DNA from: Paraflavisolibacter caeni
GTDB taxonomy: Bacteria; Bacteroidota; Bacteroidia; Chitinophagales; Chitinophagaceae
DNA: 64,000 nucleotides
Assembly (NCBI RefSeq): GCF_025628885.1
Contig: NZ_JAOTIF010000022.1
Coordinates: forward strand, 1 to 64,000
Reading direction: 5' to 3'
Shown here: piece by piece, positions 1 to 64,000 of the stretch
Position numbering within the stretch: the first letter of the stretch is position 1
How the letters are laid out: every line of letters starts with the position of its first letter
Program-made: the position numbers and the translations under genes
Notes under the pieces: generated by a model
What the model was told of the DNA's origin: nothing
Database searches by the model: none
The model's input: the letters and a program-made list of their open reading frames with translations, nothing else

Positions 1-15
1 TTCATGATAAGTAGA

Positions 16-1842
16 TCAGAAAGCAAAACTATTTACATCCCATCCGGTCAACAATATGCACTTGCTCGTTGATTTACGCACCTCATAGGTTTTCTGTGCC
101 ATTTTCTCCCTTTGAGAAGCTCTATTCAAGAAATGATTTACAACTTCGCTTAGAAAACGTTTCAAGTGTGCTATACCTGCATCTGCTTTGTTTGGCCGTA
201 TAGCAAAAGCCCCGAGCCCTGGAAGCAATTCATGAAATCCAACGATCTGCTTTGACTCAGATCCAGGATATAATATGTAAGCACCTGCAGTTCTTCTTAT
301 TGCATCTCTGTATGTATGCATTTTCAGCAGGTCAGCACGCTTGAAGGTTCCTTTTGTTTGATCTAACTTTTCTTCATCTAAATAGTCATCTGTGCCAAAG
401 ATGCTCTTTAGGTCCTCTATACGATATTTTGCATCAAAATGAATATGCGTCATCAACTCTTGCTCCTCAGCCTCTTTAGCACCTATTCCAAATGGCCAAA
501 TACTCAGTGTATAATCAGGTCTCAAATTCTTCGACCAACTTCCACCCTTGGGATACTCCTTCTCCCCTACGAACGTTCTGTTATAGCTAAACTCAATATT
601 GAGTACTCTTGTTTCAGCTTTATAGACTCCTTTGACTGGTAAGTATTGCCCTTGCTTCAATTTTAACCCTAATCCATCTTTTGTTTTTTCTATTAATTCT
701 CCAACAGATAAACTATCTAATTGAAACAGCTCTTTGATGACTTCAAGCAGCTTAAAGAATAACCAATACTCATAGAGCACTGCCACGTCTTTTTTGTTGC
801 CCGCATACACATCTTCACCACCAAGCCAAACCAGTTTGGCAGCCAGGTCAAACATTAGCCAAGCCCTCAGTATTTCGCGATAACCTTCTTTGCGTTGTAA
901 AACAGGGCTATTAAGAGGAAGAAGATTGGGATAGGAAATATCCTTGAAAATAGAATGGCTTAAATATTCTTCCAATTTTAATTCTAATAGAGAGGCCTCA
1001 GTGGCTAAGCGTTGGCTCGTAGCCTTCGTTCGGATCTCTGTGCAGACAAATAGGAATGAAATCAACACATATCGGACAAACTGATTTTCGGGCGTATTAA
1101 TTGATTCTTTTTTATAGGAGGTCTTGATTCTTGATGGTATAGTGGGTAAACTAGTGTGTAGGTGGTGGCTTTCAGGTAATGGAATCCTATTACCTGCAGC
1201 TACAAATTGTCGCAAATCCTTACTATCGATTCTTTTGAGTGCTCTTACGTCTCTTTCTATTTCTGTTTCAGCCCATTTTGTAATAGGGGATTGCATAAAT
1301 TTATGAACAGCGTCATTGAATTCAGATGAATCGAGAACGGATTTGAGAAATGCGAAACGCTGATAAAGTGTCTTGGAATCTACTTCAAAGTCAGCAGTGA
1401 AGTATTGAGTAACAGGTGAGTTTGGCTGCAAGAGCAGGTCGGTACACCGCTCTGTAATATCTTCAAGCATTGTCCGATAATCACTGCGGTACGCGGACTT
1501 AACAGATCGCACCTCTAATTTAACCTCAGAAACTTTCTGGCGGCTCTTCTCCTCAAGTACATTTAAGGAGAGCGTACCTACATATATGCAAGGATTGATC
1601 CGCCCTTGATTATTCCGTTTTTTTGATTGGGTGAGGATCCCGTTTATCTCTTCAAATACATAACCTTCTTCTATTGCATACTCGTATGTATGTCCTTCTA
1701 AAATTTGATAAGGCGACTCACCATTTTCTTTGGCCTCGGCCTCACTAATTTCGAAAATATCATTGCTAGAAGTTTCAGAAAAAACTTCTAGCTGAAGTGA
1801 TTTTTTCTCACCCAAAGGCAGATTGATTGTTAGCTTGTTCAA
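16..1842 (-). CDS. McrC-like nuclease subunit (DUF2357-type), type IV restriction
   Basis: Predicted nuclease partner of the AAA+ protein encoded 9 bases upstream in the same operon. RPDYTL near residue 442 and HFDAKYRI near residue 467 together fit a PD-(D/E)xK nuclease core. The long region before it, including YEYWLFFKL near residue 359, looks like the DUF2357 part of long McrC homologues. At 608 aa it is well above the ~350 aa of E. coli McrC, as expected for the DUF2357 form. In the family McrC docks on the McrB hexamer and cleaves when translocation is triggered by modified DNA; some DUF2357 branches have been proposed to act on RNA. The gene is complete, with its stop at 16-18. The substrate cannot be read from the sequence. 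Confidence 0.8.
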   Translation of the reverse strand: MNKLTINLPLGEKKSLQLEVFSETSSNDIFEISEAEAKENGESPYQILEGHTYEYAIEEGYVFEEINGILTQSKKRNNQGRINPCIYVGTLSLNVLEEKSRQKVSEVKLEVRSVKSAYRSDYRTMLEDITERCTDLLLQPNSPVTQYFTADFEVDSKTLYQRFAFLKSVLDSSEFNDAVHKFMQSPITKWAETEIERDVRALKRIDSKDLRQFVAAGNRIPLPESHHLHTSLPTIPSRIKTSYKKESINTPENQFVRYVLISFLFVCTEIRTKATSQRLATEASLLELKLEEYLSHSIFKDISYPNLLPLNSPVLQRKEGYREILRAWLMFDLAAKLVWLGGEDVYAGNKKDVAVLYEYWLFFKLLEVIKELFQLDSLSVGELIEKTKDGLGLKLKQGQYLPVKGVYKAETRVLNIEFSYNRTFVGEKEYPKGGSWSKNLRPDYTLSIWPFGIGAKEAEEQELMTHIHFDAKYRIEDLKSIFGTDDYLDEEKLDQTKGTFKRADLLKMHTYRDAIRRTAGAYILYPGSESKQIVGFHELLPGLGAFAIRPNKADAGIAHLKRFLSEVVNHFLNRASQREKMAQKTYEVRKSTSKCILLTGWDVNSFAF

Positions 1843-1851
1843 TTTAGAAGT

Positions 1852-3786
1852 TTAAGCTTCTGCATAACTTGTGAAACCATTGTTTACTAACCCTCTTTGC
1901 ATACGCGCAATCTTTTCCAGGGAAAGAGGGTAACGACAAATTGAAGCATCTAGCGAAGACTCCTGTAGTTCTTCTAGTTTTACAGCGTCTATATTTTCTT
2001 TATCCCTTAAGCAAATTGATGCTAAGGCCTTTAACACATCTTCCAGCTTTCTTCTTGAACCATGAACTTTTGGCAACAGCTTTTGCATTACAGCGGCATC
2101 AATAACTTTCTCATCTGACCAACTGGGTTCAAGTTTATTAACAACAGCAGCGAATCGCTTAATTTCAGAGGCCGTGCGGTAACCAAATTCAGCACCTAGT
2201 TCTCTTAATTCGTCAAAGAATGATAATAGACTAGAATTGATGTTATTTGGATCACTCTGCATTAAGTTTTTATCAGATGCTTTTTCAAGGAATGATTCTG
2301 CCATGGCGGCGCCTTTCCCAGCAATTAGGTTAAGATCTATCCTTCCACCGGCATCTAAAAAGGTTTCAAGCTCATTCCTAGTTACTCTAAACTCAATAAC
2401 ATTTGCCCTATCTAGCACCTTCGGACTAAACATGTAGGTAGTTTCGTCGATATTTACGGTTCCAACTATGAATAGATTTGTCGGCAGTTTGATACTAGAT
2501 GGCACGTGATCTTTCCATTCGGCAGTTTGAGTATGTAAGGGTATGGATCCTGTTGACTCCATTACACTAAGGAAATCTGCAAAGTATCTTTCAACATGAC
2601 TCAGATTCATTTCATCCAAGATGAGGAAGTAGGGTTTGTGCTGATTCTCTGGTTTATTTGCTTCAATCAATAGGCTTAGTGCCCCATTTTCTGGTAGAAC
2701 ATATTTGCCAGTTTCTAACGCATTAGGAAAACCTAATAAAGGTTCTCTATTGGTCCAATCAGCTCCCACCGGAACTATGCAGATTTGATTGTCATCTAGT
2801 GACATCCATTTTGCAAAAGCTTGAGCCAACTTTGTTTTTCCTGATCCTGATAGGCCGGTCAAGATTACAAATGGTTTTGTGAGTAAAGAACAAATGAATC
2901 TTGTAATTATATCTGGGTTTAGTAAGAGGCCTGCTGCTTTAACATCAGTAGCAAAGGCATCAATCTGAAATGGGGCGTCTACTTGAATTGTTTGTAGATC
3001 AACATCGTTGGAAGAAGGGAACGGTAGATATGGAATATAGGACTGGTTTTCGCTATAATAGATCTTGTTTATCAAATCGAATAATAGCTTTGGGCATTCG
3101 GTGATATAAGCTCCTTGACGCAATGTGAGTTCTGAATTGTAAAATACGTTGTGCTTAGATTTAATATCTAAAAGCAGCTTTTTGTTTTCTTCGGTTAAAA
3201 TCTTGGATTTGGGAAGCGGTACTAGATCGACATATTCTTTTAGGTCAACCAAGTAAGCATCACCTTCCCAATTGGAATTAGCGACACCTTTACCTTCTAT
3301 ATATTTATCCTTTACTTTTGAAACGCCTGTAAATCCATAATTATCTGTTAGATGTAAAATAATATCTCCTTCAGATACCTCGCGCATAAATCCATATATG
3401 TTAGCTCCGCGTTTATCTTTTGTTGGGCTCCACATTCGTTTTCCAAGCGCATATTCTCCTTCTATTCTATCTGGTCTATCTTCTACAATTGTTTTTTCAA
3501 CCCACACTTTGGGAGTTAGGCCCTCCGTGGCATTCTTTTTTTCGACAATAAAACCATGTTCATTTAAAAGTTTGAACGCGGACTTTGTAGAATTATTAAA
3601 GTCTTTCAATGTAAGTTCTGTACCGCCCAGAATTTTACTAGCTTCAGATAGAACTAGTATGGGTGGATATGTTTTATTCTTGAATTTTAAATCATATTCA
3701 AAAGAATCCCTTCCTTTTCTTAATTCCGGTTGGCTATCAATTTTCTCAATGGCTTGTAGGATACTTTCCTCATTAAATTGTACCAT
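1852..3786 (-). CDS. McrB-like AAA+ NTPase with N-terminal head and EVE-like domain
   Basis: Motor and target-recognition subunit of a McrBC-type system. Three parts are visible. Residues ~1-95 contain YDLKFKNKTYPPILVL and resemble the N-terminal head of ScoMcrA-type enzymes. Residues ~105-215 contain GKRMWSPTKD, a GDIILHLTD segment and VSKVKDKYIEGKG, which resemble the PUA/EVE fold that reads modified bases. The rest is the AAA+ motor: Walker A GLSGSGKTKLA (~308), Walker B LILDEMNLSHVERYF (~387), and GTVNIDETT plus SPKVLDRA (~440-455), the McrB-type sensor region. E. coli McrB uses GTP. The pairing with the downstream nuclease gene supports the call. The two N-terminal assignments are by pattern only and less certain than the motor. 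Confidence 0.85.
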   Translation of the reverse strand: MVQFNEESILQAIEKIDSQPELRKGRDSFEYDLKFKNKTYPPILVLSEASKILGGTELTLKDFNNSTKSAFKLLNEHGFIVEKKNATEGLTPKVWVEKTIVEDRPDRIEGEYALGKRMWSPTKDKRGANIYGFMREVSEGDIILHLTDNYGFTGVSKVKDKYIEGKGVANSNWEGDAYLVDLKEYVDLVPLPKSKILTEENKKLLLDIKSKHNVFYNSELTLRQGAYITECPKLLFDLINKIYYSENQSYIPYLPFPSSNDVDLQTIQVDAPFQIDAFATDVKAAGLLLNPDIITRFICSLLTKPFVILTGLSGSGKTKLAQAFAKWMSLDDNQICIVPVGADWTNREPLLGFPNALETGKYVLPENGALSLLIEANKPENQHKPYFLILDEMNLSHVERYFADFLSVMESTGSIPLHTQTAEWKDHVPSSIKLPTNLFIVGTVNIDETTYMFSPKVLDRANVIEFRVTRNELETFLDAGGRIDLNLIAGKGAAMAESFLEKASDKNLMQSDPNNINSSLLSFFDELRELGAEFGYRTASEIKRFAAVVNKLEPSWSDEKVIDAAVMQKLLPKVHGSRRKLEDVLKALASICLRDKENIDAVKLEELQESSLDASICRYPLSLEKIARMQRGLVNNGFTSYAEA

Positions 3787-3792
3787 AAGCAG

Positions 3793-4074
3793 TTAGTTAT
3801 ACACTTGATGCAATTTGATGTAAAATATTGAAAATACAATATTGTAAATATCTAGGCCGGAAAGTTCTTTAAGATACTTCGCTTTAAAAGTACTGGCATT
3901 GATGGCAAAAAGGATAATCATCTGCTCTCGGCTTTCTGACATGTTGATTATAAAATCTCTATCTGGAATTAAATTGGAGTCCTCTGATGAATTCTCTGAT
4001 GCTTTATGCATTATATCTTGTTCTCTGAGCTCAGGCAGCATTGTGATGCTTTGTGCAAGTTTGGAGATAGTCAT
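3793..4074 (-). CDS. Small hypothetical protein upstream of the McrB-like gene
   Basis: A 93-codon frame in the same direction as the restriction genes; its stop lies 6 bases before the McrB-like start, so it could be the first gene of that operon. An in-frame TAA lies ten codons upstream of the ATG, so the frame does not extend further. The protein is leucine/isoleucine-rich, with no signal peptide and no recognisable motif. It might be a small regulator or accessory subunit of the McrBC locus, or a chance frame in an AT-rich leader. No homologue comes to mind. Confidence 0.35.
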   Translation of the reverse strand: MTISKLAQSITMLPELREQDIMHKASENSSEDSNLIPDRDFIINMSESREQMIILFAINASTFKAKYLKELSGLDIYNIVFSIFYIKLHQVYN

Positions 4075-4158
4075 CGGATTATGGAGAAGATTGCCAGGAG
4101 TTTAGCTCGTATCATTGCATGAAAGACGATATCTTAGTTATGTATTAAATGATAGAAG

Positions 4159-5328
4159 ATGAGATCAGAAGTGAATATTCACCTGCTGGATTTTTTTGTA
4201 TTGATTGCCATCTTCCAGGCAGCTTATATCTCATTTTTCATCATCCGCAATGGAAGAAAACACAGCTACGCCAATGTGTACCAGGGTTTGTTCCTGCTTT
4301 CATTTGCACTACTGGCATTCGAAGAATTTCTCAACAATACCGGGTACATTACCAGGATCCTGGCCTTAACCTCGTTCAGCCAGCCATTCAATTACTTCCT
4401 GGGTCCTTTTTTCTATTTGTATATAGCGGCCAGTCTTTACCCCGATCAAAAGCGACGTACCTGGATCCATTTCATATTGCCGGTTTTCTGGTGTTGTTAT
4501 GTCTGGTTTTACCTGGCGCAACCCAATGAGGTGAAATACAATGCCTATATCAGTTTAAAACACCCGGACTGGGAGCCCGCTCAAGTGGTTTCAACTTTTT
4601 CGCAGGATCCTTTAGGCATCAGGCAATATGCGAACGAACTGACTATCCTGTCTTTACTGGCGTATGATGTGGCAGCCCTGGTCGTAATTCTGAAAAAACT
4701 GAAATCAGTCAACCAGGCCTTCTTCAACATCACCCAGCCACAGATCGCTATGATCCGTAACAGCTTTGTCCATTGTATAGTGGTTGCGTTGCTGTATAGT
4801 GCTTTGAAAATACTATGGGGCATGACCAGCGATGTAGGCATGATCGTAGTGCCCTACTTTTGTATTTATATATTTATCATCAGTTACAGGATTACGAGCT
4901 CGGCTACCTATTTCAATCAGCCCTTTTCCGTGTTGGATTTTCCCGTATCCAAATATCAAAAATCTTCGTTGGGCGAGGATCAAAAGGACGAGATATTGAG
5001 CAAGATCCGGCACGAAATGGAAGTGAACCGCTACTTTGCAGACAACCTTTCGTCACTGGGCGGACTGGCCAAAAAGATCCATCAATCTACCCACCATGTA
5101 TCGCAGGTGATCAACGAGCGGTTGCATAAAACCTACTTTGAACTCGTGTCCTCCTACCGGGTTGAGTATGCCAAACAACTGCTGAAAGAAGATGCCGGTT
5201 CGAAACTGACCATAGAAGAACTGGTGGAAAAAGTAGGGTACAACTCCAAATCTTCCTTCAATACGGCCTTTAAAAAGCAAACCAGCCTTACACCCACTGA
5301 ATATCGTAAATCACTGAAAGTCAATTAG
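4159..5328 (+). CDS. AraC-family regulator with N-terminal membrane sensor domain
   Basis: Residues ~1-240 form about seven hydrophobic segments (LLDFFVLIAIFQAAYISFFI first), followed by a linker and a C-terminal AraC-type double helix-turn-helix at ~280-385 (KLTIEELVEKVGYNSKSSF and TSLTPTEYRKSL are the second HTH and closing helix). This 7TM-plus-AraC design is frequent in Bacteroidota, where the membrane half probably senses a ligand and the cytoplasmic half controls a neighbouring gene. The TonB-dependent receptor that follows in the same direction is the obvious candidate target. The ATG at 4159 leads straight into the first membrane helix. Ligand unknown. Confidence 0.9.
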   Translation: MRSEVNIHLLDFFVLIAIFQAAYISFFIIRNGRKHSYANVYQGLFLLSFALLAFEEFLNNTGYITRILALTSFSQPFNYFLGPFFYLYIAASLYPDQKRRTWIHFILPVFWCCYVWFYLAQPNEVKYNAYISLKHPDWEPAQVVSTFSQDPLGIRQYANELTILSLLAYDVAALVVILKKLKSVNQAFFNITQPQIAMIRNSFVHCIVVALLYSALKILWGMTSDVGMIVVPYFCIYIFIISYRITSSATYFNQPFSVLDFPVSKYQKSSLGEDQKDEILSKIRHEMEVNRYFADNLSSLGGLAKKIHQSTHHVSQVINERLHKTYFELVSSYRVEYAKQLLKEDAGSKLTIEELVEKVGYNSKSSFNTAFKKQTSLTPTEYRKSLKVN

Positions 5329-5449
5329 ATTTTTTTCATAAACCCGCTACAATCGTACGAGCCTATAGGTTCGAACGGCTTCCCGATGATTGCATTCGTA
5401 CCCTTCCGGGAGGATGCTGCAGATTGCACCCGTTTCCAAAACGGATGTT

Positions 5450-7861
5450 ATGAAATCAATATACCTGTTGGCTTGCCTGTTGTCCTTTACAGCTACTGCC
5501 CAAAGCGGATGCATTACAGGGTTTGTGCTGGATACGAACCAACAGGCTTTACCCAACGCTTCTGTGGTGCTGCAAAAACCGGTCAACGCATCTTCTGTTG
5601 CAGGAACGGCTACAGACAGCACCGGGCGCTTTATGCTGAACGTTCCGGCGGGCGGCTATCATTTGATGGTAACGATGTCAGGGTTTCAGCATCAACTGTT
5701 CCCGGTGGAAGTATTCGTTGGTAAGACTGTCCGGGTAGGTCCGGTAATGCTCCGGGGAGCGATCCGGGAACTAAAAGAAGCGGTGATCACGGCTACCCGG
5801 AGACCAATAGAGTTTGAAGCCGGCAAAACCATTGTTACGCCCGGCGCGTCCATCCTCACAGCACAGGGCAATCTTTTTGAAGCCCTCAAAAATATTCCCG
5901 GACTCGTGGTGAATGAAGACGGAACCCTGATCCTGAATGGGCAGAAAGGAGTAAATGTGCAGGTGAATGGCAAAGAAACCTATCTCTCAGGCATGGCCTT
6001 GGTGAGCCTGTTGAAAGCAACTTTGGCAACCTCCGTCGACAAGATTGAACTTTTGACCAGTCCTTCGGCAGCATACGATGCCTCCGGAAGTGCCGGCATG
6101 ATCAATATCCGCCTTAAAAGATCTGCTGCACAGGGCTTTACTCTTTCATCGCACCTGAATTATCAGCAGGGGAGGAATGGGAGGGCGGATATGGGCGTAC
6201 GCACCACTTTCAGAAATAAGCTAACGGGGATCAGCCTGGATTATTCCTTCTTTGATGGGGATAAGGCTAAAAAAGGTACGCTCCACCGGGAGTACCACCC
6301 GGCCAATGACACCTTCAGGAAGACTGCCAGTCAAAAAGTGGCTTTAACCAACCAGGACCAAACCCACAACTTCAAACTTACGGCTGATTGGGATGTGACA
6401 AAATATGTTATGGTAGACGTTTATGCTGCCACTGTTTTCTTTCAGAGAAGCGTACCGGGCAGTTCTTATACCAGTTTTTCTTCCGGCAGCACTATTGAAG
6501 ATTCAGTGCTCAATACCAATACTCAAAGCAGGTTTCAGCAAAAGACCTTCAATGGCGGTATGTGCACCGTGTATAAAGACGAAAAAAAGAATGAGCTCAA
6601 TTTTTCAGTTGACCACCTTTCCTTCCGGCACCAGGATCATTTACAGATGCATAGTTGGATGCAGCGGACAAACGCCAGTCTGCCTCTGCGAAACGATACG
6701 CTCTTTGGAACGTTCGATGACAAAGTGCGGATGTGGTCAGCTCAAGCTAATTTTTCAAAACCCCTTCCGTCTCACCTGCAATTTCAATCCGGCCTTAAAC
6801 TCGTAAGGGTTCATATCGATAACCAGGCCCTATACCGTCAGCCTTTCTCCGGTGCGATTGCCACCACCAACAACAGCATATACGCCTATAACGAGCATAA
6901 CAACGCCGCTTACCTGCAGTTGAGTGGCAAATTCAGCCGATGGAGTTTCGTGGCGGGTTTGAGAGCCGAAAACAATCAGATCAGCGGAACTGCCTTCGAC
7001 CTGAAGGGGAGTGGCCATGATTCTACTTACTGCATGGATGATACAAAACTGTTTCCTAACCTGGCGCTGCTCTATCAGCTAACTGAGACCCAGGATATAT
7101 CCGTTACGTATAACCGGAGGATCACCCGGCCCAACTACCGTGACCTGAGTCCATCAGGATATACGGTAGATGAATACATACTCGTTAGTGGCAATACCGG
7201 ACTGCAGGCAGAGCTGACCCACAAGATAGAAATGGCATATATCCTGAAGAAGTTATACCGTGTTACTGTTTTTTATACATGCACGGATGATGCTATTGCA
7301 CAGGGGTTCCGTGAAAGGGAAAATGGTGGCCTGCTGGTTATTCCTGAAAATATGGTAAGCCGGAAAACCCTGGGGTTAAAGGGCGATGCCGGGAACCTGC
7401 TTGATGCAAAATGGTGGAAAATCAGCGGCAGCGGTTCGTTATTCTATACGGAAAACAAATGGACAGAATCATCCCGGCCCAGGAAAAATAGTACCCTTAC
7501 ACCTACGCTCAGTATCAATAACAGTTTTCCTTTGGCAAAAGGGTGGAGCGCCCAGGTGACGGGATATTACAATGGTAAAATGGGGCTGGGGCAAATGGAG
7601 GTTCCCGCTCTTTGGTCTGTATCAGCCGGTGTTCGTAAAAAAATGTTGAAAGAGCAGTTGAATCTTCACCTATACGTGAACGATATCTTTGCCTCTGTCC
7701 GCGAAAGAGCTGCTTTCGGAAGTGGAGCCATTGATGGCTTCAGTAATATTCGGTACGATGAAACCTCCGTTGGACTTTCCATCCACTATCATTTTAAAAA
7801 AGGCAAACAAAAAGAAATGGCGGACAGAAGTATAGAGGAAAGTAAAAGAATTAATTTTTAG
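5450..7861 (+). CDS. TonB-dependent outer-membrane receptor with carboxypeptidase-regulatory-like N-terminus
   Basis: Outer-membrane beta-barrel of 803 aa. The chosen ATG at 5450 begins a signal peptide (MKSIYLLACLLSFTATAQ); the frame is open upstream, but those residues do not fit a signal sequence. Residues ~22-100 (GFVLDTNQQALPNASVVLQ onward) match the CarboxypepD_reg-like beta-sandwich common on Bacteroidota receptors; a plug-like region follows (IPGLVVNEDGTLILNGQKG near 150), then a barrel of the outer-membrane-beta-barrel type. No partner SusD gene is present, so this is not a polysaccharide-uptake pair; receptors of this type often handle siderophores, peptides or metals. The substrate cannot be told. 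The upstream membrane AraC regulator may control it. Confidence 0.85.
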   Translation: MKSIYLLACLLSFTATAQSGCITGFVLDTNQQALPNASVVLQKPVNASSVAGTATDSTGRFMLNVPAGGYHLMVTMSGFQHQLFPVEVFVGKTVRVGPVMLRGAIRELKEAVITATRRPIEFEAGKTIVTPGASILTAQGNLFEALKNIPGLVVNEDGTLILNGQKGVNVQVNGKETYLSGMALVSLLKATLATSVDKIELLTSPSAAYDASGSAGMINIRLKRSAAQGFTLSSHLNYQQGRNGRADMGVRTTFRNKLTGISLDYSFFDGDKAKKGTLHREYHPANDTFRKTASQKVALTNQDQTHNFKLTADWDVTKYVMVDVYAATVFFQRSVPGSSYTSFSSGSTIEDSVLNTNTQSRFQQKTFNGGMCTVYKDEKKNELNFSVDHLSFRHQDHLQMHSWMQRTNASLPLRNDTLFGTFDDKVRMWSAQANFSKPLPSHLQFQSGLKLVRVHIDNQALYRQPFSGAIATTNNSIYAYNEHNNAAYLQLSGKFSRWSFVAGLRAENNQISGTAFDLKGSGHDSTYCMDDTKLFPNLALLYQLTETQDISVTYNRRITRPNYRDLSPSGYTVDEYILVSGNTGLQAELTHKIEMAYILKKLYRVTVFYTCTDDAIAQGFRERENGGLLVIPENMVSRKTLGLKGDAGNLLDAKWWKISGSGSLFYTENKWTESSRPRKNSTLTPTLSINNSFPLAKGWSAQVTGYYNGKMGLGQMEVPALWSVSAGVRKKMLKEQLNLHLYVNDIFASVRERAAFGSGAIDGFSNIRYDETSVGLSIHYHFKKGKQKEMADRSIEESKRINF

Positions 7862-7912
7862 TTTTATAACCGGAAATTTCTGCTGTTACCATTCGCTCAC
7901 TACACTCTATTG

Positions 7913-7979
7913 AACAGGGTAGCGGGAATCCTTCCTTCTCCCGTCACAAACGAGGTTCTCTAACCAACCGCGCTATGGA
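7913..7979 (-). other. Degenerate tRNA-like sequence
   Basis: Read on the minus strand, the segment contains a near-normal D-arm (GCGCGGTTGGTTAGAG), an anticodon-like stem-loop with TTTGTGA in the loop, and an end TTCCCGCTACC resembling a tRNA 3' acceptor strand. The 5' acceptor strand does not pair and the T-arm lacks TTCRA, so it is not a functional tRNA by eye. It may be the relic of a tRNA attachment site beside the toxin-antitoxin and scar region that follows. Chance resemblance is possible. Confidence 0.3.
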
Positions 7980-8091
7980 AGAGCATCATCAAACCTTTAG
8001 CGGTAGTTCTGGTTTGTTTTGGCACATTTTTTAGTCTTATTATTTGTTTCGTTTATTTCGTTTAGCTACTTTTAGATTGAAAATGTGGTTT

Positions 8092-8547
8092 ATGGATGCT
8101 GTACTAGAAAGAACTACCAGAAAAGATCAAAAGATTGCTCAATCTTCTATTTCGAAGATTGAAAAAACATCGAGAAAAGTAATTAGAAAAGACAGTAGTT
8201 CTGTAAAAATCAAAATTCAAGAAAATGGGGAATTTTTGGAAATTCCTAAAAAAGCTCTTTATCTGCTTTTCGACATATTGAAAAATATGGCAGAAGGGAG
8301 GTCCATTACATTACTTCCTTCAGATTCTCAAGTGAGCACTCAACAGGCAGCAGATCTGTTGAATGTATCCAGGCCTCATTTAGTAAAGCTTCTTGAAAAA
8401 GGTGAAATTCCTTTTAAGAAAGTGGGTGCTCATAGAAGAGTTGAGTTAAAAGATGTTATTGCATATGAAGAGAGAATGAAGAAAAATAGAAAGGAGCAAT
8501 TAGATTTTTTAAGTAGACAGGCACAAAAACTTAATTTAGGATATTAA
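8092..8547 (+). CDS. Excisionase/MerR-type helix-turn-helix antitoxin
   Basis: About 151 aa. A basic, low-complexity N-terminus (~1-45) is followed by a short beta-rich part and then a C-terminal DNA-binding module: STQQAADLLNVSRPHLVKLL, KGEIPFKKVGAHRRV and LKDVIAYEERM, the pattern of excisionase-family winged HTH proteins. It overlaps the PIN-domain gene by one base (TAATG), so the two are probably translationally coupled, in the usual antitoxin-first order. It likely neutralises the PIN protein and represses its own operon. The open frame reaches TTG 8044, but ATG 8092 (or ATG 8083) is a more natural start. Confidence 0.75.
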   Translation: MDAVLERTTRKDQKIAQSSISKIEKTSRKVIRKDSSSVKIKIQENGEFLEIPKKALYLLFDILKNMAEGRSITLLPSDSQVSTQQAADLLNVSRPHLVKLLEKGEIPFKKVGAHRRVELKDVIAYEERMKKNRKEQLDFLSRQAQKLNLGY

Positions 8548-9110
8548 TGATTCATTCTGGGAGATTTACAGCACTATTAGATGCAAATGTACTTTACCCA
8601 GCTCCTTTGAGAGATTACTTATTACACCTGGCAAGCTTAGATTTGTTTAAGCCAAAGTGGACAAGTGAGATCCATGATGAATGGATTAGAAATCTCCTCG
8701 CAAAAAGAACCGATCTGAAAAGGGCATCTTTGGAAAAGGCTAAAGAAGCAATGGATGCTGCATTTCCTGATGCGAATATTGTAAACTATGAAGATCTGAT
8801 CAGTGGTGTTGTATTGCGTGATGAAGGAGATAAGCATGTGCTCGCAGCTGCGATCAGGGGAAATGTGGATGTTATCGTAACCTTTAATCTAAAAGATTTT
8901 CCTTCTAAATATCTGAACAAATATGACGTAGATGCTCAGCATCCCGATGAATTTGTCTCCAACCTGATCAACCTTGACAAAGTCAAATGTCAAAAAGCAT
9001 TGAGCAACCAGGTGAAAAGTTTAAAGAACCCTCCTAAGACACAGGTTGAGGTTTTGGAAGCATTGAAAAACTGTGGTTTGGAAAATAGTGTTGTACAATT
9101 AATAGATTAG
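8547..9110 (+). CDS. PIN-domain ribonuclease toxin (VapC50-like)
   Basis: A 187-aa PIN protein. The acidic metal-binding residues are in their usual places: LLDANVLYP (~10-18), SEIHDEW (~40-46), the DEGDKHVLAAAI block (~92) and VTFNLKDFP (~112-120). A ~60-residue C-terminal extension after the PIN fold (from about YDVDAQHPDEF) matches the long VapC50-type organisation rather than the short ~130-aa VapC. PIN toxins cleave structured RNA, often tRNA, when freed from the antitoxin. The start overlaps the stop of the HTH antitoxin gene (TAATG). The target RNA is unknown. Confidence 0.8.
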   Translation: MIHSGRFTALLDANVLYPAPLRDYLLHLASLDLFKPKWTSEIHDEWIRNLLAKRTDLKRASLEKAKEAMDAAFPDANIVNYEDLISGVVLRDEGDKHVLAAAIRGNVDVIVTFNLKDFPSKYLNKYDVDAQHPDEFVSNLINLDKVKCQKALSNQVKSLKNPPKTQVEVLEALKNCGLENSVVQLID

Positions 9111-9138
9111 GAAAGTTGGATTATATCTTTTGATGAAA

Positions 9139-9166
9139 CAAAAAAGGCCGGCATTTGCTGACCTCT
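9139..9166 (-). terminator. Relic copy of a tRNA-Asn-type terminator
   Basis: The hairpin AGGCCGGCATTTGCTGACCT with an adjoining A-run (T-run on the minus strand) is nearly identical to the terminator of the tRNA-Asn gene at 20237-20261. No tRNA follows it here; instead the broken phosphoesterase copy begins 14 bases on. It is probably a piece of duplicated DNA that marks a recombination junction. Confidence 0.6.
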
Positions 9167-9179
9167 TGAAGAAACTTGA

Positions 9180-9490
9180 CTAATCATCTTCATCCTTAAA
9201 CCTGGGATCTATTTTCAGACCGAGGGCTTTTAAGCCCTTTCCGTGTGCGCCGAAGTACTGTTTGGGAAAAGGTTTGTCACCATGGATGGTAGACCATACA
9301 TACTCACTAAATAACAAGGCATCCCTATCAATCAGATCGGGCCTGGAGAAATCCATTCTCTGTGTCAGGGGCGCTAACCTGGCAGTGGTTTTTAAGTTAT
9401 CTTTTGAAAGGTCAACAACAGCAATCTCGTTTGCGATGGCAAGGGCTACAAAAGCAATATTATTGTTGCATAATCCGATTCCTAAGGGAT
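9180..9490 (-). pseudogene. Internally deleted copy of the YVTN/phosphoesterase gene
   Basis: Two blocks match the intact gene at 17456-20047 in the same orientation. Bases 9180-9392 match its 3' end (17456-~17669), including the acidic C-terminus and stop; bases ~9393-9490 match an internal 5' part (~19446-19543, encoding part of the beta-propeller). The ~1.8 kb that separates these blocks in the intact gene is missing, and everything 5' of the second block is replaced by a transposase fragment. Scattered substitutions between the copies show the duplication is not recent. It cannot encode a functional enzyme. Confidence 0.85.
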
Positions 9491-9611
9491 GTAGATCACG
9501 CCACTATACAGCGGTGGGTATATAAGTTTACTCCACTTATCGAATCGGCATTTAAAAAAAGAAAGAAGTTAGTAGGTAAAAGCTGGAGATTTCAACAGAC
9601 GCGACAGAGCC
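9485..9611 (+). mobile_element. IS6-family-like transposase remnant with terminal repeat
   Basis: The plus strand translates as VDHATIQRWVYKFTPLIE then ending KKLVGKSWR, a close fit to the conserved region just before the first catalytic Asp of IS6/IS26-type transposases. The frame loses similarity directly after SWR. At 9601-9611 lies GCGACAGAGCC, one mismatch from the GCAACAGAGCC end typical of IS6-family inverted repeats. So this looks like one end of an IS6-type element with most of the transposase deleted, abutting the broken phosphoesterase copy. Family assignment is by motif memory. Confidence 0.6.
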
Positions 9612-9632
9612 GTGAGGTGACTGCTTCGAACA

Positions 9633-9998
9633 TTATTTGTGATAAACTGCACTGAGCTTGAAGAAAATACCGGAATCATTTTTGCCTATTGCTTTGACAT
9701 TTAAAAGATCATCTTTACCAGCATATTCAATTGAAACAGTTAGTTGTTTCACTTCAGCAGGATTCAGGACTTTTAAAAACTTACAATCGGGCATCTCAAT
9801 CAAATTCAATTTTCTTTTGAGTTGATTTTCCAGCAGTTCTTGTACTATTTGGACCTGGATAACACCTGGTGTTACGGGATGTCCCGGGAAATGACCCTTA
9901 TAAATAATATGACCGGGGTGTAATTTTATTGTTGCGGTCAAGCTGGATTCATTACCAGAATTTTCCATTATTTCAAACAGGTCATTGATCAGGGTCAC
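9633..9998 (-). CDS. FabZ/ApeP-like hotdog dehydratase, His-bearing subunit
   Basis: A 121-aa hotdog protein, last gene of the polyene-like operon. HFPGHPVTPGV (~36-46) carries the catalytic His loop of 3-hydroxyacyl-ACP dehydratases. The Glu of the FabZ active site (in the VLxxEAMAQ helix) appears to be Gln here (GVIQVQIVQE), so the protein may be inactive alone. In aryl-polyene pathways the two dehydratases ApeI and ApeP work as a heterodimer; the hotdog protein at 12421-12837 has the reverse pattern, which suggests the same arrangement. It starts 10 bases after the chain-length-factor-like gene. Confidence 0.75.
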   Translation of the reverse strand: MTLINDLFEIMENSGNESSLTATIKLHPGHIIYKGHFPGHPVTPGVIQVQIVQELLENQLKRKLNLIEMPDCKFLKVLNPAEVKQLTVSIEYAGKDDLLNVKAIGKNDSGIFFKLSAVYHK

Positions 9999-10008
9999 CT
10001 TGCAGGGT

Positions 10009-10965
10009 TTAATTTTTGAGGAGCATTAATCCCAGGTTTCCGGGAATTAAATTGTTGCAGACAAGAATGTTTTTTACCTTATCTCCAAAAATAGAATGGC
10101 CTTTGTTGGATAGTATATCAACAGCATAATGCATTGCAAAGGAGGAGTTGGTATAATAAGTACCCGTGATTTCCTGGTAATCGAACATTTGCCATGGTTG
10201 GAATATTGATTTCAAATCGTTCTTATTCTCCTGATCGCTGACGGCAAAAAGCACAAGGTCTATTTCTTCTGCCAGTGTATTATTTGTATCCAGGAAATTC
10301 TTAATTGTTCCGGTTGTGTTATCAATCAGCCCAAAACTTGCTACATCGACAAGCCGGGCAGATGTGATGCTATCCTGGTTTTTTGACAAGATGAAAAAAG
10401 AGGCGCCACAAGTAAGATGGATCTCTTCATTCTTTAGCCTTGCCCGCATATTATAAATCGTGTCTTCCTCCTCGTCGGCACCGCCCACCAGTACATTCTG
10501 AGCGCCATTCTCAATGGTTAAAATTCCATCGATCAGGCTTTGCTCAAAGGACAAGCTGTTTTGCGTGTGCGTCATATTGTAGCCATGATTTTTTAGTGAC
10601 AGGGCTATTTGCCCGGCTATTGTGTTGTGGGTTGATACGATGAAAGAAGTAGGGGATAAGGGTCCGTTAGTTGCAGCCAGTATTTTATCGAGAAAGTTTT
10701 TGGTGTTGATACTGCAGCCCATGCTAGTGCCTACAATAATTGCATCAGGTTGCTGAATGCCGGCCTGTTGCAAACAATCGAGGGAACATGCAATGGCCAT
10801 TTTTTGTACATGGCTCATTCTTCTTCTTTCCATGGCAGGGATAAAATCGCCATAGTCGGGTGTGATCAATCCAGATGATGGATCCAGTTTCCTGAGGTTC
10901 GATGAGAACCCGGCATTCCTGAACGTGGGTTGATGCGATATGGTTGATGCTGCGTTTATATACAT
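10009..10965 (-). CDS. Chain-length-factor-like beta-ketoacyl synthase homologue
   Basis: A 318-aa thiolase-fold protein shorter than a full ketosynthase. The segment aligning with the nucleophile (STHNTIAGQIAL, ~112-123) has Asn where active enzymes have Cys in TACSSG, and no HGTGT motif is present, so it should not condense on its own. It starts directly after the stop of the true ketosynthase gene. This head-to-tail KS plus Cys-less KS pair matches the KS/CLF heterodimers of type II polyketide and aryl-polyene systems, in which the partner sets chain length. Role by analogy. Confidence 0.75.
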   Translation of the reverse strand: MYINAASTISHQPTFRNAGFSSNLRKLDPSSGLITPDYGDFIPAMERRRMSHVQKMAIACSLDCLQQAGIQQPDAIIVGTSMGCSINTKNFLDKILAATNGPLSPTSFIVSTHNTIAGQIALSLKNHGYNMTHTQNSLSFEQSLIDGILTIENGAQNVLVGGADEEEDTIYNMRARLKNEEIHLTCGASFFILSKNQDSITSARLVDVASFGLIDNTTGTIKNFLDTNNTLAEEIDLVLFAVSDQENKNDLKSIFQPWQMFDYQEITGTYYTNSSFAMHYAVDILSNKGHSIFGDKVKNILVCNNLIPGNLGLMLLKN

Positions 10966-12135
10966 TTACCAGGCTTTACCAAATATTAAGCAAGTACAGT
11001 TTCCTCCGAAGCCAAACGAATTGGAAAGAACATAGTCAATTTTTGCTGAACGGAAACTGGTTTCAGGTGTCATGTTGGTTTCTTTCATTGGCGTTGAAAA
11101 ATTCAAATTAGGCAGTGGTGCCTGCGACAGTATGGATTGAACACAATAGACGGCTTCGATGGCGCCTGCGGCAGCTAACGTATGCCCGGTAAATCCTTTG
11201 GTAGAGCTGAAGGAAGGCATGGCATCACCAAACACATTTCTTAGGGCCATTGATTCTGACAGGTCATTATTAGAGGTGCCGGTGCCGTGTGCATTGACAT
11301 AATTTATGTTGCCTGCAGTTATGCCGGCTTTTGCCAAAGCATTGATCATTGCCAGATAGGCTCCTTTTCCATCAGGGGAGCTGGCCGTTTGATGGAAAGC
11401 ATCAGTAGCATTATTCCAGCCCGACAGCATGCAAAGTGGTTTGTTGCCTGTAACGGAAATGCTATGTTCATTTTCGAGCACCAGGTAAGCGGCTCCTTCG
11501 CCAAGGTTTAGCCCCGATCTTTTATCATCAAAAGGCTTGCATATTTCGTTGTCGAAAATATTCAATGAACTAAAACCCTTTACATCGAAAGTTGCCAGTG
11601 GTTCAGACGCTCCAACAACTACCCTGTCCAATTTATTTCCTTCCAACAGGCGGGCTCCCTGCATAATGGCATTTGCGCCCGATGAGCAAGCGGTGGATAT
11701 GGTGCCAATGTAACCGGAAATCCCTAATTCAGCCGCTACTCTTTCCGTTGTGCGGCCGTTGTCGTGCGTCATTAGTGAGTAGGTGCGGGCTGTTTTGCTG
11801 GTTTGTGATTCAAAGTAGTATTTCTCTGTTCGATCCAGTCCTCCAACAGACGTTGCAGATATCAACCCTGTTCGTACCGACTTGTTTATTTTATTGTTGC
11901 TCCAGGCTTCCTTTGCTGCCAATATTGCCAGCAGCGTAGTGCGGGAGTAATCTTCATTGGGCAGATCCAATTTTTCTATCAGTTGCTCATTGCTCAACCT
12001 GACTTCTCCAAGCATCAGGTTGAAGTTAGCAGATCTGCTGAGTCCCGTGGTAAGAGATTGGAGTGAACGAAGATTTTGTTCAGCATCCTGGCCAATAGCA
12101 CTTACCACACCAATACCTGTTACAAATATTTTCAC
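10966..12135 (-). CDS. Beta-ketoacyl-[ACP] synthase (FabF-like)
   Basis: A 389-aa ketosynthase with the full catalytic triad: Cys in STACSSGANAI (~150), His in NAHGTGTSNND (~285), and Lys/His in STKGFTGHTLAAAGAIEA (~320). The C-terminal SNSFGFGGNC glycine-rich segment is also present. It performs decarboxylative condensation of malonyl-ACP units onto a growing ACP-bound chain. It overlaps the ACP gene by 4 bases and abuts the chain-length-factor-like gene, so the three are co-expressed. Housekeeping FabF is not usually encoded next to a Cys-less partner, which argues for a secondary pathway. Confidence 0.9.
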   Translation of the reverse strand: MKIFVTGIGVVSAIGQDAEQNLRSLQSLTTGLSRSANFNLMLGEVRLSNEQLIEKLDLPNEDYSRTTLLAILAAKEAWSNNKINKSVRTGLISATSVGGLDRTEKYYFESQTSKTARTYSLMTHDNGRTTERVAAELGISGYIGTISTACSSGANAIMQGARLLEGNKLDRVVVGASEPLATFDVKGFSSLNIFDNEICKPFDDKRSGLNLGEGAAYLVLENEHSISVTGNKPLCMLSGWNNATDAFHQTASSPDGKGAYLAMINALAKAGITAGNINYVNAHGTGTSNNDLSESMALRNVFGDAMPSFSSTKGFTGHTLAAAGAIEAVYCVQSILSQAPLPNLNFSTPMKETNMTPETSFRSAKIDYVLSNSFGFGGNCTCLIFGKAW

Positions 12136-12395
12136 TTGTTTTTTTCTTTTTGTTCAAGGATAAATTCGCTCATAGCGTTGATGGAAGCGAGCACTTTTTT
12201 GCCGGTTTCCTCATCGGTAATTTTTACCCCGTAGTATTTTTCCATCAGTACTACAAGTTCCAAGGCATCAATTGAATCCAATCCTAGTCCATCTCCAAAC
12301 AGGGGCGCATCATCCTCTATATCTTCCGGTTGGATGTCTTCCAGGTTCAGTTCTTCGATAATCTGTTTTTTAAGTTCATATTTCAGATCACTCAT
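12132..12395 (-). CDS. Acyl carrier protein
   Basis: An acidic, helical 87-aa protein. The phosphopantetheine-attachment serine lies in GLGLDSIDALELVVLMEKYY (the S of DSID). ATG 12395 (MSDLKYELKK) gives the usual ACP length; ATG 12401 two codons upstream is an alternative, and a longer frame to 12431 would overlap the upstream dehydratase gene. The stop overlaps the ketosynthase start by 4 bases. It carries the growing chain of this pathway; no phosphopantetheinyl transferase gene is in the window, so a genomic one must serve. Confidence 0.9.
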   Translation of the reverse strand: MSDLKYELKKQIIEELNLEDIQPEDIEDDAPLFGDGLGLDSIDALELVVLMEKYYGVKITDEETGKKVLASINAMSEFILEQKEKNK

Positions 12396-12420
12396 AATCA
12401 TTTCGTTAATCTTAATTGTA

Positions 12421-12837
12421 TCAGATGCCAACCAGTTTTATTTCACATTCCATGAGCTTCCTGTCCTCGCAGTAATTTACTCCTTTCAATAAAAACATAT
12501 TCTCCAGCCGGGCAACCAGGTTTACTATTGTATAGATGGTTTCATTTACTTTGGGCAGTTCATATAATTTCAATTTTGAAACGCCCCCAAGATATCCATC
12601 GGCCTTTTGTTTGCCAAAAAATAAACCGGACGATGCCAATCCTGCTGAACTGGTTTGAGCAATATTTTCGATCAGTGCAAATTCTCTTAGTAAATCATTT
12701 TCAAGAAAAATATTGCCTGGTAAGATCCGGAAATCTGACCTAAAAGTTTCAGCAGAAGCCTCAATAAGGTTATCGATCATAATGAACGGAGGCCGCTGCG
12801 GAATAAAGTCTTCTATTTTTTCTTTAGGAATGATCAT
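12421..12837 (-). CDS. Hotdog dehydratase, Glu-bearing subunit (ApeI/FabZ-like)
   Basis: A 138-aa hotdog protein. FIPQRPPFIMIDNL near the start is the FabZ-type opening motif, and ALIENIAQTSSAG (~54-66) retains the Glu of the active-site helix. The HFPG loop that holds the catalytic His in FabZ is missing (FLENDLLREF instead). It therefore mirrors the hotdog protein at 9633-9998, which keeps His but lacks Glu. Probably a dehydratase subunit that works with that partner on ACP-bound 3-hydroxyacyl chains. Its start overlaps the FabG-like stop by one base. Confidence 0.7.
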   Translation of the reverse strand: MIIPKEKIEDFIPQRPPFIMIDNLIEASAETFRSDFRILPGNIFLENDLLREFALIENIAQTSSAGLASSGLFFGKQKADGYLGGVSKLKLYELPKVNETIYTIVNLVARLENMFLLKGVNYCEDRKLMECEIKLVGI

Positions 12838-13568
12838 CAGGAATAAAGTCCGCCGTTTATATGGATCACTTCCCCGGTAATGTAAGAAGATTTTTCGGAT
12901 GCCAGAAAACTGACAAGGTGTGCCACTTCCTCGGGTTGCCCGATCCGGCCTGCGGGAATTGACTTCATGTACTTTTCCATATCAACACCTTTTAACATGG
13001 CTGTATCAATAAAGCCAGGTGCTACTGCATTTACGGTAATATTCATTTTGGCAACTTCCTGTGCCAACGATTTAGTGGCACCGATGATACCTGCCTTGGC
13101 TGCCGAATAGTTGGTTTGTCCTGCAACGCCTTTGAGACCTGACACCGACGACATGTTAATGATCCGGCCTGTTTTATTTTTCAGCATCTGGCGTATCACA
13201 TTTTGTGTCACATTAAACATGCCTTTTAAAGAAATGCCAATGACGTCGTCCCAATTTTTCTCAGACATCCACATGAATAGCGTATCCTTTGCAATACCGG
13301 CATTATTTACAAGAACGCGGATAAATCCATCCGGATGCTCTTGCTGCCAATTGCTGATCACGCTGTCCACCTCCTGTTTGTTTTCAACATTAAATTTAAG
13401 AAGTTCGGCGCTGCCGCCCTCAGCGGTGATTGTGGCCAGCGTTTCCTCTGCGGCAGGTAAGTCCGATGAATAATTGATTAAAATGTGCAGGCGGTGGTCC
13501 CTGGAAAGTTGTAACGCAATAGCCCGCCCAATGCCTTTGGAAGCCCCGGTTATTAATGCACAATTCAT
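12837..13568 (-). CDS. 3-oxoacyl-[ACP] reductase, FabG-like SDR
   Basis: A 243-aa short-chain dehydrogenase. The NADP-binding TGASKGIGRAIAL, the structural NNAG (~90), and the catalytic Ser-Tyr-Lys set in NMSSVSG and TNYSAAKAG are all present, along with the VNAVAPGFIDT segment and a GGLYS C-terminus. It would reduce the 3-oxoacyl-ACP made by the ketosynthase. One-base overlaps with both flanking genes show tight coupling within the operon. Confidence 0.9.
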   Translation of the reverse strand: MNCALITGASKGIGRAIALQLSRDHRLHILINYSSDLPAAEETLATITAEGGSAELLKFNVENKQEVDSVISNWQQEHPDGFIRVLVNNAGIAKDTLFMWMSEKNWDDVIGISLKGMFNVTQNVIRQMLKNKTGRIINMSSVSGLKGVAGQTNYSAAKAGIIGATKSLAQEVAKMNITVNAVAPGFIDTAMLKGVDMEKYMKSIPAGRIGQPEEVAHLVSFLASEKSSYITGEVIHINGGLYS

Positions 13569-14521
13569 CAGGCTGGTTTAATTCTCTTTTTCCTGTTCAC
13601 TAACTTTATTATACCAAAGATGGATAGGGCGATAAGAACCACTCCAAACGCGACAGTCCCTGCACTACCGCCAATTGCGATCATGCAAATGCCTGAGCAA
13701 GTAGTCACGATCAATAAAAGAACCAGAAATATGGTACCTACAGTTGCCCAGGCACCAAAAGCCTTTCTTAATTTTAAGACCTGCTTCATCATTCTCTGTT
13801 TTTTCCTTTCCAGTCTTTTGGCTTTTTTCCCGGGTTTTATCTTTCCCGGTTCTTCTTTCCCCGGATCGATTGTGGCTGATTTGTGTCCCGTAACGGCGAA
13901 TGAAGCAAACGAAACCATCGAGGCGTTTTCATTGATCGATGCTGCCTGCTGTTGATTGCTGTAAGATGCTAATTCCAGGTCCGGCACATCGGCTGGTGGA
14001 AGGTCCTGGGAAAAAATTGCCTGGTCAATTGAGCTTAAAGTATGGCTTAATGGCGAATTGGGGAATTGATCTTCAATGCGGTTTCCGGTGATCACCATCA
14101 GTGCAAATGCCGAAAGGATAATACTCAGGTAAGCTATTCTATCCCTGTTCAGTGTAACAGGCAAGGCAATGGTATTTCTTTTCGGAAGAAAGGGTATGGA
14201 GAAAAACCCGATGCACAGAATAGTACCAAATACAACAGTGGCCGTAGTACTTAGCTGGTAGCCTAGTTCTTTCAAATTATAACCGATCAAAAGTCCCAGG
14301 AAAATGATAGCTATTTGCAAAACAGTGATGAGTACCTGGGTTTTACGGGGATTTGCTTTTGCCCATCTTGTCACCTGCATACCTCTGAAATTCCGCATGA
14401 CTGCTATGATCGCTATAGCCATGAGCGCGGTTGACGAATATATCCGCCCAGCACTGATGAATATGGCGGCTGTAACAACCAAAACAATTGCTGCGATGGA
14501 AAGGAGTAAATTTCTATTCAT
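13568..14521 (-). CDS. Membrane protein of unknown function in the polyene-like operon
   Basis: 317 aa, not recognised. Five N-terminal hydrophobic segments (~5-145), then a ~100-residue soluble stretch that turns strongly basic (PGKKAKRLERKKQRMMK, ~225-245), then two more membrane segments (~258-305) ending in RKKRIKPA. The stop overlaps the FabG-like start by one base, so it is translated with the pathway enzymes. It could help place the product in the membrane or hold the enzymes there, but nothing in the sequence proves a role. Confidence 0.7.
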   Translation of the reverse strand: MNRNLLLSIAAIVLVVTAAIFISAGRIYSSTALMAIAIIAVMRNFRGMQVTRWAKANPRKTQVLITVLQIAIIFLGLLIGYNLKELGYQLSTTATVVFGTILCIGFFSIPFLPKRNTIALPVTLNRDRIAYLSIILSAFALMVITGNRIEDQFPNSPLSHTLSSIDQAIFSQDLPPADVPDLELASYSNQQQAASINENASMVSFASFAVTGHKSATIDPGKEEPGKIKPGKKAKRLERKKQRMMKQVLKLRKAFGAWATVGTIFLVLLLIVTTCSGICMIAIGGSAGTVAFGVVLIALSIFGIIKLVNRKKRIKPA

Positions 14522-14562
14522 GAAAAATCTTATTTGTACCTGGTAAACCCTCCCGTCTCATG

Positions 14563-15426
14563 CTAGTTTTCTTGCAAAAGTTCGGATTGGATCTGTGCCG
14601 GCAAGTGACCGTTATTATGATTGAAAATATAGAAATAATTATTTGTAAGCAAGGCGCCAGGAATTTTTATATCGTTCACTGGCCTGTTGCAAATTATACG
14701 ACAAGCCATATCCACATCCTCATTAACTGAATTGGATGCCATACGGCTGATGGCTGCAAGCAGGATCCCAATTTGTAATTGTTTATAATGTTTACCGGAA
14801 ATTGTGGAAAGATAGTTGAGATTATCCTCTGTATTTCCGCCAACGTACCCGCAGGCAATTCCAATTCCGCGAAATAAATCCGGGTGCCTTATTACAGGAA
14901 AGTTTTCGACCAAATGATAAACCTCGCTTACATTTCCCCTGGCCATATACCATAGCCGCCTTCCAAGCCCCTGGTCGAAACCCTCCAGGCTTTCACCCTC
15001 CATCCCGGCAGGTAAAAGTTTGTTTTTTATCGTGTTTCTTCCTTTGAAAAGGCCATAGTAATAACCTATTCCATCCAACACCATCCATTTTAGTGCAGGG
15101 TTCATTGATTGGAGATATGGGCCGGGTTGTATGTCTTTTTTGGCAAATGCCCATCCAAGTCCTATGTCGATATGGAACATATGCTGCTTTGCGCAGGCCT
15201 GCCTGAATTGCATCCAGTCGTTTAATGCCCCACCGGTGTTCAAGTCTCTTAACCCGATTTCAAATGAAGCACCTTCATAAGCCACTGATCGAAACCCTGG
15301 TGGTTCCTGGTCAAGAAAAGTAATGAGCTCGTCTAATGCATAAAGGCTCTCAACAGACCGGCCTGTATCCATGAATAGTTTCTGGATGTATTCCATTCTC
15401 ATGGATACATTATTATCCGTATGCAT
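14563..15426 (-). CDS. DUF1702 family protein
   Basis: 287 aa. Segments such as SVAYEGASFEIGLRDL, FHIDIGLGWAFAK, LKWMVLDGIGYYYGLF, FDQGLGRRLWYMARG and GIGIACGYVGG recall DUF1702 proteins, which are found in enediyne and other polyketide gene sets and have no settled biochemical role. The start overlaps the flavin-enzyme gene by 14 bases, and 41 bases separate it from the next gene. Its presence supports the reading of this operon as a specialised-metabolite locus rather than primary fatty-acid synthesis. Confidence 0.7.
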   Translation of the reverse strand: MHTDNNVSMRMEYIQKLFMDTGRSVESLYALDELITFLDQEPPGFRSVAYEGASFEIGLRDLNTGGALNDWMQFRQACAKQHMFHIDIGLGWAFAKKDIQPGPYLQSMNPALKWMVLDGIGYYYGLFKGRNTIKNKLLPAGMEGESLEGFDQGLGRRLWYMARGNVSEVYHLVENFPVIRHPDLFRGIGIACGYVGGNTEDNLNYLSTISGKHYKQLQIGILLAAISRMASNSVNEDVDMACRIICNRPVNDIKIPGALLTNNYFYIFNHNNGHLPAQIQSELLQEN

Positions 15427-17128
15427 TTTCCGCTGTTTTGATTTTTTTCAGCCACATTTTATCAATATCCATTTTAATGAGATCATCGACGGGTAAGGCA
15501 TTTGCTGCTCCTGATTTCTCAAGGAGCCCGGCTTTTCCATCATCGAGCTTCATGTGGTAAGGATCGACTTTCATATCCATGGGCGTATGAAAAACCTCAT
15601 TGCTTACTTTTCTGAATATCTCCGCAGCAATTTGCTCCAGTAATTTCAAATTAGATTCGAGCCTGGGTATCAAGTTTTCGCGACCTATTTGCTGCCCGAT
15701 CTCACCTTGAAGCTGTTTGAGGCATGTAAGGTCAAAAACATTCAATTGGTGACCGGAACATTTTTCAACGTGGTACCCTCCCCATGTGCGGAAAAGGTGC
15801 TGCATGTTTTCATTAAGGGTCGCAAAACGTTGGCCAATGCTATTACCGGGAGAAGAATATTGTTTTAGTACTTCTATATCCGTATACCCCTTATTTGAAA
15901 ACAAGACATTTGGAATCGCCCAATAGGTAGCCCAATCCCAGATTATTTTCATTAACATGATCTGCGTTTTACCGAAAAGGCCATACATGTCGCGATAAAT
16001 GGATGCCCATCCGCGGAACAGTTGTTTATGCGCATGATCATATACCAGGGAGCGCAGGGCTATGTCTTCGCCATCCAGGTCGCGGGCGATAAGATCTGTG
16101 ATCCACGTATTACTTAACCCGATAAAATCAGAGCCTGGTGAATATAAAGGGTCAAGAAAAGCGCCGGCTTCGCCTGCAACAGCCCACCTTTGCGAGGAGT
16201 AGAACTGTTTGGTGTCATAAGCAAAATGCTTCATCACCTTAAAGTCCATCAGTTTGTTTTTATGTTCCTCCAGCATGTTTGCCGCAAGCGGTTCATGTGT
16301 TCTTAACCAGTTCATTGATTTTTCAAAACTGTTGAACCCGGAAAAGGGGTGATACCTGGGATCTGCAACAATTCCAATGCTGGTCCTGTCTTCGATCAAT
16401 GGAATGATCCATACCCAATATCCTTCGCCCATCAGGTGGTTTGTCGCCAGCCGCCTGCGTCCCGGATCAATAAAGTTGCGCCAGTCAAGATCATCCGACC
16501 AGTAATCAACATCAATGTTGGCATCCAACCTGAACCAAGCGGCATTAATATTATGATCGATGTCCTTGTCGAGGTCCAGTTTTCTTTTCAGGAAACTGTT
16601 TCTCCCTGTTGAATCAACAAACCATTTAGACCCGGTGAGGTGTTGACTACCTTCTTTTTCAAATTGAATGGTATGTCCATCCGGCGATAGTTCGACACCG
16701 GTGACCTTGGCTCCTAAGACGATCTTAATTCCGCACCCGGTTGCCTGTTGCACCAGGTCATTCTCCAGCTGTCCCCTGTCTACCTGATGTGAAGGGAAGG
16801 GGTTAAAGATTTTCGATCCTACTTCAACACGTTTGGTTATATCGCCGGCATGTTCAGGACTAAAGAAAAAGCGGAATCCGAATTTGCGTAACTGGCAGTC
16901 GGTTAAGTAGCCTTTGAGGTTAAGTACTTCACGCAGGTAATAAGCGCCCAGTTCGCTTAATGATTCGCCCACCTTATGGGTGGCTTTAGGTGCGCTTTCA
17001 GCCCTTTTTTCCAAAACAAGAATATTGGCGGCAGGCTTTGATTGCTTTAGTTGTAAGGCAAGCGTTAAGCCAGCCAAACCACCACCTGCAATAATAACAT
17101 CGTATTTGATTTGATTTTGGTTGAGCAT
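15413..17128 (-). CDS. FAD-dependent halogenase-like oxidoreductase
   Basis: 571 aa, first gene of the operon. The N-terminus has the FAD-binding GGGLAGLTLALQL (~15-27) followed by VGESLSELG (~53), as in flavin-dependent halogenases, and WVWIIP near residue 235 matches the WxWxIP signature of that family. It lacks a clear halide-channel signature that I can confirm, so halogenation versus hydroxylation or desaturation is open. The C-terminal ~200 residues are an extension beyond the core fold. Its position with ketosynthase, ACP and DUF1702 genes points to tailoring of an ACP-bound or finished polyene. Confidence 0.75.
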   Translation of the reverse strand: MLNQNQIKYDVIIAGGGLAGLTLALQLKQSKPAANILVLEKRAESAPKATHKVGESLSELGAYYLREVLNLKGYLTDCQLRKFGFRFFFSPEHAGDITKRVEVGSKIFNPFPSHQVDRGQLENDLVQQATGCGIKIVLGAKVTGVELSPDGHTIQFEKEGSQHLTGSKWFVDSTGRNSFLKRKLDLDKDIDHNINAAWFRLDANIDVDYWSDDLDWRNFIDPGRRRLATNHLMGEGYWVWIIPLIEDRTSIGIVADPRYHPFSGFNSFEKSMNWLRTHEPLAANMLEEHKNKLMDFKVMKHFAYDTKQFYSSQRWAVAGEAGAFLDPLYSPGSDFIGLSNTWITDLIARDLDGEDIALRSLVYDHAHKQLFRGWASIYRDMYGLFGKTQIMLMKIIWDWATYWAIPNVLFSNKGYTDIEVLKQYSSPGNSIGQRFATLNENMQHLFRTWGGYHVEKCSGHQLNVFDLTCLKQLQGEIGQQIGRENLIPRLESNLKLLEQIAAEIFRKVSNEVFHTPMDMKVDPYHMKLDDGKAGLLEKSGAANALPVDDLIKMDIDKMWLKKIKTAENAYG

Positions 17129-17455
17129 TTGGGCTTGGATTGAATTAATTTTCGGAAGTTAGGGAGATAATCTGTTGCAGGCTTTATAAAATTGACGATC
17201 CCGGTTGCCTGGTGGAGCTGGAATAGAGATGGTCAGAATGATTCAGAAAGATCAAGTGGCTTTTCCTATGTCAACCACTTACAAGACGTTTTGTTCACCT
17301 GCAGCATAAAGATTGCCTGAGAGATTCCTAGGTTACGGATGATCACTGGTGAGTTAACAGCATTTGTAAGCAAATGAGACTAACTGTTCAAAAAATAAAA
17401 AAAACGGCATTTGAACCAGCGAATTGTCGTATCACTGATGCGACAATTGAGTTGC
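17129..17455. other. Intergenic stretch between polyene-like operon and phosphoesterase gene
   Basis: No credible gene seen. It should hold the promoter of the nine-gene operon, but I find no clear TAnnTTTG box on the minus strand. Near its right end is the phosphoesterase hairpin listed separately. Confidence 0.5.
17422..17448 (-). terminator. Hairpin after the phosphoesterase gene
   Basis: AATTGTCG and CGACAATT form a perfect 8-bp stem with an 11-nt loop just past the stop codon; a minus-strand T-rich run follows about 20 bases later (~17392-17404). The gap before the T-run is longer than in a standard intrinsic terminator. Confidence 0.45.
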
Positions 17456-20047
17456 CTAATCATCATCTTCCTTGAACCTGGGGTCTATTTTCAGACCGAG
17501 GGCTTTTAAGCCCTTTCCATGTGCGCCGAAGTACTGTTTGGGAAAAGGTTTGTCACCATGTATGGTAGACCACACATACTCACTAAATAACAAGGCGTCC
17601 CTATCAATCAGATCCGGCCTGGAGAAATCCATTCTCTGGGTCAGGGGAGCCAGCCTGGCGGTGGTTTTATTCTTGATCATTTCCTTGGCGGGATTCATTT
17701 CGTTGATGGGAACTGATGGCACCAGGAAATTATATGCTGTATAATCCGGGCTCTGCTGAAAGCACTCTGTCATTAACGGAGCCGCTGCCACCAACTGGTT
17801 CATGGGCTGTACGCCGAAGATCTGGCAAATGGTATGCAGCACTGATGATTGATTGTAAAACTTACTGATGAGCGTGCCACGCTTTACATGAGGACCTGCC
17901 ACCATACATATGGAACGATGCCCATCTACATGGTCTGTGCCGCTTTGAGGATCATCTTCATTGATGAATATAGCCATATCCTTCCAGAAGGAACTTTTCG
18001 AAAGCGCTTCCACCACTCTGCCTGTGGCCCAATCATTATCTGCTACATAGGCTCGGGGCGTGGGCGAATGCTCACTATATCCACTGGTATGGTCATTGGG
18101 TAAATAAATGATGATGAATTCAGGCAGACTGCCTGCTGCTTCGTATTCCTTCAGCGCATTGATGAATGCATCGGCCCTGACCTGGTCTGTAATATTCATG
18201 TTCCAGCCAGGGAAACGCAGGTCACTGTACTTTTCCAGGTTTTTCATTGCGTACACGCATTTGTACTGAGCAGAATCGTTTTTATTTTTCCATGAATTAT
18301 ATACATCGGTCCAGGTCTTTCCTTTTGTTATTTCAGCAAGGTCTGTTTCTCCAAAATTTCTGAATGAAATGCCTTTACGCAGCAGGTGATCCCAAATGAA
18401 ACCACAACCGGCATAAGACAGTGGATCCGTGCCAAAATCATAGGCACAATGCCCATTTGAAAAATCTTTTTCATGATAGGGTGTAGTGATGCCCTGGATT
18501 GCCCATTGGTGCCCGTCGCTGGAATTGACACCATTACAATAGTAATTGTCGAGGAGCACAAATTGTTTGGCCAATTCATGCTGGTTGGGCGTTGTCTCTT
18601 TTCCAAATTCAACCAATTTGGGATCGCAGTTGCCTTTTCCAATATCACCCAGCACCTGGTCAAATTTTTTATTCTCTTTAATGATATAGACTACGTGTTT
18701 TATTGAAGAGGGTTCGCCGGGATTAGCAGGGATCGGTTTCGGTTGAGCGTTTGAATTGGCCCCAGCCTGTGCCCTTAGCAATTCTATAAAATGAAATCCT
18801 TTCCTGGCTTCTGATGTATACCTGTCTAATTCAGCTTTATTGCCGGGAAGAACAACTTTTTGCACTTCCCCTTTCAAAGCAGTCACGTTTCCAATAAATA
18901 AATTATTCCCGGCAACGCCTATAGTTCCCGGAAAGCCGCCTGCTGCAATAAAGCCATAAGGGCCTTTCTGTGGGTGTTTAGGATCGATGAGTGCAATTGA
19001 ATTATTGCCGGCATTGGCAGCCAATAATGTTTTTCCGTCGGAGCTAAATGCCAGTGCTGTTGTGAGGCTACCATAGGGAAGAGAAGGATCCGGCTTGGTA
19101 TTGATGGTATGTACGACTTTGAAGGTCTTTGCATCGATCACGCTGATGCCATCGCCACTATCATCAGTCACATACAATAATTTACCGTCAGGAGATAAAA
19201 CCATTGACTCCGGGTGGATGCGGGTAACAATCTCTGCAATCTTTTTTCTTGACTGAACATCAATAACGGTAACAGACCCACGCAATGCCACAGAGCGTTC
19301 ATCCACTGCAACATCTGTTCCGGCTGACTTTTCTGTCCTGTCTCCTTTTCCAGGATGCGGTCCCCCGAAATTGCTCACGAATGCCAACTTTTTGTCTTTA
19401 CTGATGATTACTGCATAGGGACAAACGCCTACAGGGATCCTGCTTAAAAAGTTGCCTTTTGAAAGGTCAACAACAGCAATCTCGTTTGCGATGGCAAGGG
19501 CTACAAAGGCGATATTATTATTGCATAAGCCAATTCCTAAGGGGTTTGTTTTTTTATTATTAACCGACAGGTCGATTTTCTTTGTCAACGTAAATGTTCC
19601 GGAGCTGCTCACATTTCCAACATATAAATTCTTTTGCAGCCCGGTAAAATAAATTGTAGAATCGTTGCTATCCACTGCAAGGCCATTCATTGAGCCAGAC
19701 TCCTTATCAAGATATTCGAAATGGCCAAGTGTTTTAAAATCTTTTGCATCAATCAAAGACAGCTGCTTGTTGGTTTTTGCAATGAGTATATTCTTTTGAT
19801 GAGCGAGTTCCAGGTTCAATACCCTGGTTCCTGTTGTTAAGCTAAGGCTTTGCCCTGCCGGGTTCAGCAAATGACCAGTTGGCAACAGTTTGTCTCCTGC
19901 CAAAAGCTGGTTCCAGGAAGTATCTACGGGTTTTCTAATATCCTTTTTGGGTTCCGGAATGTTTGATATGACCTGAGCCTGTATACTTTGATTGGCCAGT
20001 AAAAGGCAGACGAATATATTTTTAAAAAAATGCTGTCTTGTCTTCAT
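17456..20047 (-). CDS. YVTN-type beta-propeller / phosphoesterase fusion protein
   Basis: 863 aa with a signal peptide (KNIFVCLLLANQSIQAQ). Residues ~60-410 are a beta-propeller of repeated blades such as GKLLYVTDDSGDGISVIDAK, the YncE/YVTN pattern. Residues ~455-770 are a phosphoesterase/alkaline-phosphatase-like domain: HVVYIIKENKKFDQVLGD, LPNDHTSGYSEH and FINEDDPQSGTDHVDGHRS supply likely metal ligands. It is probably periplasmic or surface-exposed and hydrolyses phosphoesters; substrate unknown. ATG 20047 is chosen because it begins the signal peptide, 12 codons after the longest possible start. A promoter/palindrome element lies ~150 bases upstream. A broken second copy sits at 9180-9490 on the far side of the polyene-like operon. 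Confidence 0.85.
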   Translation of the reverse strand: MKTRQHFFKNIFVCLLLANQSIQAQVISNIPEPKKDIRKPVDTSWNQLLAGDKLLPTGHLLNPAGQSLSLTTGTRVLNLELAHQKNILIAKTNKQLSLIDAKDFKTLGHFEYLDKESGSMNGLAVDSNDSTIYFTGLQKNLYVGNVSSSGTFTLTKKIDLSVNNKKTNPLGIGLCNNNIAFVALAIANEIAVVDLSKGNFLSRIPVGVCPYAVIISKDKKLAFVSNFGGPHPGKGDRTEKSAGTDVAVDERSVALRGSVTVIDVQSRKKIAEIVTRIHPESMVLSPDGKLLYVTDDSGDGISVIDAKTFKVVHTINTKPDPSLPYGSLTTALAFSSDGKTLLAANAGNNSIALIDPKHPQKGPYGFIAAGGFPGTIGVAGNNLFIGNVTALKGEVQKVVLPGNKAELDRYTSEARKGFHFIELLRAQAGANSNAQPKPIPANPGEPSSIKHVVYIIKENKKFDQVLGDIGKGNCDPKLVEFGKETTPNQHELAKQFVLLDNYYCNGVNSSDGHQWAIQGITTPYHEKDFSNGHCAYDFGTDPLSYAGCGFIWDHLLRKGISFRNFGETDLAEITKGKTWTDVYNSWKNKNDSAQYKCVYAMKNLEKYSDLRFPGWNMNITDQVRADAFINALKEYEAAGSLPEFIIIYLPNDHTSGYSEHSPTPRAYVADNDWATGRVVEALSKSSFWKDMAIFINEDDPQSGTDHVDGHRSICMVAGPHVKRGTLISKFYNQSSVLHTICQIFGVQPMNQLVAAAPLMTECFQQSPDYTAYNFLVPSVPINEMNPAKEMIKNKTTARLAPLTQRMDFSRPDLIDRDALLFSEYVWSTIHGDKPFPKQYFGAHGKGLKALGLKIDPRFKEDDD

Positions 20048-20186
20048 ATGTTTTTTGTGGTTAGTTGTAAAAGTCGGGTGCATTTGCTTTTTAGGTATTC
20101 TGTAATGATTATAAAATTAAATAAGTATTGTTACCGCAACCTATACAGAATGCTACGCTTTTATGAGTTTTTCCCGGGTGAACATA

Positions 20187-20209
20187 TTTTGACGACACTG
20201 TCGTCAAAA
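20187..20209. promoter_or_regulatory. Perfect 23-bp palindrome, probable operator
   Basis: TTTTGACGACA-C-TGTCGTCAAAA, 11-bp arms around one base. It overlaps the minus-strand -7 box at 20205-20212, so a bound dimeric repressor would cover the promoter and start of the phosphoesterase gene. The regulator is not identified. Confidence 0.6.
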
Positions 20210-20236
20210 TTATCTTGGTCGCACATGTATAAACAA
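20205..20236 (-). promoter_or_regulatory. Bacteroidota-type promoter of the phosphoesterase gene
   Basis: On the minus strand TTG (20236-20234), 21 bases, then TAATTTTG (20212-20205), fitting the TTG/TAnnTTTG pattern of Bacteroidota primary sigma promoters. The leader to ATG 20047 would be about 150 bases. Confidence 0.5.
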
Positions 20237-20261
20237 CAAAAAAGGCCGGCGTTTGCCGACC
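20237..20261 (-). terminator. Intrinsic terminator of tRNA-Asn copy 1
   Basis: Minus strand: GGTCGGC-AAAC-GCCGGCC followed by a T-run, just after the tRNA 3' end. A near copy sits at 9139-9166. Confidence 0.75.
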
Positions 20262-20267
20262 TCTTCG

Positions 20268-20341
20268 CTCCCCCTGCTGGACTTGAACCAGCGACCCTCT
20301 GATTAACAGTCAGATGCTCTAACCAACTGAGCTAAGGAGGA
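20268..20341 (-). tRNA. tRNA-Asn (GTT), copy 1
   Basis: The cloverleaf closes fully: acceptor TCCTCCT/AGGGGGA, D-arm AGCTCAGTTGGTTAGAGC, anticodon loop CTGTTAA (GTT), T-arm with GGTTCAAGTCC. The 3' CCA is not encoded. Upstream on the minus strand TATTTTCG (20368-20361) is one base off the -7 consensus. It is identical in its 74-nt body to the copy at 22577-22653. Confidence 0.95.
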
Positions 20342-20519
20342 ATTTCCCGTTTTGGGAGTGCGAAAATAGAGGAATTTTGAATATGATTTTCATAGTTGTG
20401 TAACCACGGGGTGTGTTTGCAAACGGGAAACGTACTGAGTCAGCAACTTGCCTTATCCTCACATAAATTTATTTTCGGTATATTTATGTTATCACTCCGC
20501 CCGTTTAACCGTTGGTGCT

Positions 20520-22466
20520 ATGAGAAAGTACCTGCTGATTTTGCCGCTCCTTCCTTTTGCAATGGCTGCACCTGCTCAAAACAAGTTGATTGATAGTGTA
20601 AAGCAAGAATTGCTAAAAGCCCGCGAGGATACCCATAAAGTGAAGCTGCTCATCGCCCAGGCTCAAAATTACCTCTGGTCGTACGCCGATACGGCGGTGA
20701 TGTATGCGCAGCCAGCCATGCGGCTCGCCCAAAGGCTGAACTATCAATGGGGCATTGCCCACGCACAGCGAAACATGGCATTGGCCCTCAACACGCTGGG
20801 CTATTACCCGCAGGCGTTGAATTATGCCTTTAAGGCACTGGCCTCCTTTGAACAATTGAAGGATGAAGGATGGACAACGGACGCTTTGCATAATATAGGT
20901 ATGATTTACGGGAGCCAAGGCGATTACACCAATGGATTAAAGTATTTATACAAAGCCCTTGCCTACGGGCAAGTGCACGCACCCGAGGTAATTCAAGGCG
21001 GCTGGCTATGGGGCTCGTTGGGTTGGGTTTACGAAAAGGTAGGGAAACCGGATTCGGCCGTCAAGTACCTGCAAATGAGTTACAAAAAACAGCCGCGCTG
21101 GACGAGTGCCATCATTCCTCTGGGCAATGCTTACGCTCAAAAAGGTAGTTACGACAGGGCCATGGAGTATTACAGAAAAGCCATGCCCATTGCCGAACGA
21201 AACTACGCACAAGCAGACTTGCTGGACGTTTATAACGGCATGGCCAACGTTTACAACCGCTTAGGCAAAACGGACTCGGCCGTTTACTACGCCCGCAAAG
21301 CCGTGCAATTGGATTGGGCCCGAGTGTATCCCACCGGATTGTTGCAAGCCTCCACCGCGCTGGCAAAACTGTACCAAGCCGAAAACAAAACCGACAGTGC
21401 ATTAAAGTACCTCAACCTCACCCTTGCGCTGAAAGATAGCCTTTTCAATCAAGAAAAGACCCGCGCCGTACAAAACCTGGCCTTCCAGGAACAACAGCGG
21501 CAGCAGGATGTTATCGCTCAACAAACCCGCTACCGAAACCGCTTGCGCTACAGCGCCGTGTTGGGTGTCAGCTTTACGCTTTTAGTCATAGCCCTGCTGC
21601 TGTGGCGCAACATTCGTCACCGGCAAAAAGCCTATGCATTACTGCAACAACAAAAAGTGAAAACCGATGAAGCATTACAAGAATTGAAGGCTACGCAGGA
21701 GCAGTTGATACAACGAGAGAAGATGGCGTCGTTGGGGGAACTGACGGCGGGTGTAGCGCACGAAATACAAAACCCGCTCAACTTCGTCAACAACTTCTCG
21801 GAGGTGAGTAAGGAACTAGTGGAGGAAATAAAACAGGAAATTGACAAAGGCAATGCAGCGGAAGCGAAAGCTATTGCAAACAACGTGGTAAGTAATTTGG
21901 ATAAAGTAGTTCACCACGGCAAGCGAGCCGATGGTATTGTGAAAAGCATGTTGCAACATTCACGGGTAAGCACCGGCGAAAAACAATCTACCGACATTAA
22001 CGTCCTTTGTGACGAGTACCTGCGCCTAACGTATCGCGGAATCAGAGCAAAGGACAAAGAGTTTAACGCCGTATTGCAAACCAACTATGACAGCAGTATC
22101 GGGAAAGTAAACGCAGTACCGCAGGACATAGGTAGCGTGTTGCTCAATCTGTTCAACAATGCCTTTTACGCGGTAAACGAGAAAAAGAAACAGCTGAAGG
22201 AAACCTATGAGCCTCTGGTGTCGGTGACGACTAAAAAAGTTGATGGCAAGGTGGAGATATGCGTAAAAGACAACGGTACGGGTATTCCGCAGAAAGCCGC
22301 AGACAAAATCTTTCAGCCTTTCTTCACCACCAAACCCACTGGAGAAGGCACCGGTTTGGGATTGTCGTTGAGCTACGACATCATTACCAAAGGGCACAGC
22401 GGAGAGTTAAAGGTGAACACGCTAGAGGGCGAGTATACGGAGTTTAAAATTCTTTTACGGGTTTAG
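20520..22466 (+). CDS. TPR-containing membrane sensor histidine kinase
   Basis: 648 aa. Signal peptide from ATG 20520 (MRKYLLILPLLPFAMA); an upstream in-frame start at 20448 would spoil it. Residues ~45-320 are tetratricopeptide repeats (for example ALHNIGMIYGSQGDYTNGL), periplasmic by this topology. One transmembrane helix at ~340-362, a coiled-coil linker, an H-box GELTAGVAHEIQNPLNFV (His near 413), then ATPase motifs: N-box LLNLFNNAFYAV, G1 DNGTGIPQ, G2 GEGTGLGLSLSYDI. No receiver or DNA-binding domain is attached and no response regulator lies next to it, so it is an orphan kinase. It sits between two identical tRNA-Asn genes and looks richer in G+C than its surroundings, compatible with transfer. 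Confidence 0.9.
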   Translation: MRKYLLILPLLPFAMAAPAQNKLIDSVKQELLKAREDTHKVKLLIAQAQNYLWSYADTAVMYAQPAMRLAQRLNYQWGIAHAQRNMALALNTLGYYPQALNYAFKALASFEQLKDEGWTTDALHNIGMIYGSQGDYTNGLKYLYKALAYGQVHAPEVIQGGWLWGSLGWVYEKVGKPDSAVKYLQMSYKKQPRWTSAIIPLGNAYAQKGSYDRAMEYYRKAMPIAERNYAQADLLDVYNGMANVYNRLGKTDSAVYYARKAVQLDWARVYPTGLLQASTALAKLYQAENKTDSALKYLNLTLALKDSLFNQEKTRAVQNLAFQEQQRQQDVIAQQTRYRNRLRYSAVLGVSFTLLVIALLLWRNIRHRQKAYALLQQQKVKTDEALQELKATQEQLIQREKMASLGELTAGVAHEIQNPLNFVNNFSEVSKELVEEIKQEIDKGNAAEAKAIANNVVSNLDKVVHHGKRADGIVKSMLQHSRVSTGEKQSTDINVLCDEYLRLTYRGIRAKDKEFNAVLQTNYDSSIGKVNAVPQDIGSVLLNLFNNAFYAVNEKKKQLKETYEPLVSVTTKKVDGKVEICVKDNGTGIPQKAADKIFQPFFTTKPTGEGTGLGLSLSYDIITKGHSGELKVNTLEGEYTEFKILLRV

Positions 22467-22542
22467 GTTCCTTTGTAAAGTCATAAGGTGCAATAGTCAA
22501 GATATATCCAGTATGGACAAGGTTTTCAAACAAGCCGGAAAT

Positions 22543-22566
22543 AAAAAAGCCGGCAAAATTGCCGAC
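22543..22566 (-). terminator. Intrinsic terminator of tRNA-Asn copy 2
   Basis: Minus strand: GTCGGC-AATTTT-GCCGGC followed by six T, just downstream of the tRNA. Confidence 0.7.
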
Positions 22567-22576
22567 TTGTCTACTT

Positions 22577-22653
22577 TGGCTCCCCCTGCTGGACTTGAAC
22601 CAGCGACCCTCTGATTAACAGTCAGATGCTCTAACCAACTGAGCTAAGGAGGA
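22577..22653 (-). tRNA. tRNA-Asn (GTT), copy 2
   Basis: Same 74-nt body as the copy at 20268-20341, here with an encoded 3' CCA (TGG at 22577-22579 on the plus strand). The minus-strand -7 box is a perfect TATTTTTG (22684-22677), and the leader CACTCCCAAAACGGGAAA is shared with copy 1, so the duplicated unit includes the promoter. Confidence 0.95.
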
Positions 22654-22833
22654 GTGTGTTTCCCGTTTTGGGAGTGCAAAAATAGAGAGTTTTTCATTCC
22701 TGCCAAAACTTTTTAAAAATATTTTCTGATCTTTTTTTGGGGATAGAAAGGATGCTGCTTTTTGCTAAAAAATATAGTAATTGACATATTTTTCGCTATT
22801 TTGCAGAACGAAAGGAAAACAACAGAAGATACT

Positions 22834-23859
22834 ATGACCAAAGATGGCGTTAACATAGCGATGATTGTACTGGCAAGGGAGGCAAGAGGCCTGGCCCAAA
22901 ACGAGCTGGCAGAGCGCATTGGCATGTCGGCCACCAACCTCAGTAAAATTGAAAGGGGCGATATCGGCATCAGCGATGGCTCCGTGGAGGCGATTGCAGA
23001 TGCGACTGGCTATCCTCCGCATTTCTTCCACCAGCAGGGGATACCTGTTCCCGAGAACTTTACCTTCCGCAAGCGCCATCATGTGGCCCAAAAGCTGTTA
23101 ACGCCGATCCATGCACAGGCCAACATCCACCGGCGGCATGTGCAGTTCTTCACAAGGGCCTTAAGCATTGCAGCGCCAAATCTGCCAGACCTGGCCCGTT
23201 GCACGCCCGCAGAAGCAGCTACCCAGCTAAGAAAACTGTGGGGTATCACCAACCCTGTGATCGACAATCTTACCCGCCTGCTGGAGGCCCAGGGCATTCC
23301 CGTTGTTCCTTTCAACTTTGGCACCGACCGGGTGGATAGCCGCAGCATGCACACAGATGACGATTATCCGGTCATCTTCATCAACAATGCGTTGCTGGGC
23401 GACAAGCTGCGTTTCTCCCTTGCCTATGAACTGGGTGGACTGGTGATGCATGCAGGAAGCGAGCTATCTCCGGATCACGACCTCAGTCATGAAGCAAACG
23501 CCTTTGCTGCCGAATGGCTGATGCCGGCAGAGCACATCAGGAAAGACTTTGAAGGCGGCATTACCCTGCCCATCCTGGGCAGCCTGAAAAAGAAGTGGAA
23601 GGTATCCATGATCTCGCTCCTCTACCGGGCCGACGACCTGGGTTTCCTTTCGCCCAACCAGAAGCGTTACCTGCTGCAGCAGTTCAATGCAGCCGGCATC
23701 AGGAGGCGCGAGCCTGTGGAGCTAGATGTGCCCGTAGAGAAGCCCTCTCTGATGAAGCAGTGGATCACTTCCTATCGCGCAAAAACGGGATTGGGTACCC
23801 TGGAACTAGCCACCATCCTCTGTCTACACGTAGATGAATTTATAGAACTGTATTCTTAA
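22834..23859 (+). CDS. XRE regulator fused to ImmA/IrrE-like domain with degenerate zinc site
   Basis: 341 aa. Residues ~8-62 are an XRE helix-turn-helix (LAQNELAERIGMSATNLSKIE). The remainder resembles ImmA/IrrE (COG2856) proteins, including the NAFAAEWLMP segment. The metallopeptidase motif, normally HELGH, reads YELGG near residues 196-200 (LAYELGGLVMHAG): the first and last His are both replaced, so zinc binding and proteolysis look lost, leaving perhaps a sensing or binding role. ATG 22834 was preferred over 22762 because upstream codons are AT-rich leader. The gene is richer in G+C than its leader. A 69-aa HTH gene follows after 23 bases and may be co-transcribed. Confidence 0.8.
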   Translation: MTKDGVNIAMIVLAREARGLAQNELAERIGMSATNLSKIERGDIGISDGSVEAIADATGYPPHFFHQQGIPVPENFTFRKRHHVAQKLLTPIHAQANIHRRHVQFFTRALSIAAPNLPDLARCTPAEAATQLRKLWGITNPVIDNLTRLLEAQGIPVVPFNFGTDRVDSRSMHTDDDYPVIFINNALLGDKLRFSLAYELGGLVMHAGSELSPDHDLSHEANAFAAEWLMPAEHIRKDFEGGITLPILGSLKKKWKVSMISLLYRADDLGFLSPNQKRYLLQQFNAAGIRRREPVELDVPVEKPSLMKQWITSYRAKTGLGTLELATILCLHVDEFIELYS

Positions 23860-23882
23860 CCCTAGCAACAAAAAGAACAAAC

Positions 23883-24092
23883 ATGAGTTTCAAAGAAGTA
23901 GCCGAAGTAAGACCTTATTCAACAAAGGAATTGGCACAGATATACGGGGTTTGCGACAAAACCCTCATCAAATGGATGAAACCTTTTACCGATGATATAG
24001 GCGAAAAGCGAGGCCGTTTTTTCACCGTGGCACAGGTAGAGATCATCTTCAACAAACTGGGTATGCCATACAGGATCAAAGGAGAAATATGA
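23883..24092 (+). CDS. Small helix-turn-helix protein
   Basis: 69 aa. YSTKELAQIYGVCDKTLIKW is a clear HTH, followed by KRGRFFTVAQVEIIFNKLG, a pattern I associate with many small MerR/excisionase-like proteins in Bacteroidota. It lies 23 bases after the XRE/IrrE-like gene. Likely a DNA-binding regulator of the local accessory genes; no partner is proven. Confidence 0.7.
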   Translation: MSFKEVAEVRPYSTKELAQIYGVCDKTLIKWMKPFTDDIGEKRGRFFTVAQVEIIFNKLGMPYRIKGEI

Positions 24093-24137
24093 CGCCTCAT
24101 GATCAATAAACAACCCAACCGGCACAAAACAAAAATT

Positions 24138-24178
24138 GCCAGTAACTGATTACCTCTTTCCCGTAACCAGCTACTGGC
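24138..24178. terminator. Imperfect long hairpin between convergent genes
   Basis: GCCAGTAACTGATTAC and GTAACCAGCTACTGGC pair over 16 bases with two mismatches and a 9-nt loop. It sits between the convergent small HTH gene and the 65-aa gene and may end transcription both ways, though there is no strong T-run. Confidence 0.45.
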
Positions 24179-24223
24179 AACCCGCTGCCACAATCCACGA
24201 CTCTCCGCCTCGAAACTGAAATC

Positions 24224-24421
24224 TCAATTCCGCAATATCTCCCTCACCTGCTCCTCCTTCAATCCCGTAAAACTGCAAAAGTCATCTACGCTCACCAGTG
24301 CATCCTTATCCTTATGAAACTTCTTCCTGATCGCCGCGATCATCCTTCTCGCTGTCCGGTCACTTTTTCCCGTAATGATGATAACATCTTTCGTATACAA
24401 TATAATCCTCGTCTTCGCCAT
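24224..24421 (-). CDS. Small DNA-binding-like protein (65 aa)
   Basis: The protein is basic in the middle; KDVIIITGKSDRTARRMIAA looks like an HTH and DFCSFTGLKEEQVREIL like a second short helical motif. Similar tiny proteins recur in Bacteroidota accessory regions, to my memory, but have no assigned role. It is the most 3' gene of a minus-strand run of five or six small genes. Confidence 0.6.
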   Translation of the reverse strand: MAKTRIILYTKDVIIITGKSDRTARRMIAAIRKKFHKDKDALVSVDDFCSFTGLKEEQVREILRN

Positions 24422-24458
24422 ATATACTCGATTAGCTTGTTATGATGTGATTTATTAA

Positions 24459-24989
24459 CTACGCTCTTCCATATTGCATATTCGCCACAATCTCCAAAAA
24501 CAACTCCCAAAGTAATCCTTCCCCTCTTTCCAAGAAATAGATCTTCCAATACCAGAAGGTCTTGTCTGAATCATCCCTGGCCATTTCCAGTACCGCTTCT
24601 GCCAGCGCTTTCCATTCCCACCTGTACAGCGGAAGTGAAGAGCGCCTGTCTAGCATTTGATCCAACCAAGCTTCCGTACCGGCAAAGCCATTCGGATTGT
24701 TGCGATCCAGCCAGTGTGAAGGCAGTGGAATATACCGGTGATTGCCCTGTCTAACATACTCTCTGGCCAGTAAAACGCGCTCACAAAAGCAGTAATAAGC
24801 CCTTTCCCTGTCGGTGCACTGTAATAGGTATTGTCGGATGGCGTTTTGGGCCCTCTCTTTCTCCTGCGAAGAAAAAAGGTTATGCGCCCACAAAGCTGTA
24901 TAGGCAAAATTCCATGCAGCGCGAACCATCAGGTTCAGACTGACTTCAGCTCTTATTTCATGTTGTTGTGTTATAGTTTGCTGTATCAT
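24459..24989 (-). CDS. Hypothetical protein (176 aa)
   Basis: Not recognised. It is rich in Trp, Tyr, Arg and Leu and probably all-helical, with no signal peptide. The frame is open to 25118, but the first 43 residues look non-coding; ATG 24989 (MIQQTITQQHEIRAEV) is a better start. It lies 37 bases upstream of the 65-aa gene in the same direction. Trp-rich segments include RNNPNGFAGTEAWLDQML and KTFWYWKIYFLERGEG. Confidence 0.55.
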   Translation of the reverse strand: MIQQTITQQHEIRAEVSLNLMVRAAWNFAYTALWAHNLFSSQEKERAQNAIRQYLLQCTDRERAYYCFCERVLLAREYVRQGNHRYIPLPSHWLDRNNPNGFAGTEAWLDQMLDRRSSLPLYRWEWKALAEAVLEMARDDSDKTFWYWKIYFLERGEGLLWELFLEIVANMQYGRA

Positions 24990-25299
24990 AAAAATTGTTT
25001 TTTGTTTATACATCAAAGATGATCCATCGCTCTTACCCCGTTTCCTCTTTAAGACCTGTTGTACCAGGTTATACCAAACATTTCCCTGTAAAGTCCAATT
25101 AGTAACAACTACGCTCACCTGTTCCCAACTATTCCTCCTTATTCCTGTTTATGCTCCTTTATTACAGAATGATCCTTCTTCGCACGCTCACCCTTTCCCT
25201 TCCCACTACACCTTTCAACCTTCAACCTCATCTCCTAATTCGTCATTCATCAATCCAGCGATTCTCCATTCACCGAGAAAGAGGCTTTCGCCTCTTTCT
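24990..25299. other. Intergenic stretch, no gene seen
   Basis: Pyrimidine-rich on the plus strand. The only structure is the hairpin at 25276-25299. Confidence 0.5.
25276..25299 (-). terminator. Hairpin abutting the 64-aa gene stop
   Basis: AGAAAGAGGC and GCCTCTTTCT form a perfect 10-bp stem with a 4-nt loop, directly after the stop codon at 25300-25302 on the minus strand. A short T-rich tail follows. Confidence 0.55.
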
Positions 25300-25494
25300 T
25301 CAGCGTTTCCGCTTCAATCGCTTAACCAGGAACTTCAATCCCCAGGAAACTAGATAACTCACCACCGCGCCAATTGCCGCCAGCACGGTAGTCTTCAGGA
25401 TCTCACCACTGCCAATCTGGATCAGCAGTACAAACAGTGTTCCTCCAACCGTCCCGGTAAGCGTATACACGCCCGGTGAAAAGTTAGTTTCCAT
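25300..25494 (-). CDS. Small membrane protein (64 aa)
   Basis: Two hydrophobic helices (~18-28 and ~32-55) and a strongly basic C-terminus (KFLVKRLKRKR). It overlaps the 79-aa gene by 11 bases. The two-helix, positively charged design is like a small holin or a toxin-like membrane protein, but nothing proves it. Not recognised. Confidence 0.5.
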   Translation of the reverse strand: METNFSPGVYTLTGTVGGTLFVLLIQIGSGEILKTTVLAAIGAVVSYLVSWGLKFLVKRLKRKR

Positions 25495-25723
25495 CTCCTT
25501 CAGTTTTAGGTTCCGGATTTTCTGCCATCGTTGCCACTTGGCTTACTGCTGTAGCTACACTGCCCGCTACTGCGAGATAACCCGCCACCTGCATCACTAC
25601 AGCCGGTAATGCCACCGGAGCCGCTAAGATGGATGCACTAACTGCTGCCAATACCAATCCCACTGTCCGCACTTTCTTAAAGAACTTCGGTGTCGGAGCT
25701 ATAATTCTATCTAAGATGTTCAT
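25484..25723 (-). CDS. Small membrane-associated protein (79 aa)
   Basis: A short amphipathic basic N-terminus (PTPKFFKKVRT) is followed by an Ala/Val-rich hydrophobic region (~20-66) and an acidic tail (PEPKTEGDGN). It overlaps the next gene by 11 bases, so the two small membrane proteins are likely made together. Not recognised. Confidence 0.5.
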   Translation of the reverse strand: MNILDRIIAPTPKFFKKVRTVGLVLAAVSASILAAPVALPAVVMQVAGYLAVAGSVATAVSQVATMAENPEPKTEGDGN

Positions 25724-25861
25724 GATGTTAAGTTTAATTGTTTACTAATTCAATTACGATTGTTCAAGAAAGTTGTGAATAGGAGGGAGGTTCTAATCTC
25801 CCCTCTGTCCTCTATCGTCTGTCTTTCACCATCCGAAATCCCTCCCTCCATTCGTCACGTG

Positions 25862-25876
25862 TCCGCCTCAGGCGGA
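25862..25876 (-). terminator. TCCGCCT-C-AGGCGGA palindrome after the 251-aa gene
   Basis: A 7-bp perfect stem just past the stop at 25881. The same core occurs as a dispersed intergenic palindrome in many Bacteroidota, from memory, so it may be a repeat element rather than a dedicated terminator. Confidence 0.4.
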
Positions 25877-25880
25877 TTCC

Positions 25881-26636
25881 CTACGCTCCTTCCACTTTCA
25901 CCAACCCCAACGCATTATAGCCGCCATTCTTCAATTGGTAAAACTCTCCGTTCACGGATTGCAGGAACTCGATACCGACTGCCAGGAACAGAGGGTGTGT
26001 ACTTCCTGGTGTTAACGTGCTTTCCAGGGAAATAGCTGCTGTAAGCACGTTGTCCAGGGGCAGTGTGGCAGTCGCTTTATTGTCAGCGGTATAACTGCCA
26101 TTTACAAAGTCGATTTCAGCTGCCAGCGCATTGATCCGGAAATGTGTAGCACCGCTGGGAGCCAATATCATTTGCGCCGGCACAAAAGCAGCCAGGCTGG
26201 TAGTGAATTGTCCTGTAGCTCTGTTGATCGTAGCTTCATAAGGTGCATATAAGGTCGAAGCCAGCCTGTTGTTGTCATTAAAATCGAAACCTTGCAGCAA
26301 CTCTACGTCACCATCTAGCACATTACGCATACCACGGATGCTGGTTGTATCAGCTTTGATCACCTTCATCATTTGCTTCAATAAGCGACTGTACATGCGT
26401 TGGTCCTTAACGCTTAGCAATTGTGCACGGAAAGCTGTATGAAGCAGCGTTGTAGCTTTACCTGCCCTGCCAAATTCAGCTCCGTTTTCGCGGGTACGGA
26501 CAAAGGCCGGATCTGTTGCAATACGGTCGGCCGAAAGTTTGGGGTTTTCTTTTGCCATATAACCGTCTTTAGTTTTGTAAAAAGTAAGGTCATCGATAGT
26601 GCCTTCAAGTTTAATAACTCCTCTTTGTCTAGCCAT
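25881..26636 (-). CDS. Conserved hypothetical protein (251 aa), MARQRG-type
   Basis: No domain I can name. It opens MARQRGVIKLEGTIDDLTFY and continues with a Lys/Arg-rich helical half that includes RTRENGAEFGRAGKA and RLLKQMMKVIKAD, then a beta-rich second half (~110-251) with ATINRATGQFTTSL and STHPLFLAVGIEFLQSV. No signal peptide or membrane helix. I recall similar unannotated proteins in Chitinophagaceae, so it is probably a real conserved family. The two small membrane proteins lie downstream in the same direction (157-bp gap to the 79-aa gene), and two phased repeat arrays lie 140-300 bases upstream. The shape (regular, soluble, beta C-terminal half) would suit a structural or cargo protein; that is speculation. 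Confidence 0.65.
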   Translation of the reverse strand: MARQRGVIKLEGTIDDLTFYKTKDGYMAKENPKLSADRIATDPAFVRTRENGAEFGRAGKATTLLHTAFRAQLLSVKDQRMYSRLLKQMMKVIKADTTSIRGMRNVLDGDVELLQGFDFNDNNRLASTLYAPYEATINRATGQFTTSLAAFVPAQMILAPSGATHFRINALAAEIDFVNGSYTADNKATATLPLDNVLTAAISLESTLTPGSTHPLFLAVGIEFLQSVNGEFYQLKNGGYNALGLVKVEGA

Positions 26637-26778
26637 TGTAATAAAAGTTTTAAGTGTTTAAAATGAGGTTGCTTAAAGCGGTTATGCCTAACCGTATACA
26701 GCGCTGTTTTCTTCTTTTCGCGAACCGTGATACAAGATTAGAGTATGCTAATAAATTTAGCAAATAGGTTGGCCGTTT

Positions 26779-26818
26779 TGACCGGAAGTGACCGCATTTG
26801 TCCGCTTTTGTCCACCGG
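26779..26818. repeat. Four 10-bp phased repeats (TGACCG/TGTCCG type)
   Basis: TGACCGGAAG, TGACCGCATT, TGTCCGCTTT, TGTCCACCGG: the TG(A/T)CC core recurs exactly every 10 bases, one DNA turn. It lies ~140-180 bases upstream of the 251-aa gene start and just before the 11-bp array. Confidence 0.8.
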
Positions 26819-26843
26819 AACCACATTCATCTTTCGTTGCTTA

Positions 26844-26942
26844 AGTATACCTTAAGCATACTTAAAGTATACCTAGAGTATACCTAAAGTATACCTGTAG
26901 TATAATTGAAGGGTAGCTCAAGCTTACTTCAACTATACTTAG
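26844..26942. repeat. Nine tandem 11-bp units, consensus AGTATACCTAA
   Basis: Units 1-5 (26844-26898) are close copies: AGTATACCTTA, AGCATACTTAA, AGTATACCTAG, AGTATACCTAA, AGTATACCTGT. Units 6-9 (to 26942) drift but keep the 11-base phase. The GTATAC core is palindromic. Iteron-like spacing close to the helical turn suggests a protein-binding array upstream of the 251-aa gene, or a minisatellite. No replication gene is nearby. Confidence 0.85.
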
Positions 26943-26957
26943 TGCAGGAAACAGATT

Positions 26958-27131
26958 TTAGTACCCTCCACTTTCATTCAATAATTGTTGCACTTCAGAT
27001 AATAATACAGGTAGGTCTGTGATTAATACTTTCCAGATGATAACATCATCTACAGTATCATACGAGTGAATAACTCTATTGCGAAGATCCACGATCTGTC
27101 TCGCCGAGGTGATGGTAATTTGTTTCAAGAC
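26958..27131 (-). pseudogene. C-terminal half of a HEPN (DUF86/HepT-like) toxin
   Basis: Minus-strand frame of ~57 codons directly after the MNT stop. It reads ITSARQIVDLRNRVIHSYD, which contains the RNRVIH motif (R-x4-H) of HEPN RNases, then VDDVIIWKVLITDLPVLL. Family members of ~110 aa have some 60 further N-terminal residues, absent here. The residual frame has no good start codon. Probably an inactivated toxin. Confidence 0.7.
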
Positions 27132-27434
27132 TCATAGGAGTTGAACCTTGTGTTGATTGATGTTTTGAAGTAGATAAGGATTTTGAAGAGTTCTTTCAGT
27201 GACAAGTTCAACATCTTTCTTCAGCAACTCTTCTAAAGCCTGCGCTAATGCAAAGTAGTTATTGGCATAGGATTCATAATGCATATGCGCAGGAAACCTG
27301 ATGATGAAGTCCACATCACTGCTCTCCGTCATTGTACCTTTGGCAGCACTACCAAATAGGTAAGCCCTTTCAACGCCATATCTGCGCATCAATTCTTGTA
27401 TTTTCGGAACATGTTGCTCTACCCATTGATCCAT
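27132..27434 (-). CDS. MNT-domain nucleotidyltransferase antitoxin
   Basis: 100 aa. YLFGSAAKGTMTESSDVDFI is the GSx10DxD signature of minimal nucleotidyltransferases. In HEPN-MNT pairs the MNT protein AMPylates or binds the HEPN RNase and silences it. Its stop is followed immediately, in frame, by the truncated HEPN relic, so this antitoxin has probably outlived its toxin or serves another one in trans. Confidence 0.8.
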   Translation of the reverse strand: MDQWVEQHVPKIQELMRRYGVERAYLFGSAAKGTMTESSDVDFIIRFPAHMHYESYANNYFALAQALEELLKKDVELVTERTLQNPYLLQNINQHKVQLL

Positions 27435-27528
27435 GTACTAAAATTACTCTTTTTTCTTTCCCTGGCAGCTATGTACTTAACGTCTCATAAATTGACACCT
27501 TCTCAATTCAAACATCGATCATAACAAT

Positions 27529-27861
27529 TCACAATACCATGTCCAGAAAATAAGTAATCAGCGTCATGATCAATGCGAACAACAACGCTGTAATCCACCC
27601 CTCCACGCTGAAGCCGGGAACGATCCGGGCTGCCAGCAGCACGATCAGCATGTCAATCACAAGAAGAAACAGTCCCAAGGTGATGATGGTAATTGGAATG
27701 GTGAGAACCACCAAGATAGGCTTCAAAAAAGCATTGAGTAAAGCCAGTACCAGTGCAACAAGTATCGCTGTTACGGCACTGTCTATCGTAACACCGGGTA
27801 AGAGTCGGGCCGTTAAGAAGGCAGCTACGGCCATGAGGATGATCCTGAATAGTAAGCCCAT
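27529..27861 (-). CDS. Phage-holin-family (4TM) membrane protein
   Basis: 110 aa with four transmembrane helices; the segments LLPGVTIDSAVTAILVALVL, LNAFLKPIL and IVPGFSVEGWITALLFAL are typical of the widespread Phage_holin_4_2 family (YvlD-like). Despite the name, most members are chromosomal and not in prophages; no phage genes surround it. Role unknown, perhaps envelope stress. Confidence 0.8.
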   Translation of the reverse strand: MGLLFRIILMAVAAFLTARLLPGVTIDSAVTAILVALVLALLNAFLKPILVVLTIPITIITLGLFLLVIDMLIVLLAARIVPGFSVEGWITALLFALIMTLITYFLDMVL

Positions 27862-28148
27862 AACAAATGTTTTTAATTACGATAATTGAAATACGATCGC
27901 TATAAACATCTACTGCATTTTTCAGACCACCCATCACACGCAACCTGGTACCCCTTCCCTCCTCTGAAATCCGAAATCCCAAATCCGAAATCTCCATATC
28001 CCTTTTATCATCCATCATCTTCCCTCCCCCCATTCACCATCCATAAGCCAGGCTAATGGTAAACACCTGATTTTTCGTTTATCATATCCTGTTAGTATAA
28101 ATTGGTTTAACATTGTATCACTATTATTTTTTACCAAAACAATTGTAA

Positions 28149-28352
28149 AGTTTAGTTGAAGTTGACGCTGGCGTTTCTTGTGGTTATGGCAACTACCAGG
28201 GCACCTGGTCTTTAACAAACACCACCACCATTGTGCTGGATGGTGAAACTTTTACAATCAGGAAATTTGATGGTAAAAACCTGGAATTGGTGATTTCTGA
28301 AACTGTTTCCGGGGTTACCACTTCAATGATCATGTACTATGTAAAGCAATAG
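28149..28352 (+). pseudogene. 3' remnant of a lipocalin-like lipoprotein gene
   Basis: The frame ends VSGVTTSMIMYYVKQ and contains FTIRKFDGKNLELVI, closely matching the C-terminus of the intact lipoprotein at 28523-28942 (YTIRKYDGKNLELSI, then YYVRQ). An in-frame stop at 28146 precedes it and no signal peptide or start is present. It is the tail of a tandem paralogue whose 5' part is gone. Confidence 0.75.
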
Positions 28353-28522
28353 GTCATATTTGTTATTGTAATGGAAAAGGAGTCTTTATGGCTCCTTTTT
28401 CATAAACTTCCTTCTGCCGCTATGAATAATAAATCCCGGATTGTACTTTTGATGAGCCTGTTGGCTTAAAATAATTGATCCTTATATCACAATTCATGTT
28501 TACCAGGTCAACCGTACTATCT

Positions 28523-28942
28523 ATGGGAAAGTATTTTCTTCTTCTTGCATCCGCATTGGTGTTGTTGGTTACCTCTTGTAAAAAAGATGATTCCGCGCCT
28601 ACTGTTAAGGAACTGGCGGGAACTTACCAGTTTAGCAAGATGACATACCAGGAAGGCAGTTCGTCAGAAAAAGACGTGACGAATGATTACCTGAATGATT
28701 GTGCAAAGGATGACCAGATCATTTTGAGCGTTAGTCGTACGTATACTGCTGTCGATGCCGGTAATTCCTGTGGTGCCGGGAATATAGTTAGTGCGTGGTC
28801 TTTGCTCGGTGCCAACACACTCAAACTAGGTAGTGAACTGTATACGATCAGGAAATATGATGGAAAGAATCTTGAATTGAGTATCACCGGGAACAACAGG
28901 GGCGTTACCAGCACATTGGTCCGTTACTATGTCAGGCAATAA
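28523..28942 (+). CDS. Small lipoprotein, lipocalin-like
   Basis: 139 aa. ATG 28523 starts a lipoprotein signal (MGKYFLLLASALVLLVTSCK, lipobox Cys at ~20) with a KKDD tail; the longer frame from 28475 does not fit. The mature part looks like the eight-strand beta proteins annotated as lipocalin-like in Bacteroidota (ELAGTYQFSKM, TYTAVDAGNSCGAGN, WSLLGANTLKLG). A TACTTTTG -7 box lies at 28444-28451. A broken paralogue lies just upstream. Ligand unknown. Confidence 0.7.
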   Translation: MGKYFLLLASALVLLVTSCKKDDSAPTVKELAGTYQFSKMTYQEGSSSEKDVTNDYLNDCAKDDQIILSVSRTYTAVDAGNSCGAGNIVSAWSLLGANTLKLGSELYTIRKYDGKNLELSITGNNRGVTSTLVRYYVRQ

Positions 28943-29038
28943 AACCGGTCTTTTGCTCTTTTAGACCCACTCTCTCCTGCCTATCAATGACCACTATAAA
29001 TTTGTTGCCAGCCCCAACTTGCCGACACCATAGCCGGA

Positions 29039-29347
29039 ATGACTTTTGAAGCAGGATACGAAAAACAGGAAGCAATGCCAGAGGAAATCAACATGGAACA
29101 GATGCCGTTGCAGGATAAAGTAATACACGTCCTTTCCATACTCAGGAAGGGCTCACCAGACGAAGTGGCCATGGAGATCATGGAAAGGCAAGGAATTGCC
29201 GCAGAGGATGGTGTAGCAGAGCTCACCCTGGAAACGGCTGAACTGCTCGAAACACTCCTCGAAGAGGGCGTAGTCACCAAGGTCAAAGACCGCAGGCAGA
29301 AAGTCCGCTACAGCCTCACGGCACCTCCACCACCGTCCAATTATTAG
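29039..29347 (+). CDS. Winged-helix-like small protein (102 aa)
   Basis: Glu-rich. LQDKVIHVLSILRKGSPDEVA, TLETAELLETLLEEGVV and KVKDRRQKVRYSL follow the helix-helix-wing order of small winged-helix proteins, but no family is certain. Its 3' end overlaps the convergent peptidase gene by 32 bases. The overlap is unusual but both frames look coded. Confidence 0.5.
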   Translation: MTFEAGYEKQEAMPEEINMEQMPLQDKVIHVLSILRKGSPDEVAMEIMERQGIAAEDGVAELTLETAELLETLLEEGVVTKVKDRRQKVRYSLTAPPPPSNY

Positions 29348-30197
29348 ACCGCCTGCTCCAGACAATCGCATAGTCCTTGCCATGGTACAACTTGTAGCTT
29401 CTTGCATTACTGCTGTTGCTAAACCTGAGCCAGCCGTAGTTGTACACTTCAAACTTGAACACGAAAGGCTGGTCTGTCTTTAACGGCGCTTCCGTGAAAT
29501 CCCTGCCATTGTCGGACAGGTAGACAGTCATTTCCTGGTTGCTGTAGAGCGACAGGTAGATCCAGCTGGCATCGTTGGTGGCCGGAGGCGGGTTTTGCTG
29601 CGGCTGTGGTGCGGGCGGTGCCGGTTTCGTTTCGTTCGATATACCATTGGCATAGTTCCAGCCTTGGGTGATCGCCGTAAGGCGGTCCGCCTTGGCAGGG
29701 TGCGAAGCGCTGGCCATGGGAGAAGCGATCTGCTCCATAGCGGCCCTGGCTTCGTTGAGGGTGGCACCCAGCTTGGCCATTACATAACCCGAGAAATAAT
29801 CGGCCTCTATTTCCTTTGGAGGCGTACTGCCACTACTGCTGATCACATGGTTGCGGTAATGGTGCCCCATCTCGTGCGCCAGCACGCTGATGGATGCCCA
29901 CTTGGTACCGGCGTAGCTGTCCAGGTTCTCGAGGAAGTTGTTGTCGTAAATAATATAGCGCCTGCCCTGCAGGATGGTCGCATAGGCATTGTTGATGCCA
30001 TTCTGTTCGCGCAGTGAGAAGTTCTCCTGCCAGTTGATGCGATCGAGCATGGTGCTGATGTATTGCTTCGCCTCGTATACAGAGCTAAAGGAGGAGCGTG
30101 TAGAAGGGGGAGGGACAATAATGCCGCACTGGTTTACCTTTTGGGCGCCTGCTAGGGTAGCAACAAATAGCCCAAGGATCAATAGGATTCGTTTCAT
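29316..30197 (-). CDS. Secreted M48-like zinc metallopeptidase
   Basis: 293 aa from ATG 30197, which begins the signal peptide MKRILLILGLFVATLAGAQ. The zinc site is VLAHEMGHHYRNH (HExxH) with the third ligand likely in PKEIEADYFSG downstream, the M48 arrangement. A Pro-rich linker (PAPPAPQPQQNPPP, ~200) separates a C-terminal ~85-residue beta domain (YLSDNGRDFTE and WLRFSN) that may bind a partner or the surface. Probably a periplasmic or extracellular protease. It overlaps a convergent gene at its 3' end. Confidence 0.8.
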   Translation of the reverse strand: MKRILLILGLFVATLAGAQKVNQCGIIVPPPSTRSSFSSVYEAKQYISTMLDRINWQENFSLREQNGINNAYATILQGRRYIIYDNNFLENLDSYAGTKWASISVLAHEMGHHYRNHVISSSGSTPPKEIEADYFSGYVMAKLGATLNEARAAMEQIASPMASASHPAKADRLTAITQGWNYANGISNETKPAPPAPQPQQNPPPATNDASWIYLSLYSNQEMTVYLSDNGRDFTEAPLKTDQPFVFKFEVYNYGWLRFSNSSNARSYKLYHGKDYAIVWSRRSNNWTVVEVP

Positions 30198-30420
30198 GTC
30201 AATATCGTTGTTTTTCTGTTCATACATTCCAAAGAACATCGCCGCTGGAATAAAGGCAATAAATACGCCAGTCTGATATAGGCGGATGGTCTAGCTATGT
30301 GATGGAAGAATGGAATGGGGGATTAAAAAGGGAAAGTTAAAAGGTGAGCGCTCCCCTTCAAATACATTACAAACATAGGATGACGTATGAATAGAAGGGG
30401 ATGAGTTTGGCGTTGGGGAT

Positions 30421-30840
30421 CTATTTCAGGAGTTGGGCAAACCTCTTAAGGTCGGCAACATCCTGGGAGGAGAGAGGTTCGTTTTTGTCGTATTTCATCT
30501 TGAGGAAAAGCACTCTTTTATGCTGGGGATACTTGGCCAGGATGGCGTCAATCAGTTGGCCATTGGTTTCTTCTTTTTCATAGAGTGGTTTGGGCGGCGG
30601 TGCTTCTGATTTGTAACGTGTGGGCATCTTGTTGATGAGGGCTTCCAATGTAGCCAGTTTGGCGGGTGAAATGTTTTCGGCTTTGGATGCTTTGCCGTAT
30701 AAGCCTTGTAATTGTTTCTTACTGAGGCTGCCTCTCTGGTTGTATTGTTTATAAAGGCTAATGATGAATGAAGAAACTGGATAAGCCATAATGCAATCCT
30801 CTAACACTTCGTTTACAATATCAACCTTCTTTTTGTCCAT
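30421..30840 (-). CDS. Hypothetical cytoplasmic protein (139 aa)
   Basis: No recognised family. Helical, Lys-rich, no signal peptide; segments such as PVSSFIISLYKQYNQRGSLS and LSSQDVADLKRFAQLL suggest two small helical domains joined by a Pro-rich linker (SEAPPPKPLYEKEE). TACATTTG at 30855-30848 is a possible -7 box immediately before the ATG. Confidence 0.55.
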   Translation of the reverse strand: MDKKKVDIVNEVLEDCIMAYPVSSFIISLYKQYNQRGSLSKKQLQGLYGKASKAENISPAKLATLEALINKMPTRYKSEAPPPKPLYEKEETNGQLIDAILAKYPQHKRVLFLKMKYDKNEPLSSQDVADLKRFAQLLK

Positions 30841-31003
30841 GATGCAACAAATGTAATTATTGATTACTGATTATATCATCTACCATCTATCATCTTCCTT
30901 CCCTCCGTTCCTTTAACAGAATCTTACATCGATGTTATTAAGCCTTAACAATCCTATCCTTTCTTATACACAGAGCGACTGAAAAACCTCGTTCTAATGA
31001 CTT

Positions 31004-31669
31004 ATGAAAAAACAAATTCTACTCTTCGCTTCTATAGTTGCTTCCACCTTTGCAATGGCTCAGACAAAAGCTTCATTTGGCCTTAGGGCTGGTGTTACAT
31101 CTTCTACCATGAAGGGGGATGCGATGAGCAGTCTTAATAGCCTCCTTGATTATACAAATGGCAAGGTCGCCACCAAACCGCGCACAGCTTTCTTTGGAGG
31201 CGCTTATGCAAACATTCCTGTAGGTGGCGTTTTCTCGGTAGAGCCGGGCGTTTATTATGCCGAAAAGGGTTATGAACTGGGAGGCGAACTGAATTTAAAG
31301 AACATGGAATTCCTGGGCGTGAATGCGAAGGCCCAATTGCAGTCGCACTATATTGATATGCCTCTTTTATTGAAAGCCAACGTTGGTGGATTGGAAGTGT
31401 TTGCTGGTCCTCAGGTATCTTACCTGGCAAAGGCTGACCTGCGTACTACTGCAGGTGTGTTAGGTTTTAACGTATTGAATAAAACGATAGATGCAACAGA
31501 TCAATTGAATCGTTGGGATGCTGGTATTACTGGTGGACTTGGTTACCAGTTTGCCAACGGAGTTAACATAAGAGCTTCCTATGATCACGGATTGTCAAAG
31601 GCAGATGCCAACAAGAATTTCGACTCCTACAACCGCTCATTTAAGGTAGGTCTCGGATTTAGTTTTTAA
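31004..31669 (+). CDS. Outer-membrane beta-barrel protein (porin-family type)
   Basis: 221 aa. Signal peptide MKKQILLFASIVASTFAMAQ, then alternating strands: FGLRAGVTSSTMKG, VFSVEPGVYYAEKGYEL, IDMPLLLKANVGGLEVFAGP, GITGGLGYQF, and a terminal FKVGLGFSF with C-terminal Phe. This is the eight-strand outer-membrane barrel family (PF13568-like) very common in Bacteroidota. Specific function unknown. Confidence 0.85.
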   Translation: MKKQILLFASIVASTFAMAQTKASFGLRAGVTSSTMKGDAMSSLNSLLDYTNGKVATKPRTAFFGGAYANIPVGGVFSVEPGVYYAEKGYELGGELNLKNMEFLGVNAKAQLQSHYIDMPLLLKANVGGLEVFAGPQVSYLAKADLRTTAGVLGFNVLNKTIDATDQLNRWDAGITGGLGYQFANGVNIRASYDHGLSKADANKNFDSYNRSFKVGLGFSF

Positions 31670-31693
31670 GGGTTTATTATATCAAAAATGGAC

Positions 31694-31722
31694 AACCGCC
31701 TTGGTCTCAGGGCGGTTTTTTA
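31694..31722 (+). terminator. Intrinsic terminator
   Basis: AACCGCC ... GGCGGTT stem followed by a T-run, 25 bases after the porin-like gene stop. Confidence 0.7.
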
Positions 31723-31763
31723 TTGACCAATATTATGACTCCTTCCCCGGTAAGTGTCTAACG

Positions 31764-32237
31764 TTATTGGTTATCCGAAACCTCTGTTACTTTCTTCACG
31801 TTATAAGCGCTCGCTCCCTTATGACTCATTTCCACTTCGAAGGTCACCTTATCATTCTCCCTGATTGGCTCGGACAAATGTTGCACATGCACAAACACAC
31901 GTTCCTCTGTTTCCAGGTCATTAATGAATCCAAAGCCCTTCGATTCGTTGAAGAAAGCAACCACGCCTGTTCTTACATCATGTTCAGGTTCCTCGTGCGT
32001 TTTTTGTGGTACGCTGATTTGTATTTCTTCATAATTGATGACCTTCTTTTTTGAGGGATCCGGAGGTGTGGATGTAATATTTCCATTCTCATCAAGATAA
32101 GCCATCATCTCATTCAGGCTTTTGCCTTTTTGTGCATGAGCCCGGCGTTCTTCCCTTTTCTCCGCCTTTTCCTGGCGGTGTTGGGCTCTTTTCTTTTCCA
32201 GTTCTTTTTTATTGAAAGTTCCTCCTGATTTCGACAT
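31764..32237 (-). CDS. Cold-shock-domain protein with basic N-terminal extension
   Basis: 157 aa. The C-terminal ~65 residues are a cold-shock domain: GVVAFFNESKGFGFI (RNP1) and ERVFVHVQHL (RNP2). The first ~60 residues are Lys/Glu/Arg-rich and probably coiled (KKELEKKRAQHRQEKAEKRE). This extended form is common in Bacteroidota and binds single-stranded RNA or DNA; the extension may add RNA affinity. Confidence 0.85.
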   Translation of the reverse strand: MSKSGGTFNKKELEKKRAQHRQEKAEKREERRAHAQKGKSLNEMMAYLDENGNITSTPPDPSKKKVINYEEIQISVPQKTHEEPEHDVRTGVVAFFNESKGFGFINDLETEERVFVHVQHLSEPIRENDKVTFEVEMSHKGASAYNVKKVTEVSDNQ

Positions 32238-32559
32238 AGTTAAACTGGTGATATTTGGTGAGGCATAAAGGTCGGCAATTCTTGTTAAAATTGGAGATTA
32301 TTAAATCCTTTCACTGCCAAGCTCAGCCTCAGCAATTCTTGTGTATCTATAAACACAAAGAGTGACCAGCCAGGAGTATTGCTACCCTTAACTGATCACT
32401 CATCCACGCGCACTCATTGAACTTCAAACTTCAACCAAACAATCTATCGTCTCACACTCATCTCCTGTTTTCTTTACTATTCACAATTTTTAACTCATAT
32501 ATAAAACCCACAACTAAAAACTCATTATTGATGTATCTACTGTCATCAACCATCTATCA

Positions 32560-33000
32560 TCAGATATGTATTCTTATAGAATCTCCTTCAACACCTTTCG
32601 GTACCAGTTGTTCATGATTTACACAGAGCACGCTTCCTTTTGAAGAGTAAGTAACCGTATAGCTGATCCAGATCTGCTCTTTTCTTTCTGATACATCTTT
32701 GATAGCAATCTGCTCATTGAATTCCTTTGCAAATGATGGCAGCTCTTTCAGTTTGAAAGGAAGAAACTGCTTTTGCATCAGTGTATCTATATGAGCGCCT
32801 TTCACCTTGATTACTGTGTAGTCAATTCTTGCTTCACAGTATTTATAAGCGTTCGAACTGTAATTGTTATTCGCCGAAATGGCCATGTCAATATTCTTGC
32901 ACACTTTGTTTTCCCTGATCACCAGCTTTTTCACTTGTGCATGAAATGAAGCTGTAATGAATGCCATCGAAAGAATCAGGGTGAATAAAATCTTTTTCAT
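32560..33000 (-). CDS. Secreted hypothetical protein (146 aa)
   Basis: Signal peptide MKKILFTLILSMAFITASFHAQ from ATG 33000 (ATG 33009 also possible). The mature part has no motif I recognise; ARIDYTVIKVKGAHID and WISYTVTYSSKGSVLCV suggest beta strands, with three Cys in the whole protein. Divergent from the lipoprotein peptidase gene. Confidence 0.55.
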   Translation of the reverse strand: MKKILFTLILSMAFITASFHAQVKKLVIRENKVCKNIDMAISANNNYSSNAYKYCEARIDYTVIKVKGAHIDTLMQKQFLPFKLKELPSFAKEFNEQIAIKDVSERKEQIWISYTVTYSSKGSVLCVNHEQLVPKGVEGDSIRIHI

Positions 33001-33397
33001 AAAATACATTTTAATAACTTATCTACTGTCAGGCGGGCAATCGGGTCGGACAAGCAAAACGTAGAGGCAAGCGGGAATAATAATCAGAACAATGTTTTGC
33101 GTTCAGTTGGGTTATGACAAGTTATTGTGAATGATCTGGAGCAAAAGTAAACAGGATAAACAGCTCCCGGAAATCAATTTGGGGTCCAAATAATATGATC
33201 AAGATCATAAATAATTATGAAAACCCTTGCCTGTGCTGCGTTTCATGTTTTTTAATCTATAATGTCCAAAGGTGGTTTTGGGGCATTTTGCAAGGTTGTA
33301 CATCTTTGAACCGGTCAGATTTTTTTTGCCTCCGGTTTGTTAAAAAAATGTAAATTGAATTACTGTAATTCTTATCACCCTTAAATCTGAAAAACAC
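33001..33397. other. Divergent intergenic region
   Basis: Control region between the secreted protein and the metallopeptidase gene. Contains the palindrome listed at 33194-33209; no gene seen. Confidence 0.5.
33194..33209. promoter_or_regulatory. TATGATC-AA-GATCATA palindrome, Crp/Fnr-like box
   Basis: Two 7-bp arms around AA; the TGATC..GATCA core resembles Crp/Fnr-family sites. It lies ~190 bases from either divergent start. The regulator is unknown. Confidence 0.35.
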
Positions 33398-34198
33398 ATG
33401 AAAAATTGGATCTCGTCATTTGCCGGGGTATGCCTACTGGCTTATTCCCTCGTAGCCTGTGTGAAAGACACGAAACAAGTGGCCACTCCTGCCGAACCTG
33501 TTTCCAGTGAAACGATTGCAAAAATTGCAGCCCTTGGATTTGGCACTGCGGAAGTGCAAAGGATTGATGAGGGCTACCTTGTGGAAGGCGATATTGTTTT
33601 AACAGAGGCCGACTTAAGTGCTGTGCGGCCAGCCACTCCCAGCCTGGTCATCGCCCAGGAAGAGCAGTACAATACCAATAACCTTGTCAGGGTAAATACC
33701 AAGCGTAACATTACGGTAAGTGTGAGTGGTGATGTGCCCAGTGGTTTTTCTAATGCTGTGAATGCAGCCCTTGCGCGTTACAATACGTTGAACTTAACGA
33801 TCACTTTTTCTCGCGTTGCCAGCGGTGGTAACATTGATATCAGGATCGTGAATTCAGGGCAATATATTGCTTCGGCCGGCTTCCCCACCAATAGCGGAGA
33901 TCCCTATAGTCAAGTCAAATATTCTAGAAAATATATTAATTATAGTGCCGGCTTTATGACCACAGTCGTGGCCCATGAAATTGGACATTGCATTGGTTTC
34001 CGTCATACTGATTATATGAACCGCAGCTACAGTTGTGGTATCGGTGGTAATGAAGGAGACGGTGGAGTAGGGGCTAACCATATTCCGGGTACGCCAACTG
34101 GCCCTGATGCAAAATCGTGGATGCTGGCTTGTTTGAGCAGTACTACTGACCGCCCGTTTAATAACAATGATAAAACTGCCTTGAATTACTTATATTGA
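33398..34198 (+). CDS. Lipoprotein dual-action HEIGH-type metallopeptidase
   Basis: 266 aa. Lipoprotein signal with Cys at ~21 (LLAYSLVACVKD). The metzincin-type motif HEIGHCIGFRH (~196-206) gives three zinc His and the catalytic Glu, as in the Bacteroidota family of dual-action HEIGH peptidases. The domain begins at about NITVSVSGDVPSGF. Probably surface or periplasmic; role could be proteolysis of host or competitor proteins or self-processing, not determinable. Confidence 0.85.
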   Translation: MKNWISSFAGVCLLAYSLVACVKDTKQVATPAEPVSSETIAKIAALGFGTAEVQRIDEGYLVEGDIVLTEADLSAVRPATPSLVIAQEEQYNTNNLVRVNTKRNITVSVSGDVPSGFSNAVNAALARYNTLNLTITFSRVASGGNIDIRIVNSGQYIASAGFPTNSGDPYSQVKYSRKYINYSAGFMTTVVAHEIGHCIGFRHTDYMNRSYSCGIGGNEGDGGVGANHIPGTPTGPDAKSWMLACLSSTTDRPFNNNDKTALNYLY

Positions 34199-34581
34199 TG
34201 AAGCTTTGCTCCTAATCATTAAAAAAACCGCTGTTGGGGAACAGCGGTTTTTTGTTGCCCGTTGGTAGTTCCTATATGTTTATTTAGGACAAAGCACTTA
34301 TTATCATTTGTGAAATTACTTGCGCCCCTCGATCTTTTATCTTCTATTGTTTTTATGTTTAATAAAATATAAGTGTTATTGCTTATGTTGCACGGTTTTT
34401 CCCCTTTTAACTTTATTTACATGAGAAATAAGTACAATTTTACAGTACTCAATGTCCATACCCGCTGCCGTATTCGGGAAGTTGTTTTGCTGACCGTAGC
34501 TTCATATTTTTTCCTGTTGCGGACAAGTTGGTACCGGGCTGAAAGTCTAAACCCTAAGAATAACTTTAGATCAGTTCTAGC
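34199..34581. other. Intergenic region before the ATPase-receiver gene
   Basis: Holds the terminator at 34221-34254 and, later, a weak frame (34373-34585) that ends by overlapping the next start; I do not call it. Confidence 0.45.
34221..34254 (+). terminator. Intrinsic terminator
   Basis: AAAACCGCTGTT-GGGG-AACAGCGGTTTT perfect stem with a T-run, after the HEIGH-peptidase gene. Confidence 0.85.
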
Positions 34582-35445
34582 ATGAACCTAACCGATCCTG
34601 CGAAAAATGTCTTCAAGTTGCAGGAGGCCGTGCAACAATCCTTGCATTCCTTTGAAAAGGAAGCGGACTCGATTCAGCTTCAATTCGTTACCGACCTGGT
34701 TGCCCCCCTGACGCTTGTGGGCGATGAACAGGTACTACAAACAGTTATATGTATTTTGACAAAGGCAGCTGCCCGCTTTGTGGGCGCTACTAAGGTTGTC
34801 ATTTCCATGAAACGGTTGCTGCAAGCAGGAGACGAAGTGCTTGTGGAGTTCGAGGTTTCCGATAATGGGCCTGGCATTTCAAGCGAAGATAAATCTTCCC
34901 TTTTTTCGTACAAACGCAGCCTGGCCGAGGCCCGTATACAGGTAAAACAGCAGGGAGGAAGGTCTGTGATCAATAGCTTGTATGGCGTAGGCACTAATTT
35001 CAAATTCCTGCTCCAGTATAAAGTTGTTCAAAACGAGGAACACGCCACGGTTTCGACAACTTCACAGAATGGCCTGGCTGGTAAAAGGGTGCTGGTGGCT
35101 GAAGACAATGAATTGAACCAGCTTACCATTGCCCATTTGCTGAAAAGGGAGGGTATCCATGTAGATATTGCCGGTGATGGCAGGGAAGCTATAGAAATGT
35201 TTGAGAATAATAGGGGCTACGATTTGATGCTTTTGGACCTGCATCTGCCACATATGGATGGCTTTCAGTCGGCTGTCTATATCCGGAAAAAACTGAAAAG
35301 CAATATTCCTATCATCGCTCTTACAGCCGGCTTTTACACCAATGCTAAAGCGCGTTGTAGCGAAATTGGCATAGACCACTACATTACTAAGCCTCTACAG
35401 CCTGCCGAGTTGCTGAAAAACCTGAACTACTTCCTGGTTAAATAG
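34582..35445 (+). CDS. ATPase-like domain fused to a receiver domain, no H-box
   Basis: 287 aa. Residues ~1-150 resemble a histidine-kinase ATPase domain: G1 box VSDNGPGIS is present, but the N-box position reads TVICILTKAAARFV, lacking the Asn needed for Mg-ATP, and no G2 glycine box or phospho-accepting His is visible. Residues ~168-287 are an intact receiver: VLVAEDNELNQ acid pair, LLLDLHLPHMDG with phospho-Asp, TAG and ITKPLQP Lys. It looks like a kinase relic that kept its output-less receiver, perhaps acting as a phosphate sink or protein-binding module. No output domain or cognate kinase is adjacent. Confidence 0.75.
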   Translation: MNLTDPAKNVFKLQEAVQQSLHSFEKEADSIQLQFVTDLVAPLTLVGDEQVLQTVICILTKAAARFVGATKVVISMKRLLQAGDEVLVEFEVSDNGPGISSEDKSSLFSYKRSLAEARIQVKQQGGRSVINSLYGVGTNFKFLLQYKVVQNEEHATVSTTSQNGLAGKRVLVAEDNELNQLTIAHLLKREGIHVDIAGDGREAIEMFENNRGYDLMLLDLHLPHMDGFQSAVYIRKKLKSNIPIIALTAGFYTNAKARCSEIGIDHYITKPLQPAELLKNLNYFLVK

Positions 35446-35591
35446 GAATGTTGTTTGGTACTATCTGATGTAACTTTTTTGATGGGAGCAAATTCTGAAT
35501 CGCCGTCTTTATATATAAAGTTGAGGTATAAGGCAAATAGCAGAATGCAAAATGACACCACGGTCATTAGTCCGAAAATAGGCTTCTTCAT
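35427..35591 (-). CDS. Micro-membrane protein, 54 aa (paralogue A)
   Basis: MKKPIFGLMTVVSF then CILLFALYLNFIYKDGDSEF: one N-terminal transmembrane helix, then a short soluble tail with PIKKVTSDST. It is clearly homologous to the 50-aa gene at 35662-35814, so selection on the protein is likely. Its 3' end overlaps the receiver gene by 19 bases on the other strand. Function unknown. Confidence 0.65.
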   Translation of the reverse strand: MKKPIFGLMTVVSFCILLFALYLNFIYKDGDSEFAPIKKVTSDSTKQHSYLTRK

Positions 35592-35661
35592 TATGGGTCT
35601 GGTTTGAAGGTAATTAAGGTTCTGAAAAATCCTTTTTAGTGTACGGACTAAAGGCAGCGGA

Positions 35662-35814
35662 TTATGGTTTCGTTAACATCGTGCTATCTATGGTGCTTTT
35701 TCTCACAGGAGTGAATTCGGAAGAATCACCTTTGTACACAAAATTGAGGTACAAGGAAAAAAGCAAAAGGCCAAGAGACGCCACTGTTATCAACCTGAAT
35801 ATAGGTTTTCGCAT
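35662..35814 (-). CDS. Micro-membrane protein, 50 aa (paralogue B)
   Basis: MRKPIFRLITVASL then GLLLFSLYLNFVYKGDSSEF, followed by TPVRKSTIDST. It aligns with paralogue A over its whole length (shared PIF, LYLNF, YK, SEF, DST), with many codon differences. TAAATTTG at 35879-35872 is a good -7 box ~60 bases upstream. The two may form one transcript. Confidence 0.65.
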   Translation of the reverse strand: MRKPIFRLITVASLGLLLFSLYLNFVYKGDSSEFTPVRKSTIDSTMLTKP

Positions 35815-35871
35815 AGCATTGAATTTTAGTAATTGATCTAAGGGGCTGATTTCCGTTCAATCAATGGCTAT

Positions 35872-35879
35872 CAAATTTA
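35872..35879 (-). promoter_or_regulatory. Putative -7 box for the micro-membrane genes
   Basis: TAAATTTG on the minus strand fits TAnnTTTG; no well-spaced TTG partner was found. Confidence 0.35.
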
Positions 35880-36030
35880 AATAGTTGATCAATAAACTAC
35901 TTCTTTAAGCTCAACTATTTTTGATCAATCTGAATTTATACTTATTCCCGCTTATTGGAATCCTCAAATTACTTCTTTTTTGTTAACTCATCATTAAGAA
36001 ATTAAAAAATCCTTATAAAGGGCATTAAAA

Positions 36031-36054
36031 AAGGCACTTTTTTGAAAGTGCCTT
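36031..36054 (-). terminator. Intrinsic terminator of the PSP1 gene
   Basis: AAGGCACTTT ... AAAGTGCCTT stem; on the minus strand a T-run follows. Confidence 0.8.
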
Positions 36055-36083
36055 ATAGATATTAAATAATATTATTTGTTTTA

Positions 36084-37601
36084 TTACTCTTTTCCGCCTT
36101 GGGTATTATCTTTTCCAGCTTGGTTGCCCTGTCCGCCTGGTCTGTTCTGAGGCCTGGGCTGTTGCTGCCTGGCACCACCTCCTTGCTGTTGTGCACCAGG
36201 AGCTGGCCTTTGTCCACCACCCTGCTTTTGCTGAAAACCACCTTTCTGCTGGGGTGCAGTCTTTTGTTGCTGAGGCATGGGTTTCTGTTGCTGTGGAGTT
36301 GCCTTTTGCTGGGGACCAGTTTTCTGTTGAGGGCCTCCTTGTTGTTGCGGAGCTGGTCTTTGCTGGGATTGCTGGCCTGCTGCTCTCGGCTGCTGAGGAG
36401 CCGGTTTAGCCTGCTGGGCCTGGCCACTTAACTGCTTTTGCTGCAGCTGCGGCTGTCCTGGTTTTTGCTGACCGCCAAAGCCTCCCTGGCTCTTTTGCTT
36501 TCTCTTTTTGTCTGATTTTTCCAGGCTTTTCAGGGAAATATGTCCTACCACATCCACGAATTCAGGTTCAGCATCTTTAGGCTTGGAAGACACCAATTCC
36601 ACTGCTTCCAGTTCATCTGGAATGGTGTTCTGCATATTCAGTGCCTTTATCTTTCTGACCCTTTCAATGGTGAGGGGATAAAGCTTGCTGCTATCGGGCA
36701 GCACATACCACATCAGGTCTTTGAAAATGTCTTTCTTGATCAACGTAGCCGTGCCACGGGTTACCTGCAGGATGTCGCAGTTTTCAGGGAAACCCTGTAA
36801 GGCATCCAGGTAGGTATCCAGCTCGTAGTTGAGGCAGCACTTCAGTCGGCCACACTGACCACTGAGCTTTGTCTGGTTGATGGACAGGTTCTGGTAACGG
36901 GCAGCAGCAGTATTTACCGATTTAAAGTCCGTTAAGAAGGTTGCGCAGCACAGTTCACGTCCGCAGCTACCAATACCGCCCACTTTGGCGCTTTCCTGGC
37001 GGGCACCTATCTGCCTCATTTCCACTTTCAGCTTGAATTCCGAAGCATAGATCTTGATCAGTTCGCGGAAGTCAACCCTGTCATCTGCTATATAAAAGAA
37101 AGTTCCCTTTTTGCCATCAGCCTGGATCTCTACTTCGCTCATTTTCAATTCAAGCTTCAATTGCCTGGCAATGGCGCGGCTGCGAATGAGGGCATCTTTT
37201 TCCCGGGCCTTGTTTTGCCGCCACAGTTCCAGGTCGCGGTCGGCAGCGCGGCGCAGTACCTTTTTCATGTCGGGGTTGAACTCATCAACACCTTTCTTTT
37301 TCATTTGCAGGCGAACGATCTCCCCGGTAAGTTGTATTTCGCCAACGTCAAAACCATTCATACCCTCTACTGTTACCAGGTCTCCTTTTTCGAAAAACTG
37401 GAGGGTACTATTCCGGTAAAAATCTTTACGGCTACCGTTATTAAAACTTAATTCCACAACGCGGCAGGCCGATTCCATATCGCTTAAGGGCAGGTTGACC
37501 AGCCAGTCGTATGCATTCATCCGGTTACAACTATTGGTGCCGCAACTGCCGTTACTCTTACAGCCTCCCGGTTTTCCTGTTCCACAGCTTCCACATCCCA
37601 T
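36084..37601 (-). CDS. PSP1-domain protein with Gln/Pro/Gly-rich tail
   Basis: 505 aa. The N-terminus is Cys/Gly-rich (MGCGSCGTGKPGGCKSNGSC). Residues ~45-330 are the PSP1/RicT (YaaT)-like domain, with VRLQMKKKGVDEFNP, GGIGSCGRELCC and SGQCGRLKCCLNYE; the Cys clusters resemble the Fe-S cluster ligands of RicT. Bacillus RicT acts with RicA and RicF on RNase Y. From ~370 to the end the protein is a low-complexity run of Q, P, A and G, likely disordered. Role in Bacteroidota undefined; followed downstream by a strong terminator. Confidence 0.85.
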   Translation of the reverse strand: MGCGSCGTGKPGGCKSNGSCGTNSCNRMNAYDWLVNLPLSDMESACRVVELSFNNGSRKDFYRNSTLQFFEKGDLVTVEGMNGFDVGEIQLTGEIVRLQMKKKGVDEFNPDMKKVLRRAADRDLELWRQNKAREKDALIRSRAIARQLKLELKMSEVEIQADGKKGTFFYIADDRVDFRELIKIYASEFKLKVEMRQIGARQESAKVGGIGSCGRELCCATFLTDFKSVNTAAARYQNLSINQTKLSGQCGRLKCCLNYELDTYLDALQGFPENCDILQVTRGTATLIKKDIFKDLMWYVLPDSSKLYPLTIERVRKIKALNMQNTIPDELEAVELVSSKPKDAEPEFVDVVGHISLKSLEKSDKKRKQKSQGGFGGQQKPGQPQLQQKQLSGQAQQAKPAPQQPRAAGQQSQQRPAPQQQGGPQQKTGPQQKATPQQQKPMPQQQKTAPQQKGGFQQKQGGGQRPAPGAQQQGGGARQQQPRPQNRPGGQGNQAGKDNTQGGKE

Positions 37602-37876
37602 ACTATTGTTGGTTATTTAAAATGAATAAATGTTTGAGGAAGTGGCGGCAGAATAGCTAAGAATTGTTGCAGGCATGCGCAATCCTGTAAGCAGTAAGCT
37701 GTTTACAGATGCTATGCAAGCTCTCTTTTCTGGCAAAAGCAATCTTGCCTGTTTATGAAGAGTATTCGAAAGCTATTGAAAATCAGTCTGCACAGACCAA
37801 AACCTCTATATAAAAATACCACCTCACGCTGAGGCGTTTGCAAATATATTTTTTTTATTCCAGAGAAGTTGATGAG

Positions 37877-39073
37877 TTAGGGCGATATTAATACATTGCT
37901 TCTGACTATGTAAAAGATCTTGATAGTCAGGGCATGAAATAGAATGCGGCCATTGGCATTTCTTTCGATGTAGTAGGAGGCCTTGTCCAACTCGGTTGCG
38001 ATCACTTCCAATTGTTCGATACTGCAGATCTTGTTCAGGCGCTGGGCAAAGTCCTGTTCCCCCTCGGACATGGCATACAGCAGGGCTGCCCTGCCTTCCT
38101 CGTTCAGCACACACATGCGGATGGCCAGCTCCAGCAGGTGGGTGAAATAGCGCAGGAACTGCTTTTGTTTTTCCCTTCCTAGCCGGGAAAGGTCATCAAT
38201 CACTTTTACCTGGGCAATGGGCTGGTTCTTCAGGGTAGCGTTCAACCATTCGCGCAGCAGGCCATGGAAATCGTCGTCAGCGTGTTGCACGAGGTGCAGG
38301 GCTTCTCGGTAGTTGCCTTCGCTGATGTTGGCGATCTTTTTGGCTGTTTCGGGTTCGCAGTTGCTCCTGCTTACCAGCGCTTCTTCCACAGCAGCCGCCT
38401 CGATGGCGGGTATCTTTACCAGCTGGCAGCGTGAGAGAATGGTGGAAAGGATCTCGCTTTCGCTTTCTGCTACCAGGATGAATAATGTATTGGCAGGTGG
38501 CTCTTCGATCAATTTCAGCAGCTTATTGCCCTCTTTGCCTAGGTATTCCGGCATCCACATCACCAGGATCTTATAGCCACTTTCAAAGCTTTTCAGGTTC
38601 AGTTTGCGAATGATGTCGTTACACTCCTGGGCGGTAATATTACCCTGTTTGTTCTCTGCCCCGATGAATTGCAGCCAGTCATAAGTATTGCCATAGGGGT
38701 AGGTTTTCATAAATTCCCGCCATTCCGCCGCATAGTCGGTACTAATGGGAGGGGTGCCCGACTTTTTGGTAATCACCGGGTAAGAAAAGTGGATATCGGG
38801 ATGTGCCAGTTGCTCAGCCTTTATACAGGAAGGGCAGGCGCCGCAGGAATCCGAAGGACGGCGCCGGGGTTCTGGGGCTCCAAACAAGCCGCCCTCATCA
38901 GGAATTGTGGTTTGCTGGCAAGTGAGGTATTGCGCAAAAGCCAGGGCCATGGGAAGGGCTCCGGTTCCTTCTTTTCCTAAAAACAACAGAGCATGACTTA
39001 AACGGTTATGCTCTACCATTTCCACTAACCGCTGTTTGACATCTTCCTGGCCAATAACATCTTTAAATAACAT
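37877..39073 (-). CDS. holB: DNA polymerase III delta-prime-like clamp-loader subunit
   Basis: 398 aa. N-terminal VIGQEDVKQRLVEMVEHNRL and SHALLFLGKEGTGALPMALA are the delta-prime AAA+ start; the Walker A is degenerate (no GK[ST]), as in genuine delta-prime, which does not bind ATP. A zinc module is present (CGACPSCIKAEQLAHPD). HolB-type TLFILVAESESEILSTILSR follows. A stator in the replicative clamp loader. The C-terminal ~100 residues diverge as usual. Confidence 0.85.
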   Translation of the reverse strand: MLFKDVIGQEDVKQRLVEMVEHNRLSHALLFLGKEGTGALPMALAFAQYLTCQQTTIPDEGGLFGAPEPRRRPSDSCGACPSCIKAEQLAHPDIHFSYPVITKKSGTPPISTDYAAEWREFMKTYPYGNTYDWLQFIGAENKQGNITAQECNDIIRKLNLKSFESGYKILVMWMPEYLGKEGNKLLKLIEEPPANTLFILVAESESEILSTILSRCQLVKIPAIEAAAVEEALVSRSNCEPETAKKIANISEGNYREALHLVQHADDDFHGLLREWLNATLKNQPIAQVKVIDDLSRLGREKQKQFLRYFTHLLELAIRMCVLNEEGRAALLYAMSEGEQDFAQRLNKICSIEQLEVIATELDKASYYIERNANGRILFHALTIKIFYIVRSNVLISP

Positions 39074-39118
39074 TCCCGTACATGGATTTGCAGCGATGTT
39101 AAGGATTTATGGGGAAAT

Positions 39119-39152
39119 AAAAAAGGTTGTCCAATCCCGGACAACCTTTTTT
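39119..39152 (-). terminator. Intrinsic terminator of the glutathione peroxidase gene
   Basis: AAAAGGTTGTCC and GGACAACCTTTT stem with T-runs on both strands, just after the stop at 39170. Confidence 0.8.
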
Positions 39153-39169
39153 ATTTGATTACTGAATGA

Positions 39170-39688
39170 TCAGTTTAAGTATTTGAGTATGTCTTCGCTC
39201 ATGGGTTTGACTTTGGAAGGGAAAACAGCAACGAGTTTCCCTTTCTCATCAACCAGGAACTTGGTAAAGTTCCACTTGATCGGATCTTCAATGCCTAATT
39301 TCTTTGCTTCTGCGGTCAGGTATTTGAACACGGGGTGGATATCATCACCTTTAACGGATACTTTTTCTGCCATAGGGAAAGTAACCCCATAGTTTCTTTT
39401 ACAGAATTCCTTGATCTCGCCGTTCGAACCAGGTTCCTGGCCGCCAAAGTTGTTGGCAGGGAAACCAATGATCACCAGCTTGTCTTTGTATTTGGAATAC
39501 AATTGTTGCAGTTCTTCATACTGGGGCGTAAACCCGCATTTGGAAGCTGTATTTACGATCATGATCTTTTTGCCCTTGTAGGCAGAAAAGTCGATCTCAT
39601 TGCCTTCCAGTCCCGGCACTTTAAAGTCGTAAATGGAAGTCGCCAATAAAAAGGCGGATAACATCGTTGCGAGCAAAATTGTTTTCAT
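39170..39688 (-). CDS. Glutathione peroxidase family protein (exported)
   Basis: 172 aa. Short signal-like N-terminus (MKTILLATMLSAFLLATS). Catalytic set of the Cys-type family: Cys in NTASKCGFTPQYEEL, Gln in FPANNFGGQEPG, Trp and Asn in IKWNFTKFLVD. Reduces peroxides, in bacteria more often with thioredoxin than glutathione. The signal suggests the periplasm. Confidence 0.9.
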   Translation of the reverse strand: MKTILLATMLSAFLLATSIYDFKVPGLEGNEIDFSAYKGKKIMIVNTASKCGFTPQYEELQQLYSKYKDKLVIIGFPANNFGGQEPGSNGEIKEFCKRNYGVTFPMAEKVSVKGDDIHPVFKYLTAEAKKLGIEDPIKWNFTKFLVDEKGKLVAVFPSKVKPMSEDILKYLN

Positions 39689-39793
39689 TTCAATAAAAAT
39701 ATAAAATGTAAAATAAGGAATATAAAATGTAAAACACGGTATCGTGCTGTCAAAAATCTCCTAACATTATGCCGGTTGCTAATTGTCAATTGC

Positions 39794-41179
39794 TTATTGG
39801 CGCTCATAACTGCCCAGGTCCGGTATTCCCACCGGTCTTGGTTTCCCGTCCAGGTCGATCGTTACATTCGCAGGTATGCCTTTGTTCAGGGCAGGCGAGT
39901 TTTCTTTCAGCCTGAAATCAAAAACATTCTTCTCTGCATCAATGGTTACAAATTCGGGCGATTGGTTGTTGATCGCCTCTTGAATCGTAACATTTTGTGG
40001 CGTATTCTTTACCTTCCACAGCACGTGATCGAACAGAACGGAAAAAGTGGTATTGCCTTCTTTTTTCACGATTACTTCATCCTCTATGGAGCCATCCTGG
40101 CCCCAGAAAATGCAGTTTCGGAATACGGCATTGAGGTTGCCTGTAAAGGTGAGGCCGTTTTGCTGGAAGAAATTCTGTACCTGCAGCACTGGTGTATTAT
40201 GTGCAATGAAGCCGTTGTAGTAACTGGCTATGGTGCAGTGCGTAAACTGGTACTGACCGCCTCCTACCAGCAGCAGGTTATTACTGCAATTAGAGATCAG
40301 GAGGTTCCGGGCTGTGATACTAGTGTTGCCGGCCAGCAGCCCGGCATCATAAGCATTGTCAATGATGGTTTCGTTCAGAAGCAGCTTAGGATTATTGTTT
40401 GAAGATTGTTCCGCAACCACTATACCCTGGTAAGCATTTTTGATCAGGGCATAATCGATGCGGTTGTCTTTACTCTCCTTGGTGAAGATAATGCCTGGCC
40501 AGCTTGCCGGGAAGTCCTTATAAGGATCATCCAGCCGGTCGCCGGTAAATATTACCCTTGCCGTGTCTTTGCCATTGACGCTCAAAGTACCCTTTATCAG
40601 TAATGCTGCATCGGCATGTGCATATACCTTACATCCCCTTTCGATCGTCAGTTGTCCGCCTGCTGCTACTTCCAGTACACCCAGGATCACGTAAGGCAAG
40701 TCGGCCTGCCATACTTCATTGCCTGTGATCAGGTGGTTGCGTAGGAAATGCGCATTCTGTCCATAGGCTTCCAGTTGAACAAGCTGTTGGTTGCCATTGC
40801 AGGATATCTCTATACTGTCACGAACAACAAAGGGCATGTTGGCTGAGGATGGATCTACATTCACAGTAACAAATACATAGGCGCTGTCATTGGCGGCAAT
40901 ATCTAAACCATTCACAATGGGACCAACTTTGCCATTCACATTGATCAAGAATGGAGATGCCTGGCCTCCCTTCAGAACCACTGATGCGATGTGAAGTCCC
41001 TCGTCATTTGTATTGAAGATCTTGAAGAATTTTGTAACTGAACCGGTAGTTGTAAAAACAGTATCAAATTGCACCGTATCGGTAAAAACTGTCAACCGTG
41101 CATCAGGACTATCGGTGAAAGATTCCTTCTTACAAGAAAAAAGCAGCAGGGCGAATATGATGAAAGCAGTAATTCTCAC
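39794..41179 (-). CDS. Lipoprotein with right-handed beta-helix repeats
   Basis: 461 aa. GTG start at 41179, then FIIFALLLFSCKKES (lipobox). Residues ~35-140 are an Ig-like beta domain (FDTVFTTTGSVTKFFKIFN); from ~150 the GxI/xNxxI-type repeats (ARNLLISNCSNNLLLVGGG; ITARN) suggest a parallel beta-helix, as in polysaccharide lyases and adhesins. No catalytic signature seen. Ends PVGIPDLGSYERQ, typical for choice-of-anchor-type proteins. TAGTTTTG at 41191-41184 lies almost on the start. Confidence 0.7.
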   Translation of the reverse strand: MRITAFIIFALLLFSCKKESFTDSPDARLTVFTDTVQFDTVFTTTGSVTKFFKIFNTNDEGLHIASVVLKGGQASPFLINVNGKVGPIVNGLDIAANDSAYVFVTVNVDPSSANMPFVVRDSIEISCNGNQQLVQLEAYGQNAHFLRNHLITGNEVWQADLPYVILGVLEVAAGGQLTIERGCKVYAHADAALLIKGTLSVNGKDTARVIFTGDRLDDPYKDFPASWPGIIFTKESKDNRIDYALIKNAYQGIVVAEQSSNNNPKLLLNETIIDNAYDAGLLAGNTSITARNLLISNCSNNLLLVGGGQYQFTHCTIASYYNGFIAHNTPVLQVQNFFQQNGLTFTGNLNAVFRNCIFWGQDGSIEDEVIVKKEGNTTFSVLFDHVLWKVKNTPQNVTIQEAINNQSPEFVTIDAEKNVFDFRLKENSPALNKGIPANVTIDLDGKPRPVGIPDLGSYERQ

Positions 41180-41221
41180 GCGGCAAAACTATAAAAGAGT
41201 TTGCTAGTTTACTCCAATCTC

Positions 41222-41926
41222 TTATTTATGTGTTATGCATAGGGCCGCGATGCTGAGTCGGAGGTTCTTTGCTTTGAGCAATTCTGCAGCACAGGCTTCA
41301 ACCGTAGCACCTGTAGTGATCACATCATCAACCAATAAGATATGCTTGCCTTCTATGGAAGCTTCATTGGTCAGTGTAAAACTGCCCTCCATGTTCTGCC
41401 ATCTTTCAATCCTGCTTTTATGTGTTTGCGTTTCTGTATGATGATTACGGATAATGATCTGTTGGAGTACAGGTACCTGAAGTATGCTGGCAATGCCTTC
41501 ACACAATACTGTAGCCTGGTTGTATCCTCTTTTGCGCTCCCTGGAAGGATGGAGGGGCATTGGCACCAATGCATCTATACCTGCAAACCTGTTGGTCTCT
41601 GCCAGGCATTGTGCCATAAGGGTACCTAGATAAAAACCTAATTCCTTGTTGCCTTTGTACTTCAACTGGTGCACCAGGTGTTGCATCATCGACTCCTTGG
41701 TAAAATAATATTGAGCAGTAGCTACTGTAACCGGTATACGTCCCCAGAATATTCTTTCAACCGGGTTATCTGCATGCAGGTGAAAGGAGGTTTCTGGTAA
41801 AGATGAAATACACTCCAGGCAAAGCTGGTGGTCCCTGTTCAATAAGTCGCTGCGACAGCCTGCACAGAGGTGAGGAAAGATGAGATGAAGGAGAGCTTCA
41901 AGCAGTGTTTTGGTATGCAGTAGCAT
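41222..41926 (-). CDS. comF: ComF-family phosphoribosyltransferase-like protein
   Basis: 234 aa. A zinc-ribbon-like CAGC ... CLEC pair at ~21-38 and the PRPP-binding loop HILLVDDVITTGATVEACA (~193-211) define ComF. KRGYNQATVLCEGIA is a further signature. Role: DNA uptake or processing of DNA after uptake in some bacteria. It precedes radA by a short gap but is not clearly in one operon. Confidence 0.9.
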   Translation of the reverse strand: MLLHTKTLLEALLHLIFPHLCAGCRSDLLNRDHQLCLECISSLPETSFHLHADNPVERIFWGRIPVTVATAQYYFTKESMMQHLVHQLKYKGNKELGFYLGTLMAQCLAETNRFAGIDALVPMPLHPSRERKRGYNQATVLCEGIASILQVPVLQQIIIRNHHTETQTHKSRIERWQNMEGSFTLTNEASIEGKHILLVDDVITTGATVEACAAELLKAKNLRLSIAALCITHK

Positions 41927-41968
41927 CTTCCTGGAAAGATACTACTGCTTATTTCTATTTACAACACC

Positions 41969-43345
41969 CTAGAAGAAATACCGGTACACTTCATCTACCT
42001 GTCCCATTGTGATCACCTCAATATTGAATCGTTGCTTGGGCAATCCCTTCTGGTTGTATTTTGATACAATGATCTTTTCAAAACCCAGTTTCTCCGCTTC
42101 TGCTATCCGTTGTTCAATGCGGTTCACAGCCCTGATCTCACCACTCAGGCCCACCTCTCCTGCAAAGCATACATTGTGCGGTATACTGGCATCTTCATAA
42201 GAAGAAAGAAGGGCTACTAAAACTGCCAGGTCAATAGAAGGATCTTCCACTTTCAAGCCACCGGCAATATTTAAAAACACATCCTTCACACCAAAATGAA
42301 AGCCGCCTCTCTTCTCCAGTACAGCCAGTAGCAATTGCAGCCTGCGCAGGTCAAAGCCACTCACTGTTCGTTGTGGTGTGCCATACACTGATTGTGTTAC
42401 TAATGCCTGCACTTCTATCAGTAAGGGGCGCTGACCTTCTATAGTAGCTGCTATGGCAATGCCGCTTAAGGCTTCTTCTTTTTGTGTGATCAGGATTTCG
42501 CTGGGGTTCAAAACCGGTTTCATACCATCATCATTCATCTGGTAAATCCCCAGTTCGGCAGTGCTTCCAAAACGGTTCTTCAACGTGCGCAAAATGCGAT
42601 AGGCATAATGACGGTCACCTTCAAATTGCAGCACTGTATCTACCATATGTTCTAATAGCTTGGGACCTGCAATATTTCCTTCTTTATTGATGTGACCAAT
42701 GAGGAATACTGGTGTGTTCGTTTCTTTGGCAAACTGTTGAAATTCGGCTGCACATTCTCGTATTTGTGAAACACTTCCCTGTGAAGAATCTATAAAAGGT
42801 GATTCCAGTGTTTGTATGGAGTCGACGATCACTAGTTGAGGCTTTAGCTTTTTGATCTCCTGGAAGATAACCTGTGTGGAAGTTTCTGTAAGCAGGTAAA
42901 AATGATCATTCTGTGCCTTCAATCTGTCTGCCCTCATTTTGATTTGCACTTCACTTTCCTCTCCACTGATGTATAAGGTTGTGATGTCTGCAAGGTGAAG
43001 ACCCATTTGCAGGAATAAAGTTGATTTACCAATGCCAGGTTCGCCTGCAACAAGAATGAGGCTTCCGGGTACAATCCCTCCACCTAATACACGGTTCAAC
43101 TCAGTATCTATGGTTAATAAACGTGGAGCTTCCTTTGTTTGGATTTGTTGCAGTGATACGGTTTTACGTGCCGGCGCATCATCAGAAAACGAGCGCCAAT
43201 CGTTAGCTGTTATTTTCTTGTTGTCTTTCTGTATGAGTTCTTCAACAAACGTATTCCATTGCTGACAGCTTGGACATCTGCCTAACCACTTCGCACTTTC
43301 ATATCCACAATTCTGGCAAAAAAATCCGGATTTAACTTTTGACAT
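41969..43345 (-). CDS. radA: DNA repair protein RadA
   Basis: 458 aa. Zinc finger CQNCGYES ... CPSCQQW (~10-30), Walker A GEPGIGKSTLF (~97), the RadA-specific KNRFGSTAELG (~258), and a C-terminal Lon-like domain. Branch-migration helicase that promotes recombinational repair. Starts at ATG 43345, beside the 700-bp intergenic region. Confidence 0.95.
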   Translation of the reverse strand: MSKVKSGFFCQNCGYESAKWLGRCPSCQQWNTFVEELIQKDNKKITANDWRSFSDDAPARKTVSLQQIQTKEAPRLLTIDTELNRVLGGGIVPGSLILVAGEPGIGKSTLFLQMGLHLADITTLYISGEESEVQIKMRADRLKAQNDHFYLLTETSTQVIFQEIKKLKPQLVIVDSIQTLESPFIDSSQGSVSQIRECAAEFQQFAKETNTPVFLIGHINKEGNIAGPKLLEHMVDTVLQFEGDRHYAYRILRTLKNRFGSTAELGIYQMNDDGMKPVLNPSEILITQKEEALSGIAIAATIEGQRPLLIEVQALVTQSVYGTPQRTVSGFDLRRLQLLLAVLEKRGGFHFGVKDVFLNIAGGLKVEDPSIDLAVLVALLSSYEDASIPHNVCFAGEVGLSGEIRAVNRIEQRIAEAEKLGFEKIIVSKYNQKGLPKQRFNIEVITMGQVDEVYRYFF

Positions 43346-43687
43346 TAGTTCGTGTAATTAGATATTGAAATATTAGGGTATTGAGATATTGTTGATATCT
43401 CTATCAAAGTAAACAACTTCAATTTAATTTATTGACCAGATAAGAAGTTACTTAATTTATGTTCAATAACAGTTGGCAGGTTTTATTTTTATTGAACATC
43501 ACTCATTGTACAATCTGATGCATGTTTGTACTGAATAGAGTCGTAAAATATTCACGTTTGATGCTTCACGTTTGATTCATGCCCCCTCTTTATGATCATT
43601 TCAACGCCCCCTTAAGGGCTTTAATCATCCCTTTTTATGATCCTGGGATACCTCCTTTTTAGGACGCTAAGGGTATGTTAAAGGCAT

Positions 43688-43716
43688 GAAAAAAGGGCCG
43701 GCCAAAAGACCAGCCC
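43688..43716 (-). terminator. Intrinsic terminator of the candidate RNA
   Basis: Seven-bp GC-rich stem (one G-U) then six T on the minus strand. Confidence 0.65.
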
Positions 43717-43766
43717 CTTTACTTACTAACCCATTAAATTCTGCCACTAAATTACAAATATGCGCC
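43688..43766 (-). ncRNA. Candidate ~80-nt RNA of unknown role
   Basis: Minus-strand -7 box TAATTTTG (43780-43773) is followed about 80 bases on by GGGCTGG-hairpin-CCGGCCC with a T-run (43716-43688), an intrinsic terminator. Nothing else explains this pair, since the nearest upstream gene is divergent. The transcript would begin with a short frame coding MWRIFVI, so a leader peptide is possible too. Not recognised as a known RNA. Confidence 0.35.
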
Positions 43767-44009
43767 ACATTTCAAAATTATTTTTTGTTCCTGTTGAAAA
43801 CTTTTACTTCTTTTTAAAAATGAAAACTTAAAGTAATAGACTTTGTAAAATATTGTTAATCAATTTGTTGGAATTTGATCCCAGTCCCTTTGAAAAATCG
43901 TTTTCCTGAAAAACTGTCAGGCCGTTCAGTATTTTTCCACATTGGCTGCCAAAATTGGGTAAAGAATGTTAAACCCGGCATTTTCAACAACTTAAATCGC
44001 ATTTGGTTA

Positions 44010-44017
44010 TAGATTTG
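44010..44017 (+). promoter_or_regulatory. -7 box of the YugP-like gene
   Basis: TAGATTTG, 30 bases before ATG 44047, fits TAnnTTTG. Confidence 0.45.
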
Positions 44018-44046
44018 ATGTTAGAATTTCAAAAAATAGTAGAAGA

Positions 44047-44739
44047 ATGACACCGTCAATAATGTTCGTTTCCTTGATCTTTATCGGCATCAGTATGATC
44101 GTTTCTATGATAATGAAGAGCCGGTTTGCTGCTTATAGTAAAGTGCCCTTGGCTGCCCGGCTTACGGGTAAGGATGTGGCAGAGAAAATGCTCCGGGAAA
44201 ATGGGATTTACGATGTAAAAGTGGTTTCTGTGGATGGATTCCTGTCCGACCACTACAATCCCATGAATAAAACTATTAATCTGAGCCCTGAAGTCTATGG
44301 CAACTATAGCGTTGCCGCTGCTGCCGTGGCTGCCCACGAAACCGGCCACGCCGTTCAGCACGCCACAGCCTATAGCTGGTTGATGATGCGCAGTCGCTTG
44401 GTGCCACTGGTTCAGTTCAGCTCTACTTTGGTCAACTGGATACTCCTGATTGGGGTGATTATGGCCAGTTCAGGCAATACCACCTTGTTATTGGTAGGTA
44501 TCGTTTTGTTTGCGTTGTCCGTTTTATTCTCTCTGATTACGTTGCCTGTAGAGTTTGATGCTAGCCGTCGTGCATTGGCCTGGTTGAAAACCACTAATGT
44601 TACCACTCCTTACGAGTTCCCGAAGGCTAAAAATGCCCTTAGTTGGGCTGCAATGACTTATGTAGTTGCTGCTTTAGCCGCCGTAGTGACGCTGATTCAG
44701 TATGTGATGATATTCTTAGGTGCCAGAAACAGGGAGTAA
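44047..44739 (+). CDS. YugP-like membrane zinc metallopeptidase
   Basis: 230 aa. Zinc site AAHETGHAVQHATAYSW (HExxH, ~97), with membrane helices before (~6-22) and after (~120-160 and ~200-220). This fits the neutral zinc metallopeptidase family of B. subtilis YugP. Likely integral-membrane quality control; substrate unknown. Confidence 0.9.
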   Translation: MTPSIMFVSLIFIGISMIVSMIMKSRFAAYSKVPLAARLTGKDVAEKMLRENGIYDVKVVSVDGFLSDHYNPMNKTINLSPEVYGNYSVAAAAVAAHETGHAVQHATAYSWLMMRSRLVPLVQFSSTLVNWILLIGVIMASSGNTTLLLVGIVLFALSVLFSLITLPVEFDASRRALAWLKTTNVTTPYEFPKAKNALSWAAMTYVVAALAAVVTLIQYVMIFLGARNRE

Positions 44740-44747
44740 AAGCCCCT

Positions 44748-44938
44748 CCTGGAACTCCGGCCCCCTCCCGGCCTCCCAACGGGGGAGCCAAACACAAGCC
44801 CATCGGTTTGCTCAGAATTAATAAAAGAAAAGAGAAGCCCCCGCTATTCAACTAGCGGGGGCTTCTCTTTTATGTTTTATATTCAACTCTATGGGTCTGT
44901 GCCTGGCGCTCCTCCCCGTTGGGGGGTGTGGCTGGGCT
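44748..44938. repeat. Two divergent GC-rich REP-like elements around a terminator
   Basis: CCCAACGGGGGAGCC (44777-44791) on one side, and a related inverted copy (CTCCCCGTTGGGGGG, ~44910-44927) on the other. Such CCCAACGGGG palindromes are dispersed between convergent genes in Bacteroidota, from memory. Confidence 0.5.
44828..44871. terminator. Bidirectional terminator
   Basis: A perfect 19-bp stem (AAAAGAGAAGCCCCCGCTA and its complement) around a 6-nt loop, with A- and T-runs at the ends, between the convergent protease and RNase G genes. Confidence 0.9.
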
Positions 44939-44942
44939 TTGC

Positions 44943-46493
44943 TTATAGTTTTATCTCCTCTCCGTTGCTATCATAAAAACGGAATTCGGTAAGGTGGTAG
45001 TTGGTATTGGGCTTAACATGGATGCTCTGGCTGTATTTTCTCTTCCATTTAGAAGCTTTTGAGAACAGCCAGCCTTTAGTAAGGTAAGCATGAACAATCG
45101 GGTGCACGACAACGGTCAGGTTGCGGTGGTTGTGGGTGAACAGGTAGCCAAGGTTCTTTTCAATCTCATCTTCCAGGATCAATGTGGATGAAATTTTGCC
45201 GGTACCATTACAGCTGGGGCATACCTCCTGTGTATTGATATTGACTTCGGGGCGCATCCGCTGGCGGGTGATTTGCATGATACCGAATTTAGAAATCGGT
45301 AAAACAGCATGCTTTGCCCTGTCAGGCCTCATAAATTCTTCCATGGCCTCCAGCAGCTTCTTCTTATTCTCCGGAAGCTTCATATCGATAAAGTCCACCA
45401 CGATGATACCGCCTATATCCCTCAGCCTTAACTGGCGTGAAATTTCTTCAGCAGCTTCCAGGTTGGTCTCAAGAGCGTTCTGCTCCTGGTTGTTACTTAC
45501 ACTCTTATAACCGCTGTTCACATCAATAACATGCAGGGCTTCTGTATGTTCAATGATCAGGTAGGCGCCGCTGTTCATGTTCACCGTTTTGCCGAAAGAG
45601 CCTTTTACCTGTTTGGTCACTCCAAACTGATCGAAGATCGGCGTGCCGTTGCCATGTAAAGCAACAATATCAGCCTTTTCAGGAGCGATCCGTTGTATAT
45701 ATGACTTGGCATCGGCATAAATACCCTTGTCATTCGTAACAATGCGGTTGAAATCTGCATTCAACAGGTCGCGCAGGATGCTGGTTGTCTTTGTCTGTTC
45801 GCTTAATATCTTGGCTGGCGGCGTTGCTCCCTTAAGATTCTGCTGAATAGTCTTCCATGTAGCCTGGAGTTCAGACAGGTCTTCATGTAGTTCAGCAGTG
45901 TTTTTGCCTTCAGCTGCCGTACGTACGATCACACCAAAGTTTTTGGCTTTGATGGATTCTACGATCCTTTGCAGCCGCTTACGTTCTTCCGAGGAATGGA
46001 TCTTCCTGGAAACGGCAACAATATCATTGAAAGGGGTTAAAACGACGAAGCGTCCCGGCAGGGAGATCTCGCAGCTTAAACGTGGGCCTTTGGCAGCAAT
46101 GGGTTCTTTTAGTATCTGAACCAAAATATTGGGTTTGCCATTCAGTACCTCGTTTATTTTTCCTGTCTTGATGATCTCTGGCTCTACCTGGAATTGCGAA
46201 AAGTCAAAACCCTCTGGGGTTTTGTCAGTGATAGCTTGCTGGGTGAATTTGAGCAGGGAGCGTGCATACGGGCTAAGGTCGGTATAATGCAGAAATGCAT
46301 CCTTTTCAAAGCCGACATCTACAAATGCGGCATTGAGCCCGGGAATCAGCTTTTTTACTTTCCCCAGGTACAAATCTCCAACAGCAAAGCGGGCATCGCT
46401 TTTTTCGCTGTGTAGTTCAACGAGTTTTTTGTCTTCTAATAATGCTATTTCCACACCCTGTGGCGTAGCATTTATAATTAATTCTTTGTTCAC
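44943..46493 (-). CDS. rng: Ribonuclease G/E family protein
   Basis: 516 aa. N-terminal S1 domain (GDLYLGKVKKLIPGLNAAFV), catalytic acids in HVIDVNSGYKS (~325) and IIVVDFIDMKLPENK (~360), and the CPSCNGTGK zinc link (~425). Lacks the long C-terminal scaffold of RNase E, so closer to RNase G. Matures 16S rRNA and decays mRNA. Confidence 0.95.
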   Translation of the reverse strand: MNKELIINATPQGVEIALLEDKKLVELHSEKSDARFAVGDLYLGKVKKLIPGLNAAFVDVGFEKDAFLHYTDLSPYARSLLKFTQQAITDKTPEGFDFSQFQVEPEIIKTGKINEVLNGKPNILVQILKEPIAAKGPRLSCEISLPGRFVVLTPFNDIVAVSRKIHSSEERKRLQRIVESIKAKNFGVIVRTAAEGKNTAELHEDLSELQATWKTIQQNLKGATPPAKILSEQTKTTSILRDLLNADFNRIVTNDKGIYADAKSYIQRIAPEKADIVALHGNGTPIFDQFGVTKQVKGSFGKTVNMNSGAYLIIEHTEALHVIDVNSGYKSVSNNQEQNALETNLEAAEEISRQLRLRDIGGIIVVDFIDMKLPENKKKLLEAMEEFMRPDRAKHAVLPISKFGIMQITRQRMRPEVNINTQEVCPSCNGTGKISSTLILEDEIEKNLGYLFTHNHRNLTVVVHPIVHAYLTKGWLFSKASKWKRKYSQSIHVKPNTNYHLTEFRFYDSNGEEIKL

Positions 46494-46681
46494 ATTACTC
46501 CACCTTTACGATCGTACTTCTTGTGGTGCTTACCATAAATGACATGCCGTAGTGCTTGCAGTAACCAGTGAACAGGATGATGTTGGGGCTATTGAGGGCG
46601 GGTTGCAAACAACACTAAAACGTCAGCATGAAACGAAATAACCGGGAACAAGACTCTTGCTCCCGGTATGGATAAGAACCT

Positions 46682-46774
46682 TTACTTTCTCTTTTTATGA
46701 CGGTTCTTTCTTAATCTCTTTTTGCGCTTATGCGTCGCTATTTTATGACGCTTTCTTTTTTTACCACAAGGCAT
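46682..46774 (-). CDS. COX24/AURKAIP1-type small ribosomal protein, 30 aa
   Basis: A 30-codon gene: MPCGKKRKRHKIATHKRKKR followed by ten more basic residues. The extreme K/R/H composition and MPCGKKRKRHK start match the Bacteroidota proteins annotated as AURKAIP1/COX24-domain, related to a mitochondrial small-subunit protein. The stop codon and frame are clean. Confidence 0.8.
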   Translation of the reverse strand: MPCGKKRKRHKIATHKRKKRLRKNRHKKRK

Positions 46775-46804
46775 ACTCTATTGACTATTTATTAATTAAC
46801 CAAT

Positions 46805-47674
46805 TTATTTTTTGCTGAGTTCAGCTATTCTTTGCTCCACTGCTTCTTTCATTTCAGGTAATCCGATCAACGGCAGGCTTTTGCGGTAATTTTCAACAGC
46901 ATGGGTGTTATCACCTTTGCGTTCATACACATCGGCCAGTGAAATCAAAGCTTCGAGGTTCTGAGGTTGCACCTGCAACACTTTTTCAAAACGGTCGATT
47001 GCCTTATCCAACTGCCCGGAAACAATAGATGCTTGCCCTAGTGTCATCAGGGCAAAAATATTTTTAGGATCCTTATCGGCTACCTGCCTGATTTTCTGGA
47101 TTCCTTCCATAGGGCTGCCAATGCCGCCATACAGATAAACCGCACCTAATCCGATTTCCGAAGAGTCGTTTGCCGGATTCACCTTCAAAGAACGTTCGAA
47201 CAAGTCTTTAGCCTGAAGCGCTTTCCAGTTTTTGAGACCTGGATTTTCTTCAGCCCTGAGATTGTTCAAAAACAAATGGGCTGCAAATGTGAGGGATTTT
47301 TCTGAATTTTCCAACCGGGCTGCTTCTGCTGTGTACCAGGCATAAGGTTCAAACACCCGCGCAGAGTCACTCCAGAAGTTTGCTAACTGGTGATAAACAT
47401 GGACTTTCTGATCTTGAACATCACCCCGGGAGATACTCTTTTCCAGGAAATTTAAACGGGTATTTTGTTCCGGACTAAGATTTTCTTTCGCATGAAACAG
47501 GATGGTATCAATGGAAATAGTAGCATGCTCCTCACCAGGAGCATGGTTATGACCATCATGATTCTCTGTACTGGCTTCTTGTTTAATACCAAATATCTGG
47601 CCCTGGCTAACAAAGAATAATATTATTACGGAGGCTAAGGCAATGCCGGCTGTAATCCACTGCGGTCTCTTCAC
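46805..47674 (-). CDS. Membrane-anchored TPR protein with His-rich segment
   Basis: 289 aa. One N-terminal membrane helix (~6-26), a His/Glu-rich linker (NHDGHNHAPGEEH, ~38-50) that might bind metal, then TPR units (~150-285: SEIGLGAVYLYGG, FALMTLGQASIVSGQLDKAI, LEALISLADVYERKGDNTHA). The -7 box TAACTTTG at 47695-47688 is 13 bases before the ATG. Likely scaffolds an envelope complex; not recognised further. Confidence 0.75.
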   Translation of the reverse strand: MKRPQWITAGIALASVIILFFVSQGQIFGIKQEASTENHDGHNHAPGEEHATISIDTILFHAKENLSPEQNTRLNFLEKSISRGDVQDQKVHVYHQLANFWSDSARVFEPYAWYTAEAARLENSEKSLTFAAHLFLNNLRAEENPGLKNWKALQAKDLFERSLKVNPANDSSEIGLGAVYLYGGIGSPMEGIQKIRQVADKDPKNIFALMTLGQASIVSGQLDKAIDRFEKVLQVQPQNLEALISLADVYERKGDNTHAVENYRKSLPLIGLPEMKEAVEQRIAELSKK

Positions 47675-47687
47675 AAAAAATTTTTTG

Positions 47688-47695
47688 CAAAGTTA
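47688..47695 (-). promoter_or_regulatory. -7 box of the TPR gene
   Basis: TAACTTTG on the minus strand matches TAnnTTTG; the leader would be only a few bases. Confidence 0.45.
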
Positions 47696-47896
47696 AAAGT
47701 TATGAGGTTTTCGAATCTGGAATGTGACTTTTGTATCCTGTTCTTAATGTTAAAATTATTGGCCCCATTTATTTTTCACATCCATACATCTGTTGGCCAC
47801 TGAGCTTTTTATAAACCGCAACCATGAATGTTTCTTCCATATCCCAATATGCTAATAGCTCAACTTTTTCCCAATCCTTGTAAATCCAGGTCCAGA

Positions 47897-48208
47897 CTAG
47901 TTCTCAACCCGTTGTCCCTGTTCTTCAATACTCACCTTCTTGATCTCAGCTACAAACTCTTTGGCTGGCTTGAAAGCAGGAATTAAATGTTCAGGAATGT
48001 TCACTGCCACATTTTTCTTGATATTACGGCCAATTTTCGCAGCTCTTTTTTTGGTAATAAAGCTTCCAAAGCCACGGATGTAAATGTTTTCACCCTTGGA
48101 TAGGGAATCTTTAATCTCTTTGAACATTGATTCCAATGTAACGAGGACATCCACTTTGGGAATTCCTGTTTTTTCTGAGATTTGGTTGACTAAATCAGCT
48201 TTTCTCAT
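47897..48208 (-). CDS. HU-family histone-like DNA-binding protein
   Basis: 103 aa from ATG 48208 (MRKADLVNQISEKTGIPK; ATG 48214 two codons upstream is possible). The HU/IHF fold, with the beta-arm signature GFGSFITKKRAAKIGRNIK and NIPEHLIPAFKP. A C-terminal extension (VSIEEQGQRVEN) is present. It compacts and bends DNA. Confidence 0.9.
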   Translation of the reverse strand: MRKADLVNQISEKTGIPKVDVLVTLESMFKEIKDSLSKGENIYIRGFGSFITKKRAAKIGRNIKKNVAVNIPEHLIPAFKPAKEFVAEIKKVSIEEQGQRVEN

Positions 48209-48335
48209 TTGCAAAGTTGTTTGAAGTTATTACCAAAAATTTATAGCACTAAAATAAATGATTACCAATAGAATACAAATATTTTATGAGTAATTGTTGG
48301 GTATTTTTACGATGAAAATAGTGAAATCACGCAAA

Positions 48336-49400
48336 ATGCATACAGATAAAGGGTTTTCTCATCAATTTACAGAGGCTTTGCTGCAATGGAACCGTACCGA
48401 AAACCACCGGCAGATGCCTTGGAAGGGAGAAAAAGATCCTTACAAAATATGGCTCAGTGAGATCATTCTGCAACAGACCAGGGTGGAGCAGGGCTTAAAA
48501 TATTATGAACGATTCATTAAAACCTTTCCTACGATACAAGACCTGGCTGCAGCTCCTGACCAACAGGTGTTTAAGCTTTGGGAGGGATTGGGTTATTACA
48601 GCCGTTGCAAAAACCTGCTGGAAGCTGCGCGCTTTATTGCAAATGACCTGCAGGGCGTATTTCCAAATCAATACGAAGATATTTTGAAATTAAAGGGCGT
48701 AGGCAGTTATACCGCCGCAGCTATTGCTTCCTTTGCTTTCAACCAGCCCTATGCGGTTCTTGATGGCAATGTGTTCCGGGTGCTGGCGCGTATCTACGAT
48801 ATTGAAGAACCCATTGATACTACCAATGGCAAGAAAAACTTCAGCCGGTTGGCTGGTCTGCAACTATCCAGGGAACAACCGGGTATCTACAACCAGGCTA
48901 TCATGGATTTTGGCGCCACTATTTGCAAGCCTTTTCCCGAATGTGCTGCCTGCTTTTTTAGTGATCGCTGCGAGGCATTCCTGCAAGGCAAACAGTTGTT
49001 GCTGCCTGTCAAGGAAAAAAAGATTGCAGTAAAAGAGCGTTGGTTCAACTACGTTGTATTGCAACATAAAAATGTGATCGCTATCAAAAAAAGAGCCAGC
49101 CGCGACATCTGGCAAAACCTGTATGAATTTCCACTAATTGAAACTTCAGGGCCTGCATCTTTGAAGGAGATCCATTTGCAGTTAGAAAAAGGTTTTGGCT
49201 TCAGTCATCATGATGTAATATTTAAAAAAGAAATATTTGAAACAAAACAACGCCTTACCCACCAGGTCATAAATTTTTCTTTTTACCAGGCCGAAACCTG
49301 CGAAGTAAAAGACATTCCGGGCTTTATATGGGTCGGTTGGGAGGAGTTAAATCATTACCCTTTTCCAAAAACTCTGCAAGAATATATTATCAACAATTAA
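48336..49400 (+). CDS. mutY: A/G-specific adenine glycosylase MutY
   Basis: 354 aa from ATG 48336; ATGs at 48312 and 48294 are also in frame. Helix-hairpin-helix LKGVGSYTAAAIASFAF and the catalytic Asp in AVLDGNVFRVLARI (~145), the 4Fe-4S loop CKPFPECAACFFSDRC (C-x6-C-x2-C-x5-C), and a C-terminal MutT-like domain for 8-oxoG recognition (EKKIAVKERWFNYVV). It removes adenine opposite 8-oxoguanine. Divergent from HU; SSB, gldE and gldD follow, an order common in Bacteroidota. Confidence 0.95.
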   Translation: MHTDKGFSHQFTEALLQWNRTENHRQMPWKGEKDPYKIWLSEIILQQTRVEQGLKYYERFIKTFPTIQDLAAAPDQQVFKLWEGLGYYSRCKNLLEAARFIANDLQGVFPNQYEDILKLKGVGSYTAAAIASFAFNQPYAVLDGNVFRVLARIYDIEEPIDTTNGKKNFSRLAGLQLSREQPGIYNQAIMDFGATICKPFPECAACFFSDRCEAFLQGKQLLLPVKEKKIAVKERWFNYVVLQHKNVIAIKKRASRDIWQNLYEFPLIETSGPASLKEIHLQLEKGFGFSHHDVIFKKEIFETKQRLTHQVINFSFYQAETCEVKDIPGFIWVGWEELNHYPFPKTLQEYIINN

Positions 49401-49556
49401 AAATCCCGTAACTTAAAATAAGCAATGCATAATCCCATAGCCCATTGAACTCGTAAATATTGAAAAGGTAGAGGCTGGCAAAAAATTTGATGTATCTTCT
49501 AATTAGCTCATAGATGTGTTATGGAAGAGATTTATTAACTAGTAATTTGTATTGTT

Positions 49557-49991
49557 ATGAGAGGAGTCAACAGAGTAATGCTTATTGGGAACCTTGGGAA
49601 AGACCCTGATGTTCAATTTTTGGAAGGAAATATCGCAGTAGCTAAATTTCCACTGGCAACAACAGAAACTTTTAAAGACCGTTCCGGTAAATTGGTATCG
49701 CAAACAGAATGGCATACAGTAGTTTTATGGCGCGGACTAGCAGAATTAGCTCAAAAATACCTGCACAAAGGAAGCCTCGTATATATAGAAGGACGACTGA
49801 GGACACGCAGTTGGGAAGATAAAGAAGGGAATCGCAAATTTGCTACCGAAGTGGTGGGCGACAACCTGATCATGTTGGATAAACGCATGGAGGGAGCTCC
49901 CAACGCTCATTTACATCCCGATACAGGGTTGGAAGGATTGAGTAATCCTGATGCGCCTTTAACGGAACCTTCACCTGACCTTTCTTTTTAG
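49557..49991 (+). CDS. ssb: Single-stranded DNA-binding protein
   Basis: 144 aa. OB fold with GVNRVMLIGNLGKDPDVQF and TEWHTVVLWRGLAELAQKY, GSLVYIEGRLRTRSWED. The C-terminus (TEPSPDLSF) is less acidic than the usual DDDIPF tip but keeps the final Phe. Protects ssDNA in replication and repair. Confidence 0.95.
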   Translation: MRGVNRVMLIGNLGKDPDVQFLEGNIAVAKFPLATTETFKDRSGKLVSQTEWHTVVLWRGLAELAQKYLHKGSLVYIEGRLRTRSWEDKEGNRKFATEVVGDNLIMLDKRMEGAPNAHLHPDTGLEGLSNPDAPLTEPSPDLSF

Positions 49992-50024
49992 AAGCAATAA
50001 AACAATAAATTTGTATTTTACACG

Positions 50025-50048
50025 GGCAGGCCGTTATGACCTGCCTTT
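50025..50048 (+). terminator. Weak hairpin after ssb
   Basis: GGCAGG-9 nt-CCTGCC then TTTG; could end ssb transcripts, although TAAATTTG at 50006-50013 (a -7 box) suggests it may lie in the gldE leader instead. Confidence 0.4.
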
Positions 50049-50081
50049 GTGATATTACAAGTTTTCACCAAAACTTTTGAA

Positions 50082-51422
50082 TTGGATTATTTATCGATCA
50101 TTAACCATATAAACTCGATTTTTCTACTGGAAGTCAATCCCCAGAGCACTATTTTCCTGGCCGTGCTCTTGTCTGTTTTACTGCTGTTAAGCTTTATTAC
50201 AGCAGGTGCTGAGGTAGCTCTTTTTTCTTTGCAGGCGAAAGATGTTAATATGCTGAAAACTAAGCAGCACGGGGCTGCCAGGCGAATTACAACCCTGCTC
50301 GACGAGCGCAAAGCAGTTTATATATCCCTGCTGATCGCTGGTTCCATCATCAACATCAGCATCATTATACTCTCCAACTTTCTTTTAACACCTCTTTTGC
50401 AATTTGGTAAGGTGCAATTTCTTGTACCCCTCGACCTGGACCTGCTGATCAAAATTGTGGTCATCACGTTCATTATTGTCCTGGTAGGTAAAATATTGCC
50501 AAAGGTTTGGGCTACACAAAACAACCTGCGCTTTGCTTATAGCGCCGCTGCCGTAGTGGAAGGTATTCACCTGCTGTTGCGCCGCATCAGTTTGAGTATG
50601 GCAGATGTTGCCGATAACATTAGTCAGCATAGTGGCGCCAGCCAGATGCAAACCAAAAGCCTGCGGGAACTGGATGAAGCGATTGATGTCAACACTGTTG
50701 AAACATCAGATGAGGAAAAGAATATCCTCAAGGGCATCGTCAAGTTTGGCAATATCACCGTAAAACAAATCATGCGCTTCCGTCTCGATGTGAGCGGTGT
50801 GGATTATGATACGCCTTTTCCTGAGTTGGTAAAGGCTATAGAAGAACTGCATTATTCGCGCCTCCCTGTATACAACAAGGACCTTGATGATATAGCAGGT
50901 ATGCTGAATACAAAAGACCTGCTGCCGCATATCAATGATGCCGCTTTTGACTGGCATACCATGATCAGGCCTACGATGTTTGTGCCCGAATCAAAGTTGA
51001 TCAAAGACCTGCTCCATGAATTCCAGGCCAGGCACGTACACTTTGCTATTGTTGTGGATGAATGGGGTGGTACCAGCGGCATTGTGACCATGGAGGACAT
51101 ATTGGAAGAAATTATCGGTGATATACACGATGAATTTGATGAAGATGAAAACACCATCAAACAATTGGATGAGTCCAGCTATATTGTTGATGGCAAGGTA
51201 ATGCTGCACGACATGTGCCGTGCGATGAACCTCTCCCTGGACACCTTTGACGAGATCAGGGGCGAAAGTGATTCGCTCGGAGGTCTGGTGCTGGAAATTG
51301 CCGGCAAGTTTCCAAGAGTTAATGAAATACTTACAGCCGGTGACTTTGAATTTACTGTTTTAGACGTAGCGAAAAACCGTATCACCTCCGTAAAGGTGAC
51401 CATCAACCAGCATCATGAGTAA
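50082..51422 (+). CDS. gldE: Gliding-motility-associated GldE (CorC/HlyC-type membrane protein)
   Basis: About 446 aa. DUF21/CNNM membrane part with helices at ~15-40, 85-105 and 120-145; paired CBS domains (~210-330: RLPVYNKDLDDIAGMLNTKD and HVHFAIVVDEWGGTSGIV); then a CorC-type C-terminal domain (LGGLVLEIAGKFP). No ATG precedes the first helix; TTG 50082 (DYLSIINH) and GTG 50049 are the candidate starts, so the exact N-terminus is uncertain. Its end overlaps gldD by 8 bases. GldE and GldD belong to the gliding/type IX secretion group in Bacteroidota, needed for motility in Flavobacterium johnsoniae. Confidence 0.9.
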   Translation: MDYLSIINHINSIFLLEVNPQSTIFLAVLLSVLLLLSFITAGAEVALFSLQAKDVNMLKTKQHGAARRITTLLDERKAVYISLLIAGSIINISIIILSNFLLTPLLQFGKVQFLVPLDLDLLIKIVVITFIIVLVGKILPKVWATQNNLRFAYSAAAVVEGIHLLLRRISLSMADVADNISQHSGASQMQTKSLRELDEAIDVNTVETSDEEKNILKGIVKFGNITVKQIMRFRLDVSGVDYDTPFPELVKAIEELHYSRLPVYNKDLDDIAGMLNTKDLLPHINDAAFDWHTMIRPTMFVPESKLIKDLLHEFQARHVHFAIVVDEWGGTSGIVTMEDILEEIIGDIHDEFDEDENTIKQLDESSYIVDGKVMLHDMCRAMNLSLDTFDEIRGESDSLGGLVLEIAGKFPRVNEILTAGDFEFTVLDVAKNRITSVKVTINQHHE

Positions 51423-51996
51423 GTTTTTATTCTGTATCGGGCTGCTGTTCTTAATTTCCTGCAACAGCGATTATGCCTATAAGCCGAGAGGATATTTCAA
51501 AATAGATTTTCCCAAAAAGGCATACCAGTCATTCGACCAGCCTGGTTACCCCTATAGTTTCGAATACCCGGCCTACGCTAAGATTGTTAAGGATACCACC
51601 TTTTTTGAGCAAACTCCGGAAAATCCCTACTGGATCAACATTGATTTTCCCCGGTTCAACAGCCGTATTTATATCAGCTACAAGAAGGTAGAAAAAAATA
51701 ACTTCGACTCCCTGGTCAACGACGCCTTTACGCTTTCGTACAAGCAGCACACTTACAAGGCTTCTGCAATTGAGCCTGAGCCTTTTACCACACCCAACGG
51801 CATCAATGGTGTTTATTTCACTTTGAAGGGAAATACTGCCACGGCTAACCAGTTTTTTGTTAGTGATTCTGTAAAGCATTTCCTCCGTGGCGCTCTTTAT
51901 TTCAATGCTACACCGAATGAAGATTCCCTGCGCCCGGTTAATGCATTTTTGAAAACGGATCTGCAACATCTTATTAACACCCTCAGGTGGAAATAA
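51415..51996 (+). CDS. gldD: Gliding-motility lipoprotein GldD
   Basis: 193 aa. Lipoprotein signal (FLFCIGLLFLISCNSDY, Cys ~16), then YKPRGYFKIDFPKKAYQSFD, the recognisable GldD start. Overlaps gldE by 8 bases, so they are translated together. GldD is an envelope lipoprotein needed for gliding in related bacteria. Confidence 0.9.
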   Translation: MSKFLFCIGLLFLISCNSDYAYKPRGYFKIDFPKKAYQSFDQPGYPYSFEYPAYAKIVKDTTFFEQTPENPYWINIDFPRFNSRIYISYKKVEKNNFDSLVNDAFTLSYKQHTYKASAIEPEPFTTPNGINGVYFTLKGNTATANQFFVSDSVKHFLRGALYFNATPNEDSLRPVNAFLKTDLQHLINTLRWK

Positions 51997-52097
51997 AAAA
52001 AGAATGTTTTCTTATCTGGTTCTTACATATTTGCCTTCCAAACCGGTCTATTCCCGTTAAAATTTCCCGCTTCTTTCTTCCTCCCTGAATATTGATC

Positions 52098-52105
52098 TAC
52101 CTTTG
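52098..52105 (+). promoter_or_regulatory. -7 box of the DUF3109 gene
   Basis: TACCTTTG, 15 bases before GTG 52121, matches TAnnTTTG. Confidence 0.5.
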
Positions 52106-52120
52106 CAAAAAATCTAAACC

Positions 52121-52714
52121 GTGATTGCAATTGAAAATGTGCTGGTGAGCGACGATGTAGTGGAAGCAAAATTTGTATGCGATCTGCATAAATGCAAAGG
52201 CGGCTGCTGCGAAGACGGCGACGCCGGCGCCCCCCTGACAAAGGAAGAGAAGAAGATTATTGACCAGAACTATGCTGCTATTGAGCCTTACCTCACTCCT
52301 GAAGGCAAAAAAGAGATCAGTCGCCAGGGAAAATATACTTACGATCCTGAATTTGGCTGGGTAACTCCAACCATTGATAATAAGATCTGTGCCTATGGCC
52401 ATCGCGACGAACAAGGGATCATCAAATGTGGCATTGAACAGGCATACAATGATGGAAAGTTGGACTGGAAAAAACCCATCTCCTGTCATTTATATCCCAT
52501 CAAGATCACGGAAACCAAAGAGTATACCATGGTCAACTATGAGCCCCGCGAAGTGCTCTGCAAATGTGGTTGCACCCTGGGAAAAAAACTCAAAGTCCCG
52601 GTCTACCAGTTCCTGAAAGAATCCTTAGTCCGCAAATTTGGTCCCGACTTCTACGAAGCCCTCGACCAGGTTGCGCAGGATTACTTTGCGGCCAAGGAAA
52701 CTTCAAAGAAGTAG
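52121..52714 (+). CDS. DUF3109 Cys-rich protein
   Basis: 197 aa, GTG start (reads MIAIENVLVSDDVVE). Conserved Cys blocks: CDLHKCKGGCCEDGDAG, KPISCHLYPIK and EVLCKCGCTLG, so a metal or Fe-S site is likely. It belongs to the YkgJ-like/DUF3109 group that is nearly universal in Bacteroidota; function unknown. Confidence 0.9.
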   Translation: MIAIENVLVSDDVVEAKFVCDLHKCKGGCCEDGDAGAPLTKEEKKIIDQNYAAIEPYLTPEGKKEISRQGKYTYDPEFGWVTPTIDNKICAYGHRDEQGIIKCGIEQAYNDGKLDWKKPISCHLYPIKITETKEYTMVNYEPREVLCKCGCTLGKKLKVPVYQFLKESLVRKFGPDFYEALDQVAQDYFAAKETSKK

Positions 52715-52770
52715 GAAATAGACCCATCCAGACATTTTTCGTTAATTATCACATCCTCACATTATCCTTG

Positions 52771-52778
52771 TATTTTTG
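52771..52778 (+). promoter_or_regulatory. -7 box of the LutB-like gene
   Basis: TATTTTTG, 26 bases before ATG 52805. Confidence 0.45.
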
Positions 52779-52804
52779 ACCTACACAATAGAATAAGAAT
52801 TTCC

Positions 52805-54190
52805 ATGTCCGAAAATTCCGCTTCTTTCCTTGCCAAAAGCACGATCAAAGCTGCCGACAGGGAACACCGTAGAAAGATCAACTTCAACATATCGAGGTAC
52901 AATGCAGTGGTACCCTTAGGCAAGCAGCAGTTTACGAATGTGCACCTGGCAAGAGAGATGGCCAAAAACGCAAAGTGGCAGGCTATAGAAACGCTCGACA
53001 AGCAACTCGAAACCTTTGAGGCAAAGATTACCGCCCGCGGTGCCAAGGTTATCTGGGCAGAGACAGCCCAACAAGCTCTTGATGAAATTCTGAAGATCTG
53101 TAAGGCAAAGAATTGCTCCACCATCGTGAAAAGCAAAAGCATGGTCACCGAGGAATTGCATCTCAACAAATTTCTCGCAAAGAATAATATTGAAAGTGTA
53201 GAGACCGACCTGGGAGAATATATCCAGCAATTGGATGGTGAGCCTCCTTATCACATTGTAACGCCGGCCATGCACAAAAACAAGGAAGACGTTGCCAGGT
53301 TATTTACAGAAAAACTGGGAACAGCACCGGGTCTCAATCCGAGCCAGTTAACGCTCGTAGCAAGGCAAAAGTTGCGGGAGAAGTACGTACAGGCCGAAAT
53401 AGGCATTACCGGCGCCAACTTTATTCTCCCGGATATTGGAGGTATAGCTGTTACTGAGAATGAAGGCAACGCCCGCCTTAGCGCGGCCTGGCCAAAAACA
53501 CACATTGTGATCGCCGGTATTGAAAAGGTGATTCCTTCATATAAAGACCTCGCCTTGTTCTGGCCGCTGCTTTCTACTTTCGGTACAGGACAGAAAGTAA
53601 CCGTGTACAACTCCATTTTTACTGGTCCCCACCAGCCAGGGGAGAAAGACGGTCCGGAGGAGATGTATGTGATCTTGTTGGACAATGGCCGCACGAACAT
53701 CCTGGCCAATACCAAAGCAAGAGAGTCGCTATACTGTATACGCTGTGGCGCATGCCTCAATGCCTGTCCGGTATACAAAAACATTGGCGGACATGCTTAT
53801 GGAACTACCTATAGCGGTCCTATCGGTTCTGTCATCACTCCGCACCTCAGAGGAATGGGTGAGTGGAAGCATTTAAGTTACGCTTCCTCGTTATGCGGAA
53901 ATTGTACCGAAGTATGCGCTGTAAAGATTAATTTGCATGAACTGCTGCTGGAAAACCGCCAGGAGGCGGTAAGCGACAACCAAACTTCCTTTGTCGAAAA
54001 GATGGCTTGGAAGTTTTGGAAAAGAGCTATGATGCACCGGTGGATGTTAAACTCCGCCTCGGGCAGTACCAAAAGCTGGGTAGTGAATGCATTTGGGAAG
54101 GAGTGGACGAAACATCGCAGTGATTTGAAGTTCCCTGAGAAATCATTTAGCCAACTATGGAAAGAAAAGAACAAAAATTCAAATAGCTAA
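52805..54190 (+). CDS. lutB: LutB-type lactate-utilisation iron-sulfur protein
   Basis: 461 aa. N-terminal LUD (DUF162) domain (~50-270: ADREHRRKINFNISRYNA early; DIGGIAVTENEGNARL), then a ferredoxin-type module with two 4Fe-4S motifs CIRCGACLNACP (~310) and CGNCTEVC (~360). LutB works with LutA and LutC in L-lactate oxidation, but neither is next door, so the complex must be encoded elsewhere or this is a stand-alone homologue. Confidence 0.85.
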   Translation: MSENSASFLAKSTIKAADREHRRKINFNISRYNAVVPLGKQQFTNVHLAREMAKNAKWQAIETLDKQLETFEAKITARGAKVIWAETAQQALDEILKICKAKNCSTIVKSKSMVTEELHLNKFLAKNNIESVETDLGEYIQQLDGEPPYHIVTPAMHKNKEDVARLFTEKLGTAPGLNPSQLTLVARQKLREKYVQAEIGITGANFILPDIGGIAVTENEGNARLSAAWPKTHIVIAGIEKVIPSYKDLALFWPLLSTFGTGQKVTVYNSIFTGPHQPGEKDGPEEMYVILLDNGRTNILANTKARESLYCIRCGACLNACPVYKNIGGHAYGTTYSGPIGSVITPHLRGMGEWKHLSYASSLCGNCTEVCAVKINLHELLLENRQEAVSDNQTSFVEKMAWKFWKRAMMHRWMLNSASGSTKSWVVNAFGKEWTKHRSDLKFPEKSFSQLWKEKNKNSNS

Positions 54191-54282
54191 CCTGTTAGGT
54201 TTCAATTTGAAAATGAAATTATTGGCAACAGGTAACTTCATTTTCAAATTGGTACATTTTCAAATTTTCAAACAAACCGTCT

Positions 54283-55587
54283 GTGCTCCTCTATTGTCAT
54301 ACCATAACACCAAGGATTAAGTACGTAGTTGATTTCATATCGCAATATTTCCTGCACCCGTTCCAGGTTACTGCCAACGAACAGGCCTATATTGCTTCAT
54401 CTGGTTTTAAGATCAATTATTCGCACCAGAGATTCACTGCAGAGGAAATTCACATCAAGCCTTGTCCCATACTTTCTGAAAGCGAAAAAAGAAGATTCCA
54501 TATACATACCTTTCAGCATAAACATTACAAAGCCTTTTTTGAAACAGATGGCGATATGCGCTTCGACTTGTTCGGAGCCATATTCTACCTGCTTAGCCGC
54601 TATGAAGAATACCTCCCGCACGAAAAAGATGTGTATGGCCGCTTTGCACACCAAAGCTCCGTAGCTTATCGCGAGGAGTTCCTGCACCTGCCATTGATCA
54701 ATATCTGGCTGGAAGATTTCAGGGAGTTGTGCCTGCAGAAGTTCCCGGAACTTCAGTTTACACCGGCCCAATTCCAGTTCCTGCCTACTTATGATATTGA
54801 TATTGCTTGGTCTCATAAGCATAAAACCTTCAAACAGAATTTTGGTGGTATTATGCGTGCTATCCTGCAAGGCAAATGGAGTGCTGCCCGCAAACATATT
54901 AGGGTATTGAAAGGAAAAATAGAAGATCCCTTTGATGCTTACGAGTGGATGGATGAATTGCACGAGCGCTTCAACCTGCATCCTATTTTTTTCATCCTGG
55001 TAGCAGCAGAAAAGAACAAGTACGACCGCAATATTGATATTCACCACCAGGAGTTTCAAAAGTTGGTACATTCCATTGCCACAAAGAATAAAGTAGGGCT
55101 GCATCCTTCATGGGCCAGCAGTGACCACAGGGGGCTTTTGGGGAGAGAAAAAATGTATTTGGAGAAAGTAACCAACCAGCACATTCACGCCTCGCGCCAG
55201 CATTATATACGCATGTCGCTACCGCATACTTATCAATTCCTCATCGACAATGGTATTACCCACGAATACTCTATGGGGTATGGCAGTATCAATGGCTTCA
55301 GGGCATCTGTAGCCTTGCCGTTCTATTGGTACGATTTGGAGCGGGAAGAAAAAACAAATCTCATCGTGCATCCCTTCTGTTTTATGGATGCCAACGCTTA
55401 TTATGAACAAAGCCTGACCGCCCAGGAAGCGCTCCAGGAAATGCTGCAGTTTTATACAGCTATAAAATCTGTCAATGGTAATATGTGCACGCTCTGGCAC
55501 AACAACTTCTTAGGCACTGCCGACGAATTTGCAGGCTGGCGCGATGCTTACGAGAACTTCATTCAAATTGTCTCAGAAGGCAATTAA
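54283..55587 (+). CDS. Polysaccharide-deacetylase-like protein (DUF7033 type)
   Basis: 434 aa. The frame opens with an unusual N-terminus (MLLYCHTITPRIKYVVDF). The middle carries FLPTYDIDIAWSHKHK and VGLHPSWASSDHRGLL, which fit the metal-binding parts of NodB-like deacetylases, and IVHPFCFMDANAY near the end. This class occurs near capsule genes in Bacteroidota; no such locus is nearby. Probably cytoplasmic or peripheral; substrate unknown. Confidence 0.75.
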   Translation: MLLYCHTITPRIKYVVDFISQYFLHPFQVTANEQAYIASSGFKINYSHQRFTAEEIHIKPCPILSESEKRRFHIHTFQHKHYKAFFETDGDMRFDLFGAIFYLLSRYEEYLPHEKDVYGRFAHQSSVAYREEFLHLPLINIWLEDFRELCLQKFPELQFTPAQFQFLPTYDIDIAWSHKHKTFKQNFGGIMRAILQGKWSAARKHIRVLKGKIEDPFDAYEWMDELHERFNLHPIFFILVAAEKNKYDRNIDIHHQEFQKLVHSIATKNKVGLHPSWASSDHRGLLGREKMYLEKVTNQHIHASRQHYIRMSLPHTYQFLIDNGITHEYSMGYGSINGFRASVALPFYWYDLEREEKTNLIVHPFCFMDANAYYEQSLTAQEALQEMLQFYTAIKSVNGNMCTLWHNNFLGTADEFAGWRDAYENFIQIVSEGN

Positions 55588-55615
55588 CAGACCGATCAAA
55601 ATGACGGATCTTTCG

Positions 55616-56512
55616 TCATTTTGATCGGTTTACCAAATAAACCCCATAAAGCGTTACCAACACGCCTGCTACAATGATGAACGTCAGCTTTTCTTCAAAC
55701 AACAACCAGCCCAGCACTACGGCTACCACCGGGTTGATGTATGCATACAGGGAAACCTGCTCTACAGGCAGGTTTTGAAGACAATAGATGTAAGCAACAA
55801 AGGTGATGATTGAGCTGAAAACAGTAAGAAAAGCAATGGCTGCCCATGATTGCCAGGGTATGGCGGCCAGGGTCACGGCATTACCAGTTGCATGCGATAC
55901 GGAGAAAAGCGTTACTCCGGATATCAACATTTGCAATCCCAGGCTAAAGTAGGGATTAAAGGTTGCCGCATGCTTTTTAGTATACAAGGTGCCAAAAGCC
56001 CACGTCCAGGTAGACACAATGGATATAAAGATCCCAAACCGGAAATAAGGATTCAGCAGGTCGTGCAGGTGTTCTGTAAAGATCACACAAACGCCGGCAA
56101 ACCCAATTGTCAGCCCAATAATGGCTTTAGGTTTGAGCTTCGATTTGTTGGCGAACAAACCTATGATCAGCAGCCATAAAGGAAAAATGGCCCCAATAAT
56201 AGCGCCCAGACCTGCAGAGATATATTTTACACCCCAGGTGGACAAGCCATTGCTCAACATGAAGTTCAATACGCTCAATACCAGGATATTTTTCCATTCC
56301 TGCCCTTTGGGCCAGGCAGTCCTGCGGGTAAGAAAAAATACAATAAAACACATCCCACCCAGGAACTGGCGTAAACCCGCCATTTGAAGTGCAGGCATAT
56401 GCCGTACAGCTTCCTTCGAAGCGATCCAGGTGGTGCCCCAGAAAAAGCAAACCACAGCCAGCGCAAATAATGCCCTGGTCCGCTGACTATGATCTACAGC
56501 AATATTTTTCAT
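55616..56512 (-). CDS. EamA/DMT-family transporter
   Basis: 298 aa with ten hydrophobic helices in two repeated EamA halves; FFWGTTWIASKEAVRHMP and GGMCFIVFFL open the first, and FGTLYTKKHAATFNPYFSLG with SLYAYINPVVAVVLGWLLFEEKL close the second. Drug/metabolite exporter of unknown substrate. Confidence 0.9.
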   Translation of the reverse strand: MKNIAVDHSQRTRALFALAVVCFFWGTTWIASKEAVRHMPALQMAGLRQFLGGMCFIVFFLTRRTAWPKGQEWKNILVLSVLNFMLSNGLSTWGVKYISAGLGAIIGAIFPLWLLIIGLFANKSKLKPKAIIGLTIGFAGVCVIFTEHLHDLLNPYFRFGIFISIVSTWTWAFGTLYTKKHAATFNPYFSLGLQMLISGVTLFSVSHATGNAVTLAAIPWQSWAAIAFLTVFSSIITFVAYIYCLQNLPVEQVSLYAYINPVVAVVLGWLLFEEKLTFIIVAGVLVTLYGVYLVNRSK

Positions 56513-56545
56513 GAAAGGAAAAGAGCATTTGAATTGGAGTTTGAA

Positions 56546-57871
56546 CTATAATTTTTTGCGCAGCAAAAGTATAAATCTTTCAACCGCTCGTCTCACTTCT
56601 GTTGATGATGCCTGGTGATTGTTTACCAAAATAGAAAATATCAATAACTTGTTTTTACGGGTATATACATAGCCGCTAAGCGCCACAATTCCTGAAAGCG
56701 TCCCCGTCTTGGCATAAACAAAGCTGCTGTCAGAAGTGAAATAATTTTTCAGCGACCCCTCATTGCCTGTAGGAAATATTTCTTTAACGCGCTCCATCCC
56801 AAACTCCCTTTGTATTTTATCCAGAATGAACACAAAATCCTGCGGAGTAAACAGGTTATACCGGCTCAGGCCGGAACCATCCACCCACCTCGGCTTTTGT
56901 GGCAGATCCTTGAAATCAGTCTTCAACAGCGTATCAATGATCCGCTCATCATTCATCACTCCCAGCACCTCATTGCTCTCCATCAACAGCGACTGCTCGG
57001 CAAAGAAGTTGTCACTGCGGTGCATCATGGGTTTGAGCAGGGAGTCCGTGGGTTGAGAGTGAAGTCTTCTTTTGGGGCGTAATGAATCAACGTAATTAGG
57101 AAAAACTCTGTCACTCTTTAATGTATCGTTGAGCAACCTGGCTTCCAGGCCTAATGCTGATCCAAACCAGGCAGAAGACTGATATGGCACTTCACTATAA
57201 GTCTTGGTACTGTCAGCATCATCAATGATACTAAACTCATTGTCTGTAAAGCTCCTTTTGATAATGAATCCTTTGGTTTTATGAAAGGTGGCATTATGAA
57301 GGCTTTCACCCTTGAAATTGACCAAAGATGGTGTGATCTTAAGCTTTCCGTTATTCTGTTCAAACCTTACTAAGTTGTCATACATAGGAAAAACGCTGCG
57401 GGAAGGCATGAAAGGGTCTGCATAATCGTCCCATGACCATCCCTTGCCGTAAGTCTTGAATGCCACAACCGGGGGATGTAGATAGATCTTTTTATGATCC
57501 TGCTTCAGGTAATTGTACAGCGGATGTTTTGAAAAAGTAGTCGATAAAAAAGTAGGATCTCCATTTGCGTATACATGTATTACGGAATCGTTTTCATTGA
57601 TGAAGGCTCCTGTCAGGCTATCCCCTAGGTACTTCATTGCCGCATAGCAGGTAGCGATCTTTACATTGCTGGCTGGAACAAAATATTTCTCATCCTGGTA
57701 ATGATACAAATACTTCTTTTCTTCAGGACTGTAAACCGAAATCCCTGTATGCGCCGTAGTCAGAGCCTTGTTGTGAATAACCATTTCCTTTGCAGATCGA
57801 TCTACCCACCGTGCAGGCCCGCAACTGCAAACTATAGCTGCAAGTATTAAAAGTATAGAATATTGTTTCAT
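56546..57871 (-). CDS. dacB: D-alanyl-D-alanine carboxypeptidase/endopeptidase (S13, DacB-like)
   Basis: 441 aa. N-terminal lipobox-like LLILAAIVCSCGPAR. The active-site Ser-x-x-Lys is SNVK (PASNVKIATCYAAMKYL, ~70), the second motif SDN (MMHRSDNFFAEQ, ~290), and KTGT (VYAKTGTLSGIVALSGY, ~400). Trims peptidoglycan peptides. Confidence 0.9.
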   Translation of the reverse strand: MKQYSILLILAAIVCSCGPARWVDRSAKEMVIHNKALTTAHTGISVYSPEEKKYLYHYQDEKYFVPASNVKIATCYAAMKYLGDSLTGAFINENDSVIHVYANGDPTFLSTTFSKHPLYNYLKQDHKKIYLHPPVVAFKTYGKGWSWDDYADPFMPSRSVFPMYDNLVRFEQNNGKLKITPSLVNFKGESLHNATFHKTKGFIIKRSFTDNEFSIIDDADSTKTYSEVPYQSSAWFGSALGLEARLLNDTLKSDRVFPNYVDSLRPKRRLHSQPTDSLLKPMMHRSDNFFAEQSLLMESNEVLGVMNDERIIDTLLKTDFKDLPQKPRWVDGSGLSRYNLFTPQDFVFILDKIQREFGMERVKEIFPTGNEGSLKNYFTSDSSFVYAKTGTLSGIVALSGYVYTRKNKLLIFSILVNNHQASSTEVRRAVERFILLLRKKL

Positions 57872-57979
57872 TTAAAATAAGGTTCTCAGGACCGCAAATA
57901 TCCACAAACAACCCTATTCGTCATTCCAAACGTTCTCACCGCTCATCCATCTTTAAACCTTTTTTCAGAAAGCCCCTGA

Positions 57980-57987
57980 TAATTTTG
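57980..57987 (+). promoter_or_regulatory. -7 box of the M13 peptidase gene
   Basis: TAATTTTG, 21 bases before ATG 58009, fits TAnnTTTG. Confidence 0.5.
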
Positions 57988-58008
57988 CAGACTAAAAAAT
58001 TATAACTC

Positions 58009-60039
58009 ATGAGGAATTTCATAAAAGTTCTTACAATCGGCGTTTCTGCCGCTGCTATGATGGCTTTTACCCCGCCTGGCGGTAAAAAGCCTAAGTACAT
58101 CGACAAAGCCAACATGGACGCAGCTGTAAAACCCGGTGAAAACTTCTATCTTTTTGCAAACGGGGGTTGGTTAAAAAATAACCCTGTACCATCATCCAAA
58201 ACACGCTGGGGCTCCTTCGATATGCTGCGGGAGGAAAGCTCAAAGCGCATGCAGACCCTGTTGCAGGAAGCTTCAAAAAAAGCTGCTACCAACTCGCGCA
58301 TGCAAAAGATAGGTGATTTTTATTTGAGTGGCATGGATACTGTGGCGATTGATCAACTAGGCTATGAACCCATTAAAATCGACCTGCAGCGGATTGACGC
58401 GATCCGGAATCTGGATGATCTTCTTCAAGAAATTGCATACGAAAAAATAAGTGGAACTGGCAGCCCCTTATTTGGTTTCTTTCTTGCACAGGACCGCAAA
58501 AATGTTACCCAATATATTCCGCAATTGACACAGGGGGGAACTTCTTTACCCGACCGTGATTATTACCTGAAGAACGACGCCCGTAGCACAGCTATCCGTA
58601 AAGCCTTTGTGGACCACTTGGAAAAAATGTTCCGGTTGATCGGTGAAAGCGAGGCTGATGCAATAGCCCATGCTGCTGTGGTCATGAGAATTGAGACTGC
58701 GCTTGCAAAAGCTCAAATGAGCCGCGTCGAGATGCGCGATCCTTATAAGACGTACAATAAATTTTCTGTAAAAGATTTTAGCGCTACCACTGCTTCAATT
58801 GATTGGAGTAAGATGTTGCAACAACTCAAGCTGAATGGCGCTGATAGCTTGGTAGTCACCAATCCTTCTTTCTTTAAGTCTGTTGACGTGCTCCTGTCCG
58901 CTGTTTCCTTGCAAGACTGGAAGACTTATTTGAAATGGGGGGTACTTGATGATGCTGCAGCTTATTTAAGTATGCCTTTTGTAAAACAGAACTTTGCTAT
59001 GACCCAGGTGCTGACAGGGCAAAAAGAGATAACGCCCCGTTGGCAATTCGTTAGCGGCATCATCGATGGTCAATTGGGTGATCTTCTGGGCCAACTGTAC
59101 GTTGATAAATACTTCAAACCTGAAGCCAAGACCCGCATGATGGACCTGGTAAATAACCTGCAGCAAACATTTTCTGATCGCATAAGGCAACTGGATTGGA
59201 TGAGTGATGAAACCAAATCAAAGGCACTTGAAAAGTTATTTGCCTTCACAAAGAAGATTGGCTATCCCGACAAATGGAAAGATTACAACTCGATCTCAAT
59301 TGATAAAAATGATTTCATGGGTAATATCCATCGTACCAGCCAATGGGCCTATGATGATATGATTGCACGCTTTGGTAAGCCGGTAGATAAAACCCGTTGG
59401 GGCATGACGCCTCCGACCATCAATGCATATTACAACTCTGTAAACAATGAAATTGCATTTCCTGCCGGCATCCTGCAGTTTCCCTTCTTCGATTTTGGTG
59501 CTGATGATGCCGTAAACTATGGTGGCATTGGAGCGGCAATCGGTCATGAAATGACACATGGTTTTGACGACAATGGTAGCCAGTATGCAGCAGATGGCAA
59601 TCTGAAAAACTGGTGGACAAATGATGATGAAACAAAGTTCAAGGCTAAGGCTAACCTGGTGGTAGAGCAATACAATGCATTCACTGTATTAGATACGCTT
59701 CATGTAAATGGTAAGCTGACTTTGGGAGAAAACATTGCTGACTTGGGTGGTTTAAACATTGCCTACGAAGCATTTACCAAAACAAAACAATTCAAAGAAG
59801 GTAAATCAATAGATGGATTCACCCCGGCCCAACGCTTCTTCCTGAGTTGGGCACAGGTATGGCGCAGCAACACCCTGCCTGAAGCTCAAGCTCAATTGAT
59901 CCTTACCGATTCGCACTCACCAGGTATGCACCGGGCCAATGGTCCTATCGTTAATATGGAAGCTTGGTACCAGGCCTTCAACATCCAGCCCGGCGACAAA
60001 ATGTATAAGGCGCCAGAGCAAAGGATCAGGATTTGGTAA
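58009..60039 (+). CDS. M13-family zinc metallopeptidase (neprilysin-like)
   Basis: 676 aa with a signal peptide (FIKVLTIGVSAAAMMAF). The zinc motif GHEMTHGFDDNG lies near residue 512, the third ligand in ENIADLGGL near 573, and VNAYYN-like TINAYYNSVNNEIAFPAG precedes. C-terminus ends RIRIW, close to the typical M13 CxxW. Probably periplasmic oligopeptidase. Confidence 0.95.
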   Translation: MRNFIKVLTIGVSAAAMMAFTPPGGKKPKYIDKANMDAAVKPGENFYLFANGGWLKNNPVPSSKTRWGSFDMLREESSKRMQTLLQEASKKAATNSRMQKIGDFYLSGMDTVAIDQLGYEPIKIDLQRIDAIRNLDDLLQEIAYEKISGTGSPLFGFFLAQDRKNVTQYIPQLTQGGTSLPDRDYYLKNDARSTAIRKAFVDHLEKMFRLIGESEADAIAHAAVVMRIETALAKAQMSRVEMRDPYKTYNKFSVKDFSATTASIDWSKMLQQLKLNGADSLVVTNPSFFKSVDVLLSAVSLQDWKTYLKWGVLDDAAAYLSMPFVKQNFAMTQVLTGQKEITPRWQFVSGIIDGQLGDLLGQLYVDKYFKPEAKTRMMDLVNNLQQTFSDRIRQLDWMSDETKSKALEKLFAFTKKIGYPDKWKDYNSISIDKNDFMGNIHRTSQWAYDDMIARFGKPVDKTRWGMTPPTINAYYNSVNNEIAFPAGILQFPFFDFGADDAVNYGGIGAAIGHEMTHGFDDNGSQYAADGNLKNWWTNDDETKFKAKANLVVEQYNAFTVLDTLHVNGKLTLGENIADLGGLNIAYEAFTKTKQFKEGKSIDGFTPAQRFFLSWAQVWRSNTLPEAQAQLILTDSHSPGMHRANGPIVNMEAWYQAFNIQPGDKMYKAPEQRIRIW

Positions 60040-60060
60040 TCAGCATAAGAATATTCAATA

Positions 60061-60102
60061 AGCACAAAGCCCTCGACTTGTAAAAGTCGAGGGCTTTGTG
60101 CT
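60061..60102 (+). terminator. Strong terminator after the M13 gene
   Basis: 19-bp perfect stem AGCACAAAGCCCTCGACTT with complement, 4-nt loop. Confidence 0.8.
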
Positions 60103-60202
60103 CAATTTGTCGCATTCACACCTCTAAATTGTCTTATTTACACCTTATGATACATACAATCAATCACTAGATTCGCAATTGAATCAACCATACAAAACGA
60201 AA

Positions 60203-60757
60203 ATGAGAAAGCTATCTAGTTTTACTTTCATCACTCTTGATGGTTATTATAAAGGGCAGGACCAGGATATAAGCTGGCACAAGCATGGTGCAGAAGAAGG
60301 CGAGTTTTCTGCCAAAAGCCTTAAATCAGGAAACATCCTTTTGTTCGGACGCACCACCTACGAAATGATGGCAAGTTACTGGCCAACCCAAATGGCAATG
60401 GATTCTTTTCCGTTAGTAGCAGAAGGAATGAATAAAGCAGAGAAGATTGTTTTTTCCCGGACACTCCAAAAAGCCAATTGGGAGCATACAAGGATCATCA
60501 GTGAAAACATAATTGACGCGGTTCAAAAGTTAAAGCAGCAAGGGGCAAATGACATGACACTTTTAGGCAGCGGAAGTATTCTGAGACAACTTGCAGAAGC
60601 GGGCTTGATTGATGAATACCAGGTGATGATCGATCCTGTCGCAATAGGCAGCGGAACTCCAATTTTCCAAAACCTCAACCATCAAATCGATCTGAAACTA
60701 ATCAATACCAGGACATTCAAAAGCGGAGTAATACTGCTGTCTTATCAACCTGCTTAG
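60203..60757 (+). CDS. Dihydrofolate-reductase-like family protein (RibD C-terminal fold)
   Basis: 184 aa from ATG 60203. TFITLDGYYKGQDQD and FGRTTYEMMASYWP, with MTLLGSGSILRQLAEAG and DEYQVMIDPVAIGSGTPIF, are signatures of the YyaP/YwjB-type reductase family. NADPH-dependent by family; the substrate is unknown. The eight upstream codons in frame look non-coding. Confidence 0.85.
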   Translation: MRKLSSFTFITLDGYYKGQDQDISWHKHGAEEGEFSAKSLKSGNILLFGRTTYEMMASYWPTQMAMDSFPLVAEGMNKAEKIVFSRTLQKANWEHTRIISENIIDAVQKLKQQGANDMTLLGSGSILRQLAEAGLIDEYQVMIDPVAIGSGTPIFQNLNHQIDLKLINTRTFKSGVILLSYQPA

Positions 60758-60776
60758 CAAAAACAGAAGATAAAAT

Positions 60777-60812
60777 AAAAAGCCCTCAACTATTCTAAAG
60801 TTGAGGGCTTTT
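60777..60812. terminator. Bidirectional terminator
   Basis: AGCCCTCAACT and its complement, with A- and T-runs on the ends, between convergent genes. Confidence 0.85.
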
Positions 60813-60892
60813 TATTAAATGAATATTATAAAGCCCAGGCTTTGCAGCGCTGCCCTCTCTGCCTAAGGCGGACCGGGGGCAGGGGGTAGTAT

Positions 60893-62023
60893 TTACGGCC
60901 GCTCCTGCGCCCTCAACCACCTTTCCGGTATCTCATTATTACTCGCCAGTAAATAATCCTTATACGAGCACGCAATGATCTGCTTATCCGGCAACTGCAT
61001 CCACCATCGTCCTGTCTTCTTACTCTGCAGGAATATCGTTTCTACCTCCGCAAAAGCCGTGTGATATTCATTAAAGTATTGACGTTCATCCGTCCTCGCT
61101 TCTTTCTTACTGCGACTCCTGCCATCCATCAGGTACCAGAGCATATGGCTGATCTGCTTAGCAGTCAGTTCATATTGATCCTTTTCCGGTTGAAAACCAT
61201 AAATCCCAATTGTACTCATGTGTGTGCTCATGCCTGCATACTGCATCAGCGTACAAGCTTCTTCTCCATTCAACCCATTAGGGGTAAGCGAGTTAGCCGG
61301 GGCAAACGCATGGGCAATAGCCGCAATGTCAAATGAAAGCATATGCGAGTGACGCAGCACAGGCTCCATCTCCGAAATGTTTTCTTTTACAACACCTACG
61401 CGGAAGCAGTCAAACCGCAGTTTGTCCATGGTTTCCAGCATGCGCGGGTGTACCATATAACTTTGGAAGCCAATGTGGTTGTAATGATTCATGTAGTTGG
61501 GTTCGCTCGTCAGTATTTCCAACAGGAATTTATCGCTACGGAGAGGCGAATCCATATTAATGTCGATCTGGGCATCGATACCGGCTGCATCGATCAGCAA
61601 TTTCTTATCAGCAAAAGCCTGGTATTGCGCCATCGTAAGATCGTGCGATCCTCCCAGTACCACAACCATTTTCCCTGCATCCATCAATTCCTGTAGCACC
61701 ATCTTCAGGGCCGCATAGGTATCTGATATGCTCTTCCCGGTACGCACATTCCCAATATCCGCCAGCTTGATATCGTTATGCCAGTGATACAGTTTGTAAA
61801 ACTCGCTGCGGATCGCATCAGCAGCCGTACTCTCCGAAAAATTTCCGCTACCCCTTTGATCTTTGCAGCCCACAAACACAATATCAGCCTCTTCAAGATC
61901 AGGAAGTCCCTCTTCATAAATTTCAATGGATTTGCCAATCTGCTTTTCCGAATAACCCATATCATTCGAAATCACATGCTTATTAATCGGCTCCAAAAAA
62001 TCAGTTAATGTATCGTATGACAT
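60893..62023 (-). CDS. Formimidoylglutamase-like (arginase-fold) protein
   Basis: 376 aa from ATG 62023; TACATTTG (62036-62029) ends 5 bases before it, a -7 box that supports this start over 62065. GGSHDLTMAQY is the first arginase motif (GG[SA]HD). The others are weak: DAAGIDAQIDIN instead of DAHxD, and SFDIAAIAHAFAP instead of SxDxDxxDP, so fewer metal ligands are visible. The Bacteroidota formimidoylglutamase branch shows this divergence. The gene begins 38 bases after gnd stops. Confidence 0.8.
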   Translation of the reverse strand: MSYDTLTDFLEPINKHVISNDMGYSEKQIGKSIEIYEEGLPDLEEADIVFVGCKDQRGSGNFSESTAADAIRSEFYKLYHWHNDIKLADIGNVRTGKSISDTYAALKMVLQELMDAGKMVVVLGGSHDLTMAQYQAFADKKLLIDAAGIDAQIDINMDSPLRSDKFLLEILTSEPNYMNHYNHIGFQSYMVHPRMLETMDKLRFDCFRVGVVKENISEMEPVLRHSHMLSFDIAAIAHAFAPANSLTPNGLNGEEACTLMQYAGMSTHMSTIGIYGFQPEKDQYELTAKQISHMLWYLMDGRSRSKKEARTDERQYFNEYHTAFAEVETIFLQSKKTGRWWMQLPDKQIIACSYKDYLLASNNEIPERWLRAQERP

Positions 62024-62061
62024 AACCGCAAATGTAATGGTGGAACGACGAATAATCCGAA

Positions 62062-63483
62062 TCATTCATCATTCTCAACGTTCCATTCCGTATGAAACAC
62101 GCCCTCCCTGTCAATACGTTGGTAGGTATGCGCCCCGAAGTAATCTCTTTGGGCCTGGATAAGGTTGGTTGACATGCGTTCACTAACGTAGGAATCAAAA
62201 TATGCCAGGGCACTTCCCAAAGCAGAAAGTGGGATTTTCGCCTTAATAGCTTGTGCAATAACTTCCCGGATGCTTTCCTCCCGGTTTTTGAGCAGGTCGG
62301 CAATATCTTTATCCAGGAGGAGATTAGGTAATTGAGGCTCTTTTTCAAAAGCAGCGGTAAAGTTGCCCAGGAGGGCAGAGCGGATGATACAGCCAGCCTT
62401 CCAAACCTGTATCACTGATGGCAGCGGTATGTTCATCTTCAATTCCACCGATGCTTTTGCCAGCATGCTCAGGCCTTGTGCATATGCGATGGCAAAGCCA
62501 AACGCTAGCGTATTTTCCAGCGCGGTAACCAGCTCATTCGTAAACTCAATTTTACCGGTAGCTGAACCGTAAACCTTTGCTGCTTTCACCCTTTGTTCTT
62601 TGTAAACAGACAGGTTTCTTGCTGCCACAGCAGCATCAATAGAAGGAATGGCCACAGGCAAGTCCAGGGCTTCCTGCGAAGTCCATTTCCCGGTACCTTT
62701 TGAACCTGCCTGGTCAAGGATCATATCGACCAGGAAATGATTCGTTTCCGCATCTTTGGTTTTAAATACATCAGCGCTAATGTGGATGAGGAAGGATTGC
62801 AGCTGTCCTTCGTTCCAATGCTGAAAAATATGGTGCAACTGCTCATTGCTGATGCCGGCTCCGCGGTGAAGCACATCATACACTTCGCTGATCATCTGCA
62901 TCATAGCATATTCGATGCCGTTATGCACCATTTTTACATAATGTCCCGCAGCCCCGTGACCCATATAGGCTACGCATGGCGTATCACCTGCTTTGGCAGC
63001 AACAGACTCCAGAATCGGCTTCAGGTACTGGTAAGCTTCTTGATCGCCACCCGGCATCATGCTGGGGCCAAGCCTGGCCCCAAGCTCGCCACCGGAAATG
63101 CCCATTCCAAAAAAATGGATGCCTTTATCTTGCAGTCTATGGACACGCTCCAGTGTGTCCCTGTAAAAAGAATTGCCACCATCAATCACAATATCACCTT
63201 CTTCAAGGTAGGGAAGCAGGCTCTCGATCACCGCGTCTACAGCTTTGCCAGCCGGTACAAGCATCATCATTTTGCGTGGTTTTTTCAGCGAAAGCACCAT
63301 CTCGGCCATGGTACCTACCCCCTTGACCACAGTATCAGGATTGGCTGCGGCCTCCAACGCTTGGCACCGTTCCTGTTTCAGGTCAAAGCCAATGGCTGCA
63401 AAACCATGATCTGCCATATTCAGCAATAAATTACTACCCATCACCCCAAGCCCAATCATTCCAAAGTCGAAATTCGCTTCCAT
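62062..63483 (-). CDS. gnd: 6-phosphogluconate dehydrogenase (decarboxylating)
   Basis: 473 aa. NADP site GLGVMGSNLLLNMADHGF, VIDGGNSFYRDT, the substrate motif GISGGELGARLGPSMMPGG, catalytic Lys in YVKMVHNGIEYAMMQ, and the C-terminal GTGKWTSQEALDL. Oxidative pentose-phosphate enzyme giving NADPH and ribulose-5-phosphate. Confidence 0.95.
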   Translation of the reverse strand: MEANFDFGMIGLGVMGSNLLLNMADHGFAAIGFDLKQERCQALEAAANPDTVVKGVGTMAEMVLSLKKPRKMMMLVPAGKAVDAVIESLLPYLEEGDIVIDGGNSFYRDTLERVHRLQDKGIHFFGMGISGGELGARLGPSMMPGGDQEAYQYLKPILESVAAKAGDTPCVAYMGHGAAGHYVKMVHNGIEYAMMQMISEVYDVLHRGAGISNEQLHHIFQHWNEGQLQSFLIHISADVFKTKDAETNHFLVDMILDQAGSKGTGKWTSQEALDLPVAIPSIDAAVAARNLSVYKEQRVKAAKVYGSATGKIEFTNELVTALENTLAFGFAIAYAQGLSMLAKASVELKMNIPLPSVIQVWKAGCIIRSALLGNFTAAFEKEPQLPNLLLDKDIADLLKNREESIREVIAQAIKAKIPLSALGSALAYFDSYVSERMSTNLIQAQRDYFGAHTYQRIDREGVFHTEWNVENDE

Positions 63484-63540
63484 ATGTGTTGTGTTAAAAG
63501 GTGAAAATGTGATCTGGTGATTCTGCCCGCTCCCTTATGA

Positions 63541-64000
63541 TTAATTCTGCGGCATTACTGGTGCTGGTGTAGGAGGGGGCGGTGAAGCTGCTTGTGTTTT
63601 TTGCCCATTACCCTGTCCTTGAGGTCCTTTGGCAGGCCACTTGCCTGGGTGCGCTTTACCATTGTGACAGGTATAGCAGGTCATTTCCAGGTCAGCCTCC
63701 AGGCTTTTAATATTTTTAACATCAAAGTATTTCTGGTTGATCTTCTTGGTCATACGCATCATATCGCGGGCGACCCCTTTATTTTCATTTGCATCTGATG
63801 CAAAGTCCATGCTCTTCTGGGCCTCATTGTAAACATGGCAGTAGTTACATTTTACGCCCAACGATCCTGTAAAATGGTGCATCACGCTATCCATCTGTTG
63901 TTTGTTGATGTTCTTTGGCAGCACCTTCAGGTTCTTATAGCGAGGTTCATCGGCCTTTGTGAAGGCAAACGAAAGAGCGATCATCCCAGCAAATGCACTA
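63541..64000 (-). CDS. c-type cytochrome, di-haem, 5' end beyond window
   Basis: Two haem-attachment motifs, CNYCH and CYTCH, with a signal-peptide-like N-terminus that runs out of the window (the open frame continues past ATG 63984 to the edge). The middle (VLPKNINKQQMDSVMHHF, MMRMTKKINQKYFDV) and the Pro/Ala-rich tail (SPPPPTPAPVMPQN) match a Bacteroidota family of small PRC-type cytochromes. Exported electron carrier; partner unknown. Confidence 0.75.
   Translation of the reverse strand, partial: SAFAGMIALSFAFTKADEPRYKNLKVLPKNINKQQMDSVMHHFTGSLGVKCNYCHVYNEAQKSMDFASDANENKGVARDMMRMTKKINQKYFDVKNIKSLEADLEMTCYTCHNGKAHPGKWPAKGPQGQGNGQKTQAASPPPPTPAPVMPQN

Follow-up and report, generated by a model that had tools for sequence, protein, structure and literature searches.

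The window, a 64,000-nucleotide stretch of a Paraflavisolibacter caeni contig (NZ_JAOTIF010000022.1), contains a block of nine intact open reading frames (ORFs) on the minus strand, running from position 17128 to 9633 over about 7.5 kb. In transcription order, the block encodes HAL, a DUF1702 protein, a membrane protein, KR, hotdog b, an ACP, KS, CLF and hotdog a. Gaps between neighbours, listed in the same order, are -14, 41, -1, -1, -11, -4, 0 and 10 bp, confirming the tight arrangement that an earlier note on this DNA had described. The features of the locus are:

15413..17128, minus strand: HAL, flavin-dependent halogenase-like, first gene (Pfam Trp_halogenase; PltA, CmlS and ChlB4 PDB profile matches; motifs)
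14563..15426, minus strand: DUF1702 protein, partner of HAL (PF08012; all-helical model)
13568..14521, minus strand: membrane protein with about six hydrophobic segments (hydropathy; homologues in the corresponding position of five other cassettes)
12837..13568, minus strand: KR, FlxB-like ketoreductase (NCBIfam FlxB; YxxxK and NNAG motifs)
12421..12837, minus strand: hotdog b, dehydratase half with Glu and without His (weak FabZ match; half-site alignment)
12132..12431, minus strand: ACP, start codon uncertain (PRK09184 over cut-off; DSI attachment motif)
10966..12135, minus strand: KS, Cys-His-His, polyene type (PRK09185 below cut-off; PDB 7f28_B and 6qsp_A; tree)
10009..10965, minus strand: CLF, chain-length-factor-like KS without the active Cys (Ketoacyl-synt_2; PDB 7f28_A and 6qsp_B; STHNT)
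9633..9998, minus strand: hotdog a, dehydratase half with the GHFP His and Gln replacing Glu (FabA over cut-off; 3esi; half-site alignment)
9137..9488, minus strand: phosphoesterase remnant, left flank, outside the pathway (direct repeats against the intact copy at 17456-20083)

The left-flank remnant shares direct repeats of 217, 95 and 31 nt (93-94%) with the phosphoesterase gene on the right flank, and matches residues 806-875 and 174-212 of the phosphoesterase. Judging from these repeats, it is a deleted remnant of the gene that is intact on the right.

Family models, PDB matches and a KS tree supported the earlier description of the block as a full polyene-type elongation set, made of a KS with a Cys-less KS partner, a KR, an ACP and two hotdog proteins. 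The KR scored 366.4 bits with the NCBIfam model FlxB (cut-off 340). The ACP scored 87.2 bits with PRK09184, over the cut-off of 70, and was below the AcpP-type models, a placement made by family models only. The CLF matched Pfam Ketoacyl-synt_2 (72.6 bits, cut-off 25) and has an Asn at the Cys position, as read by eye from the STHNT stretch present in 7 of 7 rows; its only PDB matches at E<=0.01 were 7f28_A and 6qsp_B, both aryl-polyene chain-length factors. The best model for the KS was PRK09185 (298.4 bits, under its cut-off of 407), and its PDB matches 7f28_B and 6qsp_A were about level with FabF chains. The catalytic residues (Cys/His/His of KS, YxxxK of KR and the ACP Ser) are found in all seven cassettes.

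Grouping with primary FabF, which the earlier note had set against its own reading, was not seen for the KS: a branch of the tree (99/99) separated the seven cassette KS from six KS of FabF loci. Three KS from flexirubin-like loci fell on the FabF side, which counts against the interpretation given below. This tree, the Cys-less KS partner and a very patchy distribution argue against a role of the block in making a variant membrane fatty acid or some other primary-metabolism lipid instead of a polyene. We regard such a role as very unlikely, even if the KR, the dehydratases and the dedicated ACP look like parts of a fatty acid synthase and the KS matches FabF chains well.

Hotdog a matched a FabA-like model (28.1 bits, cut-off 23), with the ApeI-like model below cut-off, and matched PDB 3esi and, weakly, 6qsr. 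Hotdog b matched no Pfam family and gave only a weak FabZ match. In the half-site alignment, hotdog a has the His in 7/7 cassettes and Gln or Lys in place of the Glu in 7/7, hotdog b has the Glu and lacks the His in all seven, and three FabZ comparison rows carry both residues. On this alignment, hotdog a and hotdog b carry complementary half active sites. Hotdog b may be non-catalytic, a point against the reading we favour.

The halogenase-like nature of the first gene was upheld by a Pfam Trp_halogenase match (41.7 bits, cut-off 21), by PDB profile matches to PltA (the best), ChlB4 and CmlS and by conserved motifs; the best NCBIfam model, CmlS, gave 70 bits against a cut-off of 900. A catalytic Lys, WxWxIP and FxDPxxSxG are marks of flavin halogenases. 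Among 35 HAL rows (at least 450 aa, >35% identity, identical rows removed), K82, FxDPxxSxG and WxWxI were kept in all 35 and the final Pro in 33. These motifs by themselves do not prove halogenation. HAL might hydroxylate, dehydrogenate or otherwise oxidise the chain, giving an unhalogenated polyene lipid, an alternative compatible with either an aryl or a non-aryl starter; the highest-scoring NCBIfam models besides CmlS, which like it stayed under their cut-offs, were a geranylgeranyl reductase family and the QhpG monooxygenase. The retained halogenase marks and PltA as best PDB match speak against this alternative, which we consider somewhat unlikely.

The DUF1702 protein (PF08012, 157 bits, cut-off 25) is predicted to be all-helical (pLDDT 86.8), and HAL adjoins DUF1702 in 19 of the 23 DUF1702 loci. 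The HAL tree separated the eight HAL from cassette loci from 27 others (100/99). At locus L036, HAL and DUF1702 stand beside true flexirubin genes, including a FlxA-type lyase; the pair therefore does not speak against an aryl chain. At L030 (genome G455), DUF1702 occurs with an RnfD-like protein, an FG-GAP/UnbV protein and a KS-AT-ACP-KR-DH protein.

Five other Bacteroidota genomes carry these nine genes in an unchanged order, at loci L092 (a contig of G676), L094, L095 (G158), L096 (G300) and L097. The block is neither unique to this genome (G000) nor broken in its frames, so the second outcome that the earlier note had set against its own reading did not occur either. The L094 copy carries two membrane genes, and in L093 only HAL and DUF1702 precede the truncation. 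All 24 named loci lie in metagenome-assembled drafts. No homologues shared between loci were detected at 1e-6 among the 43 flanking ORFs of seven relatives, nor between these ORFs and the 29 flanking ORFs of the window, in a comparison that reaches to the contig ends, with short flanks in L092, L093 and L110. Because the flanks have no homologue between relatives or with the window, the nine genes are the unit, and recurrence of their order in five other genomes among unrelated flanking ORFs puts it beyond chance. Carriers are few and distantly related Bacteroidota: a close CLF was found in 2/394 genomes of the family and 1/395 of the phylum, making the block rare and its distribution very patchy.

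The membrane protein had no Pfam or NCBIfam match over cut-off, and its structure model is poor (pLDDT 45.6). Its homologues in the five other cassettes share 31-44% identity, and the gene is present in 6/7 complete copies of the block. The exception, L110, is an eight-gene form lacking only this gene, and has KSIII, hydrolase, fatty acid hydroxylase and sulfotransferase genes just past the block on the opposite strand. Both features of L110 count against the reading we favour.

As the earlier note had remarked, the block has no aryl-starter, acyltransferase or thioesterase gene: searches with the Pfam and NCBIfam libraries found no lyase, ligase, acyltransferase or thioesterase among the nine genes. 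The sole aromatic lyase of the P. caeni genome is HutH (599.2 bits, cut-off 539.15), its gene adjoining HutU; it scored 298.1 bits with the FlxA model, whose cut-off is 700. Searches of three cassette genomes (G000, G300 and G158) turned up no tyrosine ammonia-lyase, and no aromatic lyase of any kind in G300 or G158. On this result, a small or fatty acyl starter appears more likely than an aryl one; chorismate, by way of 4-hydroxybenzoate, is a conceivable source of an aryl starter. At E<=0.001 the own genome shows nothing related to the L036 KSIII. G158 has a relative (44%), which counts against our reading. PF00109 matches above 30 bits in the own genome are FabF, KS and CLF, which leaves no second polyene cluster in it for the block to serve. 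All eight PF00109 matches lie in frames of only 318-445 aa, which argues that this genome has no type I PKS. The further PF00109 match of G676, in a 1894-aa frame, also counts against our reading.

These data bear on a rival possibility, in which an aryl polyene or flexirubin-type pathway of the ordinary kind has been cut down to its elongation core, with the aryl starter, release and anchoring enzymes acting in trans. The FlxB and PRK09184 scores over cut-off favour this possibility, as do the PDB chains matched by KS, CLF and hotdog a, which include aryl-polyene proteins. There are also precedents: PMC3949708 describes Azoarcus polyene genes as split over two unlinked clusters, both essential, and PMC8253772 reports that E. 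coli continues to form coloured intermediates when apeD, apeJ or apeK is mutated. It is weakened by the lyase searches, by an own genome without a second polyene KS or a relative of the L036 KSIII, and by relatives' flanks without any common gene family, and we hold it to be unlikely. Between the two explanations offered by the earlier note, a tyrosine-derived aryl starter supplied in trans lost ground with the lyase searches of three genomes, and a different, perhaps halogenated or acyl-primed polyene is favoured.

We lean, with some reserve, towards reading the block as a type II polyene synthase operon that is self-contained, has HAL and DUF1702 as its tailoring pair and is probably primed by something other than an aryl group. 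The starter would come from primary metabolism, and malonyl loading would be borrowed from fatty acid synthesis. KS and the chain-length factor would condense malonyl units on the dedicated ACP, KR would perform the reduction step, and hotdog a and hotdog b would act as one mixed dehydratase, with the His from a and the Glu from b. Repeated rounds would give an ACP-bound conjugated chain, which HAL, together with DUF1702, would modify, probably by halogenation; the nearest solved relatives of HAL include halogenases acting on carrier-bound substrates. The membrane protein might, as a guess, anchor the complex or receive the product at the membrane.

A bolder and rather improbable extension treats HAL and DUF1702 as a portable module of two proteins that halogenates carrier-bound polyenes and may take them further, to haloalkenes or alkynes. 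It would serve both the non-aryl polyene of the nine genes and pigments of the flexirubin type, and DUF1702 would work with other partners in enediynes, whose biosynthesis a diiodotetrayne intermediate reportedly unifies. On this view, the block would be a minimal, self-primed way of making halogenated polyene or polyyne lipids of a new class.

Collectively, the block has the look of an assembly line that works on its own and makes an unusual polyene lipid, possibly halogenated and lacking the customary aromatic starting unit; it would mark an uncharted lipid in environmental Bacteroidota. Such a very small polyene pathway could be transferred in one piece to a laboratory host. It offers a test of which primer a polyene synthase uses when there is no aryl starter, of whether a dehydratase in Bacteroidota is active solely as a mixed pair, and of the part that DUF1702, also found in enediyne clusters, plays beside a halogenase.

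Like the aryl polyene clusters of E. coli CFT073 and Xenorhabdus doucetiae, the block has a KS with a Cys-less KS, a KR, a dedicated ACP and a pair of hotdog dehydratases, and its KS, CLF and hotdog a match solved chains of aryl-polyene proteins. It has one ACP where those clusters have two, adds HAL, DUF1702 and another membrane protein, and in its hotdog a the position that is Asp in 3esi and 6qsr is taken by Gln or Lys. Compared with the E. coli gene list given in PMC8253772, it is without an ApeH-like ligase, a second initiating KS, an acyltransferase, a thioesterase, LolA and an RND exporter.

The likeness to flexirubin clusters lies in the FlxB-type KR and in the HAL/DUF1702 pair beside the FlxA-type lyase of L036. 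The Chitinophaga pinensis cluster flxA-flxY spans Cpin_1853 to Cpin_1877, with separate darA/darB, as listed in PMC3992019, in whose main text the word 'halogen' is absent. With nine genes, the block is without the FlxA lyase, the FlxY ligase and the dialkylresorcinol genes of that pathway. HAL resembles PltA, ChlB4 and CmlS in profile match and motifs; it is longer (571 aa, compared with 455 for the PltA chain and 449 for the ChlB4 chain), and its substrate would be a polyene chain, unlike theirs. Finally, the enediyne PKS cassette is given as E3/E4/E5/E/E10 in PMC5181780. The block is without the type I PKS and the UnbU or UnbV partner of this cassette, and its chain would be made by separate proteins; DUF1702 is common to both.

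ORF reading of the window identified nine intact ORFs on the minus strand, running from 17128 to 9633, with intergenic gaps of -14, 41, -1, -1, -11, -4, 0 and 10 bp along the block. Gene names were assigned via Pfam and NCBIfam and agreed with those listed in an earlier note, made from the sequence alone; that list was correct.

Genes of the block, from 17128 to 9633
HAL, (-), Trp_halogenase/CmlS-like flavoprotein
DUF1702, (-), named by Pfam/NCBIfam
Membrane protein, (-), no name from Pfam/NCBIfam
KR, (-), exceeds the FlxB cut-off
Hotdog b, (-), putative dehydratase half; weak FabZ match only
ACP, (-), exceeds the PRK09184 cut-off
KS, (-), PRK09185 is the closest model, with a score below its cut-off
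CLF, (-), chain-length-factor-like Ketoacyl-synt_2 protein; active Cys missing
Hotdog a, (-), putative dehydratase half; last gene of the block

A scan with an alignment of HAL as query returned 24 loci, each from a record whose title gives a metagenome-assembled genome of a Bacteroidota group. All nine genes were found in the same order and strand in the window and in L092, L094, L095, L096 and L097, L094 having two membrane genes; L092, L095 and L096 lie on contigs of genomes G676, G158 and G300, respectively. L110 is an eight-gene form missing the membrane gene, and L093 stops directly after HAL and DUF1702. Identity to the window proteins was lowest for the membrane protein of L097 (31%) and highest for the ACP of L092 (79%). 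With intact frames and the same nine genes in five other genomes, this neighbourhood comparison indicated that the block is neither unique nor broken. No homologue (E 1e-6) was common to different loci among the 43 flanking ORFs (at least 90 aa) of the seven relatives, nor between these and the 29 flanking ORFs of the window. Within the flanks available, the nine genes themselves are therefore the unit; some of these flanks were short, at 0.5 and 2.3 kb for L092, 0.2 kb on the right of L093 and 0.9 kb on the left of L110.

The block is rare. Some CLF match (E<=0.001) was present in 133 of 394 family genomes; apart from the window's own genome, a close one was found only in G676 (473.5 bits, 67%), the next best reaching 159.7 bits and 38%, and eight other genus members were without any match in this search. 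A CLF profile of the cassettes (E<=1e-60) matched 16 of the 395 genomes of a phylum sample, with 561.9 bits for the own genome and 243.7 for the runner-up. In a class sample, DUF1702 was detected in 23/395 genomes, three of which (own genome, G300 and G158) carry the nine-gene block.

The block lies between a deleted remnant of a second phosphoesterase copy and an intact phosphoesterase gene (9137-9488 and 17452-20083), with repeats of 217 and 95 nt (93%) on either side, a pair that hints at the block's insertion route. Further relatives of this gene are present in the genome. Elsewhere in the window, a histidine kinase gene lies between two near-identical tRNA-Asn genes (20267-20341 and 22577-22653; 99% over 78 nt), and the strongest GC skew among 2-kb steps (-0.267) was at 24001-26000, where no tandem repeat or Rfam match was found.

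The grouping of KS with primary FabF, which the earlier note had named as refuting its reading, was not seen: in a tree of 25 sequences, a 99/99 branch separated the seven cassette KS from six FabF-locus KS. Six KS of other polyene-like loci were nearer to the cassette KS, and those of three flexirubin-like loci (L031, L036, L104) fell on the FabF side; the tree carries a long-branch warning, leaving the exact sister of the cassette KS unsure. For CLF, 7f28_A and 6qsp_B were the sole PDB matches (E<=0.01). KS matched their partner chains, 7f28_B (181.8 bits) and 6qsp_A (180.0), about equally to a FabF (180.7). We take 7f28 and 6qsp, like 3esi and 6qsr below, to be aryl-polyene proteins. Catalytic residues were present in 7/7 cassettes (KS Cys/His/His, KR YxxxK, ACP Ser).

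Hotdog a matched 3esi (4e-05) and, weakly, 6qsr (0.013). Both His and Glu were present in the three FabZ rows of the hotdog alignment and in the corresponding stretch of the genome's own FabZ, which lies outside that alignment. Hotdog a kept the His in 7/7 copies, the Glu being replaced by Gln (5) or Lys (2), a position occupied by Asp in the solved relatives 3esi and 6qsr; hotdog b kept the Glu in 7/7, the His being replaced by Ile (5), Val (1) or Leu (1). Read by eye, the same half-site pattern extends beyond the cassettes, to three further rows of hotdog a and four of hotdog b, so it is shared by a wider Bacteroidota group. Since hotdog dimers contribute catalytic residues across their interface, the simple reading is that the two proteins would form one mixed active site, in which His from hotdog a and Glu from hotdog b would make a single dehydratase site.

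Hydropathy indicated about six hydrophobic segments in the window's membrane protein, which shares 31-44% identity with six homologues in five cassettes, including an invariant TRWA..NP.K.Q stretch. At a guess, it could be a membrane anchor or product acceptor. The L095 (12567-13661) and L096 (12533-13660) copies have an extended N-terminal part that opens with a lipoprotein-like signal, both absent from the window copy.

A PF00221 search of three carrier genomes detected a lyase only in the own genome, which has one; G300 and G158 gave no match. The single lyase is a histidine-type HutH (599.2 bits vs a cut-off of 539.15; 298.1 of the 700 required by the FlxA model), with a urocanate hydratase gene nearby; the lyase of the flexirubin-like locus L036 exceeded the FlxA cut-off (820.9 vs 700). 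PF00109 had eight matches in the own genome: FabF, the cassette KS, CLF and five at 22.5-25.4 bits (Pfam cut-off 20.8), presumably thiolases. The KSIII of L036 had no relative in the own genome (E<=0.001) and one in G158 (44%). In L110, genes for a KSIII, an alpha/beta hydrolase, a fatty acid hydroxylase and a sulfotransferase lie just outside the block on the opposite strand (7273-10999); none was found beside the other copies within the flanks compared. Flexirubin synthesis in C. pinensis starts with the tyrosine ammonia-lyase FlxA and the ligase FlxY (PMC3992019), and E. coli uses the ligase ApeH on 4-hydroxybenzoate (PMC8253772). Unlike these systems, the block has no counterparts of FlxA and FlxY or of ApeH. 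Overall, the lyase search in these three genomes makes an aryl starter less likely but still plausible.

An alignment of 35 HAL sequences (at least 450 aa, >35% identity, identical rows removed) showed Lys82 and the complete FxDPxxSxG motif in every row; within WxWxIP, both Trp and the Ile were likewise invariant, and the final Pro was kept in 33/35. K82 aligned with a Lys, which we take to be catalytic, of PltA, the best PDB match. In the HAL tree, a 100/99 branch separated eight cassette-locus sequences from 27 others. HAL adjoined DUF1702 (within about 110 bp) in 19/23 DUF1702 loci of the class sample; the other four comprised two with both genes nearby, one cut by a contig end and the enediyne-like L030. 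In the overlapping set of 24 HAL loci, DUF1702 adjoined in 18, was nearby in one and was missing in five within the DNA examined. L031 has a second, more distant halogenase-like protein (411 aa, 8877-10112) beside the pair.

DUF1702 was confidently predicted to be all-helical (pLDDT 86.8, pTM 0.87), and a structure search with this model returned no clear relative. One survey gives E3/E4/E5/E/E10 as the genes shared by every enediyne (PMC5181780), and in a published figure legend, DUF1702 family/enediyne biosynthesis proteins are labelled within enediyne clusters (PMC7692728). L030 (G455, same class) combines DUF1702 with RnfD-like, FG-GAP/UnbV and KS-AT-ACP-KR-DH proteins. We assume that DUF1702 is enediyne E3; a diiodotetrayne intermediate reportedly unifies enediyne biosynthesis, according to a 2024 title. 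Taken together, HAL adjacency, occurrence in enediyne clusters and this title suggest that DUF1702 may serve polyene modification.

Collectively, this compact block, conserved and rare, is probably an operon for a polyene synthase that includes a halogenase/DUF1702 pair and most likely does not use an aryl primer. The absence of starter and export genes from the block sets it apart from the aryl polyene family, whose elongation module it would resemble in its proposed working.
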